A DNA stretch of 64,000 nt, from contig NZ_QGKL01000012.1 of NCBI RefSeq assembly GCF_003172895.1, forward strand, positions 62,001-126,000. Direction: 5' to 3'. Positions 1 to 64,000 of the stretch are shown one piece after another. Within the stretch, counting starts at the first letter, position 1, and the number at the start of each line of letters is the position of its first letter. The notes below the pieces were generated by a model, which ran no database searches, was not told where the DNA came from, and saw only the letters and a list, made by a program, of their open reading frames with translations. The DNA comes from Leucothrix arctica (lineage in GTDB: Bacteria; Pseudomonadota; Gammaproteobacteria; Thiotrichales; Thiotrichaceae). The position numbers were made by a program, and so were the translations under genes.

Positions 1-225
1 TTAAAGATTATGTTTTTTCTAGTGGGGACAATCTTACTTATCTTATTTGTGCTGCAGTACAACGGCATGATTGAGGTACATTGGGCGGGGTTTGAAACGG
101 TTTATAACGGCATCATTACTTGGATTACACCACACCTTGGTGGACTAAAGAATTTTGCGACAGCCAATTTATCATCTGCTTCCATGGCAGGTCTAGGTCT
201 ATTTTTGGGTCTACGAAAAAAGTAA
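1..225 (+). CDS. FUN14 domain-containing protein, 3' part (cut by left edge)
   Basis: The reading frame is open to the first base of the window, so the ATG at 10 is probably internal and the gene begins upstream. The visible 74 residues have one hydrophobic segment, a middle of the type LQYNGMIEVHW, and a C-terminus ending in GLGLFLGLRKK. This is the usual ending of small bacterial FUN14-family membrane proteins, whose role in bacteria is not well established. A weak hairpin (arms AGCCTA/TAGGCT, about 249-266) follows before panB. The family call rests on pattern recognition of the C-terminal half only. Confidence 0.55.
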   Translation, partial: LKIMFFLVGTILLILFVLQYNGMIEVHWAGFETVYNGIITWITPHLGGLKNFATANLSSASMAGLGLFLGLRKK

Positions 226-305
226 TACAGGTTATTGCTGTATAAAATTAGCCTACCGACATAGGCTGATACTATTAAATTTTTTGATTAGCATACGGAG
301 TTATC

Positions 306-1121
306 ATGTCTGTACACAACACACCTCAAACGGTCACTATAAAAACACTGGCAAAGCTTAAAGCTGAGGGCGAAAAGTTTAGTTGCCTAACGGCTTATGA
401 CTACTGTTCGGCTTATGCGGTTAGTAAGGCGGGTGTTGAAGTTATTTTGGTGGGTGACTCGTTGGGTATGGTCATCCAAGGACATGACAGTAGTTTGCCA
501 GTGACGATTGATGATATTGCTTACCACATTCGCTGCGTTCGTCGCGGTAACGTGGGCAGTATGATCATGGCGGATATGCCATTCATGAGTTTCTACTCAG
601 AAGATGTCACCTTGAAAAATGCAGCGGCATTGATGAGCGAAGGGGCTCATATTGTGAAGCTAGAAGGTGGAGCATGGCTCTCTGAGACAACACGTTTGTT
701 ATCTGAGCGCGGTATTCCAGTGTGTGCACATATGGGTTTAACCCCACAATCGGTTAATCACTTAGGTGGCTATTCGGTGCAAGGCCGTGACCCAGATGCC
801 GCTCAGACGATGGTAGATGAAGCGTTAGTGTTGCAAGAAGCTGGTGCAAGTATGCTGTTGTTGGAATGCATCCCAGAAGAGTTAGGGGAGCGTATTACTA
901 AGGCGTTGCACATTCCTGTTATTGGGATTGGTGCAGGTGCTAAAACAGACTCACAAATCATGGTATGGCATGACTTTATTGGCATGTGGCCAGGTCGTCC
1001 TGCGAAGTTTGTTAAGAACTTCTTGGCAGACACCGACGGTGATATTCAAGCTGCGATTGCCCTGTATCACTCACAAGTTAAAGCCGGAACATTCCCTGGC
1101 CCTGAGCATAGTTACGAATAA
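306..1121 (+). CDS. panB: 3-methyl-2-oxobutanoate hydroxymethyltransferase
   Basis: PanB (ketopantoate hydroxymethyltransferase) transfers a hydroxymethyl group from 5,10-methylene-tetrahydrofolate to 2-oxoisovalerate, the first committed step of pantothenate synthesis in the cytosol. The 271-residue length matches the family (E. coli 264). The motif VGDSLGMV puts a Mg-binding Asp at 51, ADMPF a second at 90, and LLLEC the catalytic Glu at 187. A clear ACGGAG ribosome-binding site lies about 7 bases before the ATG. panC and panD are not adjacent. The stop overlaps the start of the next gene by one base (TAATG), so panB appears to be translated together with an unrelated membrane trio. Confidence 0.95.
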   Translation: MSVHNTPQTVTIKTLAKLKAEGEKFSCLTAYDYCSAYAVSKAGVEVILVGDSLGMVIQGHDSSLPVTIDDIAYHIRCVRRGNVGSMIMADMPFMSFYSEDVTLKNAAALMSEGAHIVKLEGGAWLSETTRLLSERGIPVCAHMGLTPQSVNHLGGYSVQGRDPDAAQTMVDEALVLQEAGASMLLLECIPEELGERITKALHIPVIGIGAGAKTDSQIMVWHDFIGMWPGRPAKFVKNFLADTDGDIQAAIALYHSQVKAGTFPGPEHSYE

Positions 1122-2104
1122 TGAGAAAAACGAATCGCCAGTTATTGCTGGAGTGGGCTGAACAGTCGTCGATTGATGGCCGACAGCTAAAAGATGCGCT
1201 AAATGTGGGTGGCGTTTTACCGACAGTCAGTGACTGGCGCGGGTTTCTAGACAAATTACTACTCTATGTAGGCGCTTTGTTTGTAGCTAGCGGGGTTGTG
1301 TTTTTCTTTGCCTACAACTGGGATGACCTTGGTCGGTTCGCCCAGTTTGCATTAGTTCAGGGCGCTATCGTTGCTGCCTTGGTAGCATTTTGGATGTTAG
1401 GTTTAGAAAAGCTGTCAGGGAAAATATCGTTAATGATGGCCGCCATTTTTGTCGGTGTGTTACTCGCGTTGATTGGGCAGACCTATCAAACAGGTGCCGA
1501 CCCCTATGAGCTATTTACTGTCTGGTGTGTACTGATTTTACCTTGGGCATTATTAGCTCGCTTCGATGTGCTGTGGGTCTTTTGGTTACTCCTGCTCAAT
1601 TTAAGCATCTCTCTCTATTATCAAGTGTTTGGCGGTTTATTTCATGTTTTGTTAGGTGGCGAACAAATGCTTTGGATACTGTTCGTTGTGAATACCGTTG
1701 CTCTGCTGATTTGGGAGTGGGTGGTTACGAAAGGCGCTGACCGTCGTAAAGTCCGCTGGATGACGCGTTTGCTTGCGACAGTGAGTGGTGGTTTGGCGTC
1801 GACGCTAGCGATTTTAAACTTGTTAGGCTCTGATGAGTCATCGTTTTCACAGTATGGTGTATTAGCTTGGCTCGGTTGGATGGCGCTGGCTTACTATTGG
1901 TATCGACACGTTGAGGTAGATGTTTACGTGTTATCGATTGGTGTGTTGTCTGTGATTGCCATCGTCAGTGTGTTCTTAGGGCGCTTCTTATTTTCTGGTG
2001 CCGATGCGTTTGCTTCATTGTTAATAATGAGCGCAGTGATTATTGGTTTGTCAGCTGCCGGAGCCTATTGGTTACGCAGCGTTGTGTTAGGAGAGCAGTC
2101 ATGA
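1121..2104 (+). CDS. DUF2157 membrane protein
   Basis: This 327-residue protein has a short soluble N-terminus followed by about eight to ten membrane segments. The stretch around residues 45-75, with GALFVASGVVFFFAYNW, is the hallmark of DUF2157, a family without an assigned function. Its start overlaps the panB stop (TAATG), and its own stop overlaps the ATG of the next gene (ATGA), so the three membrane genes form a tightly coupled unit. DUF2157, DUF4401 and GDYXXLXY proteins commonly occur together, which suggests one membrane complex, but its activity is unknown. Confidence 0.85.
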   Translation: MRKTNRQLLLEWAEQSSIDGRQLKDALNVGGVLPTVSDWRGFLDKLLLYVGALFVASGVVFFFAYNWDDLGRFAQFALVQGAIVAALVAFWMLGLEKLSGKISLMMAAIFVGVLLALIGQTYQTGADPYELFTVWCVLILPWALLARFDVLWVFWLLLLNLSISLYYQVFGGLFHVLLGGEQMLWILFVVNTVALLIWEWVVTKGADRRKVRWMTRLLATVSGGLASTLAILNLLGSDESSFSQYGVLAWLGWMALAYYWYRHVEVDVYVLSIGVLSVIAIVSVFLGRFLFSGADAFASLLIMSAVIIGLSAAGAYWLRSVVLGEQS

Positions 2105-3219
2105 GTCAGACGTTATGGCAGGAGCTAACGCATAAAGGTCTTGTTAGTGGTGAGGAGCCGGTTGTCGCTAATGATAATTCGCCTTGGTACGTACGAACCA
2201 TGCTGGGTATCGCAGGTTGGTTTGGCGCTTTGTTCCTACTGGGTGCAGTTTTTAGTGTCTTCGGCTTATTGATTGGTTTTACATCTACAGCCGGTATCTT
2301 AGGTCTAGGCGCTTGTTTGGTGGCGGTACTAATTTATCGCGCAGGAAAGAAAAATGACTTTCTAGCGCAGTTTGCATTTGCAATTAGTTTGGCTGGGCAG
2401 TCGTTACTGGTGTTTAGTATCCTGAGCGAACTGAATATATTCGGTAGTGGCGATAATTTTTCTGATCGCTTGCGTATGTTATCGATGGTGACCATTTGCT
2501 TGCAGTTACTGCTGTTTTTTGTGATTCCTAATTATCTGCATCGTATGTGGTCAGCATTATTAATAACCTTGTCAGTCATGTTTCTCATGAATATGTATGG
2601 GTTGCATGCGTTTACACTGAGTATCTTACTCGCTGGAGGCGTGGGTTTATGGCTACAAGAGTTTAATTGGGCAACCTTAGGTAATAAGCTCACAACACCC
2701 GCTTATGCGCTGGTGTTTATCAGCGTTCTTCTGTTATTTGTGCAAACATTTCTTTGGTCTGATCATCAGAGTTATCTCTGGTTTGACTCAGGTTTCTGGC
2801 GCCGTGCATTTGGTTTATCAAGCTCAGTCGATGTTTTACCGGTGCGCTTATTTTCATTATCAACAGGTGCGGTGCTATTGGGCTTAGTGTTAGTGCTATT
2901 AAAACGTGCGGGTAACTGGGCTTCAGGCATCGGTATTGCCGCTATATTATTGTCGATCTTAGCGGTTTACATAGGATTGTTTGTACCGGGCTTTACCGTC
3001 GGAATCATACTTGTGTTGATAGGCTTTGCTCATTCAAATAGAGTGTTGTCGGGTCTGGGACTAGTCATTCTCGTTGTGTTTTTTTTCCAATTCTATTATC
3101 ACCTTGAGTTAAATTTATTACAAAAATCAGGCTTGTTAGTCGCGAGTGGTTTGGGGTTATTGGTTGTGCGTTATGTGATGAATTATGTATGGCCAATAGG
3201 AGTAAATAAGCATGCGTAA
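2101..3219 (+). CDS. DUF4401 membrane protein
   Basis: The chosen start is the ATG at 2101, which overlaps the upstream stop as ATGA and has AGGAG about 7 bases before it. An in-frame start at 2068 inside the upstream gene is less likely. The 372-residue product begins with a hydrophilic stretch and then WYVRTMLGIAGWFGALFLLG, followed by roughly ten membrane segments, as in DUF4401 proteins. The function is unknown. It overlaps the following GDYXXLXY gene by 8 bases. Confidence 0.82.
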   Translation: MSQTLWQELTHKGLVSGEEPVVANDNSPWYVRTMLGIAGWFGALFLLGAVFSVFGLLIGFTSTAGILGLGACLVAVLIYRAGKKNDFLAQFAFAISLAGQSLLVFSILSELNIFGSGDNFSDRLRMLSMVTICLQLLLFFVIPNYLHRMWSALLITLSVMFLMNMYGLHAFTLSILLAGGVGLWLQEFNWATLGNKLTTPAYALVFISVLLLFVQTFLWSDHQSYLWFDSGFWRRAFGLSSSVDVLPVRLFSLSTGAVLLGLVLVLLKRAGNWASGIGIAAILLSILAVYIGLFVPGFTVGIILVLIGFAHSNRVLSGLGLVILVVFFFQFYYHLELNLLQKSGLLVASGLGLLVVRYVMNYVWPIGVNKHA

Positions 3220-3718
3220 AGTCTTAGTGTTAGTCTGCGGCTTGCTGATTTTGGGCCTGTTAAATTACACCATTTACTCTAGAGAAGCGTTGGTGAGTAG
3301 CGGCCAGAGTATTTATCTTGAGCTCGCACCTGTTGACCCGCGTTCTTTAATGCAGGGTGACTATATGGCATTGCGATTTGCAGTGACTGGCCAAGCAAGA
3401 CAAACGATAAAAGCAGCGACTGAGAAAGATGGTTTTGTCGTACTGAAAAGAGACGAGCGTGGTGTCGGTCAATTTATTCGTCTAGATAATGGCGAAGCGC
3501 TGGCAAGTGATGAGCTACGTATGTTGTATCGTCAGCGTAATAACAGCATCAACTTTGCAACTAATGCTTTCTTCTTTCAAGAAGGTAAAGCGTTGCTATA
3601 TGAAGATGCTAAGTTCGGTGAGTTTAAAGTTGCCGAGAATGGTGACTCTATCCTTGTGGCAATGCGAGATAAGGACTTTCAACAGTTAGGTGAAATTACT
3701 AAGCCGCTACTGGACTAA
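3212..3718 (+). CDS. GDYXXLXY domain protein
   Basis: The 168-residue product has an N-terminal membrane segment (about residues 4-22) and a presumed periplasmic domain. The family motif appears as GDYMALRF at residues 49-56, with Phe instead of the usual last Tyr, directly after LAPVDPRSLMQ. The family is defined only by this motif and is regularly found behind DUF2157 and DUF4401 genes, exactly as here. The likely role is as the exported subunit of the same complex. A hairpin with complementary GGCTAAG/CTTAGCC ends lies just downstream (about 3722-3768). Confidence 0.85.
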   Translation: MRKVLVLVCGLLILGLLNYTIYSREALVSSGQSIYLELAPVDPRSLMQGDYMALRFAVTGQARQTIKAATEKDGFVVLKRDERGVGQFIRLDNGEALASDELRMLYRQRNNSINFATNAFFFQEGKALLYEDAKFGEFKVAENGDSILVAMRDKDFQQLGEITKPLLD

Positions 3719-3741
3719 GATGGGCTAAGGCTTGAAAGTGC

Positions 3742-4539
3742 TCAGGTATTATTCTGAGCTCTTAGCCAGTGCCAAATATTACCGATGGTATTGTATAGTT
3801 CAATCGCTTGAGCCAACCCCTTCTCGAATGACGCTTTTGAGAGTTTATTAAAGGCGGGAAGTGTCGCAATATCTTCATCTAAAATGCCTAATAACGACTT
3901 CAATGCTGCTGCATCAATCCACGGATTACCAATAGCACCATACTCCCAGTCTAATAAAACCAGTGTTTCAGGTGAGGTGGTTATATTCACGGCTAGATTA
4001 CCGATGTGCAGGTCGTGGTGAACAAAGCAAAAAGGGACATCGGGAAGTGTTTTCAGCAGTCGTTTGATTTTCGCTATCCAGACTAACGCCTGAAAATTAT
4101 TTTGACGCTTTGCTTCGGGCAAATAGAGTGTATCCCACAGCGTTTCGTATTGAATAGCGAGCGCCTGTGGTGACTCAAGGTTTTCAATATCTATTAATTG
4201 CAAATCAGTCATTGCCTTGATGAGCTGTAACTTTTGCTGCTTGGATAATACCTCTTCAGTAAATGGCACATAACACTGCATGGCGCACCAGCCGCACTCA
4301 GGTTGATTTTCAATGATGTTAGGTGACCAAGTATTGCCAGTAATTATTTCTAATAATGACGCTTCTCGAGCACGGTCAACACCCGGTGTTAGCTCAGCTG
4401 ACGCATTGACTCGCACCACTAAATTATCGTGTCCACACACGCCACGGTATAGGGTATTGCTACTGCCTTTAGCAAAGTTTTTCCATTGATAGTCTTTGCC
4501 GTGTTTAAGGTTTAAGTACTGTTGCCAATCGGGTTGCAT
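3742..4539 (-). CDS. thiK: Thiamine kinase-like phosphotransferase (APH/choline kinase fold)
   Basis: The fold is that of aminoglycoside phosphotransferases and choline kinases. It carries the catalytic-loop motif HHDLHIGN (His175, Asp176, Asn181) and the metal-binding LLDWEYG (Asp197). The length of 265 residues is close to E. coli ThiK (274). The gene is divergent from thiPQ with only 55 bases between them, which favours thiamine kinase (thiamine to thiamine monophosphate, a salvage step) over choline or aminoglycoside kinase. Substrate specificity is inferred from the neighbours, not from residues. Confidence 0.7.
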   Translation of the reverse strand: MQPDWQQYLNLKHGKDYQWKNFAKGSSNTLYRGVCGHDNLVVRVNASAELTPGVDRAREASLLEIITGNTWSPNIIENQPECGWCAMQCYVPFTEEVLSKQQKLQLIKAMTDLQLIDIENLESPQALAIQYETLWDTLYLPEAKRQNNFQALVWIAKIKRLLKTLPDVPFCFVHHDLHIGNLAVNITTSPETLVLLDWEYGAIGNPWIDAAALKSLLGILDEDIATLPAFNKLSKASFEKGLAQAIELYNTIGNIWHWLRAQNNT

Positions 4540-4594
4540 AGTATGTTCTCATCGCTTGCTTTATAATCGCGTTTTCGCCTTATTGAGCGCCTAA

Positions 4595-6163
4595 ATGACC
4601 GAGTTTTTTGGCAAATTTAGTCTTCTATTTCTGACCTCCCTGACCGTATTCGCATTTTACGGGCTGATGGGTTACGGCGCGTCCCACAGTGGCAGCGGCG
4701 CAGATTGGTCGTTATTACACGATTCCTACTTTTGGTCAATTCTGAGCTTCTCTTTAAAGCAGGCTGGACTTAGTGCCTTACTGTCGGTTGTCTTAGCATG
4801 GCCGATTGCGCGCGCACTTTATTATTCTAATTGGTTGCCGTTTCGCTCTAGTTTTTTAAGCCTCTGTTTACTGTGTTTTGTGTTACCAACCTTGGTATTG
4901 ATTACAGGTCTCGTGGTGTTGCTAGGGCGTTCAGGTTTTGTTACTTATTTGCTGAGTGATGACTGGAACTTATACGGCCTACATGGCATTTTGATCGCCC
5001 ATATTTATTTAAATATGCCGTTTGCTATACGGGTGCTTTTTCAGCAAATGACTAACATACCTGGCACGAGTTTGAAGCTTGCAACACAGCTTAAATTGTC
5101 AGGCTGGCAGCGGTTGCGGTGGGTTGAATGGCCAGCGCTTAAAGGTAGTTTTTTACGCTTGTTTAGCTTCATAGCGGTACTGTGTTTTAATAGTTTTGCG
5201 GTGGTACTCGCCTTGGGTGGTGGGCCACAAGCAACGACGTTAGAAGTCGCTGTCTACCAAGCGTTAAAGTATGATTTTAATATTCCTGAAGCACTCGCTT
5301 TGGCGTGGGTACAATTCTCAATTACGGGCATTTTATACATCATGGTCTCTCGCTGGGGCTCTGTAAACTGGTTATCAGCGGATACATCTGCTCGACGTTT
5401 TACCCCTCAAGTCAGTGCGTTGACCAACGTTTGCCATGCACTGTTATATGCTGTTGTCTGGATAGTGTTATTACTACCACTATTATCACTCATCCCAAGT
5501 ATTTTAGAAGTGAACTGGCAAAAGTTTGAATGGCTTTCCATTCTAAAGCCAACGCTAATGACTTTGCTGATAGGGGCTGTGAGCGCAAGCTTAGCCTTGG
5601 TGATTTCTTACGCGACGCTATTGCCGCTCAGGCAGGCTGCTATTGAAAAGAAACGTTATTTACAGTTGGTTTATGAGTGGTTAGCCATGCACACCTTGCT
5701 CGCTCCAGCGATGGTGTTATCAGTCGGTTTATATGTGTATCTATTAACGAGAGTCGACTTGGATAACTGGGGCATCATTTTTGTGGTTCTACTTAATGCG
5801 GCGGTTATCGTACCTTTTTCGTCACAACATTTACGACCACGCTTATTGCAGTTTGATCAGCAGTACAGTCGCTTGGCTGACTCGTTAAAACTAACAGGCT
5901 GGTCGCGCTTTAAAGTTGAATGGCCGTGGATGAAAAGTACCGTGATGTTTAGCTTTTCTCTGGTGCTTTTATTTGCTATGGGTGATGTCGCTATATTCGC
6001 AATTTTTGGGAATGATAAATGGTTGACGTTACCTTGGTTGATCTACAGTTATGCGGGGAGTTACCGTTTGGCAGAGGCTGCTTTAGCGTCAGGTGTTTTG
6101 CTACTGATGTGTGCTTTTATTGTGTTGTATTTTGAACGGAGTCGCCACCATGTTGAAGGTTAG
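4595..6163 (+). CDS. thiP: Thiamine ABC transporter permease
   Basis: This is a fused two-half permease of 522 residues (E. coli ThiP 536) with about 12 membrane segments. Each half contains the cytoplasmic loop that docks the ATPase: LKLSGWQRLRWVEWP near residue 170 and LKLTGWSRFKVEWPW near 435. It would import thiamine or its phosphates together with ThiQ. The gene for the periplasmic binding protein ThiB, which normally sits directly upstream, is absent. The short divergent gap to thiK is too small to hold a TPP riboswitch. The thiQ start lies inside the last 14 bases. Confidence 0.85.
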   Translation: MTEFFGKFSLLFLTSLTVFAFYGLMGYGASHSGSGADWSLLHDSYFWSILSFSLKQAGLSALLSVVLAWPIARALYYSNWLPFRSSFLSLCLLCFVLPTLVLITGLVVLLGRSGFVTYLLSDDWNLYGLHGILIAHIYLNMPFAIRVLFQQMTNIPGTSLKLATQLKLSGWQRLRWVEWPALKGSFLRLFSFIAVLCFNSFAVVLALGGGPQATTLEVAVYQALKYDFNIPEALALAWVQFSITGILYIMVSRWGSVNWLSADTSARRFTPQVSALTNVCHALLYAVVWIVLLLPLLSLIPSILEVNWQKFEWLSILKPTLMTLLIGAVSASLALVISYATLLPLRQAAIEKKRYLQLVYEWLAMHTLLAPAMVLSVGLYVYLLTRVDLDNWGIIFVVLLNAAVIVPFSSQHLRPRLLQFDQQYSRLADSLKLTGWSRFKVEWPWMKSTVMFSFSLVLLFAMGDVAIFAIFGNDKWLTLPWLIYSYAGSYRLAEAALASGVLLLMCAFIVLYFERSRHHVEG

Positions 6164-6749
6164 CCAGTTACAAGTTCGCTTAAAAAAGGTGGTATTAGAT
6201 TACGATTTTAGCGTCAAAACAGGCGAGATCGTTACGATACAAGGACGCAGTGGTGTGGGTAAAACCACGTTACTCAATGTTATTGCAGGGTTTGAAAAAG
6301 CGTACAGCGGTGATGTTACGTGGCAAGGTGAGTCGCTACTCCATAAAAAAGTGACACAGCGTCCTGTCAGTATGTTGTTCCAAGAGCATAATTTATTTGA
6401 ACACTTAAGCGTGTGGCAAAACTTACAGTTTGGCTTGCAGGGCGAAGATATAAGCGAACGGATAAAGCAAGCAGCGGCAGTATTAGAAATTGCTGAGCAA
6501 TTAGACAAGCCACCGATGCAACTGTCAGGCGGTCAACGTCAGCGTATCGCTATTTTGCGTACGTTGCTTAGGCCAGAGCCGATTGTGTTACTTGATGAGC
6601 CATTTGCAGAGCTAGACTCAACCACACGACTGATTGCTAATGACTGGGTACGTGAGACAGCAAAGGCGACAAACAAAACAGTACTGCTGGTGACACATCA
6701 AGATGAAGATGTGGAGCGAGTAGGGGATTGGAACTTAGTACTTGGCTAA
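6150..6749 (+). CDS. thiQ: Thiamine ABC transporter ATP-binding protein
   Basis: The start is placed at the ATG at 6150 (MLKVSQLQV), preceded by GGAG and overlapping the thiP end. A longer in-frame start at 6111 lies inside thiP and has no ribosome-binding site. The 199-residue ATPase has Walker A GRSGVGKTT, Q-loop MLFQEHNLF, ABC signature LSGGQRQR, Walker B IVLLDEPFAELD and the H-loop LLVTHQDED. It is somewhat shorter than E. coli ThiQ (232). It powers the ThiP permease. Confidence 0.87.
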   Translation: MLKVSQLQVRLKKVVLDYDFSVKTGEIVTIQGRSGVGKTTLLNVIAGFEKAYSGDVTWQGESLLHKKVTQRPVSMLFQEHNLFEHLSVWQNLQFGLQGEDISERIKQAAAVLEIAEQLDKPPMQLSGGQRQRIAILRTLLRPEPIVLLDEPFAELDSTTRLIANDWVRETAKATNKTVLLVTHQDEDVERVGDWNLVLG

Positions 6750-6809
6750 CCAGCACTAAGGCTGGCAGATGACGAGGTAAGTCACGGTTGGGTTAGACCT
6801 TAAAGTGGT

Positions 6810-7451
6810 TTAGTCATCATAATGCACAACGGATTGCAGCTCTTTCCGCTTTTCCCATTCCAGCATCTCAAGTTCAGGGCTTTCCAAAAACTCATCGACA
6901 TAACCAATACACAGGTATGCGATGAGTTTGCTATCTGGCGATGACTTCAAAATTCCTTTCACCACTTCTGGGTCAATAATACTTACCCAGCCGAGACCAA
7001 TATTCATGGCTCTAGCCATCAACCACATGTTTTGAATAGCACACACAACACTGTATTCGCCCGCTTCTTTCATCGAGGTTTGACCTAACACGGGCTTCTT
7101 CGATGAGGTGTAGTAAACTGCAATATTGACAGGCGCTTCACGAATGCCTTCGAGCTTTAACTGAGAGTAGAGTGACTTTTTCTTACCCTCAAAGAGTACG
7201 TTAGCTTTTTGGTTTTCTGTCTCGAAACTTTCCACCACCTTGTTTTTAGTCTCCTCATTGCGAATCACTAAAAACTCCCAAGGCTGAGAGAATCCTACAG
7301 AAGGCGCGAGCGATGCAGCCATGAGGATTTTCTGTATGGCTTCTTGTGGGACAGGGGTTGATAGGAACTTATTACCGCGTACGTCTCGACGGTACAGCAT
7401 GATTTCTTCAAGAATCGCTTGGTCATCCACTGTAAATTGTTTGTTTTTCAT
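6810..7451 (-). CDS. bluB: 5,6-dimethylbenzimidazole synthase
   Basis: BluB is a nitroreductase-fold flavoenzyme that fragments reduced FMN with oxygen to make 5,6-dimethylbenzimidazole, the lower ligand of vitamin B12. The 213-residue protein shows RRDVRGNKF at 21-29, APSVGFSQPWEF at 49-60, SLKLEGIREAPVNI in the middle, GLGWVSI, and the C-terminal ESPELEMLEW pattern. All of these separate BluB from ordinary nitroreductases. It stands alone, with no other cobalamin gene in the window and no cobalamin-riboswitch-like sequence upstream. It could serve B12 remodelling or salvage rather than de novo synthesis. Confidence 0.85.
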   Translation of the reverse strand: MKNKQFTVDDQAILEEIMLYRRDVRGNKFLSTPVPQEAIQKILMAASLAPSVGFSQPWEFLVIRNEETKNKVVESFETENQKANVLFEGKKKSLYSQLKLEGIREAPVNIAVYYTSSKKPVLGQTSMKEAGEYSVVCAIQNMWLMARAMNIGLGWVSIIDPEVVKGILKSSPDSKLIAYLCIGYVDEFLESPELEMLEWEKRKELQSVVHYDD

Positions 7452-7632
7452 CTGGTAAGTACCTACCTCAAGTGGCCCACATCATAGGTGGTTATTGAGT
7501 ATTAACCAAACTATTGGCATGAAGGTTGAATGAATTATGTGATTCATTCGTAATTAGCGTTTTTGATTGTAAAAAGATGCTCAATATCAGGTAAACTATT
7601 CGGTCAATTTAAAAAAACCTTTAGGACTTTCT

Positions 7633-8883
7633 ATGTCATTTTGTGGTTTAGACTTTGGTACGAGTAACTCGACAATCGGTATTTATAAAAATAACGAGTT
7701 ACAAATGGTGATGTTGGATGATGACAAAACGTACCTTCGTTCAGCGATATTCCTTAATGCGGAAGAGCATGAGATTGTATTTGGAACACAGGCAATAGCA
7801 GACTACATCGAAGGCATTGATGGTCGTTTGATGACCTCGCTCAAGTCAGTGTTGGGCTCGTCGTTGATGGAAGAAAAAACTAATATTTTTAATGAAATGA
7901 AGCCATTTTCAGATATTCTTGGTTTCTTTATTAAGAATATGAAGCGCCAAGCGGAAAGCGTGCAGGGTCACGAGATTGATAGCGTTGTATTGGGCCGTCC
8001 TGTGCGATTCAACGACGATGACGATACCGTTGATAAGCTAGCAGAAGATACACTCCGCAATATTGCGGAAAAAGAAGGCTTTAAGAACATAGAGTTTCAG
8101 TTCGAACCTATCGCCGCAGCCTTGTCTTACGCGCAAACGGTTAAAACAGAAGAGTTGGCGCTGATTGTGGATATTGGTGGTGGTACGTCTGATTTCACAC
8201 TCATCAAAATTTCTCCTGAAGCAAGCGGCACTAAAACCGATATATTGGCCTCTTCTGGTGTGCATATTGGTGGAACTGACTTTGATCGCTTACTTAACTA
8301 CAACCATGTCATGCCTAGTTTTGGCTTGCACACGACAGTGCGAACGATGAATGGGAGTGACATTGAGATACCAACGTCATACTTCCGTAACTTATCAACG
8401 TGGCACAAAATAAATGATATGTATGGCAGAGAAGCGATGATTGATATGAGTCGTTTTCTGTCCACCTCGAATGATCAAGCCAAAACAAAGCGACTGAGAA
8501 CCTTACTGGAAAAGCGTGAAGGTCATCACTTATTGCAGATGGTTGAGAATGGCAAAAAGTATCTCTCAGACGAGGTTAAAACGACATTAGAGTTGGGCTT
8601 TATCGAGCAGGGCTTGAGTATAGATTTAGCTAAGGGTGACTTTGAAAACGTGATCAATCATGACCTGAATAAGATCAATACGGTCATTAATCAGCTGCTA
8701 AAAGATACTGGTATTGTTGCCTTACAGGTTGATGCGGTTTTCTTCACGGGTGGAACAACGCGCATTAAGAAGTTACAAGAAACGGTCATGAGTGAATTTT
8801 CAGACGCACGGATAGTCAACGGTGATGTGTTTAATAGTGTTGCAATGGGATTGAGTATTGATGCTCAAAACCGTTTCGCCTAA
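7633..8883 (+). CDS. yegD: Hsp70-family protein, YegD-like
   Basis: The 416-residue product contains the actin-like ATPase signatures of Hsp70: GLDFGTSNSTIGI at the N-terminus (phosphate 1), LIVDIGGGTSDFTLI near residue 180 (phosphate 2) and VFFTGGTTRIKKLQ near 375 (adenosine motif). It has no classical substrate-binding and lid domain. Length and organisation match E. coli YegD (450), an uncharacterised non-canonical chaperone. The ribosome-binding site TTTAGGA lies just before the ATG. It is probably monocistronic. Confidence 0.8.
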   Translation: MSFCGLDFGTSNSTIGIYKNNELQMVMLDDDKTYLRSAIFLNAEEHEIVFGTQAIADYIEGIDGRLMTSLKSVLGSSLMEEKTNIFNEMKPFSDILGFFIKNMKRQAESVQGHEIDSVVLGRPVRFNDDDDTVDKLAEDTLRNIAEKEGFKNIEFQFEPIAAALSYAQTVKTEELALIVDIGGGTSDFTLIKISPEASGTKTDILASSGVHIGGTDFDRLLNYNHVMPSFGLHTTVRTMNGSDIEIPTSYFRNLSTWHKINDMYGREAMIDMSRFLSTSNDQAKTKRLRTLLEKREGHHLLQMVENGKKYLSDEVKTTLELGFIEQGLSIDLAKGDFENVINHDLNKINTVINQLLKDTGIVALQVDAVFFTGGTTRIKKLQETVMSEFSDARIVNGDVFNSVAMGLSIDAQNRFA

Positions 8884-8992
8884 TAAATAATCAGTTTGTT
8901 AATTTAATCCAAGTTGCTTAACCGCTGATCTAACTGTGAGTTGACGTGATGACTTTCAGTCTTATTTCCACGAAAAATGTTACCAAGTGGCT

Positions 8993-9017
8993 GCTTGCTC
9001 GATCTAAACGAGCAAGC
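8993..9017. other. Perfect 9-bp inverted repeat, 7-base loop
   Basis: GCTTGCTCG and CGAGCAAGC flank a 7-base loop in the 174-base gap between the Hsp70-like gene and the DUF945 gene. No T-tract follows on either strand, so it is not a classical terminator. It could be an operator or an RNA stem. Confidence 0.5.
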
Positions 9018-9057
9018 TATAGTCTGTAATCACTTCACTTAAATATAAAATATAATC

Positions 9058-10548
9058 ATGAAAAAGCTATTAATTGCGGTTCCTCTAATTGCAATCGTTG
9101 GCGGTGCTGCTGCTCCGTTTGTTATTGGATCAAAAGTTGAAAGTGCAGCAAAGCAGTACATCGAGTTGGGAAACCAGCAGATGGAAAAAGCTTTAGCGGC
9201 GAATCCTCAGTTGTCAGAAGCTAAATTTGAATTAGACTCTTACGAGAAAGGTTACCTAAATGCTAAAGCGACAGGAAAAGTAACGTTTACGGCTAACTTA
9301 AATCTTAACGGCGCTAAGACTTACACGATTCCTTTTACAAGTGATGTGAAGCATGGCCCTTATTTAGGTGACGCAGGCTTTGGTGCTTCAAGCATTGTGA
9401 CTCGTCCTGACTTATCTGGTTTTGACTTGCCTGAATCAATCAACGAAGACACGATTATCATGAGTACGATTATCGGCTTTGCGGGCGATATGAAAAATAA
9501 TGCGGTGATTGCTCCAATCTCATTTGAAAATGATGGCGCAAACCTAGATTTTGCGGGTGCTGTTATTAACAGTGTTTCGCCAGATGCAAAGAACAGATCT
9601 ACCTTTACAGGTGATGCGGCAATTCAACAGCTAAAAATTACTCCTTCTAATGGCGAAGCTTTTGTATTAAAGCCGTTTACTATTGATATGGAAGGCAAGG
9701 GTGAAGCTGATTTAAGTAGCGGTACTTACTCTGTTAGCTCTAGTGCTATCGAAGGTGTAATCGGAGATGATGAAGGCTCTTTTTCGTTGCAGAAAATGGA
9801 CGCAAAAGGCACCTATAAAGATGCAGAAGGAACAGATGTCTTTTCAGTGGGAAGTGCTGAGGTATCTTTCTCTGACATAGAGATTAAGAGTGAAAACTTA
9901 CCAGAAGCTATTAAGCTGCCTAAGCTATCGTTTAGTTCGGCAGTTGAGCAAAACAGTGGTACTGATTTCGATATCCATGCGAAATATTCAGCGACTTTAG
10001 ACCCAAGCCTCATGCAAATGATGCGCTCTCCTGTAGATGTACAAACCGCTGAGATTGGCATCAAGCTTAAAGGCTTTTCTATAGAAGTTATGGAGCAGTA
10101 TCAAGCATTAATTGAGCAGTTAGTTGAAGCAGGTGACCAAGGTCAAGCAGCTGCAGAAGCGATTCAAGGTAAAGCACTGGGTATTGCTCAGTTGCTAGTA
10201 AAGAACGCAAGTTCAGCTAACCTAGAAATCCACGCTAAGTCGACTGAAGGTGACTTGGATGCTGACGTAGATGTTGGCTTTAAGCCAGGTCTAGAGCTAA
10301 GCGAAACTGAGCTAATGGGCCTAATGGGTGCGCCAGATCCTAGTCGTTTATTGGCTATCTTAGTGGGTCGTGGTGATGTGTCTTTGGCTAAAGGTATTAC
10401 TGACAAAGCAGGCGTAACGCCAATGATTCAAATGATGGCTGCTGACTTTGTTACTTTAGACGGTGAGACGTTTAAGTCTGATGTGAAAATCACTGACGGC
10501 AAGCTACTTATCAATGGTAATCCGTTACCTATGATGGGCGGTATGTAA
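9058..10548 (+). CDS. DUF945 family protein, YdgA-like
   Basis: The 496-residue protein starts with a basic n-region and hydrophobic segment (MKKLLIAVPLIAIVGGAAAP) that would export or anchor it at the inner membrane. The rest is a long, mostly beta-rich periplasmic region without cysteines or a catalytic motif. Length and pattern match the DUF945/YdgA family (E. coli YdgA 502), whose role is not defined. It forms a single-gene unit ending at the terminator at 10578-10616. Confidence 0.75.
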   Translation: MKKLLIAVPLIAIVGGAAAPFVIGSKVESAAKQYIELGNQQMEKALAANPQLSEAKFELDSYEKGYLNAKATGKVTFTANLNLNGAKTYTIPFTSDVKHGPYLGDAGFGASSIVTRPDLSGFDLPESINEDTIIMSTIIGFAGDMKNNAVIAPISFENDGANLDFAGAVINSVSPDAKNRSTFTGDAAIQQLKITPSNGEAFVLKPFTIDMEGKGEADLSSGTYSVSSSAIEGVIGDDEGSFSLQKMDAKGTYKDAEGTDVFSVGSAEVSFSDIEIKSENLPEAIKLPKLSFSSAVEQNSGTDFDIHAKYSATLDPSLMQMMRSPVDVQTAEIGIKLKGFSIEVMEQYQALIEQLVEAGDQGQAAAEAIQGKALGIAQLLVKNASSANLEIHAKSTEGDLDADVDVGFKPGLELSETELMGLMGAPDPSRLLAILVGRGDVSLAKGITDKAGVTPMIQMMAADFVTLDGETFKSDVKITDGKLLINGNPLPMMGGM

Positions 10549-10577
10549 TACTAGCGTTTATAAATAGTTAGTTCATT

Positions 10578-10621
10578 GAACCAGTCGCTACTCACTCTCG
10601 AGCAGCGGCTGGTTTTTAAGT
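10578..10621 (+). terminator. Intrinsic terminator after the DUF945 gene
   Basis: The stem AACCAGTCGCT pairs with AGCGGCTGGTT (one G-T wobble) across a loop of about 17 bases and runs into TTTTT. It follows the upstream plus-strand stop by about 30 bases. Confidence 0.75.
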
Positions 10622-10664
10622 GGTAAAGCTGATCAGCGACCCAACCACTTCAAACTTTTCCCTC

Positions 10665-13217
10665 TTAGTCATCGTCCAACTTGATTCTATTTAAACGCAG
10701 CGCGTTAGTAATAACCGACACCGAGCTTAAACTCATAGCGAATGCTGCAATCATTGGCGACAGCAATAACCCAAAGAAAGGGTAAAGCACGCCTGCTGCG
10801 ATAGGCACACCAAGTGCGTTATAGATAAAGGCAAAAAACAGGTTCTGTTTAATGTTTTGCATCACTCCCGTACCTAGGTTCTTAGCCTTCACAATTCCCA
10901 GTAGATCACCTTTGACTAACGTGACTTCACTGCTCTCGATAGCAACGTCAGACCCAGTCCCCATTGCGATACCCACATCCGCTTGGGCTAGTGCTGGAGC
11001 GTCGTTAATACCGTCCCCCGCCATTGCTACAATCTTGCCTTTGCTTTGTAGGTCTTTAATAAACTTGAGCTTATCTTCTGGAAGACATTCTGCCTGAAAG
11101 CTCGTTAAGCCTAAGCTATCAGCAACGCTTTTTGCTGTGCGTTGGTTGTCGCCTGTCAGCATAATCACCTCAACATCGTGAGCTTGTAAACTTTGAATTG
11201 CTTGTTTACTGGTTTCTTTGATAGCGTCGGTAATGGTGACAAAACCAAGCACTGCTTTCCCAACTGAAATATAGGAAACGGTTTTCCCTAACGCTTGTTC
11301 AGCGATGACTTGCTGATCTATTTCTGATGGGATTGTTGCACCGACTTGGTCCATAAGGTGCTTATTACCTAAGGCAACTTCTTTGCCATCAACTGTTCCC
11401 ATGACACCTTTACCTATCACTGACTCAAAATCCGTCGATGACAGTAACGAGATTGATTTCTCAGCGGCAAACTTTATAACAGCTTCAGCTAAAGGATGCT
11501 CACTGTATTGATTCAATGTCGCAATGTAGCCGAGGAGGGTAGCGTCAAACTGACCTTTAGCATCGACTACCTTTTCAACGGAAGGCTTACCTTCTGTAAT
11601 CGTGCCTGTCTTGTCAGTAATCAATACATCGACCTTGTTTAGGTTCTCTAATGCTTCGGCATTTTTGATGAGCACGCCATTTTTTGCACCTTTACCGATA
11701 CCCACCATCACTGACATCGGAGTAGCCAAACCTAAGGCGCAAGGGCATGCAATAATCAGCACTGCAATCGCATTTACAAAAGCAAATGACATGGCAGGCT
11801 CAGGCCCAAAAATAGCCCAGACAATGAATGTAATCACCGAGGCTAGCAACACTGCAGGTACGAAGTATTTTGCGACCTTATCGGCCAGTTTTTGTATGGG
11901 GGCACGAGACCGGCTGGCACTGTTAACCATTTGAATGATCTGTGAGAGTAGGGTCTCAGCCCCAATTTTGTCAGCCTTCATCACAAAAGACTTATTACCA
12001 TTGATCGTGCCAGAGTGGGCTTCATCACCCACCGACTTATCAACAGGGATTGGCTCACCACTAATCATCGACTCATCGATGTGACTCTGTCCTTTCGTGA
12101 TTTGGCCATCAACAGGCACTCTATCACCCGGTTTTACGCGTAACAGATCGCCCACTTTAATTAGGTCAATGGAGATGACCTTGTCGCCTTCTGGTGTAAT
12201 CAATGTTGCTTCGGTAGGGCTAAGCTGTAAAAGCTCTTTTATCGCACCACTTGTTTGGCTGTGCGCTCTTGCTTCGAGTAGCTGACCTAATAACACGAGC
12301 GTTAGAATAACGGCCGCCGCTTCAAAATAGACAAAGACAGTGCCGGATTCGGTTTTAAATTGGTCAGGGAAAATATCAGGGAAGAGTAGCGCCACCACAC
12401 TAAACGTCCATGCCACTCCCGTACCGATTCCAACGAGCGTAAACATGTTTAAGTTGAGTGTCGTGATTGACTTCCAAGCACGCTCAAAGAACATCCAGCC
12501 TGCATAAAAGACAACGGGCAATGAGAGAATCAGTTGCACCCAGTCCCAGCTTTTTTTAGACAGGAGAGCGTTCAATGGATCGTTTGAAATCATTTCAGAC
12601 ATGGAGATGATAAAGATGGGTAAGGTGAAAATAATAGCAATTTTCATCTTATGCATTAGGCTGTTATAAGCTTGGTCTTCCTCGTCATCAGTGGGCTGCA
12701 TTGCCACCAAATCCATACCACAAATAGGGCAAGAACCGGGCTTAGATTGGATAACCTCAGCATGCATAGGGCAAGTGTATTGCACGGTCTTAGGCGTTAA
12801 GTCTGGAACTTTGAGCAAGTCCATACCGCAGACAGGGCAGCCGCCTGCCTTGTCATAAACTTTGTCGCCTTCACAATGCATTGGGCAATGATATTTACCC
12901 GCCGCATCTTTTCCCAACTCAGGTGCAGGCTGACTATGGTCATGACTTGAGGTGCTACCACAGCAGGCGGGTTTATCTGCTGCTGTATCGACCTTTTCAT
13001 GACTATGATTTAACATCTCTATTGAGTAATTTCCCGCGCTGGATAAAGCACTTTGCATGACCTCAATAGCGACATGCGTCTCCATTTCGATTTCAGCTTG
13101 ATCGGGTAGGGTAACGGTCGCAAGTGTTACCCCTTCAATTGCATTAAGAGTACTTTCAACTGTTGAGCGGCAACCACCGCAAGTCATTCCAGATACTCGA
13201 TAACTATGTTTCATCAC
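10665..13217 (-). CDS. copA: Copper-translocating P1B-type ATPase with HMA and two HMBD zinc-ribbon-like domains
   Basis: The 850-residue ATPase exports Cu(I) from the cytosol. Domains in order are: an HMA domain with MTCGGC (Cys13, Cys16); two heavy-metal-binding domains of the form CPMH...CPxCGMDL at about 109-134 and 147-170; the actuator loop ISGEP; the metal-site CPC at 491-493 in CPCALGLATP; the phosphorylated Asp535 in DKTGT; and the hinge GDGINDAP. A His-rich linker (HDHSQ) separates HMA and HMBD domains. This architecture is typical of ATPases in plasmid- or island-type copper and silver resistance sets. It is the last gene of the copper operon. Confidence 0.93.
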   Translation of the reverse strand: MMKHSYRVSGMTCGGCRSTVESTLNAIEGVTLATVTLPDQAEIEMETHVAIEVMQSALSSAGNYSIEMLNHSHEKVDTAADKPACCGSTSSHDHSQPAPELGKDAAGKYHCPMHCEGDKVYDKAGGCPVCGMDLLKVPDLTPKTVQYTCPMHAEVIQSKPGSCPICGMDLVAMQPTDDEEDQAYNSLMHKMKIAIIFTLPIFIISMSEMISNDPLNALLSKKSWDWVQLILSLPVVFYAGWMFFERAWKSITTLNLNMFTLVGIGTGVAWTFSVVALLFPDIFPDQFKTESGTVFVYFEAAAVILTLVLLGQLLEARAHSQTSGAIKELLQLSPTEATLITPEGDKVISIDLIKVGDLLRVKPGDRVPVDGQITKGQSHIDESMISGEPIPVDKSVGDEAHSGTINGNKSFVMKADKIGAETLLSQIIQMVNSASRSRAPIQKLADKVAKYFVPAVLLASVITFIVWAIFGPEPAMSFAFVNAIAVLIIACPCALGLATPMSVMVGIGKGAKNGVLIKNAEALENLNKVDVLITDKTGTITEGKPSVEKVVDAKGQFDATLLGYIATLNQYSEHPLAEAVIKFAAEKSISLLSSTDFESVIGKGVMGTVDGKEVALGNKHLMDQVGATIPSEIDQQVIAEQALGKTVSYISVGKAVLGFVTITDAIKETSKQAIQSLQAHDVEVIMLTGDNQRTAKSVADSLGLTSFQAECLPEDKLKFIKDLQSKGKIVAMAGDGINDAPALAQADVGIAMGTGSDVAIESSEVTLVKGDLLGIVKAKNLGTGVMQNIKQNLFFAFIYNALGVPIAAGVLYPFFGLLLSPMIAAFAMSLSSVSVITNALRLNRIKLDDD

Positions 13218-13266
13218 AATTCCTTAGTTTATTACGCTAGCACGTTGAGTTGAGACTCTTACAGGA

Positions 13267-13818
13267 TTAGTACTTGGTAAACACACCAACAGCTTTGCCA
13301 TCTTTAAAGCTGATCACATCATAACCTGCTGGCTTACTGCCTTTAGGGGCCATTCCCGGTGACTGCATTGGCATTCCTGGAGCCGTTAGGCCTGAGATGT
13401 CTGGTTTTTCTGCTAACAGTCGTTTCACATCACTTGCTGGTACATGGCCTTCAATGGCATAACCATCAACAAACGCGGTATGACATGAGCCTAAGCCTGC
13501 GCCTAACTTGGCTTTAATTTTGTACTCATTTAAGTTGTTTGAGTTATGTGCCTCAACAGGGAAACCACTGTCTTTCATGTGTTCAATCCATGCGTTGCAG
13601 CAACCACAGGTCGCACTTTTGTAAACAGTCACTAGTGGTAGTGGCATTGTTTTGTGTTTTGAGCTGTTCACTGTTTCAGTTTTGACAAGTGCAGGAGCTT
13701 CAGGTGTTGCTTTAGCCGCTGCTTCATCAGCCGCAACGGCAGCCTGACTGAATGAGATTACGCTAATCATAATGCTCATTAGGAGTGCTGGTGTGTTTGT
13801 TTTAATGATTGTATTCAT
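13267..13818 (-). CDS. DUF411 exported metal-binding protein
   Basis: This is a 183-residue exported protein. A signal peptide (about residues 1-29) is followed by a linker and a DUF411 domain with VTVYKSATCGCCNAW, containing a CxCC cluster. A downstream conserved GLGSCHTA holds another cysteine, and GYAIEGHVPA follows. The C-terminus has the Met-rich PGMPMQSPGM. DUF411 proteins are regularly found in copper-resistance operons and are presumed periplasmic copper binders. It lies between copD and the ATPase gene with short gaps, which supports co-transcription. Confidence 0.85.
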   Translation of the reverse strand: MNTIIKTNTPALLMSIMISVISFSQAAVAADEAAAKATPEAPALVKTETVNSSKHKTMPLPLVTVYKSATCGCCNAWIEHMKDSGFPVEAHNSNNLNEYKIKAKLGAGLGSCHTAFVDGYAIEGHVPASDVKRLLAEKPDISGLTAPGMPMQSPGMAPKGSKPAGYDVISFKDGKAVGVFTKY

Positions 13819-13839
13819 AACTTCATCCTTTTTTATTGA

Positions 13840-14724
13840 TTAAATATGTGATGGTCCAGCCAGCGTACTAAGTGCGGCGGTAATTATTAAAATGAGTAGC
13901 GCGATACCCATCTCAATGCTTATGGAGCGTTGCAGTGCTAAGGCTGACTGATGGTTTGTCAACGAGGGCACTAAACGAAGTTTATGGTAGGCTGCGATTG
14001 CTAAAATAGCGGCTACAGCACCCAGTTTAACTAATAAAATATTGCCGTGTGTCGATGTGAAAAGGGTGGTAAAGCTACCTTCAAGCACATAAGAAATAGC
14101 TACACCTGCAACTAATAATAGCGCCACTAAGTAAGATGCTTGCTTACCGAATTCGTGCATTAGTTTTTTTAGCTCATCACCAGTCAGTGCTTGGCAGCAG
14201 ACTCTTAACGGGTAAAGGAATCCGACCCACCACATAGCGATGAAAATATGCAGCACTAAAGCTGATCTTACCCAGGTCGCTTGTTCTGCAGTGTGACCAA
14301 TCCATGTAAATGATGCTGCGATGAGTAGTGAAACTGCAAGATAAGTATAGGCAACAGGCTTAGTTAATACCGACTTAAAGCGTATAGCAATTAATAAAAC
14401 GAGCAAGCCAAAACCACCCGCTAAACGCAGCTTATACGTTATACCTACACCTGACTGCCAAAGGATCTCCATGTACATTTTATCCCACATGCCGGAGAAA
14501 CCAGACTCAGCAAACGAGCCGACTTGAAGCAAGAAGTCGATACTAGAAAATACTAAGCCTAGAACAACTCCCGTAAGTGCATAACTTAAAAAGGGTGTTT
14601 TTTTGAACTGATATTGTTGAATCATCAGTGCGGCGGATACACCACCCACTGACATTGCGAAAGTAATATAGAGTAGCAATTTACTGATAAATATTGAGGC
14701 CAACCAAGGCGAAATATCGCTCAT
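13840..14724 (-). CDS. copD: CopD family inner-membrane copper protein
   Basis: The product has 294 residues with about eight membrane segments. It contains WIGHTAEQATWVRSALVLHIF and WWVGFLYPL in the central region, where CopD proteins carry conserved His and Trp residues in the membrane. CopD is thought to move copper across the inner membrane together with the periplasmic CopC, encoded immediately upstream in transcription order. A strong stem-loop separates copC from copD (14741-14766). Confidence 0.85.
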   Translation of the reverse strand: MSDISPWLASIFISKLLLYITFAMSVGGVSAALMIQQYQFKKTPFLSYALTGVVLGLVFSSIDFLLQVGSFAESGFSGMWDKMYMEILWQSGVGITYKLRLAGGFGLLVLLIAIRFKSVLTKPVAYTYLAVSLLIAASFTWIGHTAEQATWVRSALVLHIFIAMWWVGFLYPLRVCCQALTGDELKKLMHEFGKQASYLVALLLVAGVAISYVLEGSFTTLFTSTHGNILLVKLGAVAAILAIAAYHKLRLVPSLTNHQSALALQRSISIEMGIALLILIITAALSTLAGPSHI

Positions 14725-14740
14725 TATTTAATACCTCTTA

Positions 14741-14766
14741 AACGTGGAGTAGCAACTGCTACTCCA
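14741..14766 (-). other. Intercistronic stem-loop between copC and copD
   Basis: CGTGGAGTAGCA and TGCTACTCCACG form a perfect 12-bp inverted repeat around two bases, in the 58-base gap between copC and copD. On the transcribed strand the stem is followed by TTTAAGAGG, which is only weakly T-rich. It probably acts as an attenuator or mRNA-stabilising stem rather than as a full terminator. Confidence 0.7.
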
Positions 14767-14782
14767 CGCTAATGCTTAATGT

Positions 14783-15238
14783 TTAGTGAGCATGACCGTC
14801 ATTTTTATGCTCTTCTTTAGGTGCTTCATCATGACTTTCACCGTGTGCTTCGTGAGCGTCACTATGCTCGCCGTCATGAGTCATACCTTCACCATGCACC
14901 ATAAAGCTAAAGTCGCCAGACATCTTGTGTCCATCTTTACCCATAGATACCCAGCTGACCATGTACTCGCCCATTTCAATTTTAGGTACGGCAATTTTGA
15001 AAGACTTGTCAGCTTTAGCTGTAGGTTTAAAACCGATCTCTAAGTCTTTATGTTCACCATCCATTAACACTACTTTCATTAAACGAACAGGCGCGCCAAA
15101 ACTAAGTGTTAACTGCTCAGGTGCTGCTTCTAGCATTTGTTCGTTTGCAGGGAATGTTGACTTGATGCCTGTATGTGCCATAACTGATGCGCTAACTGTC
15201 AGTAGGCCAGCGATCATTACTGTTTTTAACATGTTCAT
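14783..15238 (-). CDS. copC: Periplasmic copper-binding protein CopC
   Basis: The start is taken at 15238 (MNMLKTVMIAGLL), with AAGGA at a good distance. An upstream in-frame ATG at 15289 would precede the signal peptide with 17 extra residues and overlap copB. The 151-residue protein has a signal peptide ending in SVMA, so the mature protein begins with His, the N-terminal Cu(II) ligand of the CopC family. The beta-sandwich core shows LTLSFGAPVRLMKVVL and GHKMSGDFSFMV. The C-terminal ~35 residues are an extra His/Glu/Asp-rich tail that probably binds more metal. Confidence 0.88.
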   Translation of the reverse strand: MNMLKTVMIAGLLTVSASVMAHTGIKSTFPANEQMLEAAPEQLTLSFGAPVRLMKVVLMDGEHKDLEIGFKPTAKADKSFKIAVPKIEMGEYMVSWVSMGKDGHKMSGDFSFMVHGEGMTHDGEHSDAHEAHGESHDEAPKEEHKNDGHAH

Positions 15239-15272
15239 TATGTTGTTCCTTTTTATTAATTTAAGTGTGTAG

Positions 15273-16265
15273 TTAAAACCAAGCTTCAACGCCTAGCAAT
15301 AGTTGTGTATCAGATGTCTCTTCGCCTTCATCCTTTAGAAAATCAGCGGTGTCACCAAAGGATTTAGACCAGTTTATGCCAATATAAGGGGCAAAATTGC
15401 GTTTGAACTCATGCTTCAAACGTAATGAGATATTTGCATCAGATAAGCCTGAACCAATAGAAATTTCAGGGTCGTCTTTGGTGTAAAAATTCACATCAAA
15501 TGAGGGTGCTAAAGCAGTTTTTTGAGTTAGCATTAGTTCATACTCTGTTTTTAAGCGAGCACCTACTTGACCACTTTTTCCAAAAAATAAAGCAGCGTCC
15601 ACATCAATCATATAAGGAGCAGTTCCTTTGAAACCTGCCACAGCCCATTCACGACCGACGGGTTCAAAGTCTTTTCGCACTCCGACTTGTATATCCCAGT
15701 TTGGATCTATTGCTCTGCTGTATAGCGCTTGCAGCTCGGCCTCTTCCAATTCCCCATCATCGTCAGCCTCTATATCTGTCTTAAGCCATAGTTTGTGAAG
15801 GTCTTTACCTAACCAAGCTTCAGCATCCAGCGCAAACGATTTGTTGTTACTGTCAGAATATTGATACTCAAAAGAGTCGATCATCACTTTGCTGAGTGTT
15901 GGGTCATCGTTCATATGCATTGCGCCCGGAAAAGGCATAGGCACATTCGTCGCTAGCGCACCGTCACTCACAGGGATTTTGACTGCAGGCATTGCAGCAT
16001 GGTTCATTTTAGAGTGGTCCATTTTTGAATGATCTATCTTCGCAGCAGGCTCTGTTTTAGCAGGCATTGCAGCATGGTTCATTTTGGAATGATCAACTGC
16101 CGCGGATGCTTTAGCCTTAGCTTCCTTTTCTGCTAGTTGTTTCTTACAAAATGACATTTTTGCGTGCATTGGCTGTGAGCAGTCCATTGTCATTGGTTTA
16201 TGTTTGGCAAAAGCCGCTGGCGAAATGCATAAGCCCAGTAGTACAACTGATAATGTGTTTTTCAT
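15273..16265 (-). CDS. copB: Outer-membrane copper resistance protein CopB
   Basis: The 330-residue protein has a signal peptide (about residues 1-20) and a Met/His-rich segment repeating MDHSKMNHAAMP-type units (about 55-95). A C-terminal domain of about 210 residues follows, rich in alternating hydrophobic positions and ending in an aromatic residue (AWF), as expected of a beta-barrel outer-membrane protein. CopB proteins sequester copper at the cell surface with CopA. The gene sits 15 bases after copA in transcription order. The same MDHSKMNH motif recurs in the PCu(A)C protein at 38650-39219. Confidence 0.88.
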   Translation of the reverse strand: MKNTLSVVLLGLCISPAAFAKHKPMTMDCSQPMHAKMSFCKKQLAEKEAKAKASAAVDHSKMNHAAMPAKTEPAAKIDHSKMDHSKMNHAAMPAVKIPVSDGALATNVPMPFPGAMHMNDDPTLSKVMIDSFEYQYSDSNNKSFALDAEAWLGKDLHKLWLKTDIEADDDGELEEAELQALYSRAIDPNWDIQVGVRKDFEPVGREWAVAGFKGTAPYMIDVDAALFFGKSGQVGARLKTEYELMLTQKTALAPSFDVNFYTKDDPEISIGSGLSDANISLRLKHEFKRNFAPYIGINWSKSFGDTADFLKDEGEETSDTQLLLGVEAWF

Positions 16266-16280
16266 AACTAAGTTCTCCCT

Positions 16281-18014
16281 TTAAGCCACAATGACGCGGC
16301 GGAACATTCCTTCCATGTGATAGATAAGGTGACAGTGGTAAGCCCATTGTCCCTTGGCGTCAGCAGTCACGAGATAGCTGATCTTTGCACCAGGTTGAAC
16401 CACAATCGTGTGCTTTCTAGGAAGGTAGTTATTATCTCCGGTCTCTAGCTCACTCCACATACCATGTAAGTGAATAGGGTGATTCATCATCGTATCGTTG
16501 ATGAGTGTAAAGCGAACACGCTCTCCGAAACGTAAGCCAATAGGTTTGGCATCATTAGCCTTTACACCGTTAAACGACCACATATAACGACTCATATTAC
16601 CCGTTAGGTGTAGCTCTATTTCTCGGCTAGGTGGACGAGTATCTTTAGTCATATAACGGTTTTTAATGTCCGAATAAGTAAGGACACGACGTCCGTTATT
16701 TCTTAAACCAACTCCAGGATCATCAAGTCGTACTTGAGGGTCCATAGCGACCATATCGACGTGAGCCCCACGTACTACGGGTACACCACCTGAGCTTTCC
16801 ATGGCACCGTGATCCATACCTGTCATGTCGTGTTTCATTTCTCCGCCCATCGAAGAATGGTCCATTCCTGCCATACCGCCCATGCCCATATCGGTATGAG
16901 TTAAGGTCGGAACAGCATCCATTTCTGGAATGGCTGCTTGTTGTGCCGGGTTACTCGTCAAAGTACCTCTAGCATAGCCCGAGCGGTCAATTGCTTGAGA
17001 GAATATGGTGTAAGCACCTGCTTCAGGCTCAACCACGACATCGTAAGTTTCTGCGATACCAATACGGAACTCATCGATCCCATCAACGGGTTGAATGTTT
17101 TGTCCGTCAGTTGCAACAACTTGCATTTTTAAGCCCGGAATTCGGATATCAAAAAATGTCATCGCCGATGCATTAATGAAACGTAAGCGCACTTTCTCAC
17201 CCGGTTTAAATTCCCCAGTCCATCCATCTCTAGGTGTTTTACCGTTCGTTAAAAAGGTGTACGTCATACCAGTAACATCAGAAATGTCACGATCACTCAT
17301 CCGCATTTGATTCCACATTTTGCGATCATCAAGTGCTTTACTAAAGCCCTTTTCCGCGGCATCGTTGGCAAGGTCTTTTAGAGTGCGTTCTTTAATGTTG
17401 TAGTAATGACTTAGTTTCTTGAGGTTGGCATAAATATGCTCTGGTTTTTCATCAGACCAGTCTGACAATAGCACCACATAGTCACGGTCGTAAGTAACAA
17501 CATCTGATTCACGCGGCTCTATAACAATCGACCCGTAGAGGCCTGTTTGCTCTTGATAACCTGAGTGACTGTGGTACCAATAAGTACCACTTTGAACAGC
17601 GGTAAATTTATAGGTATATGTTTCACCGGGCTTGATGCCAGCAAAACTGAGCCCAGGTACACCGTCCATATTGCTAGGCAAAATCAGACCGTGCCAATGT
17701 ATGGAAGAGGTGACAGCCATTTTATTGGTGACACGAATGGTGATTTCCTCACCTTCTTTCATGCGTAATGTTGGGCCGGGTAAAGAACCATTAATGGTCG
17801 TTGCCATGCGGCGCTTACCCGTGAAGTTGACGAGCATTTCACCAAGCGTCAGGTCGAACGTATTGCCCGTTAATACTGGGTTGTTCGTTGTTTTAGGTGC
17901 TGAAAAAACACTAGAAGGCGCAAGTCCTGCGAGAAAAGCTGACGCGGTTAGACCTTTAACAAACTGTCGACGTGCTGGGTCTGGTATACGCTTATTTGTA
18001 GATTTGATTTTCAT
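16281..18014 (-). CDS. copA: Multicopper oxidase CopA (copper resistance system)
   Basis: This 577-residue periplasmic oxidase has a twin-arginine signal (RRQFVKG near residue 16) for folded export. The type 1, 2 and 3 copper ligands are visible in HWHG and YWYHSHSG in the N-terminal third, and in HPIHLHGM and YHCHLIYHMEGM at the C-terminus. A Met/His-rich insert around residue 385 (MDHSSMGG, MDHGAM) resembles the CopA/PcoA copper-storage repeats. It oxidises Cu(I) and protects the periplasm. It is not the P-type ATPase that bears the same gene name. Confidence 0.93.
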   Translation of the reverse strand: MKIKSTNKRIPDPARRQFVKGLTASAFLAGLAPSSVFSAPKTTNNPVLTGNTFDLTLGEMLVNFTGKRRMATTINGSLPGPTLRMKEGEEITIRVTNKMAVTSSIHWHGLILPSNMDGVPGLSFAGIKPGETYTYKFTAVQSGTYWYHSHSGYQEQTGLYGSIVIEPRESDVVTYDRDYVVLLSDWSDEKPEHIYANLKKLSHYYNIKERTLKDLANDAAEKGFSKALDDRKMWNQMRMSDRDISDVTGMTYTFLTNGKTPRDGWTGEFKPGEKVRLRFINASAMTFFDIRIPGLKMQVVATDGQNIQPVDGIDEFRIGIAETYDVVVEPEAGAYTIFSQAIDRSGYARGTLTSNPAQQAAIPEMDAVPTLTHTDMGMGGMAGMDHSSMGGEMKHDMTGMDHGAMESSGGVPVVRGAHVDMVAMDPQVRLDDPGVGLRNNGRRVLTYSDIKNRYMTKDTRPPSREIELHLTGNMSRYMWSFNGVKANDAKPIGLRFGERVRFTLINDTMMNHPIHLHGMWSELETGDNNYLPRKHTIVVQPGAKISYLVTADAKGQWAYHCHLIYHMEGMFRRVIVA

Positions 18015-18051
18015 ACTGAATCCAAATAAATTTTAATTTTATTTAGATTAC

Positions 18052-18061
18052 CGTTCGAACG
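18052..18061. promoter_or_regulatory. Palindrome CGTTCGAACG upstream of copA
   Basis: This is a perfect 10-bp palindrome 38 bases before the copA start, in the 171-base gap after the CopL-like gene. The half-site CGTTCG also forms the inverted repeat at 20274-20291. A regulator-binding role is inferred only. Confidence 0.3.
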
Positions 18062-18185
18062 AATTAGCTACCCACAAGATGGATTTATGCTAAGCATTAG
18101 TTCTGCTATATACAGAATTTATTCAGAGGTAATCAGGTACTGCAACGACATAGGATTAATTAAAATCATGCCGCGCTGAAAGGAT

Positions 18186-18557
18186 TCAGGCGAGTTTAGG
18201 TGGTCTAAGAAAACGAGAAAGACTGCTGGCGACATCACTAAAATGATAAACCGATTCATGGCTATAGTGAGGGGTTACATTAAAACTAATGATTGTCGGC
18301 ATTAAAGCCGAACCACAATGGAAGAGGCAAATGCCACAACTTTGTGTTTCATCACAGGCATCATCAATTGCTGATGATTGCGATGAGCAATGTTCTGATA
18401 CGCTCATTATTTTGGCACTAGAGTTGTTACTCGTCATTTGATGACTAGCCATTATGTCTGACGAAGTCGTCGACATTTTTACCATCATCACAGACCCAGC
18501 AATGGCGTTTGCATTGAAGGATATGAGTAATAGAAAAATGAGTAAGTGCCGTATCAT
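18186..18557 (-). CDS. Small exported Cys/Met-containing protein, CopL-like leader of the copper operon
   Basis: The 123-residue product has a signal peptide (about residues 1-20, ending in NAIAG). The mature part is rich in Ser and Met, and a SCGICLFHCG cluster and other cysteines may bind metal. It ends in FLRPPKLA. It is the first gene in the minus-strand copper set, in the place where CopL-type or DUF2946-like small proteins occur upstream of copA in other proteobacteria. I recognise the type but not a specific family. A role in copper sensing or binding is inferred. Confidence 0.5.
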   Translation of the reverse strand: MIRHLLIFLLLISFNANAIAGSVMMVKMSTTSSDIMASHQMTSNNSSAKIMSVSEHCSSQSSAIDDACDETQSCGICLFHCGSALMPTIISFNVTPHYSHESVYHFSDVASSLSRFLRPPKLA

Positions 18558-18625
18558 GGTTTGTATAGTGTTGAATAATAATCAGGCTGTCAATAAACTT
18601 CCGACTAAAATATTAACGTTGTATC

Positions 18626-18642
18626 CCTCCCATGTCGGGAGG
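18626..18642. promoter_or_regulatory. Inverted repeat CCTCCC-N5-GGGAGG between divergent metal operons
   Basis: It lies in the 123-base divergent gap between the CopL-like gene (minus) and the HupE gene (plus). On the minus strand it overlaps CCGACA, which with a 17-base spacer precedes TAATAT, a plausible promoter. On the plus strand the dyad lies between TTGTAT and TACGAT/GATTAT. This layout resembles a MerR-type (CueR-like) operator, but no regulator gene is adjacent. Confidence 0.45.
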
Positions 18643-18680
18643 TACGATTATGTATTCAGTCCACATTTTAGTCATAACTA

Positions 18681-19412
18681 ATGCCCAACTCACATCAACT
18701 ATCCTTTAGCCGCATGGCTTTGGCGTTTACTTTAATAGTGCTTTCCATGCTTTTTTGGGCTGACTCGGCATGGGCGCATGCGGTCACTCAAGGTGATAAG
18801 GGTTACATTCAGGCAATTACTGGCGTTCATATTATTCCTTTTATCTACCTTGGGGCCAAGCATATGGTCACTGGATACGATCACATTTTATTCCTTTTAG
18901 GTGTCATATTCTTTTTGCATGGTATGAAACAGATTGCGCTTTATGTCAGTCTGTTTGCGATCGGGCACTCTCTTACAATGCTCGCTGGGGTCTATTTCAA
19001 CTTTGGCATTAACAGTTACATTATTGATGCCATCATTGGTTTTTCTGTCGTTTATAAGGCGTTAGATAATCTGGGCGCGTTTAAACATTGGTTTGGCTAT
19101 CAACCCGATACTAGAGTCGCAACTTTAGTGTTTGGTTTGTTGCATGGTTTTGGGCTAGCGTCGAAGCTTATCGAATACGATATTTCCGTTGATGGCTTAG
19201 TTCCAAATTTGTTGGCGTTTAATGTTGGTGTGGAAGTAGGGCAATTACTGGCGTTAGCGAGCATTTTATTGGTCATGAAATATTGGCGCGCGAGTGCTTC
19301 ATTCGCCCGTCAAGCTTATGCTGCTAATATCGTTATGATGGTAGCAGGCTTTACACTTATGGGCTTACAGATTGCAGGTTTTGTTGTAACAGAACTAACG
19401 CACCTTAATTAA
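18681..19412 (+). CDS. HupE/UreJ family membrane protein
   Basis: The 243-residue protein has a signal-like first segment (ending ADSAWAHAV) and about six further membrane segments. The motif KHMVTGYDHILFLLGVIFF and the later FAIGHSLTML and FGLLHGFGLA carry the conserved His and Asp residues of the HupE/UreJ family of putative nickel/cobalt or other metal permeases. It is divergent from the copper operon and 12 bases upstream of the anchor protein, so the two probably form one unit. The metal specificity cannot be read from the sequence. Confidence 0.75.
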   Translation: MPNSHQLSFSRMALAFTLIVLSMLFWADSAWAHAVTQGDKGYIQAITGVHIIPFIYLGAKHMVTGYDHILFLLGVIFFLHGMKQIALYVSLFAIGHSLTMLAGVYFNFGINSYIIDAIIGFSVVYKALDNLGAFKHWFGYQPDTRVATLVFGLLHGFGLASKLIEYDISVDGLVPNLLAFNVGVEVGQLLALASILLVMKYWRASASFARQAYAANIVMMVAGFTLMGLQIAGFVVTELTHLN

Positions 19413-19424
19413 GAGTATTTTTAG

Positions 19425-20171
19425 ATGAAATCCAATGTTAGTGAATCTGTTTCAACTGAAGCATCATATGTTCAAGGTGTGAGTGCTAGTTCAGGTGGGC
19501 TACTTAAAGCAACGCTCGGTGCAGCAGTTGTTGCAGGTGCGATTTTGACTTGTGTTTGGTTGCCCGCTGAGTACGGTATTGACCCTACGGGTGTTGGTCG
19601 TGCACTTGGCTTGACAGATATGGGGGAAATTAAAAAGCAACTTGTTACAGAGTCAGAGGCTGATTTGGCGGCTGCCAAAGTGGTCAATACTGATGTAGAT
19701 TTAAGTATGTTGGAGATAAACCAAAAGCTTGCCGCGATACAAACTCAACTTACGGCTATTGCTGCAACCATTGCCATTAAAGAATCAGGTGACGAGCAAG
19801 TTGTACCCATGCTAAGTGAGAATTCAGTAGTCGCCCCTGTCAGTGACGTAACGCCTTCTCTATGGCGAGATGAGGGGGATTACATTCTGTTGCCGGGCGA
19901 AGGAATTGAAGTGAAGCTTGTGATGAACAAAGGCGAACTTGCCGAGTTTGAGTGGAACGCAAACGGTAAGGTTGTTAATCACGATACGCATGGTGATGGA
20001 AGTGGTCAGAGTATCAGTTATGAAAAGGGCCGAGCAGTGCCCGAGAACGCAGGTGAGTTAAAAGCCGCGTTCACTGGAAACCATGGCTGGTATTGGCAAA
20101 ACCGCACGGCTGACCCGGTCGTTATTACATTGCGCACTCGTGGTGCTTACTCGAAAGTACTGCAGCCTTAA
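19425..20171 (+). CDS. Membrane-anchored protein accompanying HupE
   Basis: The 248-residue protein has a hydrophilic N-terminus and one membrane segment at about residues 27-47 (LGAAVVAGAILTCVWLPAEY). A coiled-coil-like stretch (about 85-125) is followed by a C-terminal domain with an aromatic, acidic and His-containing surface (NHDTHGDGSGQS, GNHGWYWQNR). Databases tend to name such proteins transmembrane anchor protein. The partner pattern with HupE is familiar but the function is unknown. The His/Asp/Trp residues could touch metal. Confidence 0.6.
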   Translation: MKSNVSESVSTEASYVQGVSASSGGLLKATLGAAVVAGAILTCVWLPAEYGIDPTGVGRALGLTDMGEIKKQLVTESEADLAAAKVVNTDVDLSMLEINQKLAAIQTQLTAIAATIAIKESGDEQVVPMLSENSVVAPVSDVTPSLWRDEGDYILLPGEGIEVKLVMNKGELAEFEWNANGKVVNHDTHGDGSGQSISYEKGRAVPENAGELKAAFTGNHGWYWQNRTADPVVITLRTRGAYSKVLQP

Positions 20172-20273
20172 TCTTCTAACGATAGATATAGAAATACTAC
20201 GAATAACTTGTTGTTCGCTTTTTGTTTTATTTTGTCTTTATTTATGAAACAAAACGAGGTATCTTGTTCGGGT

Positions 20274-20291
20274 CGAACGATGGACCGTTCG
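20274..20291. promoter_or_regulatory. Operator candidate of the HTH/Doc pair
   Basis: CGAACG-N6-CGTTCG is a perfect 6-bp-arm inverted repeat centred about 45 bases upstream of the GTG start of a helix-turn-helix protein in a toxin-antitoxin-like operon. Autoregulation through such a repeat is the usual arrangement for these systems. Binding is inferred. Confidence 0.45.
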
Positions 20292-20326
20292 TCGGCAGAT
20301 AAAGCTAAGACGCAACGGGGGATTAT

Positions 20327-21337
20327 GTGAGTAAAGATTTAACCACCTCAAGTATTCATCGGCAAAATATTTTAAATAACCCATTCGCGCTTGAGAAAAT
20401 CCAAGAGCATTTTGATTTTAAAGGGACGTTATTTGAAAATGAGCAGGTGTATACCAAAGCTAAAGTAGCCGAATTATTAGGTGTTGATACTCGCACAATA
20501 GAGCGATATGTCAAAAATCACACCGATGAATTCGGTTCAAATGGCTATCGTGTTTTAAAAGGAAAGTCCTTAAAAATCTTTAAGTTACAGTATGTCTCCG
20601 ACACAGGTGTCGGTGAGAAAGCTGCGACTCTGGGTGTTTTTAATTTCCGTGCTATTTTAAACCTCGCGATGGTCTTGACTGAAAGCGAACGCGCTAGAGA
20701 AATACGTTCTCGCGTGTTAGATATTGTGCTCGACGTCATTGCTAAGAAAACAGGCGGCCACACACGTTTTATCAATCAACGTGCTCAAGATTATCTACCT
20801 GCTTCCTACCAAGAGTTCAGTTACCGTAAGCTCTTCACCGACGCTTTACGCGACTATGTGGACATGGGTGGCACTAAGTACCGCCACTTCACCAATCTAA
20901 TCTATCAAGCCATCTTTAAAGAAGACGCCGCTGAGTACCGACGTATCCTAAATATTACGGATAAAAGTCGTACGCGTGACACCATGTACAGTGAAGTATT
21001 GGAGCTTATTGCTAGCTTTGAAAGTGGTATTGCGGATCAACTTAAAGAGCGCTCAGCAGCACTTGAGCGAAAGCTTACACAGGCTGAGACTGAAGAATTG
21101 TTCAAGGCTTCAGAGTCAAACCCATTTATTAAGCCTTATATAGAAGGTGCACGTACACGAATGGCCAGTCGTGACCTTTGTTTTAGAGATGCGTTACACG
21201 ACAAACTTGAAGGGTACATTCAGTCAGTCCCCGCAGTAGACTTTGAAAAGTTTTTAGGTGAAACCAGCAAAAACTTATCTGAGCGTTTAGAGCAAGAAGA
21301 GGTGTTATCTGTTTTTAAGCGCTTGAAGGATCGATAG
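20327..21337 (+). CDS. Large HTH DNA-binding protein, putative antitoxin partner of Doc
   Basis: The gene begins with GTG (strong GGGGG ribosome-binding site about 5 bases before it). The 336-residue protein has a predicted helix-turn-helix at about residues 45-70 (KAKVAELLGVDTRTIERYV). A long mostly helical body follows with AGGHTRFINQR-like text near 145 (here TGGHTRFINQR). Proteins of this type and size recur directly upstream of Doc-family toxins in proteobacteria, where a much smaller Phd antitoxin would normally stand. The toxin ATG follows the stop with no gap, which implies coupled translation. The antitoxin role is inferred from this position. Confidence 0.65.
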   Translation: MSKDLTTSSIHRQNILNNPFALEKIQEHFDFKGTLFENEQVYTKAKVAELLGVDTRTIERYVKNHTDEFGSNGYRVLKGKSLKIFKLQYVSDTGVGEKAATLGVFNFRAILNLAMVLTESERAREIRSRVLDIVLDVIAKKTGGHTRFINQRAQDYLPASYQEFSYRKLFTDALRDYVDMGGTKYRHFTNLIYQAIFKEDAAEYRRILNITDKSRTRDTMYSEVLELIASFESGIADQLKERSAALERKLTQAETEELFKASESNPFIKPYIEGARTRMASRDLCFRDALHDKLEGYIQSVPAVDFEKFLGETSKNLSERLEQEEVLSVFKRLKDR

Positions 21338-21772
21338 ATGGAATGGCCGATTTATTATTTTGGCATTCGTCAGGCAATTGAGGCGCACGACCTCATTATT
21401 GATAAAAGTGGTGGCTTAGAAGGGTTGCGTGAAATAGGATTGTTAGCCAGTGTGTTAGAGCATATTCAAAACGACCTTTATTACCCCAACTTTGAAGACA
21501 AGCTAGCCCACCTTATTTTCTCGGTTAACAAGCTCCATGCGTTTAATGACGGAAACAAGCGAGCGAGCTTGTACCTTGGTGCGTATTTCATGGAGTTAAA
21601 CGGTTATGACTACTGTATCGAGCGTTTTTGGTTTGAGTTTGAAAACTATGCGGTGAGTTTGGCAGAAGGTCGTATTAGTAAAGAATTGCTTCAGGAAATG
21701 CTTGGTGCTTGCATCAATGACGAAGAGTTTAGTGAGTCACTAAAACTACGTCTAATTGAGGTATTAATCTAA
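21338..21772 (+). CDS. doc: Death-on-curing (Doc/Fic fold) toxin
   Basis: The 144-residue protein has the Doc active-site motif HAFNDGNKRAS (about residues 67-77), a variant of HxFx(N/D)(A/G)NKR, within a small helical Fic-fold domain. Characterised Doc proteins phosphorylate EF-Tu and stop translation. All motif residues are present, so the enzyme is probably functional. It is directly adjacent to the large HTH protein and ends at a strong bidirectional terminator. Confidence 0.85.
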   Translation: MEWPIYYFGIRQAIEAHDLIIDKSGGLEGLREIGLLASVLEHIQNDLYYPNFEDKLAHLIFSVNKLHAFNDGNKRASLYLGAYFMELNGYDYCIERFWFEFENYAVSLAEGRISKELLQEMLGACINDEEFSESLKLRLIEVLI

Positions 21773-21787
21773 GCGCATAACACCATC

Positions 21788-21832
21788 AAAAAAGCCCTTC
21801 AGTTGTTCATCAAACTGAGGGGCTTTTTTATT
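21788..21832. terminator. Bidirectional intrinsic terminator between doc and sulP
   Basis: The stem GCCCTTCAGTT pairs with AACTGAGGGGC (one G-T wobble). It is flanked by an A-run on the left and a T-run on the right, so it serves both the plus-strand doc gene and the minus-strand SulP gene. Confidence 0.9.
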
Positions 21833-21870
21833 GGCATAGACTATAACTACTTAATTAATTACGTGTCACC

Positions 21871-23715
21871 TTACTCTTTTGGCTCTGGTTTCACTGGACT
21901 AACATTGATCGTTTCATTCGATGTAATTGTCGTAGGGTCAGTGTTAGGTCTTTCAGCAAGATCCGAAGGTCTGTAATACTCTAAGTGACTAATGTCGATC
22001 TCATCACCAAGACGTTCCTTAAGGTCCCAAATCGCACGAATACGCTTACCATAAAAGTTCTTCTCGCCAATGGTCTCATATAAGCCGGAGCGTTTTAGTG
22101 CATCCAGAAGCTTAAACTTAGCGCGGCTAATACAGAAAGTAACACCTATTTCATGCATACCCTCAACCATGTGAGCAAGCATCTCTTCACCTGTAGAGTC
22201 AATCTGATCGACGGCTTCAAGGTCCAAGACAAGGGCTTTTAGCTTAGGCTTGTCAGCAATAGCATTTAATAAACGCTTCTCTAAGTAACCTGCATTGGCA
22301 AAGTATAAGTCACCATCAAAGCGGAATATGGCAAACGTTTCACTGGTTTCCATGCCGAACATTTTAGCGTCTCGAAACTCACCTTCTTTATCTTTTGATA
22401 ACTCGGCGAAGTGAGGTTTCATGGTGCGGTATAGATAGAAACCAACAGATAATGCGACACCAATAAAGATACCGTTCTCAAGGTGAGGTGCAAATGCTAG
22501 CGTTGATAGGAATACAACTAATGCAATAAATCCATCATGTGGATTAACTCGCCACGCATGCTTAAACGGTTCAAACTTAATCATGCCGTAAACAGCAATA
22601 ATGATAATGGCAGCCAATGTCGCCAATGGTAGGTGATAAAGCAAAGGCGTTAAAAACAGTAGTGTAATACCAACAATGATACCCGTTACTATCGCTGCAA
22701 AACCTGTTTTTGCACCCGCGTCAAATGCGACCGCAGTTCGAGAGAAAGAGCCTGAAACAGCATAACCCTGAGTAAAGCCAGCAACGATATTAGCCAGTCC
22801 TTTACCCACCATTTCTTGGTCGGCTGAGATACGTTGGCGTGTTTTTGAAGCCACTGCTTTGGCGATTGAGAAGGCTTCAACGAAGCTAAGTAGTGCAATA
22901 ATCATGGCTGGCATGACTAGCGCAGAGAATCGGAGGTCATTAGCAACAGGTATAACAATGGCAGGAAGGCCTGGCTCAACCATACCAACGACAGCACCAC
23001 CTCTATCCTCGTATCCAAGCAACCAAGAGGTGACGATAGTAATTAATACCGTAATCAATATGCCCGGTAACCTAGGAAACTGAGTGCGGAACAAGATCAA
23101 TAGAAACAGCGAGAGCACACCCATTATCAATGTGACGAAGTTAGTATCCGTCGGCACTTGCCTGAGAAAATCTGCAAAGGTATCAAACAGGTTTTGACTG
23201 CTATCCATTGGAATACCAAACAGCTTTCCTATTTGCAAACTACCAATAACAATTGCAGCGGCATTGGTGAAACCGATGATGACAGGGTGCGACAGGAAGT
23301 CTACCAATATCCCTAGCCGCAAAAAGCCTAGGACAAGCTGGAACACTCCCACCATAAGGGCAAGTATTGCAGCATGAATAATGTACTCTTCAACACTCAA
23401 GTTGAGCGTTGCTAATGCGGCAGCAGTCATTAATGAAATGATGGCAACTGGACCGTTTTGTAACTGTCGTGACGAGCCGAATAGTGCCGCAACGATAGGT
23501 ACTAAAAATGAGGCGTATAAACCAATGTGCGGCGGTAAGCCTGCTAATTGGGCATAAGCCATTGATTGCGGTATCAAAACAAGTGCGACGGTCGCACCAG
23601 CGATGATATCCGCCTTCAAAATGTCAGGATTCTTTAATTCGCCAATCCATTGTTTAAAAGGTGTAAGGCGAAGTACGGCATCGTGCAGTAGTGACGCTAG
23701 ATAGGCATTGAACAT
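21871..23715 (-). CDS. SulP family anion transporter with C-terminal STAS domain
   Basis: The 614-residue protein has about 10-14 membrane segments. The SulP signature region reads GATVALVLIPQSMAYAQLAG near residue 40 and is followed by LPPHIGLYASF. A cytosolic STAS domain lies at about 450-560 (LVLDLEAVDQIDSTGEEML). SulP proteins carry sulfate, bicarbonate or other anions. A sulfate role would suit a sulfur-oxidising cell, but no carbonic anhydrase or cys gene is adjacent to decide. The ~60 C-terminal residues beyond STAS are hydrophilic and variable. Confidence 0.88.
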   Translation of the reverse strand: MFNAYLASLLHDAVLRLTPFKQWIGELKNPDILKADIIAGATVALVLIPQSMAYAQLAGLPPHIGLYASFLVPIVAALFGSSRQLQNGPVAIISLMTAAALATLNLSVEEYIIHAAILALMVGVFQLVLGFLRLGILVDFLSHPVIIGFTNAAAIVIGSLQIGKLFGIPMDSSQNLFDTFADFLRQVPTDTNFVTLIMGVLSLFLLILFRTQFPRLPGILITVLITIVTSWLLGYEDRGGAVVGMVEPGLPAIVIPVANDLRFSALVMPAMIIALLSFVEAFSIAKAVASKTRQRISADQEMVGKGLANIVAGFTQGYAVSGSFSRTAVAFDAGAKTGFAAIVTGIIVGITLLFLTPLLYHLPLATLAAIIIIAVYGMIKFEPFKHAWRVNPHDGFIALVVFLSTLAFAPHLENGIFIGVALSVGFYLYRTMKPHFAELSKDKEGEFRDAKMFGMETSETFAIFRFDGDLYFANAGYLEKRLLNAIADKPKLKALVLDLEAVDQIDSTGEEMLAHMVEGMHEIGVTFCISRAKFKLLDALKRSGLYETIGEKNFYGKRIRAIWDLKERLGDEIDISHLEYYRPSDLAERPNTDPTTITSNETINVSPVKPEPKE

Positions 23716-23839
23716 CGTGTGAAATTACCATCTTATTATATGAAGGTTGAATATTAGTGTAGCACGTCAAATAGAATTTAATTCGACATCTAATCAGTCT
23801 TCAATTGTGTGGCTCAATTATTAAATAAATCTGGCTGAT

Positions 23840-24235
23840 TTATAAAAAGTAAGGGTGCAAATTAATCCCTTCACGCTCTACTCTATCGGCATCTAATTTT
23901 AGCATTGCTTGGTAGCAGGCTTCTGCTGTTGCAACTTCATTTCGGTCATCGTCAAGTGCATCTAGAAACTGGTTAAATAAGTAATTAAATGACTCATCGC
24001 CGTCAATGCTACTGATCGTATCAACCATAGGCACCATGACTGTTTCAGTTGTAACCACTTGAGTAATACGAGTGATACTTGCTAAATGTTCATAGCTTAG
24101 TTTGCCATTTAATAGCTTTAAGGTATTGATTAATTGCTGCTCCGTCGCAATATATTCTTGAGGGCTGTAGTCCGTATTCATAATGACATTTACTAAGCCA
24201 TTATATTGTTCGAGAAGTGGGGTAATCTCATTCAT
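23840..24235 (-). CDS. Hypothetical protein, unrecognised
   Basis: I do not recognise this 131-residue soluble, acidic, mostly helical protein (pattern DALDDDRNEVATAEACYQAML near the C-terminus). It has no signal peptide or membrane segment and only one cysteine. It is monocistronic, divergent from the protease gene, with a weak ribosome-binding site. Conservation of reading frame and composition like its neighbours support a real gene. Confidence 0.55.
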   Translation of the reverse strand: MNEITPLLEQYNGLVNVIMNTDYSPQEYIATEQQLINTLKLLNGKLSYEHLASITRITQVVTTETVMVPMVDTISSIDGDESFNYLFNQFLDALDDDRNEVATAEACYQAMLKLDADRVEREGINLHPYFL

Positions 24236-24555
24236 AGTTCTTTTTTCATTGTTATTATTCGGGGTGTTATGAATTGCTAATCGCTCAAGGGGGGTCGATT
24301 GATTAGCTTGAAATTAGTTTAGAGCTGATAACCTTGTTGTTAGCTTAATTACATTTTGTCAATAATAGTTACAGATAACTGGTCTACGAAAGTCATCTAA
24401 ATTAATGAATTTAAAGGTTTTTTGTTTTTATTCTAAATACGCTGCGCTCAGCGAAGTTGTAAACACAACAACTTTAAGTGAACAAACATCTTGTAGAGCA
24501 CGGTTACTTGTTGATATATAGAGCAGATAAATATTTTAATAACATCGGGGATCTT
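24236..24555. other. 320-base divergent intergenic region
   Basis: It separates the minus-strand hypothetical gene from the plus-strand protease gene and must hold both promoters. The only structure I see is an inverted repeat GCTAATC/GATTAGC at 24276-24282 and 24301-24307 around a G-run. No RNA gene or further ORF is convincing. Confidence 0.4.
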
Positions 24556-26139
24556 ATGTTCAAACCAAACGCATATAAACTAATCTTGTTTATGGCTCTG
24601 ATTGTCAACGCTATGTTTTTTGCAACAACCACGATCGTTCAAGCTGAAGAAATTAGGCTTGTGACGAAACAAGAGAAGCGAGCAGCGTTAGGTGACACGA
24701 AAGAAGCGGTGATTAAGCTCTTCGTTGTTTCTCACATTGTAGACACTTTAAAACCTTGGAATTCCTACATCAGCCGTTCGACAGGCTCAGGTTTTATTAT
24801 TAACGGTAATCGTATTCTTACTAATGCGCATGTTGTGTCAAACGCGACATTTATCGAAGTGCGTAAGCACGGTGAAACAAAGCGATACGAAGCGAAGGTT
24901 TCGCATATTTCACATGATTCAGACTTGGCGATTGTGACGCTTAAGAATGATGTTCCGGACTTCTATAAAACAGAATTTCTATCATTGGGTGACCTTCCAG
25001 ATGCACAACAAGAAGTGACTGCTTACGGTTATCCTGTGGGTGGTGATAGCTTGAGTGTGACACGTGGTGTTGTCTCTCGAATCGAACGTTCGGTATATGT
25101 TCATAAGAACAGAAGCCTTATTTCGGTCCAAGTAGATGCGGCGATCAATCCGGGCAACAGTGGTGGCCCAGTGCTATCAAGTGGCGTGGTTGTTGGTGTC
25201 GTTATGCAGTCAATGAACTCTTCTGAAAATGTTGGGTACATCATTCCTACTAATGTAGTGAAGCATTTCCTAGAAGACCTTAGGGATAACCAATATGACG
25301 GTTTCCCTACACTAGGTATTTTACACCAAGAAATTGAAAGCCCAGCATTGCGTGATAAGTATGGCGTGACGGGTGATGAAAGTGGTGTGTTGGTGTCGAT
25401 GGTTTATCCTGGTGCACCTGCCGAAGGCGTGCTGATGAAGAATGATATCATCACTCATATTGATGGTCGTAAAATTGCCAACAATGGCATGGTTGAGTTA
25501 CGTCATCGTGAAACGATTGCTTATGAGCACTTCGTGGATATGCATCAGGTAGGTGAGTCTATCAAGCTGAAAGTGATTCGTGATGCTAAGCCAAAAGACT
25601 TAATCGTTGAGCTGACAAAGACGCAAGATACGTTTGAACTAGTTGCTGCACCAAGCTTTGAAAAAAAGCCTAGCTACTTTATCTTCGGTGGTTTTGTCTT
25701 CATGCCGCTAACGGATGATTTGATTACAGCAAGTCGCCGTCGCATGGGCTTTGATGACAAGGTACTTAACCTTAAAAACTTCTGGCCAACAGATGAGCGT
25801 AAGGAAGCCGTTATCTTGACCCGCGTTCTACCTGCGAACAGTAACAAGGGTTTCCACGATGTCTCTTTTGTTCTCGTTGAAAAGCTGGATGGTAAGACTT
25901 TCCAAGATTTTGAGTCTTTTTATAAGCTAGTGAAAACAAGCAAGTCTGACTTCATCAAGCTTGAAGATGAGTTTGGTTATCAAGTCGTGATTGACCGAAA
26001 GAAGGCGTTAAGCAGTCAGGATAAGATTCTTGAGTTGTACAACGTTCCTCAAGGGCAGTCTAATGATTTAGAGAAGTTGCTAGAGAAAGAAGAAAAAGAA
26101 GATGAAGCGCAAAAAGCTAAGCCGGGTTCTGCGGTTTAA
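24556..26139 (+). CDS. Deg/HtrA-like serine protease with PDZ region
   Basis: The start is set at the ATG at 24556, with GGGGA just before it. This gives a good signal peptide (about 1-31, ending IVQA), whereas a GTG start at 24478 adds 26 residues ahead of it. The 527-residue protein has the trypsin-like triad His92 (TNAHVV), Asp123 (HDSDLAIV) and Ser202 (NPGNSGGPV). PDZ-like material follows (GVLVSMVYPGAPAEGVLMKND). The long C-terminal region and GYPVGG/VSRIER pattern resemble the plant Deg9-like branch more than DegP or DegQ. The tail is Glu/Lys-rich. A periplasmic quality-control role is likely. Confidence 0.82.
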   Translation: MFKPNAYKLILFMALIVNAMFFATTTIVQAEEIRLVTKQEKRAALGDTKEAVIKLFVVSHIVDTLKPWNSYISRSTGSGFIINGNRILTNAHVVSNATFIEVRKHGETKRYEAKVSHISHDSDLAIVTLKNDVPDFYKTEFLSLGDLPDAQQEVTAYGYPVGGDSLSVTRGVVSRIERSVYVHKNRSLISVQVDAAINPGNSGGPVLSSGVVVGVVMQSMNSSENVGYIIPTNVVKHFLEDLRDNQYDGFPTLGILHQEIESPALRDKYGVTGDESGVLVSMVYPGAPAEGVLMKNDIITHIDGRKIANNGMVELRHRETIAYEHFVDMHQVGESIKLKVIRDAKPKDLIVELTKTQDTFELVAAPSFEKKPSYFIFGGFVFMPLTDDLITASRRRMGFDDKVLNLKNFWPTDERKEAVILTRVLPANSNKGFHDVSFVLVEKLDGKTFQDFESFYKLVKTSKSDFIKLEDEFGYQVVIDRKKALSSQDKILELYNVPQGQSNDLEKLLEKEEKEDEAQKAKPGSAV

Positions 26140-26153
26140 AAACGTTTAGTCTG

Positions 26154-26196
26154 ATATAGGCCACTCGGTTTTATAATCGAGCGGCCTTTTTTATGT
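26154..26196. terminator. Terminator between the protease and sdaA genes
   Basis: The complementary stretches GGCCACTCG and CGAGCGGCC (one mismatch) flank a loop of about 11 bases and are followed by TTTTTT. It serves the plus-strand protease gene and lies directly at the end of the minus-strand sdaA. Confidence 0.85.
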
Positions 26197-27579
26197 TTAA
26201 CACTCGACGATATTGACGGCTAAGCCACCACGAGATGTTTCTTTGTATTTGTCCATCATGTCTTTACCTGTTTCTCGCATGGTGTGTATCACTTTATCTA
26301 GTGACACAAAGTGCACACCATCCCCACGTAATGCCATGCTGGCAGCATTAATGGCTTTGATAGACCCCATCGCATTTCGCTCGATACAAGGCACTTGCAC
26401 CAAGCCGCCAATTGGGTCACAGGTCAGGCCTAAGTTATGTTCCATCGCAATTTCAGCGGCATTTTCAACTTGCATAGGTGTACCTCCAGTGACTTCAGCT
26501 AAGCCCGCTGCGGCCATAGCACACGCTGACCCTACTTCACCTTGGCAGCCGACTTCTGCCCCTGAGATGGAGGCGTTCTTTTTGAATAGGATGCCGATAG
26601 CAGTTGCGGTGAGGAGAAAGCGAATCACGCCTTCTTTATTGGAGTTAGGGCAAAAATTAACGTAATAATGTAAGACGGCAGGAATGATTCCAGCTGCGCC
26701 ATTGGTGGGAGCGGTGACTATTCTTCCACCTGCTGCATTTTCTTCATTGACCGCTAAGGCATATAAGTTGACCCAATCCATCGCGCCCAAGCTGGGTGTG
26801 ATTCGGTCCATGCGCTTTTGGTTATTGAGTTCTTCGTATAATGCTGCGGCACGACGTTTTACCTTTAAGCCGCCGGGTAGTATTCCTTCGGTATGCATAC
26901 CTGTGTGGACGCATTCACGCATCACATCCCATAATAGTAGAATGCCTTCGCGGATTTCTGTTTCTGAGCGCCAAGCTTGCTCATTGGCAAGCATTAGGTC
27001 GGACACAGAGGCGTCATGTTTTTCACAGAGTGCCAATAGTTCTTTACCGCTAGAAAAGTCGTAAGGGAGTGGCGTGGTATCTTCAATAATACGGTCAGCA
27101 CCAACGGCTGTTTCATCGACAACGAATCCACCACCGACTGAATAATAGGTCTTAGCAAATACTGACTGCCTAGATGCGTCAAAGGCTTCGATCGTCATGC
27201 CGTTAGCGTGATACGGCAAGGACTCAATACAATGGTAGGTTAAATCGTCCGACTCGTTAAACGCTACTTTATGAGTACCCATCAAAAGCAGTTCTTTGTT
27301 AGTGACGATTTCTGAAAATCGTGGTGCAACGACACTTGGGTTCACTAGTTGAGGTTGATGACCTTCTAATCCGAGCATAACAGCGGGCCCAGTACCATGG
27401 CCTTTGCCTGTTGCGCCAAGAGAGCCATACAGTTGTATGTCCACACGAGACACTTGCGCCAATAAGTTACGCTCAGCTAGTGATGTCGCAAATAGATATG
27501 AAGCTTTCATTGGGCCAACAGTATGTGAGCTGGATGGACCAATACCCACCTTAAGCATATCGAATAGACTAATCGCCAT
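26197..27579 (-). CDS. sdaA: L-serine ammonia-lyase (single-chain, iron-sulfur)
   Basis: The enzyme deaminates L-serine to pyruvate and ammonia in the cytosol. The 460-residue chain carries the beta-domain motif [13 protein letters not shown] at the N-terminus and the alpha-domain iron-sulfur cysteines in [13 protein letters not shown] and [13 protein letters not shown]. The length equals the family norm (E. coli SdaA 454). It is apparently monocistronic and ends at the shared terminator. Confidence 0.95.
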
Positions 27580-27715
27580 AATAAAACCCTCTGGATAGAT
27601 AACTTTATAATAACGTGCGCAAGGGCAGTTAGCGCGCTTAGTTTAATATTGCAGACTAAGTGGCGGTGTGGGTTCGGTTGGAAATAATCGTTGTAGGAGG
27701 TAAATCGTAGGCAAT

Positions 27716-27748
27716 AAAAAAGGCCATAGCGTAAACGCTATGGCCTTT
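27716..27748 (-). terminator. Terminator of the first tRNA-Thr
   Basis: GGCCATAGCG and CGCTATGGCC form a perfect 10-bp stem with a four-base loop. On the minus strand it ends in a run of T, about 10 bases after the tRNA CCA end. Confidence 0.9.
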
Positions 27749-27757
27749 AAATATTCT

Positions 27758-27833
<76 letters not shown>

Positions 27834-27846
27834 TAAGAAGCTGGGC

Positions 27847-27874
27847 ATTATATACAGACTATCCTATCGTGCAA
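27847..27874 (-). promoter_or_regulatory. Sigma70-type promoter of the first tRNA-Thr
   Basis: On the minus strand TTGCAC and TATAAT are separated by 16 bases, and the -10 box lies 13 bases before the tRNA 5' end. Confidence 0.75.
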
Positions 27875-27992
27875 GTACTAATTACAATTATTTTCCTTTG
27901 TCGCATTCTGCTAATAATTTAAGCAATTAATGTAGGCTTATCAGCCAAATAGAATAGGGTGGATGTTTGTAAAATGCATTTATTACAGGCAT

Positions 27993-28025
27993 AAAAAAAG
28001 ACCATAAAGTCAACTTTATAGTCTT
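27993..28025 (-). terminator. Terminator of the second tRNA-Thr
   Basis: AAAGACCATAAAGT pairs with ACTTTATAGTCTTT (one mismatch) and on the minus strand runs into seven T. It lies 10 bases after the tRNA end. Confidence 0.8.
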
Positions 28026-28035
28026 TAGATATTCT

Positions 28036-28111
<76 letters not shown>

Positions 28112-28124
28112 TAACAAGCTGCGC

Positions 28125-28153
28125 ATTTTATAGATGACTATTTAAACGCGCAA
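28125..28153 (-). promoter_or_regulatory. Sigma70-type promoter of the second tRNA-Thr
   Basis: On the minus strand TTGCGC and TAAAAT are separated by 17 bases, in the same position relative to the tRNA as in the first copy. Confidence 0.6.
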
Positions 28154-28450
28154 CACTTTTAAGTAAAAAAAATGTACTTTTTTCATTTTAAAATCCAACA
28201 TCGACGTATCTTATTGTTTTAATTCTTTATTATTGTTATTGGTGCCGTCGTGTTGTAGCCCCTAGAAGCTGTTGATCATTCTACGGATGAGCGATGAACG
28301 GTTACTTAACTGTATTTTGTTTATAAAATATATTTATTAAGGCGTGCATTTGAGAATATGTTTTAAACAGAAGCAGTAATGATTGATTGATAGGCTTAGA
28401 GTTGGCCATAATGTTATTACACTCATTTTTTGACCTACCTTGGTAACCCC
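28154..28450. other. AT-rich intergenic region before the TrpD2-like gene
   Basis: About 300 bases between the tRNA promoter and the next start. I see no ORF, RNA gene or strong repeat. It presumably holds the promoter for the plus-strand gene at 28451. Confidence 0.4.
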
Positions 28451-29563
28451 ATGAATGAAATAACGCCTCAGCTGCACCTTCGTCAGTGCGTGCAAAAAGT
28501 TGCTACAGGTCCTGACTACAGTAAAGATCTCTCATTTGAAGATGCACGAGATGGGATGCTAGCTGTACTTGATAAGAATACAGATCCTGTTCAGAGCGCT
28601 ATTTTCTTCATCGCATTAAGAATGAAGCGTGAAACCGATGATGAAAACCGTGGCGTGTTACAGGCATTGATAGATAACTCTATTCAAGTGACGGCAGAGG
28701 TTGATGAGATCGTAGATATCTCAGACCCTTATGATGGTTATGCCCGTGGTGTGCCTGCGTCGCCTTTTTTGCCAGCGGTGTTGGCTGCTTTAGGTGTAAA
28801 TGCGGTATCTCACGGTTTAGAAGTTGTTGGACCTAAGTTTGGTGCGACACATCATCGTGTCTTAAAGGCTGCTGGACTTAATGTAGAGATGACATCGCAA
28901 CAGGCTGCAAAGCAAATCGAGTCTATTGGTTGGGCGTATATCGACCAAGAAAGTTTTGCGCCAAATTTAAGTGATCTAATGAGTCTTCGTGAGCGTATGG
29001 TTAAGCGCCAGATCTTAAATACGGTTGAGTCATTAATTGGCCCTATACGTGGTCGTAGCAAGACACACTTTATGTCGGGTTATGTGCATAAAGCATATCC
29101 ACCTATTTATGCGTCACTCGCAAGGCAGTCGGGTTTTGACTCAGCGATGTTTGTGCGCGGTGTTGAAGGTGGAACGATTCCTTCGTTACAGCAGCAAGGG
29201 CGACTATTTTACTACCAGGATAAGGGTGAGCTAGAGCAATTAGATGTGTCACCACAAGAAATTGATATCGAGGCGAGTTCACGTGCTGTGCCTGTTCCCG
29301 ATGGATTGCCTGAAGGTATTGTTTCAGCGGGTGTGACGGTGCCAGTTGACGGTACTGCACTGGCGGAAGTATCAGCTGAGCTAGGTTTAAAAGCATTAGC
29401 AGGTGAGCAGGGGCCTATGCATGACGCATTGATGTATGCAGCGAGTATTGCTTTAACGCATCTTAAAAAATACGAGACAATGCCTGAGGCTGCAAATGCG
29501 GTTAGAGTGGTGTTGGCGAGTGGCAAGGCGTTAGAGGTCTTTAATGCTGCAAGGAAGGCTTGA
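28451..29563 (+). CDS. TrpD2/YbiB-like phosphoribosyltransferase-fold protein
   Basis: The ATG at 28451 is preferred over a TTG at 28430. The 370-residue protein resembles the nucleoside phosphorylase/anthranilate phosphoribosyltransferase family (glycosyl transferase family 3). The usual glycine-rich GTGGD motif is replaced by DGYARGVPASPFLPAVLAALG near residue 100, and HGLEVVGPKFGATHHRVLKAAG follows. This fits the TrpD2/YbiB branch, whose E. coli member binds nucleic acid and lacks TrpD activity. It is upstream of the sulfur genes, but a link is only positional. It ends at a good terminator. Confidence 0.6.
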   Translation: MNEITPQLHLRQCVQKVATGPDYSKDLSFEDARDGMLAVLDKNTDPVQSAIFFIALRMKRETDDENRGVLQALIDNSIQVTAEVDEIVDISDPYDGYARGVPASPFLPAVLAALGVNAVSHGLEVVGPKFGATHHRVLKAAGLNVEMTSQQAAKQIESIGWAYIDQESFAPNLSDLMSLRERMVKRQILNTVESLIGPIRGRSKTHFMSGYVHKAYPPIYASLARQSGFDSAMFVRGVEGGTIPSLQQQGRLFYYQDKGELEQLDVSPQEIDIEASSRAVPVPDGLPEGIVSAGVTVPVDGTALAEVSAELGLKALAGEQGPMHDALMYAASIALTHLKKYETMPEAANAVRVVLASGKALEVFNAARKA

Positions 29564-29592
29564 GCTTGAGAAATTAATTGAGTGAGTTAATT

Positions 29593-29630
29593 GCCAAAGT
29601 GCCCGTTTTAACTGAGGCACTTTGGCGTTT
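29593..29630. terminator. Terminator after the TrpD2-like gene
   Basis: GCCAAAGTGCC and GGCACTTTGGC form a perfect 11-bp stem with a 12-base loop, followed by GTTTTC. It separates the convergent TrpD2-like and thioredoxin-like genes. Confidence 0.85.
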
Positions 29631-29633
29631 TCA

Positions 29634-30131
29634 TTATTTGTGTCGAGCTCTTGCTTGTTGTTTTAGTATGTAACGTCGTAATTCAGCGGGTTTAATACTT
29701 CCTGTTTGCATCGCTTTTAGCTTGCCTTGTGGGTTGTAAATCATATAAGTCGGGAAGCCAGAAATGTTGCGTTTAGTACTTCGTTTAATATATCGATTAA
29801 ATTCGGGTACATTTGAAACTAAATTCTTAAAGTTGACTCTAAGTCGACGTAACGTCTGATTGGCGACTTTATAATTTCCATCAAGTGAAACGCCAATTAC
29901 CCAAGTGTTAGGCAGTACTCTTTGAGCTGAGTTAGTTTCTCGCATTGTGTTCATGCAAACTCGGCAATCTGATTTCCAAACTTTAACGACCAACCACTTA
30001 CCTTTACCTATGTAATTGTTAAGTTCATTTGGTTTGCCATTTATGTCTGACATTCTAGCAAATGAGGTGGTGTGTAATAAAAGTGTCAGCGTCACTACCT
30101 TAGCAAAAATCGCTACATGCTTCAGTGTCAT
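29634..30131 (-). CDS. Periplasmic thioredoxin-like (TlpA-type) protein
   Basis: The 165-residue protein has a signal peptide (about 1-25) and a thioredoxin fold. The active-site pair is C-R-V-C (Cys56, Cys59) after VVKVWKSD, and the cis-proline is in SGFPTYMIYNPQGK (Pro127). The CRVC dipeptide is unusual for TlpA/DsbE proteins. The C-terminus is strongly basic. The likely role is a periplasmic thiol reductase or oxidase. It lies beside the dsr cluster, where periplasmic thiol or haem maturation could be useful, but that is inference. Confidence 0.75.
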   Translation of the reverse strand: MTLKHVAIFAKVVTLTLLLHTTSFARMSDINGKPNELNNYIGKGKWLVVKVWKSDCRVCMNTMRETNSAQRVLPNTWVIGVSLDGNYKVANQTLRRLRVNFKNLVSNVPEFNRYIKRSTKRNISGFPTYMIYNPQGKLKAMQTGSIKPAELRRYILKQQARARHK

Positions 30132-30473
30132 ACATGTTACTCCGAGGGGATGTTGAGGGTGCCTTAAATTATTCTAATTATTAGTTAATTCTATTAGGCT
30201 TGATGTTGAGCTATTAGTAGAACGATGTGAATTTTTAACACAGGTAATAGGGTCATGCAATACTCGTTACTGCTTTATCAGATTACAGTTTTTTATAGTT
30301 AGTGCTTAATTTTATAACATAAAATTAACTTATTCCTTTCATCGTTAAAAGAAAGGGTAATTATTGCCAAAACATCAATGTTTTTTCCTATATTATTAAC
30401 TTGCAGATGTGGTGCGGAAAATACAATGATGTTTTATTTTCGCCAATAGGGATATTATTTCAGGGAGGTCTTT
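30132..30473. other. 342-base divergent intergenic region
   Basis: It lies between the thioredoxin-like and META-domain genes. It is AT-rich with no clear RNA gene or ORF. The end carries the strong GGGAGG ribosome-binding site of the META-domain gene. Confidence 0.4.
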
Positions 30474-30995
30474 GTGAAAACCAAAGAGAAGAGTTTTAGA
30501 TCGAGTTTTTTTGTAACCAGTGCTGTTTCAGCGCTGTTTTTGTCATCACTTGCTGTGGCAGCAGATTTAGATGATTTAGATAGCATTACTGATCGTGCAG
30601 CAGCGTCTTGTCCTCTAAATAGTGGTGGTCCAACACTTTTGGGTACTAAGTGGCGTGTGAGTAAGACTTATAATAACGTCGTTCCAGAAGGTTTGGATAT
30701 GACGATGAATGTAAGTTTAAATACTATGGCAGGCGATACTGGCTGTAATAAGTATGCGGCTAAGTTCAAGCAAGTTGGATACACTGGCTTTTCGATTGTA
30801 CATATGAGTCGTACACGTCACCCTTGTAAGCTACTTCGTCCAGAAGCTGGCGGAAAAACAATACACGTTGGTAATCAGGAAGGTGCTTACCTTCGTATTA
30901 TGCGTCGTATGGGTAGTGTTCAGCAATTAGATGATGGCGTATTGGTGTTTTACGACCGCAATGGTAAAAAAGGATTGGAAATGACAAAGCTATAA
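30474..30995 (+). CDS. META/HslJ-like domain exported protein
   Basis: A GTG start follows a strong GGGAGG site. The 173-residue product has a signal peptide ending AVAA (about residue 30). A META-like domain follows: LLGTKWRV (55-62), AGDTGCNKYAAKF (86-98) and the SRTRHPC motif with Cys118, which may pair with Cys91. META/HslJ proteins are poorly understood envelope proteins linked to stress tolerance. It is separated from dsrE by a terminator, so it is not in the dsr transcript. Confidence 0.6.
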   Translation: MKTKEKSFRSSFFVTSAVSALFLSSLAVAADLDDLDSITDRAAASCPLNSGGPTLLGTKWRVSKTYNNVVPEGLDMTMNVSLNTMAGDTGCNKYAAKFKQVGYTGFSIVHMSRTRHPCKLLRPEAGGKTIHVGNQEGAYLRIMRRMGSVQQLDDGVLVFYDRNGKKGLEMTKL

Positions 30996-31020
30996 TCTAG
31001 CTTGTTATAACCTCATTTGA

Positions 31021-31053
31021 AATAATGCCCGACTTGTTCGGGTATTATTTTGT
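31021..31053 (+). terminator. Terminator between the META-domain gene and dsrE
   Basis: AATAATGCCCGA pairs with TCGGGTATTATT (one G-T wobble) over a 6-base loop, followed by TTG. It implies that dsrE has its own promoter in the following 66 bases. Confidence 0.75.
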
Positions 31054-31119
31054 CTCCAATTTAGTGAAAAATAATTTACACTGGCTGGTTAAATGAGCTT
31101 ACCTCTAGGGGCGTTTTGG

Positions 31120-31512
31120 ATGAAATACACGTTAATGATTAATGAAGGGCCGTATCAGCGTCAATCTTCTGATACAGCGTTGCATTTTGCACGTGCCGTA
31201 TTAGCTAAAGGACATGAGGTTATTCGGGTGTTTTTCTATCATGACGGTGTAAACAATGGAACGCGTTTGAGTGTGCCACCTAGGGATGACCGTCAAATCC
31301 AACAGGCGTGGTCTGATTTGGCTAAAGCGCATTCTCTGGATTTAGTGATTTGTATTGCTGCAGCTCAGCGTCGTGGTATTACCGATGCTAAAGAAGCAAA
31401 GCGCCAAGGTTTAGATACGGATAATCTTTTGGAAGGCTTTCGTATCTCAGGTCTGGGGCAACTTATTGAAGGCTCTGTCGAAGCTGATCGTACTTTGGTG
31501 TTTGGAGGTTAA
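31120..31512 (+). CDS. dsrE: Sulfurtransferase subunit DsrE (TusD-like)
   Basis: The ATG at 31120 gives 130 residues, the length of Allochromatium vinosum DsrE, and AGGGG stands before it. An ATG at 31093 would add nine residues without homology. DsrE is the catalytic subunit of the DsrE2F2H2 hexamer that relays persulfide sulfur to DsrC in the cytoplasm. The active Cys78 is present in LVICIAAAQRRG. FFYHDGVNN is the conserved core. Confidence 0.93.
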   Translation: MKYTLMINEGPYQRQSSDTALHFARAVLAKGHEVIRVFFYHDGVNNGTRLSVPPRDDRQIQQAWSDLAKAHSLDLVICIAAAQRRGITDAKEAKRQGLDTDNLLEGFRISGLGQLIEGSVEADRTLVFGG

Positions 31513-31517
31513 CGGTT

Positions 31518-31922
31518 ATGGCGATTAAGAAATTTATGTTTGTAAATCGTAAAGCGCCTTATGGCAGTGTTTATGCCTTGGAGTCTTTAGAGGTAGTGCT
31601 GATTTCTGCGGCCTTTGATCAAGATGTCTCGTTGGCTTTTTTAGATGATGGTGTTTATCAAATCACTAAAAACCAAGACACCACTGGGATAGGACAAAAG
31701 AACTTTTCCGCTGCTTATAAAGCGTTAGGCGATTATGAAATCAATAAGCTCTATGTGGAAAAAGAGTCTTTAGAAGAGCGAGGGCTTACAATAGCCGACT
31801 TGATGCCGCTAATGTGGGAAGATGAAGATGATGATTATCAGGAAAAGTCTTCTATTTACTTGGTGAATAGGGCTGAAATGGCGGATATTATGGCGACTCA
31901 AGAAGTCGTGATTAGTTTTTAG
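31518..31922 (+). CDS. dsrF: Sulfur relay subunit DsrF (TusC-like)
   Basis: The 134-residue protein belongs to the DsrE/F fold and is a structural subunit of DsrEFH. It has KKFMFVNRKAPYGSVYA at the N-terminus, as in TusC/DsrF. No catalytic cysteine is present, as expected for this subunit. Its ribosome-binding site GGAGG overlaps the end of dsrE. Confidence 0.9.
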   Translation: MAIKKFMFVNRKAPYGSVYALESLEVVLISAAFDQDVSLAFLDDGVYQITKNQDTTGIGQKNFSAAYKALGDYEINKLYVEKESLEERGLTIADLMPLMWEDEDDDYQEKSSIYLVNRAEMADIMATQEVVISF

Positions 31923-31933
31923 GAGGTACTTAT

Positions 31934-32242
31934 ATGGCTATGTTACACATTGTGAATAAGTCGCCTTTTGAAAGAACGGCGTTTGAGTCTTGCTTGAAGC
32001 ATATTTCGGTAGGTGACTCGGTGTTGATGATCGAAGATGCGGTCGTTGGTGCTATGCAAAATACGCGTTTTTCTGCACATATTGAGCAAGCATTACAAGA
32101 GAGTTCAGTTTATGTGTTGTCAGGAGATTTGGCTGCACGAGGCTTGAGCCAAGAGCGAATAATTAGTGGTGTGACAGCGGTTGATTATGAAGGGTTTGTT
32201 GACCTAACAGTCGAGTGCGATACCACGCAAAGCTGGCTATGA
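31934..32242 (+). CDS. dsrH: Sulfur relay subunit DsrH (TusB-like)
   Basis: The 102-residue protein carries the conserved Cys20 of DsrH in FESCLKHISVGDSVLMIED, and the terminal region ends in W-L as in many DsrH/TusB proteins. It completes the DsrEFH hexamer. AGGAGG precedes the ATG. Confidence 0.9.
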   Translation: MAMLHIVNKSPFERTAFESCLKHISVGDSVLMIEDAVVGAMQNTRFSAHIEQALQESSVYVLSGDLAARGLSQERIISGVTAVDYEGFVDLTVECDTTQSWL

Positions 32243-32293
32243 GTTATTGATTAGCGGGCTAGGTTTAAAAATTAAGTAATAAGGAGAGCGCAA

Positions 32294-32626
32294 ATGGCAC
32301 TCGAAGTAAATGGTGTGGCGGTTGAGTTGGACGAAGAAGGTTATCTAATGGAGCTGGAAGATTGGACGCCGGAAGTGGCTAAAACTTTCGCGGCGGAAGA
32401 TGATATTGAATTGAGCGAAGAGCACTGGGACATTATCAACTTTTTGCGTGAGTACTATGAAGAGTACCAAATCGCACCAGCAGTACGTGTTTTAACAAAG
32501 GCCGTTGGTAAGCGTTTGGGGAAAGAGAAAGGGAATTCAAAGTACCTTTATTCTTTATTCCCATTTGGTCCTGGTAAGCAAGCGTGTAAGTACGCGGGGT
32601 TACCAAAGCCAACAGGCTGTGTGTGA
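32294..32626 (+). CDS. dsrC: Sulfur carrier protein DsrC
   Basis: The 110-residue protein ends in the flexible arm with two redox cysteines. Cys109 (penultimate) and Cys98 are 11 positions apart in ACKYAGLPKPTGCV. TusE proteins, used only for tRNA thiolation, lack the second cysteine, so this is a true DsrC able to carry a trisulfide. It receives sulfur from DsrEFH and is the partner of the membrane DsrMK. It sits between dsrH and dsrM with its own ribosome-binding site (AGGAGAG). Confidence 0.95.
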   Translation: MALEVNGVAVELDEEGYLMELEDWTPEVAKTFAAEDDIELSEEHWDIINFLREYYEEYQIAPAVRVLTKAVGKRLGKEKGNSKYLYSLFPFGPGKQACKYAGLPKPTGCV

Positions 32627-32653
32627 TCGTCGTTTTTAGCAGAGGGCGCTAAG

Positions 32654-33394
32654 GTGTTTTTGGGGATTGTTTACGGTATTTTATTTTGGATTGCGACCTT
32701 GGTTTTAGTACTGGGTGTTGCAAATAAAGTATGGCTGTATTCACGAATTCCTGCGCCGCTAAAAATACCAACCATGCCTGCACCGCGCACGCTTACAGGT
32801 GTGCTTTGGCGAATGGCTCGCGAGTTGCTGCTGTTTCAAAGTTTGTTTCGTGCAGATAAGTTGTTATGGGCAATTAGCATGGTGTTTCACTATGCGTTGT
32901 TGCTGGTTGTCATTCGGCACTTACGTTATGTGCAGGAGCCTATTTGGTCGCTGGTGATTTTCTTGCAGCCATTTGGGAAGTACGCAGGTTTTGCTTTGGT
33001 GTTGTCATTGTCTGGATTGTTGGCAAGACGTTTTTTGATTGACCGTGTGCGCTATATCTCGGCACCATCTGATTTTTTGATGTTGGTGTTGCTGATTTTT
33101 ATTGCCTGTAGTGGCTTGATGATGCGCTATGTAAACCCGACTGATATTGTCATGGTGAAGGCGTTTTTTGTGGGTCTGAAGACGTTTAACTGGCAGCCAC
33201 TTCCATCAGATATTACGTTGTTACTGCACTTGTTTGCGGTGGCGTTTTTGATGTTGATATTCCCTATTAGTAAACTGATGCATGCACCGGGTGTGTTCTT
33301 TAGCCCAACGCGTAATCAAGTGGACAACTCACGAGAGCGACGACACATTGCTTCATGGGCTGCTGAACTTGAAAAAGATGATCGAAAAAAGTGA
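32654..33394 (+). CDS. dsrM: DsrM, haem b membrane subunit
   Basis: A GTG start follows GAGGGCG. The 246-residue protein has about five or six membrane segments and belongs to the nitrate reductase gamma-subunit family. Histidines within membrane segments (for example MVFHYALLLVVIRHLRY) would bind two b haems. DsrM links the quinone pool to the cytoplasmic DsrK. dsrAB, which stands before dsrEFHC in known sulfur oxidisers, is absent. Confidence 0.9.
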   Translation: MFLGIVYGILFWIATLVLVLGVANKVWLYSRIPAPLKIPTMPAPRTLTGVLWRMARELLLFQSLFRADKLLWAISMVFHYALLLVVIRHLRYVQEPIWSLVIFLQPFGKYAGFALVLSLSGLLARRFLIDRVRYISAPSDFLMLVLLIFIACSGLMMRYVNPTDIVMVKAFFVGLKTFNWQPLPSDITLLLHLFAVAFLMLIFPISKLMHAPGVFFSPTRNQVDNSRERRHIASWAAELEKDDRKK

Positions 33395-33441
33395 TGCTCA
33401 ATATCCCACTACCTGACTTAACCAGCAAAGAGAGCAAATAG

Positions 33442-34980
33442 ATGGCTAAGTACGAAGCGCCAAAACTAAGCTCTGACGATGGTTTGGTTGATGTACCCAA
33501 ATTAAAACCCGATGCTACGAAAGGACCAGGACCGTTTATTGCACGTCCTGAGTTTCAAAAGGCGCTCGGTTTTCCTTCCGATATTGAGAAAGATGAAGAG
33601 GGTAAATGGTCACTTATTCCAAATTGGAAAGAGGCCGCACTAGAAAAGCTGAATGAGTTACGAGGTAAGTACCGTTCGTTGCAGCTGTATTTAGATATTT
33701 GCGTGAAGTGTGGTGCCTGTGCTGATAAGTGCCATTATTACCTTGGCAGTGGTGACCCTAAAAACATGCCTGTTGCGCGACAAGATTTGCTGCGTAATGT
33801 TTACCGCCGTTACTTCACCTTTTCAGGTAAGTACTTTCCGAAATTAGTTGGCGCAACTGAACTGACCGAAGAAGTCGTTGATGATTGGTATAACTACTAT
33901 CACCAATGTTCTCAGTGTCGTCGTTGCTCTGTGTATTGCCCATACGGTATTGATACTGCGGAAGTGTCGATGGCTGCGCGTGAGATTTTGAATCACATTG
34001 GGCGTGGGCAAAAGTACTCTACTGAGATCATTGGAAAAGTACATAAAGTGGGTAATAACTTAGGCTTACCGCAAGCCGCTTTGGCGGATACGCTGGAAGG
34101 CTTAGAAGAAGATATTGAAGAGGAAACAGGGGTTGCCGTTAAGCTGCCTTTGGATGTAAAGGGCGCGGATATTTTATTAGTCACGCCTTCTGCTGATTTC
34201 TTCGCAGAGCCTCATGTTGATGGCTTGATTGGTTACGCTAAAGTGCTTCATGAGTTAGGTGAAAGCTGGACTTTGAGCTCTTATGCGTCTGAAGGTGCTA
34301 ACTTTGGCCTGTTCATTGGTAGTTACGACAGTATGCGCGATATTGCGCTGCGTATACGTCAGGCAGCAATAGACTTAGGGGTTAAGCGAATTGTCTTTGG
34401 TGAATGTGGTCATGCTTGGCGTGTGGCATACAGTTTCTTAAATACATTGGCGGGTCCATTTGAGTTTCTTGATCAAAAATACCCAATACCACAACACATG
34501 CTAGAGCTCACTTGGCCCGCTTTACGTGATGGAAAGTTGAATATTGATAAGTCGCGAAATGACGATATGACACTGACTTTTCATGACTCCTGCAATGTCG
34601 CTCGTGGCTCTAACATGGGTGACAAAGAGGGCGGTCAGTTTGACTTTCCTCGCGGTGTTATTAAAGCAGTGTGTAATAATTTCGTTGAAATGCCTAAGGG
34701 TACAACGAAAGATGAGACTTTCTGCTGTGGTGCCGGTGGTGGTATTTTGACGGATGACTTGATGGATATTCGTATTAAAGGCGCGCAGCCTAGAATGCAG
34801 GCGTTAAAGCATGTTGCAGATAATCACGGCGTGACGCACATGGCGGCCATCTGCGCGATTTGTAAGTCTCAATTTAGCAAAACGTTACCGTACTTCGGCT
34901 TTGAGATGGATCAAATTGTGAGTGTTCATCAGCTAGTGAGTAATGCAATCGTTCTAACTGGACAGGTTGATGATGACTAA
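33442..34980 (+). CDS. dsrK: DsrK, HdrD-like iron-sulfur subunit
   Basis: The 512-residue cytosolic subunit has two 4Fe-4S motifs, CVKCGACADKC and CSQCRRCSVYC (about residues 88-160). Two CCG-type domains follow, with FGECGHAWR, FHDSCNVARG, FCCGAGGG and ICAICKSQF, the site of the special cluster that handles DsrC disulfide or trisulfide. It pairs with DsrM. The gene end overlaps dsrJ by 8 bases. dsrL, which often follows dsrK in sulfur oxidisers, is missing. Confidence 0.95.
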   Translation: MAKYEAPKLSSDDGLVDVPKLKPDATKGPGPFIARPEFQKALGFPSDIEKDEEGKWSLIPNWKEAALEKLNELRGKYRSLQLYLDICVKCGACADKCHYYLGSGDPKNMPVARQDLLRNVYRRYFTFSGKYFPKLVGATELTEEVVDDWYNYYHQCSQCRRCSVYCPYGIDTAEVSMAAREILNHIGRGQKYSTEIIGKVHKVGNNLGLPQAALADTLEGLEEDIEEETGVAVKLPLDVKGADILLVTPSADFFAEPHVDGLIGYAKVLHELGESWTLSSYASEGANFGLFIGSYDSMRDIALRIRQAAIDLGVKRIVFGECGHAWRVAYSFLNTLAGPFEFLDQKYPIPQHMLELTWPALRDGKLNIDKSRNDDMTLTFHDSCNVARGSNMGDKEGGQFDFPRGVIKAVCNNFVEMPKGTTKDETFCCGAGGGILTDDLMDIRIKGAQPRMQALKHVADNHGVTHMAAICAICKSQFSKTLPYFGFEMDQIVSVHQLVSNAIVLTGQVDDD

Positions 34981-35377
34981 GTGGCGTTATCTTCTGGCGT
35001 TAATGCTTTCTTTGCTTTTGCTTGCTTGTAGTCATGAGCAAGAGAGTACTTTGACACCGACGTTAATGGCGGCTCAGAAACAGTTTGAAACGGTGGAGCA
35101 GCGTGATTTACACATTGCGGAAATGCGTACTAATCACATGAATTTATTGAAGCACAAGCGTGACCGTACGGTATACCAAGGAATTCGCACGCCTAAGCAT
35201 AGTTTGAATGGCTGCATCGATTGCCACGTGCCAGTGCCTACGGTTAATAAGACAGTGAAACATACTGATAGCGAGCACTTTTGTATGACTTGTCACGTTG
35301 AGTTAGCGGTTAAAATAGACTGTTTTCAGTGCCATGCCGACCGACCACCTGTGTCAGAAAAAGCGGTAAAGCCATGA
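34973..35377 (+). CDS. dsrJ: DsrJ, triheme periplasmic cytochrome c
   Basis: The ATG at 34973 is preferred (ACAGG about 6 bases before), over TTG 34967 and ATG 34970. The 134-residue protein has a hydrophobic N-terminus ending LLLLACS, which reads as a lipobox (Cys19). Three haem c motifs follow: CIDCH (81-85), CMTCH (104-108) and CFQCH (117-121). Between residues 20 and 80 there is no cysteine, although the family's reported Cys haem ligand lies in that interval in Allochromatium. The stop overlaps the dsrO start (ATGA). Confidence 0.92.
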   Translation: MTKWRYLLALMLSLLLLACSHEQESTLTPTLMAAQKQFETVEQRDLHIAEMRTNHMNLLKHKRDRTVYQGIRTPKHSLNGCIDCHVPVPTVNKTVKHTDSEHFCMTCHVELAVKIDCFQCHADRPPVSEKAVKP

Positions 35378-36108
35378 CTAACGTGAATTTAATTGATCGC
35401 TACCGACGTAAGTTTTTAGGTGGTATAGCAGCTGCAACTGGTGCGGCTTTGGCGCCGGGTATATTGCTGAGAGAAGCCGGCGCAAATCCACATGATCAAG
35501 CAGTCAGTAATAAAGTGCGTTGGGGAATGTTGATCGACACCAATAAGCTCAAAGATGGTGGTGATGCAATGGTTGCCGCGTGTAAGAAAGAACATGGTTG
35601 GGGCGATGAGCCAAACTCAAAGCCTGAACAACAAGGTCAATGGGCGCGTAAAGTTACCTTCCAAGATAAAGCCAGTGATCATAAGGTGTCGTTGCCAGTG
35701 ATGTGTCAGCACTGTGAAGAGCCGCCTTGTGTAGATGTTTGTCCAACAGGCGCGTCATTTAAACGTGATGATGGCATTGTCTTAGTCGACAAGCATATTT
35801 GCATTGGCTGTCGGTATTGCATGACAGCATGTCCTTATAATGCACGTAGTTTTGTTCACGAAAACTTGGAAAACCAAAAGCCACACTCACCACGAGGAAT
35901 AGGGACGGTTGAGTCCTGTAATCTGTGCGTGCATAGAGTGGATGCGGGTAAGCAACCAGCCTGCGTCGAAGCAGCTGCTGATGCGGTTATCTTTGGTGAT
36001 TTGAATGATCCTAGCAGTACGATCAGTAAGTCCCTGAAAAAGTATGAAGCCCAGCAAATCCGAGCAGACCTAGGTTTGAATACGGGTGTTCGGTACTGGG
36101 GGATTTAA
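35374..36108 (+). CDS. dsrO: DsrO, periplasmic ferredoxin-like subunit
   Basis: The start at 35374 overlaps the dsrJ stop and puts the twin-arginine signal RRKFLGG near residue 10. An earlier in-frame start would be inside dsrJ. The 244-residue protein has cysteine groups for several 4Fe-4S clusters: CQHCEEPPCVDVC, CIGCRYCMTAC and CNLCVHRVDAGKQPAC. It transfers electrons between DsrJ and the membrane subunit DsrP. Confidence 0.92.
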   Translation: MTNVNLIDRYRRKFLGGIAAATGAALAPGILLREAGANPHDQAVSNKVRWGMLIDTNKLKDGGDAMVAACKKEHGWGDEPNSKPEQQGQWARKVTFQDKASDHKVSLPVMCQHCEEPPCVDVCPTGASFKRDDGIVLVDKHICIGCRYCMTACPYNARSFVHENLENQKPHSPRGIGTVESCNLCVHRVDAGKQPACVEAAADAVIFGDLNDPSSTISKSLKKYEAQQIRADLGLNTGVRYWGI

Positions 36109-36113
36109 GTTAA

Positions 36114-37283
36114 ATGCAACGAACTGACTTTCATGAAATTGAGATAAGTAGTCGCCGCTTTTACTCCATCCTAGTTACCTTGGCTGGCGTTCTAGTCGCA
36201 GCGGCTTATGCCTTTTTTTATATGGAAAGTCAGGGCCATTTCGTCACGGGGATGAATAACCAAGTGGTGTGGGGTTTGCCGCATGTTGTGGCTATATTCC
36301 TTATCGTGACGGCATCTGGCGCAGCAAATGTTGCCAGCTTAGGTTCGGTGTTTAATAAGCCTGCTTATCAGCCTTATGGGCGAATATCGTTAGTGTTAGC
36401 GATGTCTTTATTACTGGGTGGGCTGCTCGTTATTTTGTTAGACCTGGGTCATGCAGACCGACTCATTATCGCCATGACACACTTTAATTTTGACTCTGTT
36501 TTTGCGTGGAATATCCTGTTGTATAGCGGGTTCTTTGTGATTATGGGGTTATATCTGTGGTCGATCATGGATCGTACCGCTACGGCTAAGCGTTGTTATC
36601 AACCTTTGGCTTACTTAGGTTTTGTTTGGCGCTTCATTTTAACGGCTGGGACAGGTTCTATTTTTGGAGTGTTGGTTGCACGCGAGTACTACGATATTTT
36701 GATGATGGCACCGTTGTTTATTGCTTCTTCTTATCTGATAGGAACAGCATGTTTTAGCTTGGTATTATTACTTCTTTATAAGCTGGAAGGGCGGCAATTA
36801 AGTGAGGTAATAAAGAGTCGCTTAGCGATTAGCCTATGCCTATGTATTGTTGTAGTAACATTGATTGAACTCGCTCGACATCTACTTAATTACTTCATAA
36901 TGGGTTACACGGCGGTTGAGGTATTTGTCTTGCGTGATGCGGGCGCGGTGACCCTTATGTTTTGGTTGGGGCAGGTAGTGATAGGCTTGGTATTGCCAAT
37001 TATTTTATTGTACTTGCCTAGCGTTAAAAGAAGTCGTTTAGCGATTGCCTCTACCTTGATTATGCTGGGCGGATTATGTCAGCTCTACGTCATTATTATT
37101 GGTGGTCAGTTACAGCCCTTAAGGCTATTTCCCAATGCAGTGACGGAGACTAGCGGAAATCTAGATATAGCTTATTCAGCGTCCCTTCCAGAGCTTATGT
37201 TATCGTTGGGAGGAGTGGCTATCACGCTATTTGTATTCACTATTGCTGTAAAAGTGTTACGGCTTACGCCTGCTAATTCTTAA
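36114..37283 (+). CDS. dsrP: DsrP, NrfD/PsrC-type membrane subunit
   Basis: The 389-residue integral membrane protein has about ten segments and the NrfD-family pattern (FVTGMNNQVVWGLPHVVAIF; later LDLGHADRLI). It would exchange electrons between DsrO and the quinone pool. It follows dsrO by five bases and closes the dsrMKJOP block. Confidence 0.92.
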   Translation: MQRTDFHEIEISSRRFYSILVTLAGVLVAAAYAFFYMESQGHFVTGMNNQVVWGLPHVVAIFLIVTASGAANVASLGSVFNKPAYQPYGRISLVLAMSLLLGGLLVILLDLGHADRLIIAMTHFNFDSVFAWNILLYSGFFVIMGLYLWSIMDRTATAKRCYQPLAYLGFVWRFILTAGTGSIFGVLVAREYYDILMMAPLFIASSYLIGTACFSLVLLLLYKLEGRQLSEVIKSRLAISLCLCIVVVTLIELARHLLNYFIMGYTAVEVFVLRDAGAVTLMFWLGQVVIGLVLPIILLYLPSVKRSRLAIASTLIMLGGLCQLYVIIIGGQLQPLRLFPNAVTETSGNLDIAYSASLPELMLSLGGVAITLFVFTIAVKVLRLTPANS

Positions 37284-37375
37284 AACTGCGGTGAATAAAA
37301 CCACTCACAAACACTATGTCAGCCAGTAGATTTTTCGTATACTCGACCAACGACCCATTCAAGAGTTAATCATTC

Positions 37376-38557
37376 ATGTTTGAAAAGCTAAGTTCACCAA
37401 AGCCCGACGCTATCCTTGCATTGCTAGCGACTTATAATGCGGATACCCGACCAGATAAAATGAATCTAGGTGTGGGTGTTTATATGAATGAGAAGGGTGA
37501 GACGATTATTCTCGACTCAGTCAAAAAAGCAGAAGCACGCTTGCTGGAAGCAGAGACAACTAAGACCTATGTTGGCTTATCTGGTGATAAAGGTTACAAC
37601 CAAGCGATGCAAGAAATTGTGTTTGGTGACTCCGTTGCAAATGAACGAGTTAACGGCGTGCAGGCTACCGGTGGTAGTGGCGCGTTACGTGTCTTGTCAA
37701 AACTGACGGCGCGTATGCGGCCTGATGCAAAAGTGTATGTGAGCGACCCAACATGGCCAAACCACTACGCTTTGTTACAAACAGAGCATACAGAAATTGA
37801 ACATTACCCTTATTTTGATGCGGCTACATGTTCAGTAGACTTTGCGGCAATGGCTGCGAAGCTACGTACACTCACCGCAAATGATGTCGTGGTTTTGCAC
37901 GGCTGCTGCCATAACCCAACAGGTGCTAACCTAAGTAATGAGCAGTGGGATGAAGTTGCTGAGATCGCTGTTGAAGTAGGCTTTTTACCATTTATAGATA
38001 TCGCATATCAAGGTTTTGGTGATGGCTTAGAAGCGGATGCTTACGGTGTTCGTAAACTAGCGAGTAGTGTTGATGAGATGCTCGTGGCAGTATCTTGTTC
38101 AAAGAATTTTGGTATTTATCGTGATCGTGTGGGTTGTGCGTTTGCTATCGGTAAAGACCAAGCATCGGCTGAATTAGCGAATGCTAATATGCAAAATATC
38201 TCACGTGGGATTTACTCTATGCCACCTGATCATGGCGCGTCAGTGGTTCGTATCATTTGGGATAACCCAGAGTTGCGACAGTTATGGCAGGATGAGTTGG
38301 TTGCGATGTGTACACGCATGACGTCGTTACGTAATAAATTAGCAGACGAGTTTAAGCGCCAAAGTGGTGGCGATAAGTTTGAATTTATTCGTATTCACCG
38401 AGGCATGTTCTCTCTGATGGGCTTGAGTGTTGAACAGGTGATCGAGCTGCGTGATGCTCATGGTATCTATATGATCGAAGACAGTCGTGTGAATATAGCT
38501 GGTTTGCAGGAAGAGAATATTCCTCGAGTGGTTAAGTCTATTCTGGCCGTGTCATAA
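37376..38557 (+). CDS. Aromatic amino acid/aspartate aminotransferase
   Basis: The 393-residue class I PLP aminotransferase is of the AspC/TyrB group. The PLP lysine is in SCSKNFGIYRDRVG (about residue 243), the aspartate that binds the pyridine nitrogen in FIDIAYQGFGDG, and the HGCCHNPTG motif is intact. It converts aspartate or aromatic amino acids with 2-oxoglutarate. It follows dsrP by 92 bases and ends at a strong terminator, so it may be co-transcribed with the dsr genes, although no sulfur role is evident. Confidence 0.85.
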   Translation: MFEKLSSPKPDAILALLATYNADTRPDKMNLGVGVYMNEKGETIILDSVKKAEARLLEAETTKTYVGLSGDKGYNQAMQEIVFGDSVANERVNGVQATGGSGALRVLSKLTARMRPDAKVYVSDPTWPNHYALLQTEHTEIEHYPYFDAATCSVDFAAMAAKLRTLTANDVVVLHGCCHNPTGANLSNEQWDEVAEIAVEVGFLPFIDIAYQGFGDGLEADAYGVRKLASSVDEMLVAVSCSKNFGIYRDRVGCAFAIGKDQASAELANANMQNISRGIYSMPPDHGASVVRIIWDNPELRQLWQDELVAMCTRMTSLRNKLADEFKRQSGGDKFEFIRIHRGMFSLMGLSVEQVIELRDAHGIYMIEDSRVNIAGLQEENIPRVVKSILAVS

Positions 38558-38583
38558 CTAGATCTTTTCTTTTAAATCGCATA

Positions 38584-38624
38584 AAAAAAGCCGCTAAATC
38601 GTAGTGATTAGCGGCTTTTTTATT
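38584..38624. terminator. Bidirectional terminator after the aminotransferase gene
   Basis: GCCGCTAAATC pairs with GATTAGCGGC (one bulge). A-runs and T-runs flank it, so it serves the plus-strand aminotransferase and the minus-strand pcuC gene. Confidence 0.9.
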
Positions 38625-38649
38625 AGCTCAATTACAACATGAAACGTTA

Positions 38650-39219
38650 TTAGTGATGTGCATGAGTTTTATCAGCGGCATCATCAGTTTTTGCGTCGTT
38701 CATCATAGGCATGGCTTTCTGATCCATCGCTCCATGATTCATTTTGCTGTGATCCATTTTCGCCGCTGGCATCTTGGTTATGTCTTTGACGATAAACTCA
38801 ATCTCAACATCACCTGCATGTTCAAACTTAAGTAAGCTTTTATGAGTCTCGTCAGGAATCATTTGCTCGCTTAAACCAATAAACATGATGTGCAACCCAC
38901 CAGGCTTCAGCTCAACCGTTTTTCCAGCAGGAATAACGAGACCGCCTTTAGTCTGCTGCATACGCATCACGCCGTTTTCTCCCATGATCATTTCATGGAT
39001 CTCAACGGCCTCACTGAACGGTGCAGTGCCAGCAAAAAGTCTATCATCCTCTTCGCCATTATTTGTGATCGTCATAAACCCACCAGCGACGGGCGTCATT
39101 GGGGGTGTGCTGCGAGTGTATGGAGTCTCGATCGTTAGTTTACCCACTTCAAATGTTTGCGCAGATGCACTGTTAATTAGGCCAAGTGTCAATAGTGTTC
39201 CAATAATGAGTGTTTTCAT
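38650..39219 (-). CDS. Periplasmic copper chaperone PCu(A)C
   Basis: The start at 39219 (MKTLIIGTLL) has CTGGA before it and gives a signal peptide ending SASA. A longer frame from 39399 would run into the upstream gene. The 189-residue protein has the PCuAC Cu(I) site: EIHEMIMGENGVMRMQ and GGLHIMFIGL supply the conserved His and Met ligands. The C-terminus is an extra Met/His-rich tail with MDHSKMNHGAM and HAHH. It delivers copper to cytochrome oxidase or scavenges it. The MDHSKMNH unit is the same as in CopB. Confidence 0.88.
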   Translation of the reverse strand: MKTLIIGTLLTLGLINSASAQTFEVGKLTIETPYTRSTPPMTPVAGGFMTITNNGEEDDRLFAGTAPFSEAVEIHEMIMGENGVMRMQQTKGGLVIPAGKTVELKPGGLHIMFIGLSEQMIPDETHKSLLKFEHAGDVEIEFIVKDITKMPAAKMDHSKMNHGAMDQKAMPMMNDAKTDDAADKTHAHH

Positions 39220-39283
39220 GGTTTTCCAGTCGTAATAATCCAAAGGTGTGAAGGTTTTCACAGGTGTTGTTATTTGATTCGGA

Positions 39284-39667
39284 TTATAAGTAGGGTGGGG
39301 CGCGACTAGTGTAAGCAGAAATATGTGGCACAGTGTGTTGATAGAAAGACAATCGATTCTGATCTTCACTGGGGAGCTTTGAAAGTATAATTGTTTCAAC
39401 TGTTGGCAGTGCCGAATGGCTTAATATATCAGCGAGTTGTAAAGCACTGCAGTGCGTTTGCCAATTTACAACTTGGTCACTTAGCGTTGAAATAGAACGT
39501 TTTTCAATGCCATTAATAGTGCAAACGAGTAAGTATTGATTAGCGTTATTGCTAATCAAATGTGGGCTTGTCCAGAAGCTGAGCCAAGGTGTCATTAACA
39601 TCATGAGGCTGAGCATCAACAGCGCTACTACTCGTTGTTGTTTTTTCTTGGTCAAAATAAAGATCAA
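39284..39667 (-). CDS. DUF2946-like small envelope protein
   Basis: The 127-residue protein has a basic start and a membrane segment (about 13-32). A short exported domain follows with VCTINGIEKRSI and THCSALQLADIL, and it ends SRAPPYL. This spacing resembles DUF2946 proteins, though a CxxC pair is reduced to single cysteines. It sits 64 bases upstream of pcuC on the same strand, a common partnership in copper loci. The function is unknown. Confidence 0.5.
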   Translation of the reverse strand: MIFILTKKKQQRVVALLMLSLMMLMTPWLSFWTSPHLISNNANQYLLVCTINGIEKRSISTLSDQVVNWQTHCSALQLADILSHSALPTVETIILSKLPSEDQNRLSFYQHTVPHISAYTSRAPPYL

Positions 39668-39772
39668 AACTACCGTGATTGGGTAACCCTTTTTAAAGTG
39701 TTCAGTGCTCCTTTGTCAAGGTTAGTGGTTTTCCCGTGATTTCCAGTTGTCAGTTATTCTCTACCGCAGTCC

Positions 39773-40465
39773 TTGCCTCTACTTGCTTACTTATCTGTAG
39801 AGAAAGACACTGGCTTCATTAAAGATGAAATAATAATTATTAGCCGGCAGAAGGAGTTTGTTTTGGGCTTTTCTTTGGGACATCAAAGTAGTGACAGCGC
39901 TTCATACTCTGCGCCAGATCCTATGTTCATATCAGCAGTTTCGGCTATGGCTAAGGGGTTTCCTTGGGAGCGCTTTGAGCGTTTCTTTGAAGCTCGCCCG
40001 CTTATAAATGCGAGTGTGAATGATCAGATTTTTTTAATGCGTATTTTAGTTCTACAAGAAATGCTATGTCTTGACGATAAGGGAACGATAAAATGGATAA
40101 GAAACCAAATGTACTTGTTTGCTTTTCTGTCTCCGGGTCATAAGCCAAAAATCCCATCTCCAGAGTTGCTGCTTAGCTTTCGAGAAGCATTGAGTAACGC
40201 CAATATATTAGAGCCATTCAGGCAGCGCTGCCAAGCGCTAATTGTGAAGCACTCTGACACTAGCTCGTTTCAAAGCCCTAGTTGGTCTTTCAAAGTTGAT
40301 GATATTTCTGTCAATAGTGACAGCGACGACCTAGCAGCACATTGGGTAACGTGCCCCGCTTGCCAGAGTGCCAAGCTGAGCAATCATACGCCATCTGACG
40401 AGTCAGAAGCCTCGGTTGCACCTTGGGCTTCATGCGACCAATGCGGTCATGCATTTAAGGTCTAG
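39773..40465 (+). CDS. Domesticated transposase-N-domain protein with C-terminal zinc ribbon
   Basis: I recognise a DUF772-like domain (the N-terminal domain of IS5/IS1182-type transposases) at about residues 65-165: FERFFEARPLINASVNDQIF, RILVLQEMLCLDD and LLSFREALSNANI. There is no downstream DDE catalytic domain. Instead the 230-residue protein ends with two CxxC pairs, CPACQSAK and CDQCGHAF, like a zinc ribbon. The only plausible start is a TTG at 39773 with a weak ribosome-binding site, since an in-frame TGA stands at 39737. It could be a transposase remnant or a domesticated DNA-binding protein. Confidence 0.5.
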   Translation: MPLLAYLSVEKDTGFIKDEIIIISRQKEFVLGFSLGHQSSDSASYSAPDPMFISAVSAMAKGFPWERFERFFEARPLINASVNDQIFLMRILVLQEMLCLDDKGTIKWIRNQMYLFAFLSPGHKPKIPSPELLLSFREALSNANILEPFRQRCQALIVKHSDTSSFQSPSWSFKVDDISVNSDSDDLAAHWVTCPACQSAKLSNHTPSDESEASVAPWASCDQCGHAFKV

Positions 40466-40548
40466 TAACTGACTTTCTTAATTGCTTCAATAGCTTGCGC
40501 CAATCTTATATTATGGTGTGTATTGTTTTAGTAATTAGGTGGTGATGA

Positions 40549-41301
40549 GTGAGTTCAGTCGAAGGTACGCTGGTCGAAAAGGTTGTCTTAGTGACTGGCG
40601 CAGCAAAACGCATTGGTGCACAAATCGCCAAAACCCTACATGCTGAAGGTGCTTTTGTTGTGATTCACTACCGTGACTCTGCTGACGAGGCGGAAGCATT
40701 GGTGTCTCAGCTTAACAACCAAAGGGCGCATTCTGCCACCAGTTATCAGGCCGAACTAGGTAATGTAGCCGCACTTCAGTGTATGGTTGCAGATGTGATT
40801 ACATTAACCGGACGTTTGGATGTGTTGGTTAATAATGCATCTGGATTCTACCCAACACCTATCGGTGAAATCCAGGAGCAAGATTGGCAGCAGTTATTAG
40901 ACAGTAACCTTAAGGGGCCGTTGTTTCTTTCTCAAGCGGCAGCTCCTTACTTAAAAAAGTCTAAGGGTTGTATTGTTAATATGGTTGATATTCATGCAGA
41001 TAGGCCTATTGCTAATCATAGTGTCTATTGTGCGGCTAAAGCAGGGTTAGTGATGTTAACGAAGTCGCTAGCGACTGATCTTGGCCCAGATGTTAGAGTC
41101 AATGCCGTTGCTGCAGGTGCAATTATTTGGCCAGAAGCAATGGGAAGTAATCAGTCTGATGAGATCGTCTCACGTATAGCGTTAAAGCGTCGAGGGGAGT
41201 TGGGAGATATAGCAGACACCGTACTATTTTTGGTTAATCGAGCCAGCTATATTACGGGGCAAATTATTACAGTTGATGGTGGAAGAACAGTACAACAATA
41301 A
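40549..41301 (+). CDS. Pteridine reductase-like short-chain dehydrogenase
   Basis: A GTG start follows AGGTGG. The 250-residue SDR has the cofactor motif TGAAKRIG (about residues 17-24), the TGxxxRxG form typical of pteridine reductases. It also has NNAS, and the catalytic set Asp in NMVDIHAD, Tyr and Lys in YCAAK, the Asp replacing the usual SDR Ser as in PTR1/FolM. It would reduce dihydrobiopterin or dihydromonapterin/dihydrofolate with NADPH. The specificity is inferred from motifs. Confidence 0.78.
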   Translation: MSSVEGTLVEKVVLVTGAAKRIGAQIAKTLHAEGAFVVIHYRDSADEAEALVSQLNNQRAHSATSYQAELGNVAALQCMVADVITLTGRLDVLVNNASGFYPTPIGEIQEQDWQQLLDSNLKGPLFLSQAAAPYLKKSKGCIVNMVDIHADRPIANHSVYCAAKAGLVMLTKSLATDLGPDVRVNAVAAGAIIWPEAMGSNQSDEIVSRIALKRRGELGDIADTVLFLVNRASYITGQIITVDGGRTVQQ

Positions 41302-41420
41302 AATTCCCATCAAAAATTAAAATATGGTCATACATTCCATCGGTGATGTCTTGGTATTGATGTTTTTAATGGTGCTATACTGCACAAGCAAAAATGGTCG
41401 ATAGCAGGCTTGGGGAGAGT

Positions 41421-41459
41421 ATGAACAAAATAACTATAGTTGAATCTAATGAAGTCTGA
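41421..41459 (+). CDS. Short upstream ORF overlapping the gspD start
   Basis: ATG at 41421 with a strong GGGGAG site opens a 12-codon frame (MNKITIVESNEV) ending at TGA 41457-41459, which overlaps the gspD ATG at 41449 in another frame. The gspD start itself has no visible Shine-Dalgarno sequence. The arrangement looks like a leader peptide for translational coupling. It could also be chance. Confidence 0.4.
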   Translation: MNKITIVESNEV

Positions 41460-43710
41460 ATTAAAAACGTGTCTAAAAAGTCTTACGCTAAGTATCGGTT
41501 TATTGCTTGGAGCGAGCAGTTCAGTTCAGGCCGAAAGTTATAATTTGAATCTTCGAGATGGTGACCTTCAGGCTTTTGTTAGCTTGATATCAACAGCAAC
41601 GGGCAAAAACTTCGTTCTTGATAAACAAGTTCGTGGCCAAAAAATAACGATTGTTACTGGCCGTGAAATTGATGAAGACGAACTCTATAAGTTGTTTTTA
41701 TCAGTGCTTCAGGTACATGGTTTAGCGGCTGTAGAAGCAGGTGGAATCACCAAAATCATTCCAGCGAACAAATCAAAATATCAAGCAGTACCCGTAGTAG
41801 AAGAGCGAACGGGTATTCCTGAAATAGATAAAAAAATCATAAAAAGAGAGCCTGATGCTTTAGTTACAAAGGTAATTAAAGCAGAACATGTACCTGTTGC
41901 TAATATGGTACCTATCTTACGCCCAATGATTTCTCCGACAGGGCACCTTCAAGGTTACACGCCTAGTAATAGTATTGTTGTTACAGACACAATTGCTAAC
42001 ATTGATAAAGTGACCAAACTTGTGCGTCGTATGGATACGCCTGATCAAGATGAAATGGAAGTTGTTATCCTTCGATTTGCATCAGCGGCTGAGCTTGTGA
42101 AAACCATACAAGCCTTACAAGGTACGACTCAACAGAAAGGTGTTGTTGCTAAATATAAAGTGTCTGCGGACACCAGAACTAATAGTTTACTAGTCAGTGG
42201 TAGTTCGTCTGGCCGCAAGCAAGTTAAAGATATCGTTCGTCGCTTAGACCGACCAAAAATTAAAACGGCAGAGGAGTCAACGCAAGTTGTTTATCTGCGT
42301 TATGCAAAAGCGGAAGATTTAGCAAAGGTGTTGACCACAACAACTGCTAATACCGTGAGCGCTGAAGCGACTGCTAAAGGCGGTGCGGGTACGCAAAAAG
42401 CAAAAGTAACCATTACTGCAGACGACTCAACGAACGCATTGATTATTACTGCTGAGCCAGATGTGCATAGAAATTTGGCGGAAGTGATCAAGCGACTAGA
42501 TATTCGCCGTGCTCAAGTTATGGTTGAAGCCGTTATTGCAGAAGTATCCTTAGGTCTGTCTCATGAACTAGGCTTGCAGTTAGGTTCTTATGATCCTGAC
42601 GGTGGTTCAGGTTTATTATCATCTGGTTTTGATAATAGTAGTTTCTCTGTCGCTAATGCTTTGAGTGGAACATTCCCAACTACGTCAGGTTTATTGCTTG
42701 GCATAGGTGGTGGAACTATTGGTAATTCTCAGTGGGGAGCTGTATTAAATGCGCTTCAAGGAGATGTTTCTTCAAATATCCTATCTACTCCAACAATTGT
42801 AACGATGGATAATGTTGAAGCGAGTATGGTGGTGGGTCAGAATGTTCCGTTTGTGACAGGAACAACCACGAGTGACAGCACAGATAATCCTTTTCAGACG
42901 ATTGAAAGAAAGGATGTCGGTATAACGCTTAAGGTAACGCCGCAGATTAATGCTGGCAGTAGCATCATGATGAACCTGGAGCAGGAAGTATCTTCGATCT
43001 CAGAAAGCTCGGTTGCGACAGATGTTATAACTAATACGCGTTCGTTTACGACGCAGGTCATGGTCGAAGACGGGCAGATGCTTGTTATTGGTGGTCTTAT
43101 CGAAGACAAGTACGATGACAATATGCAAAAAGTACCAATCTTGGGTGATTTACCTTTTATTGGTAAAGCCTTTAGAAGTACTACAAGAACTAAAACTCAA
43201 CAAAACTTGATGGTGTTTATCCATCCTGTGATTATGCGTGATGTATTAAGTGCGGATAGTTACACGTTAGAAAAATACAATGATATTCGCGGTATTCAAC
43301 GAAATAGTGACCTGACTAGTCGTGGCACAGGGGATATTAGAGCGAAACAGTTCCCTGATAATCCTAACTCATTATTAGCACAGGGTGCAGTGACAGAACG
43401 CCAACAGCAGTTGCAGAGTTACGCTGAAGAAACTCAGCGACAGTCAAATACGCAAACGCATAGTTATAATGGTAATGCCGCACCGCAAGTTCGACGTGCA
43501 ACTAAGCCATTAACGACTCAGCAACGACAGCAAATTGCTAAGCAACGTGAGCGTGAACAGCGCCTTGCGGTTGAAGCTAAGCGCCGACGTGCTGTGCAAA
43601 TAAATCAAGAAAGAGTCGCTGCTAATCAGCGTCGTCGTGATGCTGTTACGCGTCAGAATCAGTTGCGTGAACAGCAGGCTAGACAAAGAGCAGCTCAAGC
43701 GAATAACTAA
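41449..43710 (+). CDS. gspD: Type II secretion secretin GspD
   Basis: The 753-residue outer-membrane secretin has a signal peptide ending VQA and an N0 domain (YNLNLRDGDLQAFVSLIS). N1-N3 domains follow with repeated ADxRTNSLLV/ADDSTNALII patterns, then the secretin core (VPFVTGTT, ...QMLVIGGLIEDKY...VPILGDLPFIGKAF). It forms the pore for folded exoproteins. The last ~110 residues are an unusual Gln/Arg-rich low-complexity tail. The start at 41449 lacks a ribosome-binding site (see the upstream ORF). gspC and gspG-N are not nearby. Confidence 0.92.
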   Translation: MKSELKTCLKSLTLSIGLLLGASSSVQAESYNLNLRDGDLQAFVSLISTATGKNFVLDKQVRGQKITIVTGREIDEDELYKLFLSVLQVHGLAAVEAGGITKIIPANKSKYQAVPVVEERTGIPEIDKKIIKREPDALVTKVIKAEHVPVANMVPILRPMISPTGHLQGYTPSNSIVVTDTIANIDKVTKLVRRMDTPDQDEMEVVILRFASAAELVKTIQALQGTTQQKGVVAKYKVSADTRTNSLLVSGSSSGRKQVKDIVRRLDRPKIKTAEESTQVVYLRYAKAEDLAKVLTTTTANTVSAEATAKGGAGTQKAKVTITADDSTNALIITAEPDVHRNLAEVIKRLDIRRAQVMVEAVIAEVSLGLSHELGLQLGSYDPDGGSGLLSSGFDNSSFSVANALSGTFPTTSGLLLGIGGGTIGNSQWGAVLNALQGDVSSNILSTPTIVTMDNVEASMVVGQNVPFVTGTTTSDSTDNPFQTIERKDVGITLKVTPQINAGSSIMMNLEQEVSSISESSVATDVITNTRSFTTQVMVEDGQMLVIGGLIEDKYDDNMQKVPILGDLPFIGKAFRSTTRTKTQQNLMVFIHPVIMRDVLSADSYTLEKYNDIRGIQRNSDLTSRGTGDIRAKQFPDNPNSLLAQGAVTERQQQLQSYAEETQRQSNTQTHSYNGNAAPQVRRATKPLTTQQRQQIAKQREREQRLAVEAKRRRAVQINQERVAANQRRRDAVTRQNQLREQQARQRAAQANN

Positions 43711-43722
43711 GGGTTAATAAAA

Positions 43723-45252
43723 ATGAGTGAGATTATTGACCCAGTTGAAGCTTCAGATGTTGACCTTGTTGTTGACGTAGTCGACTTCCCCTATATATTT
43801 GCTAAACGCAATGGGGTTGTATTGGATGAAACGGATGAGGGTGAGCCAGTCGTGTACTTCCGCGATAAGCTGACACCGTCTGTAGCAAACGAAGTATGTC
43901 GTTTCCTAGGTAAAAAAATTGCCTTTAAGCCACTAGAAAAAGAAGCGTTTGATTCATTGTTAGGTCGTCACTATGATAATAGTGGTAGCGGCGCACGTGC
44001 AATGATGGATGACATGGGTGATGATTTTGATCTCAATGATGTCGCGGACTCAATGCCTGAAGCGGAAGATTTGCTTGAGTCGGAAGATGATGCGCCAATT
44101 ATACGATTGATTAATGCGTTATTGAGTCAGGCGATTAAAGAAGGTGCTTCGGATATTCATATCGAAACCTATGAAAACCGTATGTTGGTTCGAATGCGCG
44201 TTGACGGTACATTACGTGAAGTACTTGAGCCACCAAGAGCCATGGCGCCTTTGATTATTTCGCGCCTCAAAGTAATGGCTAAATTAGACATTGCTGAAAA
44301 GCGTGTTCCTCAGGATGGTCGCATCTCTCTTAGACTTGCTGGTCGACCTGTTGACGTTCGTGTTTCTACGCTGCCATCAAGCTATAACGAACGTATCGTG
44401 TTGCGTTTGCTGGATAAAAAAGCAGGGCGTTTAAACCTAAAGCATTTAGGGATGGAAGAGGCAACTGAGAAGCGTCTCAAAACCATGATCCAAAAGCCAC
44501 ATGGCATCATTTTGGTCACAGGTCCAACTGGTTCGGGTAAAACAACAACGCTCTACGCTTCTCTAACTGACTTAAACGAAACCAGCCGTAACATCATGAC
44601 TGTTGAAGATCCTATCGAGTACTATCTTGATGGGATTGGGCAAACTCAAGTGAACTCGAAAGTTGATATGAGTTTTGCGCGAGGGTTACGTGCGATTCTT
44701 CGTCAAGATCCTGATGTTGTGATGATCGGTGAAATACGTGATGTTGAGACGGCTGAGATTGCGGTACAAGCATCACTAACGGGTCACTTGGTATTTTCAA
44801 CATTACATACTAATACTGCAGTTGGCGCGGTAACACGTTTACGAGATATGGGTGTTGAGCCATACTTGTTGTCGTCTAGTTTGATTGCAGTGATCGCTCA
44901 GCGTCTTGTTCGTTTATTATGTGACGCGTGTAAAGTTCCTTATCAGCCAACCAAAGAAGAAGAAGCGATTCTTGGTTTGCCTGATGTTCATAACCATACA
45001 ATTTACCATGGTGGTGGCTGTGCGGTGTGTAACCAATCTGGTTATATCGGACGTAATGGTATTTACGAATTAGTGGAAGTTAATGACGCTGTAAGAAACC
45101 TTATCCATCAGGGTGCTAGTGAAATTGAGCTAGAGCGTGTTGCTCGCCAAACATCACCGAGTATTCGTCATGATGGCGCTAGGCTTATTCTGGAAGGGAG
45201 AACCTCTTTAGAAGAAGTGCTTCGTGTCACTCGTGAAGAGTTACAAGACTAA
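43723..45252 (+). CDS. gspE: Type II secretion ATPase GspE
   Basis: The 509-residue cytosolic ATPase has an N1E-type N-terminal domain, Walker A GPTGSGKTTTLYASL, Asp box ILRQDPDVVMIGEIRD and the zinc-binding tetra-cysteine element LCDACK...CAVCNQSG near the C-terminus. It drives pseudopilus assembly. The gene lies 12 bases after gspD and abuts gspF. Confidence 0.93.
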   Translation: MSEIIDPVEASDVDLVVDVVDFPYIFAKRNGVVLDETDEGEPVVYFRDKLTPSVANEVCRFLGKKIAFKPLEKEAFDSLLGRHYDNSGSGARAMMDDMGDDFDLNDVADSMPEAEDLLESEDDAPIIRLINALLSQAIKEGASDIHIETYENRMLVRMRVDGTLREVLEPPRAMAPLIISRLKVMAKLDIAEKRVPQDGRISLRLAGRPVDVRVSTLPSSYNERIVLRLLDKKAGRLNLKHLGMEEATEKRLKTMIQKPHGIILVTGPTGSGKTTTLYASLTDLNETSRNIMTVEDPIEYYLDGIGQTQVNSKVDMSFARGLRAILRQDPDVVMIGEIRDVETAEIAVQASLTGHLVFSTLHTNTAVGAVTRLRDMGVEPYLLSSSLIAVIAQRLVRLLCDACKVPYQPTKEEEAILGLPDVHNHTIYHGGGCAVCNQSGYIGRNGIYELVEVNDAVRNLIHQGASEIELERVARQTSPSIRHDGARLILEGRTSLEEVLRVTREELQD

Positions 45253-46476
45253 ATGCCAGCATTTGAATATAAGGCATTAACTGCCAAGGGCCAAGAAGAG
45301 ACTGGCATTTTAGAAGCTGATACTTCTAAGCAGGTTCGACAGGTCTTACGCGAAGGTAATCTGACGCCACTAAGTGTAGAGCGCGTTGAGAAACGTGAAT
45401 CAGCGGGTGGTGACGGTAAGGTTAAAGCGCGACGTGCTGGCACAATTAAGCCTGCTGAGCTTGCGCTTATTACGCGTCAATTAGCTACTTTGATTTCTTC
45501 TGGCTCACCGCTAGAAGAAGCGTTAGGAATGACAGCAAAGCAAAGTGAACGTCGTAGTTTGAGGCATGTAATGTCTGCAGTGCGCTCACGAGTCATGGAA
45601 GGCCATAGTTTTGCCTCCAGTCTTACAACATTCCCATCTGTTTTCTCAAGTATGTTCACCTCGACGGTGGCAGCTGGAGAGCAGTCTGGTCATTTGGATG
45701 CCGTGTTAGATCGCTTAGCTGATTACACGGAGTCACGCCAAGAAATTCAACAAAAAATGAATTCAGCACTGGTTTATCCAGTCATCCTTGTGATTGTTTC
45801 AGTGGCTATTGTTGCGGGACTGCTTGTATTTATCGTACCTAAAATTGTACGTGTTTTTGAAAGTATGAATAAGGAAGTGCCGCCCTTAACTCAATTTATG
45901 ATTAATGCGAGTGACTTTTTAAGTGCTTATGGATTGCATCTAATTATTGGAATTTTTGGCAGTTACTTACTTTTAAAGCAATTAATAAAAATACCAAAGT
46001 GGAAGTTCCGTTGGCATAAGCTGATGTTAAAACTTCCGATCATCAAGAAAATAGTACGAAGTGCTAATACCGGCCGGTTTGCGCGTACGCTTAGTATTCT
46101 CGCTTCAAGTGGTGTGCCGATTTTAGATGCTATGGCGATTTCATCAAAAGTTGTTGAAAACATGCCTATGCGTCAGGCTGTTGATGAGGCTGCATTAAAA
46201 GTACGTGAAGGAACACCTATTCACAAAGCACTTGAGCAGTCAGGTTACTTTCCACCAATGACGGTTTATTTGATTGCTAGTGGTGAGAAAAGTGGCAAGC
46301 TAGACGAAATGCTGGAGCGATCAGCAGTTCAACAAGAGCGTGAAACAGATGGTTTGGTGACTTCAATGCTGAGCTTATTTGAACCTATTTTAATCCTGGT
46401 CATGGGTATCGTTGTATTATTAATCGTAATGTCTATTATGTTGCCGATTTTAAATTTGAACGATCTCGGTGTGTAG
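45253..46476 (+). CDS. gspF: Type II secretion inner-membrane platform GspF
   Basis: The 407-residue protein opens with PAFEYKALTAKGQEE and has two repeated cytoplasmic GspF domains (RQLATLISSGSPLEEAL and RTLSILASSGVPILDAM) and three membrane segments. It starts on the base after the gspE stop. The N-terminal sequence and the neighbouring GspD and GspE exclude the pilus homologue PilC. Confidence 0.93.
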   Translation: MPAFEYKALTAKGQEETGILEADTSKQVRQVLREGNLTPLSVERVEKRESAGGDGKVKARRAGTIKPAELALITRQLATLISSGSPLEEALGMTAKQSERRSLRHVMSAVRSRVMEGHSFASSLTTFPSVFSSMFTSTVAAGEQSGHLDAVLDRLADYTESRQEIQQKMNSALVYPVILVIVSVAIVAGLLVFIVPKIVRVFESMNKEVPPLTQFMINASDFLSAYGLHLIIGIFGSYLLLKQLIKIPKWKFRWHKLMLKLPIIKKIVRSANTGRFARTLSILASSGVPILDAMAISSKVVENMPMRQAVDEAALKVREGTPIHKALEQSGYFPPMTVYLIASGEKSGKLDEMLERSAVQQERETDGLVTSMLSLFEPILILVMGIVVLLIVMSIMLPILNLNDLGV

Positions 46477-46519
46477 GCTACTAAGAGTCATCTATTAATA
46501 ATAATTTACGGAGAATGTA

Positions 46520-47254
46520 ATGAAATCTTTTTTGACAGGTTTATGTTTACTACTGGCTTTAATGGGCGGATCAGGCGCTGTGTTAGCTAAAGATAGTACA
46601 ACTAAAGCGGGGACTGTGACTAAAGCCGATTTTAAAAATACGGTTGTGAATTTAAACAAAGCTGATGCGAATACTTTAAGTTATTACTTGAAAGGTGTTG
46701 GCCCAGCTAAAGCTAAAGCAATTGTTGATTATCGTAAAGCTAATGGTAATTTCTCGAGCCTTGATGATCTTATGAAAGTTACGGGCATCGGTGCGGCGAC
46801 ATTTAAGGGCCTAAAGTCTAACGTTTCACTCTCACGTGGTGAGTCATCAGCGCCTAAGACTGCGGCATCTAAGCGTAGCACGACTTCTTCGAGTACGAAG
46901 AACAGCACTGCTGCTAAGTCTTCTGCAAGTGACTCTAAGTCTGACTCTACAAAGTCTAGCGCTAGTAAGTTAGATGATAAGTCTTCAAAAGACACTGCTA
47001 AAGATGATAAAGCTTCAAAAAGTAAGTCTAGCTCTATGAAGTCAGATAGCGAGTCGAAGAGCAGTAAATCTAGTACTACTAAATCATCTAGCAAGCCAAA
47101 AAAAGAGTCAAAGAAGTCGGTAGCCAAATGTACTACTGCTAAAGAAAAAGCTTCAAAAGCATGCAAGACAACTAAGTCAAAAAGCAAAACGACTAAGAAA
47201 GAAAAAGAGACATCAAGCAAGTCTAAGAGCACAAGTAAGTCTGATAAAAAGTAA
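46520..47254 (+). CDS. ComEA-like helix-hairpin-helix protein with long Lys/Ser tail
   Basis: The 244-residue protein has a signal peptide (ending AVLA) and a helix-hairpin-helix DNA-binding domain at about 36-98 (VNLNKADANTLSYYLKGVG, DYRKANGNFSSLDDL, VTGIGAATFKGL). The C-terminal ~145 residues consist almost only of Lys, Ser, Thr, Ala and Asp and resemble a histone H1 tail. ComEA proteins bind incoming DNA in the periplasm during transformation. They are normally about 80-120 residues, so the tail is exceptional. It would give the protein strong non-specific DNA affinity. Confidence 0.72.
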   Translation: MKSFLTGLCLLLALMGGSGAVLAKDSTTKAGTVTKADFKNTVVNLNKADANTLSYYLKGVGPAKAKAIVDYRKANGNFSSLDDLMKVTGIGAATFKGLKSNVSLSRGESSAPKTAASKRSTTSSSTKNSTAAKSSASDSKSDSTKSSASKLDDKSSKDTAKDDKASKSKSSSMKSDSESKSSKSSTTKSSSKPKKESKKSVAKCTTAKEKASKACKTTKSKSKTTKKEKETSSKSKSTSKSDKK

Positions 47255-47300
47255 GACTGTTTGCTAGATCCGTGTGTTAATCGGAAAAATGCAACGTATT

Positions 47301-47336
47301 AGCCAGATAGCCATTAGGTTGTCTGGCTTTTTTTTG
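47301..47336 (+). terminator. Terminator after the ComEA-like gene
   Basis: AGCCAGA and TCTGGCT pair across about 13 bases and are followed by eight T. Confidence 0.8.
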
Positions 47337-47391
47337 CATGCTTGATTAAGGTATGATTAGCATAATCATTTATTAAAATAAGCGGATCACT

Positions 47392-48411
47392 ATGAAAATA
47401 TTAGTAACAGGCGGTGCTGGCTACATTGGCTCACACACTTGTATTGAGTTACTCGGATCGGGTTACACACCTGTGGTATACGATAACTTATCGAACAGCT
47501 CCACTGTTGCACTTGATCGCGTAGAGCAGATCACAGGGCAATCTGTTACTTTTGTTGACGGCGATATTCGTGACGCTGCAAAGCTTAAGCAGACAATCAA
47601 AGAGCACAGTATTGACGCAGTCATTCATTTTGCTGGTTTAAAAGCCGTAGGTGAGTCGGTCGCTAAGCCAATCATGTATTACGATAACAATGTTTCAGGC
47701 AGTGTGACGTTACTAGAAGCAATGGCTGAGTGTAATGTTAAAAAAATCATTTTCAGTTCATCTGCGACAGTTTACGGTGACCCTGCATCCGTGCCGATAT
47801 TAGAAGATTTTCCTGTTAGCACAACCAACCCTTACGGTCAGTCAAAGCTGATGGTTGAGGAAATCATGCGTGATGTGTATACATCGGATAACGACTGGAA
47901 TATTTCTTTATTGCGCTATTTCAATCCAGTAGGCGCTCACGAAAGTGGTCTGATTGGTGAAGATCCAAGTGATATCCCTAATAACCTGATGCCTTTTGTG
48001 TCAGGTGTTGCGGTAGGTCGTTATGAAAAATTATCTGTATTTGGTGATGATTATCCAACAGAAGACGGTACGGGCGTACGTGACTATATCCATGTTGTAG
48101 ATTTGGCTAAAGGTCATGTTAAAGCACTACAGGCTTTCGATAACCCAGAAGTAGATAACTTATTTACGGTTAATTTGGGTACAGGTAAAGGTTTCTCTGT
48201 GCTTGAAATGGTAAATGCTTTTGCTGCAGCTTCATCAAAAGAAGTGGCTTACCAAATTGTTGACCGCAGACCTGGCGATATTGCTTGTTGTTACGCTGAT
48301 ACTGCACTTGCTAAAAAGCTATTGGGTTGGACTGCTGAGAAAGACATAAAGGCGATGTGTGAAGATACATGGCGCTGGCAAAGTAATAACCCAAATGGTT
48401 ATAGAAGTTAA
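47392..48411 (+). CDS. galE: UDP-glucose 4-epimerase
   Basis: The 339-residue enzyme interconverts UDP-glucose and UDP-galactose. The NAD site GGAGYIGSH, the catalytic Ser in SSSATVYG and the Tyr/Lys pair in YGQSKLMVE are all present, and the length equals the family norm (338). It is followed by a strong hairpin and a polysaccharide exporter gene, which suggests a role in exopolysaccharide precursors. Confidence 0.95.
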   Translation: MKILVTGGAGYIGSHTCIELLGSGYTPVVYDNLSNSSTVALDRVEQITGQSVTFVDGDIRDAAKLKQTIKEHSIDAVIHFAGLKAVGESVAKPIMYYDNNVSGSVTLLEAMAECNVKKIIFSSSATVYGDPASVPILEDFPVSTTNPYGQSKLMVEEIMRDVYTSDNDWNISLLRYFNPVGAHESGLIGEDPSDIPNNLMPFVSGVAVGRYEKLSVFGDDYPTEDGTGVRDYIHVVDLAKGHVKALQAFDNPEVDNLFTVNLGTGKGFSVLEMVNAFAAASSKEVAYQIVDRRPGDIACCYADTALAKKLLGWTAEKDIKAMCEDTWRWQSNNPNGYRS

Positions 48412-48425
48412 GAAGCTTTAAAAGA

Positions 48426-48459
48426 GTGGTAGCGACTGAGTTCAGTTAGTCGCTACCAC
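48426..48459. other. Perfect 12-bp stem-loop between galE and the exporter gene
   Basis: GTGGTAGCGACT and AGTCGCTACCAC flank a 10-base loop. The T-tract needed for an intrinsic terminator is absent, although AT-rich sequence follows 10 bases later. It may be a weak terminator, a processing site or an RNA stabiliser. Confidence 0.6.
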
Positions 48460-48514
48460 CAAGATTGATCTGAAAAAAATCATAAAAATAAAAGTACAAA
48501 CAGGAAAATCTGTA

Positions 48515-49309
48515 ATGAAAATTAAATACCTATTAGTGTTGCCGTTGGTGCTTGCACTGTCGGGATGTAGCTTGTTTGATAAAAAAGCCGACAAAGACAC
48601 GACCAATGCTCAAGATGTTCAAACAATCCAAGCATTAAATCAGGACCTTGTAACAGGAGGTCGATCAAGTGCTACAGACTTTGGTTTTGGAGTACCTAGT
48701 GTTTCGGGGCGTCCTACAGGCAATAATCCAACAGCTGATTTTGCTTCGCTATCAAAGTCACAAGCAACTATGTTGAGTGAGCAAGATAGACTTGATGTGA
48801 CTGTGTTTAAAGTGCCTGAGTTGTCTGCTACAGATCTAACGATTGAGACAAATGGTGCTATCTCTTTGCCGCTACTAGGCAGTGTTGTAGTAAGAGGTTT
48901 GAGTATTATTCAGGCCGAGCAAAAGATAGCGAGCTTGTTAAGTAAGAACTACATGCAAGACCCTAAAGTCACCATTACTCGTAAAGAACAAGCGTTTAAA
49001 CGTGTAACGGTTGAAGGCGCAGTACGTACACCAGGCGTGTACCCAATCACTGGCCGAATGACATTCTTGCAGGCAATTGCATTGTCACAGGGCTTAACAG
49101 ATTTGGCTAATGATAAGGCTGTTATCGTCTTTAGAAATGGTCGTCAGTATGGTGTGAACTTGGATCTAATCCGACGCGGTAAAGCACCTGACCCGATTCT
49201 TCAGAATGATGATCGTATCGTGGTATTGAAATCTGACAACAAAGTACTTGAGCAAAAAGTAATTAATTACTTACCTGCATTGTTATCACCTTTCTCACTG
49301 CTTCAGTAA
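48515..49309 (+). CDS. Polysaccharide export lipoprotein (Wza-like, OPX family)
   Basis: The 264-residue protein has a lipoprotein signal (LALSGCS, Cys18). The poly-export domain (DRLDVTVFKVPELSATDLTI, ISLPLLGSVVVRG) is followed by one SLBB-type domain (FKRVTVEGAVRTPGVYPI). It would form the outer-membrane channel for a capsule or exopolysaccharide. No chain-length regulator (Wzc) or flippase follows, so the remaining genes must lie elsewhere. Confidence 0.88.
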   Translation: MKIKYLLVLPLVLALSGCSLFDKKADKDTTNAQDVQTIQALNQDLVTGGRSSATDFGFGVPSVSGRPTGNNPTADFASLSKSQATMLSEQDRLDVTVFKVPELSATDLTIETNGAISLPLLGSVVVRGLSIIQAEQKIASLLSKNYMQDPKVTITRKEQAFKRVTVEGAVRTPGVYPITGRMTFLQAIALSQGLTDLANDKAVIVFRNGRQYGVNLDLIRRGKAPDPILQNDDRIVVLKSDNKVLEQKVINYLPALLSPFSLLQ

Positions 49310-49316
49310 GACTAAA

Positions 49317-49353
49317 GTCAGCTCGTGACTTAAAAATCACGAGTTGACACTTT
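49317..49353. terminator. Terminator between the exporter and SOUL genes
   Basis: GTCAGCTCGTGA and TCACGAGTTGAC pair with one G-T wobble, with an 8-base loop and TTTTT two bases after. It separates convergent genes. Confidence 0.85.
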
Positions 49354-49357
49354 TTAG

Positions 49358-49987
49358 TTACTGGATACTGATGTGTATCTCATGACGTCTTAGCGCAGGC
49401 ACAGCATAAGGAGAGTCATAAATGACAGATCTAGGTGCTGAGGTTGCTTGTAGCTCGTTACGGGCTATCCACTGGTTGAGTGCAGTAGTCTGGCGACTAA
49501 TTAAGCTTTCACTTTTGTAGCCACTAAACTTAACAACAGCTGTTCTCAAGCGTGGCAATACTTTGAAAGTAATCGACGCATCTGATGGTTTTGGTAGCGT
49601 TCCTAAGTTGTATGACTCAGGCATCGCAACTGAAATCACCCATGTGTCATCGATATATTCTTCAAAATAGGGCAGTGTTAACTCGACTTTAGGCTTCTTC
49701 TTTTCATCAGTCACCAAGACCGGTGCATTAAGAGAGATTGTTTGTTTAGCGAGGTTATTACCGGAAACGTAACTTGTTAGGCGGTCATAGCCAGTGCGTG
49801 TAGCTTTACCGTAGTTACCACTCACAGCTGTTTGGGCAATAATCACTGGCTCGTAAAGGCGCACCTCATAATTTCCCTCAATACTTAAGGTCGAAAATAG
49901 AGCTTCTTCGCCGGTACGTTGGCTAATGACACCACAACCGATGAGTAGACTACTTGTTGTAATTAATGCAATTAACGCGTATTTCAT
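49358..49987 (-). CDS. SOUL-family putative haem-binding lipoprotein
   Basis: The 209-residue protein has a lipobox (LLIGC, Cys18) and the SOUL/HBP fold pattern: YEVRLYEPVIIAQT, GYDRLTSYVSGNN, PVLVTDE, VAMPESYNLGTLPKPSD, and YDSPYAVPALRRHEIHI at the end. Family members bind haem or porphyrin in some eukaryotes. The bacterial role is not established. Confidence 0.8.
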   Translation of the reverse strand: MKYALIALITTSSLLIGCGVISQRTGEEALFSTLSIEGNYEVRLYEPVIIAQTAVSGNYGKATRTGYDRLTSYVSGNNLAKQTISLNAPVLVTDEKKKPKVELTLPYFEEYIDDTWVISVAMPESYNLGTLPKPSDASITFKVLPRLRTAVVKFSGYKSESLISRQTTALNQWIARNELQATSAPRSVIYDSPYAVPALRRHEIHISIQ

Positions 49988-50012
49988 GATTATTTCCGAA
50001 TTAAAAAATAAA

Positions 50013-50489
50013 TTAGCTACTCTGAGATTGTCTTTGACGATCGCAGTAAATCGCTAAGCCTTTCAAAAATTGTCTGAGTGTATGGTCATTACACTCTCTA
50101 AAATGTTTGTGACCCTCTGTACGAAATAGAGCGCTTAGCTTATGACGGGATAAACGAATATCGCCATAGTCAAAAACAACCAGCATTTCGTCTTCGTACA
50201 TTTCCATCGCAATACGCAGTTTCTTGATGGTTTTATTATTGTTGATAGCTTCATTTGGAGCCACTTCCGCAGGCTTACCACCACGACGGTGAACAATGAG
50301 TCCATTCAAGAAATGAGCAAACTCTTTATCAGGAAAGATTACTCGTGTCTCATCAGAGTCTTTTCGAGAGAATTTCTTTACTGCTTCTTCATCGCATGTG
50401 TATAAGCCATCGGCGAATATTTTTACGGTGGTTGCATCGTCTAATTCAAGTGCGTAACGAATTCTGCGAAAAGCTTCGTTATTTAGCAT
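50013..50489 (-). CDS. yehS: DUF1456 protein, YehS-like
   Basis: The 158-residue soluble protein consists of two tandem DUF1456 repeats. RRIRYALELDDATTVKIFADG with FPDKEFAHFLNGLIVHRRG corresponds to KKLRIAMEMYEDEMLVVFDYG with CNDHTLRQFLKGLAIYCD. Length and layout match E. coli YehS (156), whose function is unknown. Confidence 0.85.
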   Translation of the reverse strand: MLNNEAFRRIRYALELDDATTVKIFADGLYTCDEEAVKKFSRKDSDETRVIFPDKEFAHFLNGLIVHRRGGKPAEVAPNEAINNNKTIKKLRIAMEMYEDEMLVVFDYGDIRLSRHKLSALFRTEGHKHFRECNDHTLRQFLKGLAIYCDRQRQSQSS

Positions 50490-50665
50490 AGGGTCTACCA
50501 GTGTGTTAGTTCAGAATCGGATATTAGCATAAAATAGTTTGAGCTTTACCTGCTTAACCGTGAGATTTATAGTTATTTACACTAGTGATTGTGGATTACT
50601 AATATCACATCAAATTTTGTTGTTATAAACTGTGTGTTACTTGTACATAGATGAGGATATGACTG

Positions 50666-51034
50666 TTGGGACAGATCATTGCAATTATGCTGGGCGGCGC
50701 AATAGGTGCCGTATCTCGTTATGGTGTTTCACAATTGATGGCTGCTTCTTTTGGTCGTTCTTTTCCTTATGGGACGCTCACGGTTAATGTGCTTGGTTCT
50801 TTTTTGATGGGGTATCTTAGTATTTACTTCATGAATAAAGTAAATCTTGACCCCATGATTCGACTCACCGTATTGGTTGGGTTTCTTGGCGCATTTACCA
50901 CCTTTTCAACCTTTTCTATGGATACCTTAAATTTGATTCAGTCTGGTTTTGTTACTAAGGCTTTTTTAAATATCTTATTAAACGTCACATGCAGCCTGAC
51001 AGCTGTTTGGGTCGGGGTTATACTAGCCCGCTAA
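50666..51034 (+). CDS. crcB: Fluoride channel CrcB/Fluc
   Basis: The 122-residue, four-segment membrane protein starts at a TTG with GAGGAT about 7 bases before it. It has GGAIGAVSRYGVSQ, GTLTVNVLGSFLMGY (with the conserved Asn) and GFLGAFTTFSTFS (the Phe-box and sodium site). It exports fluoride as an antiparallel dimer. No fluoride riboswitch is visible in the 176-base upstream gap. Confidence 0.92.
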   Translation: MGQIIAIMLGGAIGAVSRYGVSQLMAASFGRSFPYGTLTVNVLGSFLMGYLSIYFMNKVNLDPMIRLTVLVGFLGAFTTFSTFSMDTLNLIQSGFVTKAFLNILLNVTCSLTAVWVGVILAR

Positions 51035-51048
51035 ATCACTCTCTTTGA

Positions 51049-52344
<1,296 letters not shown>

Positions 52345-52361
52345 GGCTTTGTATTAAGACT

Positions 52362-52390
52362 ACATATACTGGCTCAAAACTAGTATATGT
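52362..52390. other. Inverted repeat after serS
   Basis: ACATATACT and AGTATATGT pair perfectly over an 11-base loop, 17 bases after the serS stop. No T-run follows, so a weak or factor-dependent terminator is possible. Confidence 0.45.
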
Positions 52391-52574
52391 GGTTCTGGCG
52401 ATAAATGAAAAAATATAAAAACACTTTAAAAACAATATCTTAAATCGCCCTGCGTTTTATCCTTCGGTCGGATAAAGTTTGCGCTAACTTGTGTAATAGC
52501 GTTCCAACGTTTATATTGATAGCAACTATAAAAATAATACTAAGGGAGAATATTTCTCTTAACATTAGGAAAAT

Positions 52575-53117
52575 ATGATGTTATCAAAGCACATACTCAA
52601 AGTGCAGTCAGGTTTCTCGCTAATAGAAATTTTGATTTCGCTCGTTGTTTTATCTATAGGTCTACTAGGGCTTGGTGGATTACAACTGACCTCACTTAAA
52701 AGTGCCAATAATGCACATTTTAGAACAGCTGCGAGCATTGCTGCGACAGAGCTTGCGGACCGTATGCGCCTCAATCCTTCAGCAGTAGCAAATGCACTGT
52801 ATGAACAAGAAGTGGACAGGGCGGTTTGTAGCACAACAGATACGACTAAGTCGTGTGATGGCGATAACGTATGCTCAACAACAGAAGCAGCTGCTTATGA
52901 CTTGAAGATGTCTGGTTGTGGTCGCACTCAAGGTAGTGAGCGTAGCGGTGGTGTTTTTTATCAGCTTCCAAACTCAACGCTAGCAATAAACTGTGGAACA
53001 GTCGCATGCGAAGCCGGCGTTGAACACACAATAAATATTGGGTGGAATGAAGTCGACGATGACGACGAAGGAACTGAAGTTCAAGCTAGAAGCTACGAAC
53101 TAAACTTTATCCCTTAA
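52575..53117 (+). CDS. pilV: Type IV pilus minor pilin PilV
   Basis: The 180-residue protein has the class III prepilin signal with cleavage before Phe in GFSLIEILISLVVLSIGLLG, including the Glu5 of the mature pilin. LADRMRLNP follows, as in PilV. Four or more cysteines in the C-terminal domain may form disulfides. It is the first gene of a pilVWXY1 set and primes pilus assembly. Confidence 0.85.
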   Translation: MMLSKHILKVQSGFSLIEILISLVVLSIGLLGLGGLQLTSLKSANNAHFRTAASIAATELADRMRLNPSAVANALYEQEVDRAVCSTTDTTKSCDGDNVCSTTEAAAYDLKMSGCGRTQGSERSGGVFYQLPNSTLAINCGTVACEAGVEHTINIGWNEVDDDDEGTEVQARSYELNFIP

Positions 53118-53150
53118 AAATAACAATAAAATAGAGTGGAGTAGAGTGCT

Positions 53151-54050
53151 ATGCGTCAGCAAGCAAGTCTTCGCAGGAATGCCGGTTTATCATTAATCGA
53201 ATTAATGGTTTCAATGGTTATAGGTTTGTTCTTAATTGGCGGCCTAGTCAATGTTTACATAAGCACCAAAGGTACAGACAGTATTCGTACTGAGGTTACA
53301 GCAATGGAAGAAAGTGCACGAATAGCGCTTGCTTCAATCCGACAAATAGTCAGTCATGCTGGTTATCCATCAATGCGTAACCTGCATCTTGATGCGCCGT
53401 TTTATGCCGAAACAGATGATATTCCCAACCCTGATTGCCGTGGAGGTAGTGAAACATTAGTTTCGTCTTCGGCCTCTAGTATTAATATTCTAAATAAAAA
53501 GACTGAACAAATTGGCGGATCAACTGGAGCAAAACGTGATGCGGTTGTTGTAATCAGTATTGCCGATAGCCCTAATGAACCGCTTGCTGGACAAATTCTG
53601 AAAGACTGCATGGAAGGAGAGATTCCTTTAGCCTGTAGCTCAGATGAAGATGATGGAATGTATACGCCAGCAGACGCAAAACTGTATAGCTACTTGCATA
53701 TCAGCACAGCTGATGGTGGTCGCGCTTTACGTTGTAAAGGTTCTCGTGGAGGTACACAGCCTTTAGCCGAAAATATTGAAAACATGCAGTTTTTGTATGG
53801 CGTTATAAATAATGATGGTAGTTATCAATACCGTAATGCTGAAGCGATTACTGCTAACTCTCAGTGGGGTCTAGTGGTTAGCGTACAAGCCGCTATTTTA
53901 GTTAGATCTGAAAAAGAAGTACTAGAAAAATCAGAATCGAAAGTTTTTGTCCTACTAGATGAAGAGATTACCATAGCAGCAGATAAGCGTCTTTATAGGG
54001 TATATACCACTTCAATAGTGCTACCGAACAGAGCATTTCGTGAGCTATAA
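53151..54050 (+). CDS. pilW: Type IV pilus minor pilin PilW
   Basis: The 299-residue protein has the prepilin peptidase site G-LSLIELMVSMVIGLFLIGG and the large C-terminal domain of PilW, with SHAGYPS and a Cys-containing middle part. It has a good ribosome-binding site (GTGGAG). It forms a priming complex with PilV, PilX and PilY1. Confidence 0.85.
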   Translation: MRQQASLRRNAGLSLIELMVSMVIGLFLIGGLVNVYISTKGTDSIRTEVTAMEESARIALASIRQIVSHAGYPSMRNLHLDAPFYAETDDIPNPDCRGGSETLVSSSASSINILNKKTEQIGGSTGAKRDAVVVISIADSPNEPLAGQILKDCMEGEIPLACSSDEDDGMYTPADAKLYSYLHISTADGGRALRCKGSRGGTQPLAENIENMQFLYGVINNDGSYQYRNAEAITANSQWGLVVSVQAAILVRSEKEVLEKSESKVFVLLDEEITIAADKRLYRVYTTSIVLPNRAFREL

Positions 54051-54052
54051 AT

Positions 54053-54523
54053 ATGAATAAAAATAAAAATAAAAATAAACAGCTTGGTATGACACTAATA
54101 ACGTCATTAATGATGTTATTAGTGCTGACTATTCTTGGTGTTACAGCAATGAAAATTTCTACGATGGACTTAATTATTGCAAACAACTATCAAAAGACTT
54201 TACAGGTTTACCAAGCGGCAGAGTCTAAAATACAAAAAGATGCTGATTTTTACTGGCTATATCAGTGGATGACAACAGATGTAAACGCGCCTGATGATGA
54301 TGCGAGAGACATAGTTTCTACATCTGAGATTGTAGATCTTGATAAAGAATATCAGTGTACGCCTAATAATCTTGCGACAAGTCTTGGCCCTGACAGTACG
54401 CCGTGTCGCATATTTATGTTTCAAGTTAGAGCATCAATGAAGACCTCCGGTGCAAAAGCGGCTCACTTTCAAGGTGCAGGTAAGCTAACTCCCAATTTGT
54501 CTAAGGGAAGTTTCCTAGACTAA
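54053..54523 (+). CDS. pilX: Type IV pilus assembly protein PilX
   Basis: The 156-residue protein has the PilX-type start GMTLITSLMMLLVLTILGVTAM, without the Glu5 typical of major pilins. The N-terminus before it is an (Asn-Lys)4 run made of four AATAAA hexamers. It starts two bases after the pilW stop. The mature domain is short compared with other PilX proteins. Confidence 0.8.
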   Translation: MNKNKNKNKQLGMTLITSLMMLLVLTILGVTAMKISTMDLIIANNYQKTLQVYQAAESKIQKDADFYWLYQWMTTDVNAPDDDARDIVSTSEIVDLDKEYQCTPNNLATSLGPDSTPCRIFMFQVRASMKTSGAKAAHFQGAGKLTPNLSKGSFLD

Positions 54524-54623
54524 GTGGTTATTGTTTGTAATAGGATGATGCTGTCTCCGGTTTTCCTGAAAAATCATGACTAAGCTAGTAACAGATAAAA
54601 ATAAAAATAAGGTAATTTTTAAA

Positions 54624-57600
54624 ATGATTAAACATAAAAAAAGGACGGCGCTCTTTAAAAGTTGCTTATTGGTGTTTGGCTTACAGCTTAGTGGTGTAGG
54701 TTTGGCCGATGATACAGAAATATACTTCTCAGATTCGTTAACCAACGCTGACCCAAATGTCATGTTTGTGCTTGATGTGTCGGGCTCAATGGATGAAGAA
54801 GTAGAAAGTTCAGGCAGTACGCGTTTTGAGGCGATGAAGTCAGCGCTTCAAACTGTGGTAAGCAGTGCTTCAAGTTCAGTGAATATTGGGCTTATGAACT
54901 ACGGTGAATTACCTTATCGTACTGAAGCCCATGGTATTAAGTTTCCGATTACAAACATCGACTCTTTAGCACGTCCCATCGTCGTAGACTCTTTACCTGA
55001 GCATGACGATGGTAACCCAGCTTGGGTATACAGTAATTTACATGAGCCCAGTGAGACAATTACCGTTAGAAATTATCTGTCGGAAATGACGGACTGGTAT
55101 TGGAAAAACTCTTGGTATGAGGTTGAGAAAGAAGGGGACGCTCTTGAGGAAGAGTCTCACAGCGGTGGAACGCCGATAGTAGGTGCTCTATTTGAGGCAG
55201 CTATGTATTTCCGTGGTGAAACGGTTACGTTTGGTGAGAGAAATGTTGAAGGGTTAGATGGTAATACAGAGAATGTAGATACCTATGCACACCATAATAA
55301 TACTTGGGCAGCGCATCCATCGACCTATCATGGTACTCCGATGGGGACAAAGTGCGGTACGACAACCACTAGCAGATTAAATAGAACGACTACTAGTATT
55401 CCTGATTGGTATAAGTGTGCAGCAAAGTCGGGAGATCAGGACTCGCCTGGATATTATGAAAACTGCGAGATAAACGAGCAGTGCGAAATACAGACTACAA
55501 CAGTCACTCAAACCGTCACTGAAACCACCACTGTTTGTGAGAAACAATGGAGCTTGGTGAGGTCTTGTAGTAATAGTGGTCGACGTAATGGTTGTGGTGG
55601 TTATTATTGGTCGTATGATGATGTGTGCTCTGATCAAGAAGTGGAAGTAGAAATAGAAGAAGAAATAGAGCAAAATTTTTGCGACTACGAGGTTTGTAAT
55701 GAAGACCAAGGCTCTGTAGTTGAAGCGGATTATAAAACGCCTATCACTGAAGTTTGTCAGAACAACTATATTGTTCTACTTTCTGATGGACAGCCAACAT
55801 CTTACGAGTCAAATATATCATCTCGTGGTGGGATATCATTGTCTCTAGTTGAAGGTCCTGTTTATACAGGCTTGAAAGCAGGGACTATTGCACCACTGCT
55901 TGATAAATCAGGTGGTGACGAAACGTTTAGTTATGAAGATTGTGAGTCAAATCCTACACCTAGCGGGTTTAAAAGCGGTATTTGTGGCCCAGAGTTAACA
56001 CGGTTCTTGGCAGACACAGATAACAGTAACTTAATCGGTAGCCAACCGATTAACACATACGCAATCGGTTTTGGTCTAGGGGATAACCCTGACGCAACGG
56101 ACTATCTTAAAAGCTTAGTAACTGCAGATGACCCAGATACATCGGAGGTTGAAGGTTTCTTCTCTGTTGAAGACGAAGTGGCTTTGTCAGGTGCTTTTGC
56201 GGAAATATTAGCGAATATTACAGCGAGTACTTCTTCTTATGCATCTCCTGGTTACAGCATAGATATGAAGAACGGTATTCAAAATGAAGACTTCATTTAT
56301 ATTCCTGTGTTTGATAAGCACCTCGCACCTCGCTGGAATGGAAATCTAAAGAAGTTTAAGTTATCGAAAAGTACAGTCGATGGTAAGTCAGTCACCTCTA
56401 TTACTGACCTTTACGGCAATGTTGCTGTCAATGAGTTGGGTGTATTTGAAGATAGTGCAGTCGACTTTTGGTCAACGGCAACAGAGTCAGTACCAGACGG
56501 AAAAGATGTAGAGAAAGGTGGTATTTCTGAGTTGATCAATCCTGTTAGTCGAACTGTTTTAACGGATGTGGCTTGTGGAGCATCTGAGTGTGACTTGTCT
56601 GTCGAAGCAAATGAGATTAATGAGACTAATGCTTTAGATGGCGGCTCTCTTACTAGTACATTGTTAGGGCTTGAGACAGGTGCTACAGAAGATGAAAGAA
56701 AGAAACTCGTCAACTTTGCCCGCGGCCGTATCTTGGATGTCGAAACTCAAGAGTACGAGTCAGTTCCTCATATTGGTGACATGCTTCACACTGAGCCGGT
56801 CATTGTTACTTATCATGAAGACCATGCCACGACAGGCGTTGAGGGTCAGCAAGTCATATATGCAGCTACTAATGAGGGATATCTTCACGCATTTGATACT
56901 ACCTCTGGTAAAGAGCTGTTCGCGTTCATGCCTGAATCTTTGTTGAAGAACCTCAAGACGCAATACGATAATTCTGATTTAGGTAATCATGCTTACGGTA
57001 TTGATGGAATCATAACTACATGGGTTCATGATGCTGATGGTGGTGGTATCAGTGCTGCTTCAGGAAGCGAAGATCAGGTAATTCTTTACTTTGGTATGCG
57101 CCGAGGTGGTCGAGAGTACTACGCACTTGATGTGACTAGTCCTCATGACCCTAAACTGCTATGGAAAATTGATGGTGCAACAACATCAGGCTTTAGTACT
57201 CTAGGTCAAAGCTGGTCTACACCTTACTTAGCAAAGATTCGTGTAGATGCGTCTAGTGCGCCAAGAGAAGTTGCAATCTTCACGGGTGGTTATGACACCA
57301 ATCAAGATAATGAAGTGACTACGGTCGCTAGAAGTGCAGATACCGTCGGAATGGATATTTTTATCGTCGATGCTAAAACGGGTGAGTTACTTTGGTCTGC
57401 TCAAAATGGTGGATCATTAGGTAGTGCATTGAGTAATAAAACACTACTCACTCATAGCATACCGGGTGGCGCACGACTTCTAGATATGAATGAAGATGGT
57501 GCAGTTGACCGCATGTACTTCGCTGATACAGGTGGGCAGATATTCCGATTAGAACTTCCAATAGGTCCTACTTACGGCTTTGCTGATGCAAGACTGGTTA

Positions 57601-58358
57601 AGTTTGCAGACTTAGGTGGTAGTGATATTAACCCTCGGATGTTTTTTAACGAGCCCGATGTTGCGATGTTTACACACCTAGGAAAGAGGTACTTAACTGT
57701 TTCGATTGGAAGTGGTTACCGTGCTCATCCTGCGAATAGTGATATAGAAGACCGATTCTATGTTTTGATTGATGGTGCGGTTAATATCCCATTAGAAACA
57801 AAATTAAATAGTACTGAGTCTTTTGTTGCGCTGACTGAATCGGCAAACTTAGTGGAGATCACTGCTACTGGAGGTAACTCAATCTCTAGCATTGATGAAG
57901 GTACCTTGGAAGATAAGACAATTATGGACGTTGACGGTAAGTCAGGTTGGTACTTTGTCTTACCAGAAGATAGTGAGAAGGTATTGGCAACCAGTGTTAC
58001 TTCTCAAGGTAATGTTATGTTTACAACATTGGTGCCCGACGCTAATGCTGAAGTTGCGGTAGAAGACTTATGTGAGTCACCACAAACTCAAGGTCGTTAT
58101 TACTCAATGAATGTACTGACGGGTAATGCGGGAAGTGACTTAAATGGTGATGGAACGATTACTGATTCTGACCTGATGTTGATTATTAGTGAAAATGAAA
58201 TTCCAGGTTCACCGCAGCAGGTGTTTAATGAGCCGGTGTGTACTTCTGACGCATGTAGCCAATTCGTCGACATTCGTGTTGGTAAAAAGAACTCGGCACT
58301 GGAAGAGCATGATGTATCTAAGCTAGAAAGTGTGTTTTGGACAGATCCTACGAAATAA
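54624..58358 (+). CDS. pilY1: PilY1-type pilus tip adhesin with vWA domain and beta-propeller
   Basis: The start at 54624 gives a normal signal peptide (MIKHKKRTALFK... to GLADD). An upstream ATG at 54576 adds 16 residues and cannot be excluded. The 1244-residue protein has a von Willebrand A domain with MIDAS DVSGSMDEE (Asp51) that resumes only at NYIVLLSDGQPTS (Asp388). A Cys- and Thr-rich insertion separates the two halves. The C-terminal part is the PilY1 beta-propeller (MLHTEPVIV, YAATNEGYLHAFD) with Asp-rich calcium loops such as DTNQDNEV and DLNGDGTITDSD. It caps the pilus. Confidence 0.88.
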   Translation: MIKHKKRTALFKSCLLVFGLQLSGVGLADDTEIYFSDSLTNADPNVMFVLDVSGSMDEEVESSGSTRFEAMKSALQTVVSSASSSVNIGLMNYGELPYRTEAHGIKFPITNIDSLARPIVVDSLPEHDDGNPAWVYSNLHEPSETITVRNYLSEMTDWYWKNSWYEVEKEGDALEEESHSGGTPIVGALFEAAMYFRGETVTFGERNVEGLDGNTENVDTYAHHNNTWAAHPSTYHGTPMGTKCGTTTTSRLNRTTTSIPDWYKCAAKSGDQDSPGYYENCEINEQCEIQTTTVTQTVTETTTVCEKQWSLVRSCSNSGRRNGCGGYYWSYDDVCSDQEVEVEIEEEIEQNFCDYEVCNEDQGSVVEADYKTPITEVCQNNYIVLLSDGQPTSYESNISSRGGISLSLVEGPVYTGLKAGTIAPLLDKSGGDETFSYEDCESNPTPSGFKSGICGPELTRFLADTDNSNLIGSQPINTYAIGFGLGDNPDATDYLKSLVTADDPDTSEVEGFFSVEDEVALSGAFAEILANITASTSSYASPGYSIDMKNGIQNEDFIYIPVFDKHLAPRWNGNLKKFKLSKSTVDGKSVTSITDLYGNVAVNELGVFEDSAVDFWSTATESVPDGKDVEKGGISELINPVSRTVLTDVACGASECDLSVEANEINETNALDGGSLTSTLLGLETGATEDERKKLVNFARGRILDVETQEYESVPHIGDMLHTEPVIVTYHEDHATTGVEGQQVIYAATNEGYLHAFDTTSGKELFAFMPESLLKNLKTQYDNSDLGNHAYGIDGIITTWVHDADGGGISAASGSEDQVILYFGMRRGGREYYALDVTSPHDPKLLWKIDGATTSGFSTLGQSWSTPYLAKIRVDASSAPREVAIFTGGYDTNQDNEVTTVARSADTVGMDIFIVDAKTGELLWSAQNGGSLGSALSNKTLLTHSIPGGARLLDMNEDGAVDRMYFADTGGQIFRLELPIGPTYGFADARLVKFADLGGSDINPRMFFNEPDVAMFTHLGKRYLTVSIGSGYRAHPANSDIEDRFYVLIDGAVNIPLETKLNSTESFVALTESANLVEITATGGNSISSIDEGTLEDKTIMDVDGKSGWYFVLPEDSEKVLATSVTSQGNVMFTTLVPDANAEVAVEDLCESPQTQGRYYSMNVLTGNAGSDLNGDGTITDSDLMLIISENEIPGSPQQVFNEPVCTSDACSQFVDIRVGKKNSALEEHDVSKLESVFWTDPTK

Positions 58359-58372
58359 TATTAGGATTTGGA

Positions 58373-58401
58373 TTGCACATTTGAATTTCAGAGGGTAACA
58401 T
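58373..58401 (+). promoter_or_regulatory. Sigma70-type promoter of tRNA-Val
   Basis: TTGCAC and TAACAT are separated by 17 bases, and the -10 box lies 13 bases before the tRNA. The promoter lies entirely in the short gap after pilY1. Confidence 0.7.
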
Positions 58402-58414
58402 CTCATCCCTCTTT

Positions 58415-58491
58415 AGGCGCGTAGCTCAGTTGGTTAGAGCACTACCTTGACATGGTAGGGGTCGGTGGTTCGAATCCACTCGTGCCTACCA
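58415..58491 (+). tRNA. tRNA-Val (anticodon GAC)
   Basis: The 77-base cloverleaf begins AGGCGCG and ends CGTGCCTACCA with encoded CCA. The anticodon arm CTACC-TTGACAT-GGTAG gives GAC, reading GUC/GUU valine codons. The arms GAGC/GCTC and GGTGG/CCACT (one wobble) are intact. Confidence 0.96.
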
Positions 58492-58522
58492 GTATTTTGA
58501 TACTGGTAGATGGAAATTCAAA

Positions 58523-58558
58523 AAAAGGCATGATTAATTTCATGCCTTTTTTTTTGCT
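58523..58558 (+). terminator. Terminator of tRNA-Val
   Basis: AAGGCATGA and TCATGCCTT form a perfect stem with a 6-base loop and a long T-run. Confidence 0.9.
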
Positions 58559-58955
58559 TTTTTTTCAGAGAAAAGCCACTTCTATAGCTATGCGCATATC
58601 TGTTATGCGGACTTACACTTTTCCTCACTAGTTGCCTTAACTAGCTATCAAAAAACGCACTGTCGCGGTCATAGCTCACACAGTTAATATTCTTAGAGTC
58701 ATAGATTAGGTTAACAACTGACTAGTCAGTTAAGAGCAGCATCAGGTGTTAATACCTTTGTATCTGGGTGACCTCGTTTTCACTTCTCAACTTATTATAA
58801 AAATTATATTTTTTTGATCGAGATTCAGGGTGTTAGAAGTTTTGGAAAGTTATTATCAGGGGCATGAAGCACTATTTCGATTATTTTTTATGATGTATAA
58901 TTGATCTAAATAAAAATAAATAAGCTTACAACTAATAAAAAAAGGGGAAAGACCC
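58559..58955. other. Intergenic region upstream of the H-NOX operon
   Basis: About 400 AT-rich bases with no convincing ORF. It holds a 16-bp perfect palindrome at 58716-58731 and a smaller repeat CTAGTT-N5-AACTAG near 58629-58645. Confidence 0.5.
58716..58731. promoter_or_regulatory. Perfect 16-bp palindrome upstream of H-NOX
   Basis: AACTGACTAGTCAGTT is fully self-complementary. It lies 225 bases upstream of the H-NOX start in an otherwise featureless gap. The shape fits a dimeric repressor operator (TetR-like or similar), but no such regulator gene is nearby. Confidence 0.4.
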
Positions 58956-59504
58956 ATGAAAGGTATCGTTTTTACCGAATTTCTAGAAATGGTTGAAGAC
59001 AAGTTCTCACCAGAAGTGGCAGACAGAATTATTGAAGCATCAGACCTCTCAACGGGTGGTGCTTACACCTCCGTTGGTACTTATCACCATACAGAGCTCA
59101 TCGAAATGGTCGGACACTTAAGTAATGAGTCTGGTATTGAAGTTGTGCCGCTGGTAAAAGTATTTGGCGAGCATTTGTTTGGTCGTTTCGTTGCTTTGTA
59201 TCCGAGCTTCTTTGTGGGTGTGGAGTCATGCTTTGACTTTCTAAACCTTATAGAAGGTCACGTACACGTTGAAGTTAGAAAATTATATCCAGATGCTGAG
59301 CTACCGACTTTTGGTACAGAGCAGCCAGACCCTTCAGTCCTTGAAATGACTTACCAGTCAAAACGACCATTAGCACCTGTTGCTGAAGGTTTGATTCGTG
59401 GTTGTATTGCTTACTACAAAGAAGATATTACTTTGCACGCAGAAGACCTTTCTGGGGGCCAAAATAATCTCGTGAAGTTTACGCTAACAAAAGCTGGAGC
59501 TTGA
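58956..59504 (+). CDS. H-NOX haem nitric oxide sensor
   Basis: The 182-residue cytosolic haem protein has the proximal His104 in HVEVRKLYPDAELP and the propionate-binding YxSxR motif at Tyr133, Ser135 and Arg137. It senses NO and controls a partner kinase. That partner is encoded one base downstream. GGGGA precedes the ATG. Confidence 0.93.
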   Translation: MKGIVFTEFLEMVEDKFSPEVADRIIEASDLSTGGAYTSVGTYHHTELIEMVGHLSNESGIEVVPLVKVFGEHLFGRFVALYPSFFVGVESCFDFLNLIEGHVHVEVRKLYPDAELPTFGTEQPDPSVLEMTYQSKRPLAPVAEGLIRGCIAYYKEDITLHAEDLSGGQNNLVKFTLTKAGA

Positions 59505-59505
59505 A

Positions 59506-61242
59506 ATGAGTGATGAATTAGCAATACAAGTTAGGCGACTCACCAGAGAGAAAAATGCTCGAAAACAAGCAGAACTACTGTTGGAGCAAAAAAGTCTAGA
59601 GTTATATAGCGCAAATAAAGAGCTAACAAATTTTGCTAACTCATTGGAAGAGCAAATACAGACCCGGACCAAAGAGCTAGAAGAAGCACGTGATAATGCC
59701 TTGGCTGCTAGTCGCTCTAAGACAACGTTTTTAAGCACCATGAGTCATGAAATCCGTACGCCTATGAACGGCATTATCGGTATGGCTAACTTGCTTCTAG
59801 ACACAGGGCTGACACACGAGCAAAAAAACCAAGCAGCGGTGATTCTATCTTCTTCAGAGTCACTGCTGTCTATCATCAATGATATTTTAGATTTGTCGAA
59901 GCTTGAAGCCGGCAAATTCGAAATCTTTAATCGACCGTTTAATCTTAGCGAGTTGCTATTAGATATTTTCAACTCGATGGCCATTACAGCCGCTAACAAA
60001 GAACTGCAGCTGTTATGTCAGTCTGACCAAGGCGTGCCGCAAGATCTCATTGGTGACCCTTTCCGTCTACGCCAGATATTGATCAACTTGTTGGGTAACT
60101 CGTTAAAGTTTACTGATACTGGTTATGTCGACTTGCAAGTTAAGTTGGTGAAAAAAGAAGGCGATAAAGTTTCGATACGCTTTGAAATTCATGACACTGG
60201 TTGTGGTATTGATGAAGAGTCGCAAAAAACATTATTCACACCATTTTCTCAAGGCAAATATGATCAAACTAACCCTCAAGGTACGGGTTTAGGGTTGTCA
60301 ATTTCTCGACGCTTAGCAACCTTGATGAAGGGTGATGTTGGCTTATACAGTACGCTGGGTGAAGGGAGTTGTTTTTGGGTAGAAATGCCGATGATGATTG
60401 CCGACTCTAAGCACACTGAAAAAAGGCTGGATGCTAGTTATGTGCTGTATGAAGGTAATAAGCTGATTCATCCAGTGATTGCCCGTCAGTTCGAGGCGTT
60501 GGGCGGTAAGTTAACGTTAGCAGATAGCATAGAACAACTCATCGCCTGGCATCAGGATGAGAAGAAACCATTTGATCGTTTTATCATAGACTTTGAAAGT
60601 ATCGACTATGATCAGAGAGTCGCTTTATATAATCATTTTCAAGTGGCTGATGACTCCGAAAACTGGTTGTTCATTCGTCGAATTAACGAGCCAAGCTGTC
60701 CACTAACTGAGCTAATTCAGCAAATGGGGATAGACAGTTTCATTAAGCCAATCACTCAAGACAAGTTTTATGAGCACCTTCGCAACACTGGTGGTGTAGT
60801 GACAAGTATCGATGTGCCAGAAGAGGTTGTCGAGAAGGCCTGGTATGAAAAAGTGCCGGGTGACGATCATCACATCTTGTTAGTTGACGATAATGCGGTG
60901 AATAGAATGGTCGCAACGGCACTATTAAAGAAGTGTGGGTTTAAAATCAGTACGGCAAATGATGGTATAGAAGGTGTTGAGGCTTGTGAAAAAGAGGACT
61001 TCAGTCTAGTGCTCATGGATATTCAAATGCCACGAATGGGTGGTATTGAAGCCATGCAAAAGATTCGCGAAATGATGAAAGACTCTGGACGAGTGATGCC
61101 ACCGATGATTGCGTTAACGGCTAATGCAATGGAAGGGGCGTCTGAAGAGTATATGTCGAAAGGGATGGATGATTATCTTACCAAGCCTATCGATCAGGAT
61201 AAACTTGGTAAGACATTAGTGCACTGGTTAGACCAGCGTTAA
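59506..61242 (+). CDS. H-NOX-associated hybrid histidine kinase
   Basis: The 578-residue soluble kinase begins with an N-terminal coiled coil (about 5-65, RRLTREKNARKQAELLLEQK). A HisKA domain with His81 in STMSHEIRTP is followed by an HATPase domain with NLLGNSLKFTD and GTGLGLSI. A degenerate receiver-like region comes next (about 310-440, DRFIIDFESID ... FIKPITQDKF), and then a canonical receiver with Asp505 in LVLMDIQMPRMGG. It lacks membrane segments, so its input must be the H-NOX protein. No output regulator is adjacent. Confidence 0.92.
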   Translation: MSDELAIQVRRLTREKNARKQAELLLEQKSLELYSANKELTNFANSLEEQIQTRTKELEEARDNALAASRSKTTFLSTMSHEIRTPMNGIIGMANLLLDTGLTHEQKNQAAVILSSSESLLSIINDILDLSKLEAGKFEIFNRPFNLSELLLDIFNSMAITAANKELQLLCQSDQGVPQDLIGDPFRLRQILINLLGNSLKFTDTGYVDLQVKLVKKEGDKVSIRFEIHDTGCGIDEESQKTLFTPFSQGKYDQTNPQGTGLGLSISRRLATLMKGDVGLYSTLGEGSCFWVEMPMMIADSKHTEKRLDASYVLYEGNKLIHPVIARQFEALGGKLTLADSIEQLIAWHQDEKKPFDRFIIDFESIDYDQRVALYNHFQVADDSENWLFIRRINEPSCPLTELIQQMGIDSFIKPITQDKFYEHLRNTGGVVTSIDVPEEVVEKAWYEKVPGDDHHILLVDDNAVNRMVATALLKKCGFKISTANDGIEGVEACEKEDFSLVLMDIQMPRMGGIEAMQKIREMMKDSGRVMPPMIALTANAMEGASEEYMSKGMDDYLTKPIDQDKLGKTLVHWLDQR

Positions 61243-61245
61243 TGA

Positions 61246-62574
61246 TTACTTCTGAGCTAAGGTTGGCTTGCTCTTGATGAGCGGGCCAAGTGCTTTATAA
61301 GCAATAGACTCTAAGATAATACCATTAGTATTAGCCGTAAGCGCTTTATTTGGCTTACCAGACTTCTCGTAACGACCCGAATACCAGCCCTTATCAACAT
61401 CATGCAATGTGCTTGCAACAGCCATTAGCTTCTTTGTGTAGTCCGTCTCATACAGTGCGTGCCAACCAAAGGCTGCTTTAGTACTTAGACTTTTGAACTC
61501 ACTCGCATCTTTGCCATCTTCCGTAATCGTATTCCACTCTTTACCATCGGTAAATACCGTGTTGTAAACGAAGTAGGGCGCTTGATCGATGTTGTCCTCA
61601 CTCACAGCCGTTAATATCCCAGTATCCTTGTAGCGAGCTTCCTGTACAGCATAAACGCGGTTGGCGAACTGCTTTGAGATCTGGTCCCAACCAAACTCAA
61701 GACCATCCAAAATGTAAGGCTCACTTACCACGTAGTTGTGTGCAGTAAACTCTTCAGGACGACGACTATCAGTGGCGATATCGATACCGTAGATGTTGAT
61801 GTACTTCAACCAAGACTGGTAATCCAACGCTTCATTAACGTCATAACCCATCAACTGCATAGATTTTGCCGCGTACTCTTCATAACCTAAACGACCTTCT
61901 TGAAGCATGGTCGTTTTGTTCTTTTCACGAAGAGCACCAAATAAGCTACCTTTGTCGACCATTGCTGCAAGGTCCCACTTATCAACAACCGACTGTACTT
62001 CCTGATGAAACTCAGGGTACTGCCAAACCAAAATGTTGATAGGCACCATAAGACGACCAATATCAATTGCAGACCAACCAATCCCTTTTGGCGTCGGCTT
62101 GTTAGTGTAGTCAACCATCGCCAAACTAATCGTGTTGTATGACTTATTGGGTAGTTTGCCATCGTAAAGCGGCAACTCCGCAAGTGATGTTAATAGCTTG
62201 CGCGTACGTTGACTGAACTCTTCTTTAGGAATGATATCAAGTCGGTAAGCCGAGATTAGCCCCATCAAATAGGAAGAGGTATCCCAAAGCGTAGAGGCGT
62301 TGTACTGGTTAGCCGAGTTAACCATGCCCGTTTCTTCAATGGTATTGTTCTCAAAATACTTCCAAGCAATGTTGGCCCATTCTCGCTCTTCAGCGGTGAT
62401 GGCACGTTGCTTAGGTATTTCAATCTCTACTTCATTCTTCACAGCTGAGCGTGAAGCAACACGGTTATCAAAGTTCATGTTTTCCATGGTGATGACAATA
62501 CCAAAGGCTGTCAATAACGCCAGTATGAAAACAATATGCCCCCGAGCACGTATTATATTTGTTTTTAAGCTCAT
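61246..62574 (-). CDS. DUF3131 domain protein
   Basis: The 442-residue protein has one N-terminal membrane segment (about 12-30). A large helical exported domain follows with ERE-WANIAWKYFENN, STLWDTSSYLMGLISA and GIGWSAIDIGRLMVP, the DUF3131 pattern, which resembles glycoside hydrolase-like toroids. The start overlaps the upstream glycosyltransferase gene by four bases (ATGA), so the two are coupled and probably act on the same polysaccharide. It ends three bases from the convergent hybrid kinase gene with no terminator between. Confidence 0.82.
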   Translation of the reverse strand: MSLKTNIIRARGHIVFILALLTAFGIVITMENMNFDNRVASRSAVKNEVEIEIPKQRAITAEEREWANIAWKYFENNTIEETGMVNSANQYNASTLWDTSSYLMGLISAYRLDIIPKEEFSQRTRKLLTSLAELPLYDGKLPNKSYNTISLAMVDYTNKPTPKGIGWSAIDIGRLMVPINILVWQYPEFHQEVQSVVDKWDLAAMVDKGSLFGALREKNKTTMLQEGRLGYEEYAAKSMQLMGYDVNEALDYQSWLKYINIYGIDIATDSRRPEEFTAHNYVVSEPYILDGLEFGWDQISKQFANRVYAVQEARYKDTGILTAVSEDNIDQAPYFVYNTVFTDGKEWNTITEDGKDASEFKSLSTKAAFGWHALYETDYTKKLMAVASTLHDVDKGWYSGRYEKSGKPNKALTANTNGIILESIAYKALGPLIKSKPTLAQK

Positions 62575-64000
62575 GTTGTTTCTCGCATAATTGGTTGTTC
62601 TGTAAAGACGCTCTCTGTCGTCTCTTCTTTAGCTTCTACTTCTGCACTTTCCTCTTCTTCAGACGGTCTCCATAGTGCCGCTAATACAATGCCACTTAGT
62701 GCAACTATATTGTTCAAGCCCCAAAAAGTATTAAGGAGTACACCGTCGAATGAGTAGCCAGTTTTTCCTGTCGACACTTGCCACCAAGCAAACAAAATAC
62801 CCAGTGAGGTCAGTCCGATAATGGTTAATTGTGGAATCAGAAGATGTAAGAAATTTCCTTCTTGCCGATCTTTTGGTGTGACTGGAAAGCTGATTTTTTC
62901 GCCTTTCATAACTGTCCAAATTGCCCGAAGGTTATTGGAGAAGAAGGAGAGGTAACTAGCTTTGGAGCTATAGCCCGCAATCCCCCAGCAACCCACCATA
63001 AAGGCCAGTTCATTCATGATTAAGAATGGCAAAATATGCGCATAGAAATCGAATGAAAATGCGGTAACAGGCGCGATAGCGAAGAATAAATAGATGAGTG
63101 GTGCGCAAAGGAAAATGAAGTTCCAAATACCACCAATGTACGACCAGATCGTTGTCGCATACATAAGGCGCTGCGGCATGCTCATGCCTTTACGAAATAC
63201 TGGGTTATCGTTTTTAGCAATATCCAATGTGCCACCAGCGTACTTGAAACGCTGTATTGTCCAAGTCAGTAAGTCTTGTGGCGAGAGCATTTTAGACTCT
63301 ACTTCTGGGTGCATGACCGACTTCCAATCACGGCCTTCATCTGTATGTAGCACGATAGACGTATAAATATCTTCAGATACATGGAAACGGTAAGGCGTGA
63401 ACTCATTATCCTGTAATACTTGATGCTTTAAGCTAGCCTCAGCCACAGGGTCGAGTTTATCTTCACCTGTAATCTTAATGATCTTTTGACTGTTATCTTG
63501 AATCTCTTTATCAATGGACTCAGCGTAGGCTTTAAGTGCCGCTTCCATAACGGCCTCACGACGATGGATGGAGCCAGCCCCACAACAGAACGATGCATTA
63601 CACCAGTTACGCCGGCGTTGAATCACATCGTAAAACATCTTCGGGTCATTAACGAAAGGGTCTTCACCAAACTTTACTGGGCCGATAATCTTTTCAATAA
63701 ACGAACCGACTTTTCGACCGGGCGTTGAAAAGCGCTTATCTAACTTATCAGTCAGTGAGTGGCCTTCTGGTAAATCAAAGAACCACTGAGGTGTTTGAAC
63801 CCACGCGACATTAGGGTCTCGAAAATAACCCAGTGTGTGTTCGATAATAGTAGGAAAGGGGCGAGTGTCAGCATCACAAATAACGATGAAATCACCGCTT
63901 GTCTGCTCCATTGCATTTCGCAAGTTACCGGCTTTAAAGCCGATATTACTGTCACGAGTAATGTAATTTACGCCTTCTTCTTCCGCTACTAAGCGCATCG
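62571..64000 (-). CDS. Cellulose-synthase-like glycosyltransferase family 2 (cut by right edge)
   Basis: The frame is open to the window edge, so the N-terminus is missing. The visible ~475 residues include the second Asp motif CDADTRP, the general-base motif FHVSEDIYTS, and TIQRFKYAGGT in place of the usual Q(Q/R)xRW. At least six membrane segments and an acidic C-terminal tail follow. This is the architecture of processive GT2 enzymes that make and export beta-glucans. The pairing with a DUF3131 protein supports an exopolysaccharide role. The product is not predictable. Confidence 0.82.
   Translation of the reverse strand, partial: MRLVAEEEGVNYITRDSNIGFKAGNLRNAMEQTSGDFIVICDADTRPFPTIIEHTLGYFRDPNVAWVQTPQWFFDLPEGHSLTDKLDKRFSTPGRKVGSFIEKIIGPVKFGEDPFVNDPKMFYDVIQRRRNWCNASFCCGAGSIHRREAVMEAALKAYAESIDKEIQDNSQKIIKITGEDKLDPVAEASLKHQVLQDNEFTPYRFHVSEDIYTSIVLHTDEGRDWKSVMHPEVESKMLSPQDLLTWTIQRFKYAGGTLDIAKNDNPVFRKGMSMPQRLMYATTIWSYIGGIWNFIFLCAPLIYLFFAIAPVTAFSFDFYAHILPFLIMNELAFMVGCWGIAGYSSKASYLSFFSNNLRAIWTVMKGEKISFPVTPKDRQEGNFLHLLIPQLTIIGLTSLGILFAWWQVSTGKTGYSFDGVLLNTFWGLNNIVALSGIVLAALWRPSEEEESAEVEAKEETTESVFTEQPIMRETT

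Follow-up and report, generated by a model that had tools for sequence, protein, structure and literature searches.

The closest described counterpart of the locus analyzed here is the oxidative (reverse) Dsr operon found in Thiotrichaceae and Chromatiaceae, with the gene order dsrABEFHCMKLJOPNR (Allochromatium vinosum type). To our knowledge, the action of DsrMKJOP on DsrC in sulfur oxidisers (i.e., redox form and direction) has not been settled, as DsrAB is nearly always present. A second counterpart is the TusA-TusBCD-TusE relay for tRNA thiolation, a pathway in which we know of no part for MKJOP.

Dsr systems without the complete core have been reported previously. Leucothrix mucor DSM 2157 was described as carrying SoxXYZAB and SoeABC and lacking conserved core-pathway proteins (PMC6397845), and the lack of a core pathway in this species is already published; L. 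mucor may be in the same state as Leucothrix arctica, although retention of EFHC-MKJOP is not stated in the available text of that paper. In Halomonas titanicae SOB56, DsrMKJOP components and DsrEFH were reported without DsrAB, and the authors suggest a role in sulfur transport (PMC9237845); by the part of their description available to us this strain resembles L. arctica, but Tus proteins may underlie the annotation. For 7 assemblies, DsrMK was likewise reported in the absence of DsrAB (PMC10504309); according to the available text, these belong to the basal DsrMK clade, which is described as having dsrMK and no dsrJOP, unlike L. arctica with its full MKJOP. The available portions of PMC11406059, PMC10532065, PMC5728499, and PMC4853749 contain no mention of a dsrAB-less operon in Leucothrix.

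Gene content of the L. arctica locus

The window, a 64 kb stretch of the L. arctica genome (G000; 4.75 Mb, 44 contigs, 99.58% complete, Leucothrix group), contains the entire dsrEFHC-MKJOP set, as the first-pass annotation had proposed; the nine open genes form one tight run on the + strand (31120–37283; Table 1). The locus matches the A. vinosum-type operon in gene order, sequence, two-cysteine DsrC, and full MKJOP; DsrEFH, the two-cysteine DsrC, and DsrMKJOP, all required by the oxidative Dsr pathway, are thus present. NCBIfam models name the products, in order, TusD/DsrE, TusC/DsrF, TusB/DsrH, DsrC/TusE, DsrM, DsrK, DsrJ, DsrO, and DsrP, in agreement with the Pfam domains. DsrE, DsrF, DsrH, DsrC, DsrK, and DsrO pass the curated NCBIfam cut-offs, while DsrM (167 of 300 bits), DsrJ (38 of 100), and DsrP (64.5 of 350) score below theirs. 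Because DsrM, DsrJ, and DsrP of two dsrAB-carrying relatives, G029 (locus L103) and Thiofilum (L015), likewise miss these cut-offs, the low scores are a property of the models.

Table 1. Positions of the nine genes and of the upstream junction in the L. arctica window.
Feature	Position	Strand	Remarks
dsrE (TusD homologue)	31120..31512	+	130 aa; in-frame ATG at 31093 is a possible longer start; NCBIfam, Pfam
dsrF (TusC homologue)	31518..31922	+	134 aa; NCBIfam, Pfam
dsrH (TusB homologue)	31934..32242	+	102 aa; conserved Cys kept; NCBIfam, Pfam
dsrC	32294..32626	+	110 aa; two C-terminal Cys; sole DsrC/TusE family match of the genome
dsrM, membrane subunit	32654..33394	+	246 aa; GTG start; conserved His kept 5/5
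dsrK, Fe-S subunit with CCG domain	33442..34980	+	512 aa; conserved Cys kept 15/15
dsrJ	34967..35377	+	136 aa; three CXXCH motifs; TTG at 34967, ATG at 34970
dsrO, Fe-S subunit	35374..36108	+	244 aa; conserved Cys kept 12/12
dsrP, NrfD-type membrane subunit	36114..37283	+	389 aa; accelerated in L. arctica
META-domain gene/dsrE junction	30996..31119		site of dsrAB in relatives; no remnant found

The C-terminal end of DsrC (...ACKYAGLPKPTGCV) carries both cysteines, which bears out the earlier description of a two-cysteine protein; its best PDB match is the DsrC entry 1yx3, which we take to be DsrC from A. vinosum. DsrE keeps its conserved Cys and three of four conserved His. The CCG motif of DsrK reads CCGAGGG, with A found only in L. 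arctica and its sister genome G028 at a position where 46 of 48 aligned DsrK sequences have G; a phmmer search of this DsrK against the PDB at 1e-10 gave no match. The dsrJ frame overlaps dsrK by 14 bp, leaving no space for dsrL, and no trace of dsrL was found between the two genes. A promoter scan gave 7 sites (13.2 expected). An aromatic aminotransferase gene located behind dsrP was rejected as an operon member, because it does not adjoin dsrP in G028.

Search for the missing dsr genes

Queries for dsrA, dsrB, dsrL, dsrN, and dsrR gave no tblastn match in the 64 kb window (E 1e-5, repeated at 1e-4), confirming the absence of these genes noted earlier, and no dsrA, dsrB, dsrL, or dsrN was found in the whole genome at its 99.58% completeness. 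Frames with an NIR_SIR domain in L. arctica are confined to CysI, a protein of the NirA family, and one that is NirB-like (the last judged by eye), and a NirB-like frame is the sole match of the dsrA model. The protein on contig C37 passes NF010029 and misses the CysI model TIGR02041 (735.5 vs. 756.55 bits), while the C22 protein passes the NirA-family model. An assimilatory sulfite reductase acting as a special DsrAB substitute was considered and set aside; similar-length frames are among the matches of dsrAB-carrying relatives. The dsrA model matched one 820-aa and one 593-aa frame in G028 and nothing in G041, a genome of another genus; no DsrB-like frame was found in L. arctica, G028, or G041, although this model picks up DsrB in other genomes. 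For DsrL there was no match at E 1e-40 in L. arctica (19 of 26 first-look candidates scored) or G028, and in G041 there was only a 506-aa frame (35% identical) of a kind also present in other genomes. A query for DsrN, the siroheme amidation protein, the sequence of which was partly guessed, gave no match in these three genomes; the same query matched 10 of 13 genomes, nine of these at 71–87% identity. DsrAB, DsrL, and DsrN, also required by the oxidative Dsr pathway, were thus not found in L. arctica, so that the sulfite-forming step of the A. vinosum-type operon is missing.

The first-pass annotation had raised the possibility that dsrAB lies elsewhere in the genome, so that the locus would be only one part of a split cluster with an intact dsrABL; no such genes were found, as far as the genome is complete. 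A split cluster, or dsrABL dropped in assembly, is very improbable: while the genome is in 44 contigs and short of 100% complete, four separate genes were not found, contig C4 continues for 208 kb through the locus, and G028, assembled in 2 contigs, has the same nine-gene run.

Gene order in relatives and class-wide survey

Of the best 80 related loci (DsrK 67–85% identical to that of L. arctica), 72 include dsrE, and in 71 of these it is preceded by dsrB, the exception (L064) beginning with dsrE; dsrK and dsrJ are both visible in 72, with dsrL between them in 69. Given this near-universal placement, the lack of dsrB and dsrL at the L. arctica locus is not due to chance. Across Thiotrichaceae, dsrE follows dsrB in 41 of 45 loci and dsrL lies between dsrK and dsrJ in 43 of 46, and the L. 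arctica window breaks both of these family rules. The only ones of 54 family loci without dsrB before dsrE are those of L. arctica, G028, G041, and the fragmentary G033; the first three are also the only ones without dsrL between dsrK and dsrJ. G033 is at most a possible further case: dsrE lies behind a fragment that looks MurA-like, but this MAG is 69% complete, its contig ends in dsrK, and dsrN is present.

DsrK was detected at 1e-100 in 127 of 369 genomes of the class. With L. arctica, G037, and G044 set aside, dsrA was searched for in 80 of the remaining 124 (all those at least 97% complete and two at 95–96%) and was matched at 1e-60 in 76. The four others include one in which dsrB is present and dsrA is cut by the contig end (G280), two with only dsrC-M-K (G319 and G414), and one with only dsrK-J (G345).

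The same nine-gene operon is present in G028 and in G041, which supports the earlier proposal of DsrC and DsrMKJOP without DsrAB. L. arctica and G028 are sisters (support 1.0), while G041 groups with G037, G038, G039, G042, and G044 (support 0.996), all five of which have dsrA; because the pair and G041 thus sit apart, at least two losses of the missing block are indicated. G029, a near relative of L. arctica, has the full operon, and G030, of the same genus as L. arctica, has dsrEFHC only. One DsrC copy each was found in L. arctica, G028, G041, and G030, and 2–8 copies in nine other genomes examined; TusA is present in 13 of 13 genomes.

Sequence constraint and possible decay

Full operon, EFHC-MKJOP, and EFHC could represent successive stages in the genus, with EFHC retained solely for tRNA thiolation by a TusBCD-TusE relay and MKJOP a remnant in the process of being lost. 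We consider this relic scenario conceivable but somewhat unlikely. The dsrEFHC genes of G030 lie directly behind a YcaO gene passing the S12-methylthiolation factor model, which is consistent with such a scenario, as are the single DsrC of each reduced genome and the retention of both DsrC cysteines in G030 despite the lack of MKJOP. L. arctica has homologues of TusBCD, TusA, and DsrC as its one TusE-family protein, but this DsrC differs from that of the Tus relay in carrying the second Cys; the accessible text of PMC3397948 describes this residue as almost always replaced in DsrAB-less bacteria, which speaks against a relic in L. arctica; G030 does not follow this pattern either.

Also against a relic, the five MKJOP frames are open in all three genomes with the nine-gene operon; between L. 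arctica and G028, in which all nine frames are open, pS is near saturation (0.65–0.90) and pN is 0.09–0.29. All family-conserved Cys of DsrK, DsrO, DsrJ, DsrC, DsrE, and DsrH are kept in the three genomes. The MKJOP/EFHC terminal-branch ratio, for which EFHC is the yardstick and may itself be relaxed, is not raised in G028 (1.23) or G041 (1.41; median 1.57 over 19 branches), while that of L. arctica (2.33) is the sixth highest of 19 and its DsrP/EFHC ratio (4.97; median 2.1) the highest. DsrP of L. arctica has changes at 13 of 100 otherwise invariant positions and keeps three of four conserved His; over the nine proteins, such changes number 31 in L. arctica and 19 in G041, compared to 35 control genomes in which the median is 1 and the highest count 16. 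Otherwise conserved His are missing in DsrE and DsrP of L. arctica, DsrO of G028, and DsrP of G041. Because DsrP is accelerated in L. arctica, decay of the module in this genome is possible.

Other sulfur genes

L. arctica has soxB (contig C33; 862 bits, cut-off 550), as does G028, and both genomes have a three-gene cluster (molybdopterin, Fe-S, and DmsC-type proteins) of soeABC-like make-up; in L. arctica no NCBIfam model over its cut-off or naming SoeA covers this cluster. Retention of these genes, as well as the Sox and Soe content described for L. mucor in the accessible text of PMC6397845, would fit replacement of DsrAB by another enzyme (e.g., a persulfide dioxygenase) that makes sulfite from DsrC-bound or low-molecular persulfide, with a route from Sox through DsrEFHC/MKJOP and Soe running to sulfate. 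Such a replacement seems doubtful, as G041 shares the reduced operon, yet neither soxB nor a SoeC-like match was found there.

HdrB-type cysteine-rich subunits belong to the domain content of the sHdr pathway. The five cysteine-rich-domain matches in L. arctica comprise a LutA-like protein (by appearance), DsrK itself, and an FAD oxidase frame of 1285 aa, with no HdrB-type protein among them; the HdrB-like match on C29 sits in what looks like a lutABC/lldEFG-like lactate locus, and the C20 match is the FAD oxidase. The sHdr system suggested earlier as a possible partner thus found no support, and a DsrC-MKJOP module working with an sHdr/LbpA pathway is highly improbable, even though Dsr and sHdr are described in the available part of PMC6397845 as substituting for each other or coexisting among sulfur oxidisers.

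Proposed role and implications

The reading we favor, at about even confidence, is that of a dsr operon of the oxidative type that lacks the sulfite-reductase block and in which the DsrEFH-DsrC relay and DsrMKJOP remain as a DsrAB-independent persulfide/thiol-quinone redox partner. The block (A, B, L, and N) would have disappeared from an originally complete operon at this same position, probably on two or more occasions, with the relay and the membrane complex retained. TusA and DsrEFH may continue to deliver sulfane sulfur to DsrC, in part to support 2-thiolation of tRNA as in the Tus pathway, a role that would by itself be sufficient to explain EFHC without any lithotrophy. DsrK of DsrMKJOP would pass electrons between DsrC, in its thiol, persulfide, or trisulfide form, and either the quinone pool or the periplasm, so that the module would serve as a redox partner independent of DsrAB. 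DsrMKJOP is not known to act without DsrAB, and the lack of MKJOP in G030 as well as the accelerated DsrP and many changed invariant positions of L. arctica also weigh against this reading. More tentatively, DsrEFHC-DsrMKJOP could possibly be a free-standing DsrC persulfide/thiol-quinone oxidoreductase operating without any dissimilatory sulfite reductase. Selection would then have maintained it in two lineages independently, and G041, with no soxB and no SoeC-like gene found, is perhaps no thiosulfate oxidiser.

L. arctica, G028, and G041 resemble natural deletion mutants for DsrAB, DsrL, and DsrN that retain the membrane complex together with one DsrC; because these reduced genomes stand beside G029 with the full operon and G030 with EFHC only, the role of DsrMKJOP becomes testable. 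They also add further exceptions to the rule that a two-cysteine DsrC means DsrAB, and use of dsrMKJOP, dsrC, or dsrEFH as metagenome markers may overcount sulfur oxidation.

Absence of the sulfite reductase block

The nine-gene dsr run of Leucothrix arctica has intergenic gaps, from dsrE to dsrP in order, of 5, 11, 51, 27, 47, −14, −4, and 5 bases, dsrK and dsrJ being the frames that overlap by 14 bases. The family that the first-pass annotation had assigned to each of the nine proteins was borne out. DsrM, DsrJ, and DsrP scored below the NCBIfam cut-offs; the same three proteins of Thiofilum and of G029, a genome of the same genus, likewise fall under these cut-offs, although both genomes carry dsrAB. 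The window's DsrC contains both cysteines, and its top PDB match is a DsrC entry (1yx3). The closest DsrK among the matches listed (85%) is that of an uncultured Leucothrix sp. (L006).

The absence of dsrAB, which the first-pass annotation had noted for the window, extends to the whole genome (4.75 Mb, 99.58% complete), as genome-wide searches with NIR_SIR and the dsrA model yielded no DsrAB frame. The NIR_SIR domain was found in three frames, one CysI-type and one NirA-family (both identified by model scan) and one NirB-like (identified by inspection); the dsrA model matched only the NirB-like frame. The genome gave no DsrL match at 1e-40 (19 of 26 first-look candidates scored) and no DsrN match at 1e-10, and tblastn detected no remnants of dsrA, dsrB, or dsrL in the window.

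Coordinates of dsr genes and neighboring features in the window and in compared loci
Record	Positions	Feature
Window	31120–37283	dsrE, F, H, C, M, K, J, O, P; one strand, all frames open
Window	28445–29563	trpD/YbiB-like glycosyltransferase gene near the dsr operon; also near it in G028
Window	21871–23715	gene for a SulP-family sulfate permease that includes a STAS domain; distance to the operon about 7 kb
L216 (G319)	about 8000–10472	two-Cys dsrC-dsrM-dsrK; no EFH, JOP, or AB at locus
L217 (G414)	about 4630–7101	two-Cys dsrC-dsrM-dsrK; no EFH, JOP, or AB at locus
L218 (G345)	8807–10680	dsrK, then dsrJ only
L209 (G030)	3598–5796	OsmC/YcaO gene directly before dsrEFHC
L104 (G041)	4500–6683	similar OsmC/YcaO gene (by inspection), adjoining dsrP

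Gene order and number of losses

Among 80 loci with related DsrK compared for gene order, dsrB precedes dsrE in 71 of the 72 showing dsrE (the sole exception, L064, begins with dsrE), and dsrL lies between dsrK and dsrJ in 69 of the 72 showing both; the other three (L035, L046, and L074) have no dsrL at this position and carry dsrAB. Within the family, DsrK scored above the cut-off in 49 and DsrA in 43 of 63 genomes, many of which are incomplete. For the 54 family loci fetched for the gene-order count, dsrB precedes dsrE in 41 of 45 showing dsrE, the remainder being L. arctica, G028, G041, and G033 (a fragmentary MAG with a contig ending in dsrK); dsrL separates dsrK and dsrJ in 43 of 46, with the first three of these genomes as the remainder. 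A dsrO-dsrP-like stretch upstream of dsrA was seen in a Ca. Thiothrix singaporensis record (L022), and a dsrP-like gene in the same position in G056 (locus L156). Two MAGs titled Halobacteria archaeon and Acidobacteriota (L044 and L058), with DsrK 69–70% identical to the window's inside dsr operons, are probably misbinned contigs or misnamed records.

The identical nine-gene set is present in G028, a 100% complete genome of the same genus in 2 contigs, which retains dsrR and a two-component system behind it, and in G041 (different genus; 96%). No DsrK match was obtained in G030 (same genus; 97%), whose retained dsrEFHC genes follow META and YcaO genes, and G029 has the whole operon. L. arctica and G028 share a left flank of trpD-like, TlpA-like, and META genes in conserved order, and META and TlpA-like genes also lie near the locus in G030 and G029, suggesting that the block was lost at one site within the genus, to which the comparison of sites applies (G041 lies outside it). 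Trees of the nine Dsr proteins pair L. arctica with G028 at a support of 1.0 and, at 0.996, group G041 with G037, G038, G039, G042, and G044, all of which carry dsrA; the same block was therefore lost at least twice. DsrK position 431 is A only in L. arctica and G028 and G in 46 of 48 sequences, and position 94, T in 46 of 48, is changed in both of these genomes (A and S); these changes fit a single loss in their common ancestor without proving it.

Occurrence in the class and published record

DsrK was found in 127 of 369 genomes of the class, and a dsrA search of 80 DsrK-carrying genomes gave 76 matches. In G280 dsrA is cut off by a contig end, the locus of G319 and G414 (one genus) holds dsrC-dsrM-dsrK only, and G345 gave no dsrA match genome-wide and no additional dsr gene within 20 kb. 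In the class sample, DsrK therefore seldom occurs without DsrA, but such cases are not limited to Leucothrix. A trpD/YbiB-like gene lies within about 7 kb of dsrC-dsrM-dsrK in G319 and G414.

Published reports describe SoxXYZAB and SoeABC, with conserved core-pathway proteins absent, in Leucothrix mucor DSM 2157 (PMC6397845), claim DsrMKJOP components and DsrEFH without DsrAB for Halomonas titanicae SOB56 (PMC9237845), and note basal DsrMK in seven assemblies that lack DsrAB (PMC10504309). Our limited search, with subscription papers and figures outside its scope, found no published description of the retained EFHC-MKJOP block of Leucothrix.

Selection on DsrMKJOP

DsrMKJOP may have been kept as a redox partner of DsrC or, less probably, may be a relic. 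L. arctica, G028, and G041 retain every family-conserved cysteine of DsrE, H, C, K, J, and O; a few conserved histidines are lost (in DsrE and DsrP of L. arctica, DsrO of G028, and DsrP of G041). The comparison of L. arctica with G028 gives near-saturated synonymous sites and a pN of 0.09–0.29. The ratio of MKJOP to EFHC terminal-branch length is 1.23 in G028, 1.41 in G041, and 2.33 in L. arctica, against a median of 1.57 over 19 branches (each with EFHC length > 0.04), and for DsrP alone the L. arctica ratio (4.97) is the highest of the 19; therefore, by this measure, MKJOP is unrelaxed relative to EFHC in two of the three reduced genomes, and DsrP is drifting or adapting in L. arctica, which counts against retention as a redox partner in that genome itself. 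The number of changed control-invariant positions, which is 31 in L. arctica, 19 in G041, and 10 in G028 (three of these from start-codon choice), compared with a median of 1 (maximum 16) in 35 control genomes (all nine proteins and dsrB before dsrE; incomplete sets and odd-length frames left out), also argues against such retention where it is raised, in L. arctica and G041. The L. arctica excess is greatest in DsrP (13 of 100 invariant positions) and DsrK (9 of 273); G041 has 7 changed invariant DsrK positions.

Possible function

L. arctica, G028, G041, and G030 each have one DsrC copy, the nine other genomes examined have 2–8, and TusA is present in all 13; a Tus-type thiolation role would therefore account for EFHC, and not for MKJOP. 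By analogy with its known role with DsrC, MKJOP may serve as a persulfide/thiol–quinone partner. soxB and a SoeABC-like cluster are kept in L. arctica and G028; no SoeC-like match was found in G041 or G030, and SoxB gave no match in G041 and only a weak one, under the cut-off, in G030. A published rule, stated with listed exceptions (PMC3397948), ties the first of the two cysteines of DsrC to DsrAB; by these data, L. arctica, G028, G041, and G030 are further exceptions. The YcaO protein encoded next to dsrEFHC in G030 passes the S12 methylthiolation (accessory) factor model, and the OsmC/YcaO neighbors in G030 and G041 hint that the relay is linked to ribosome thiolation.
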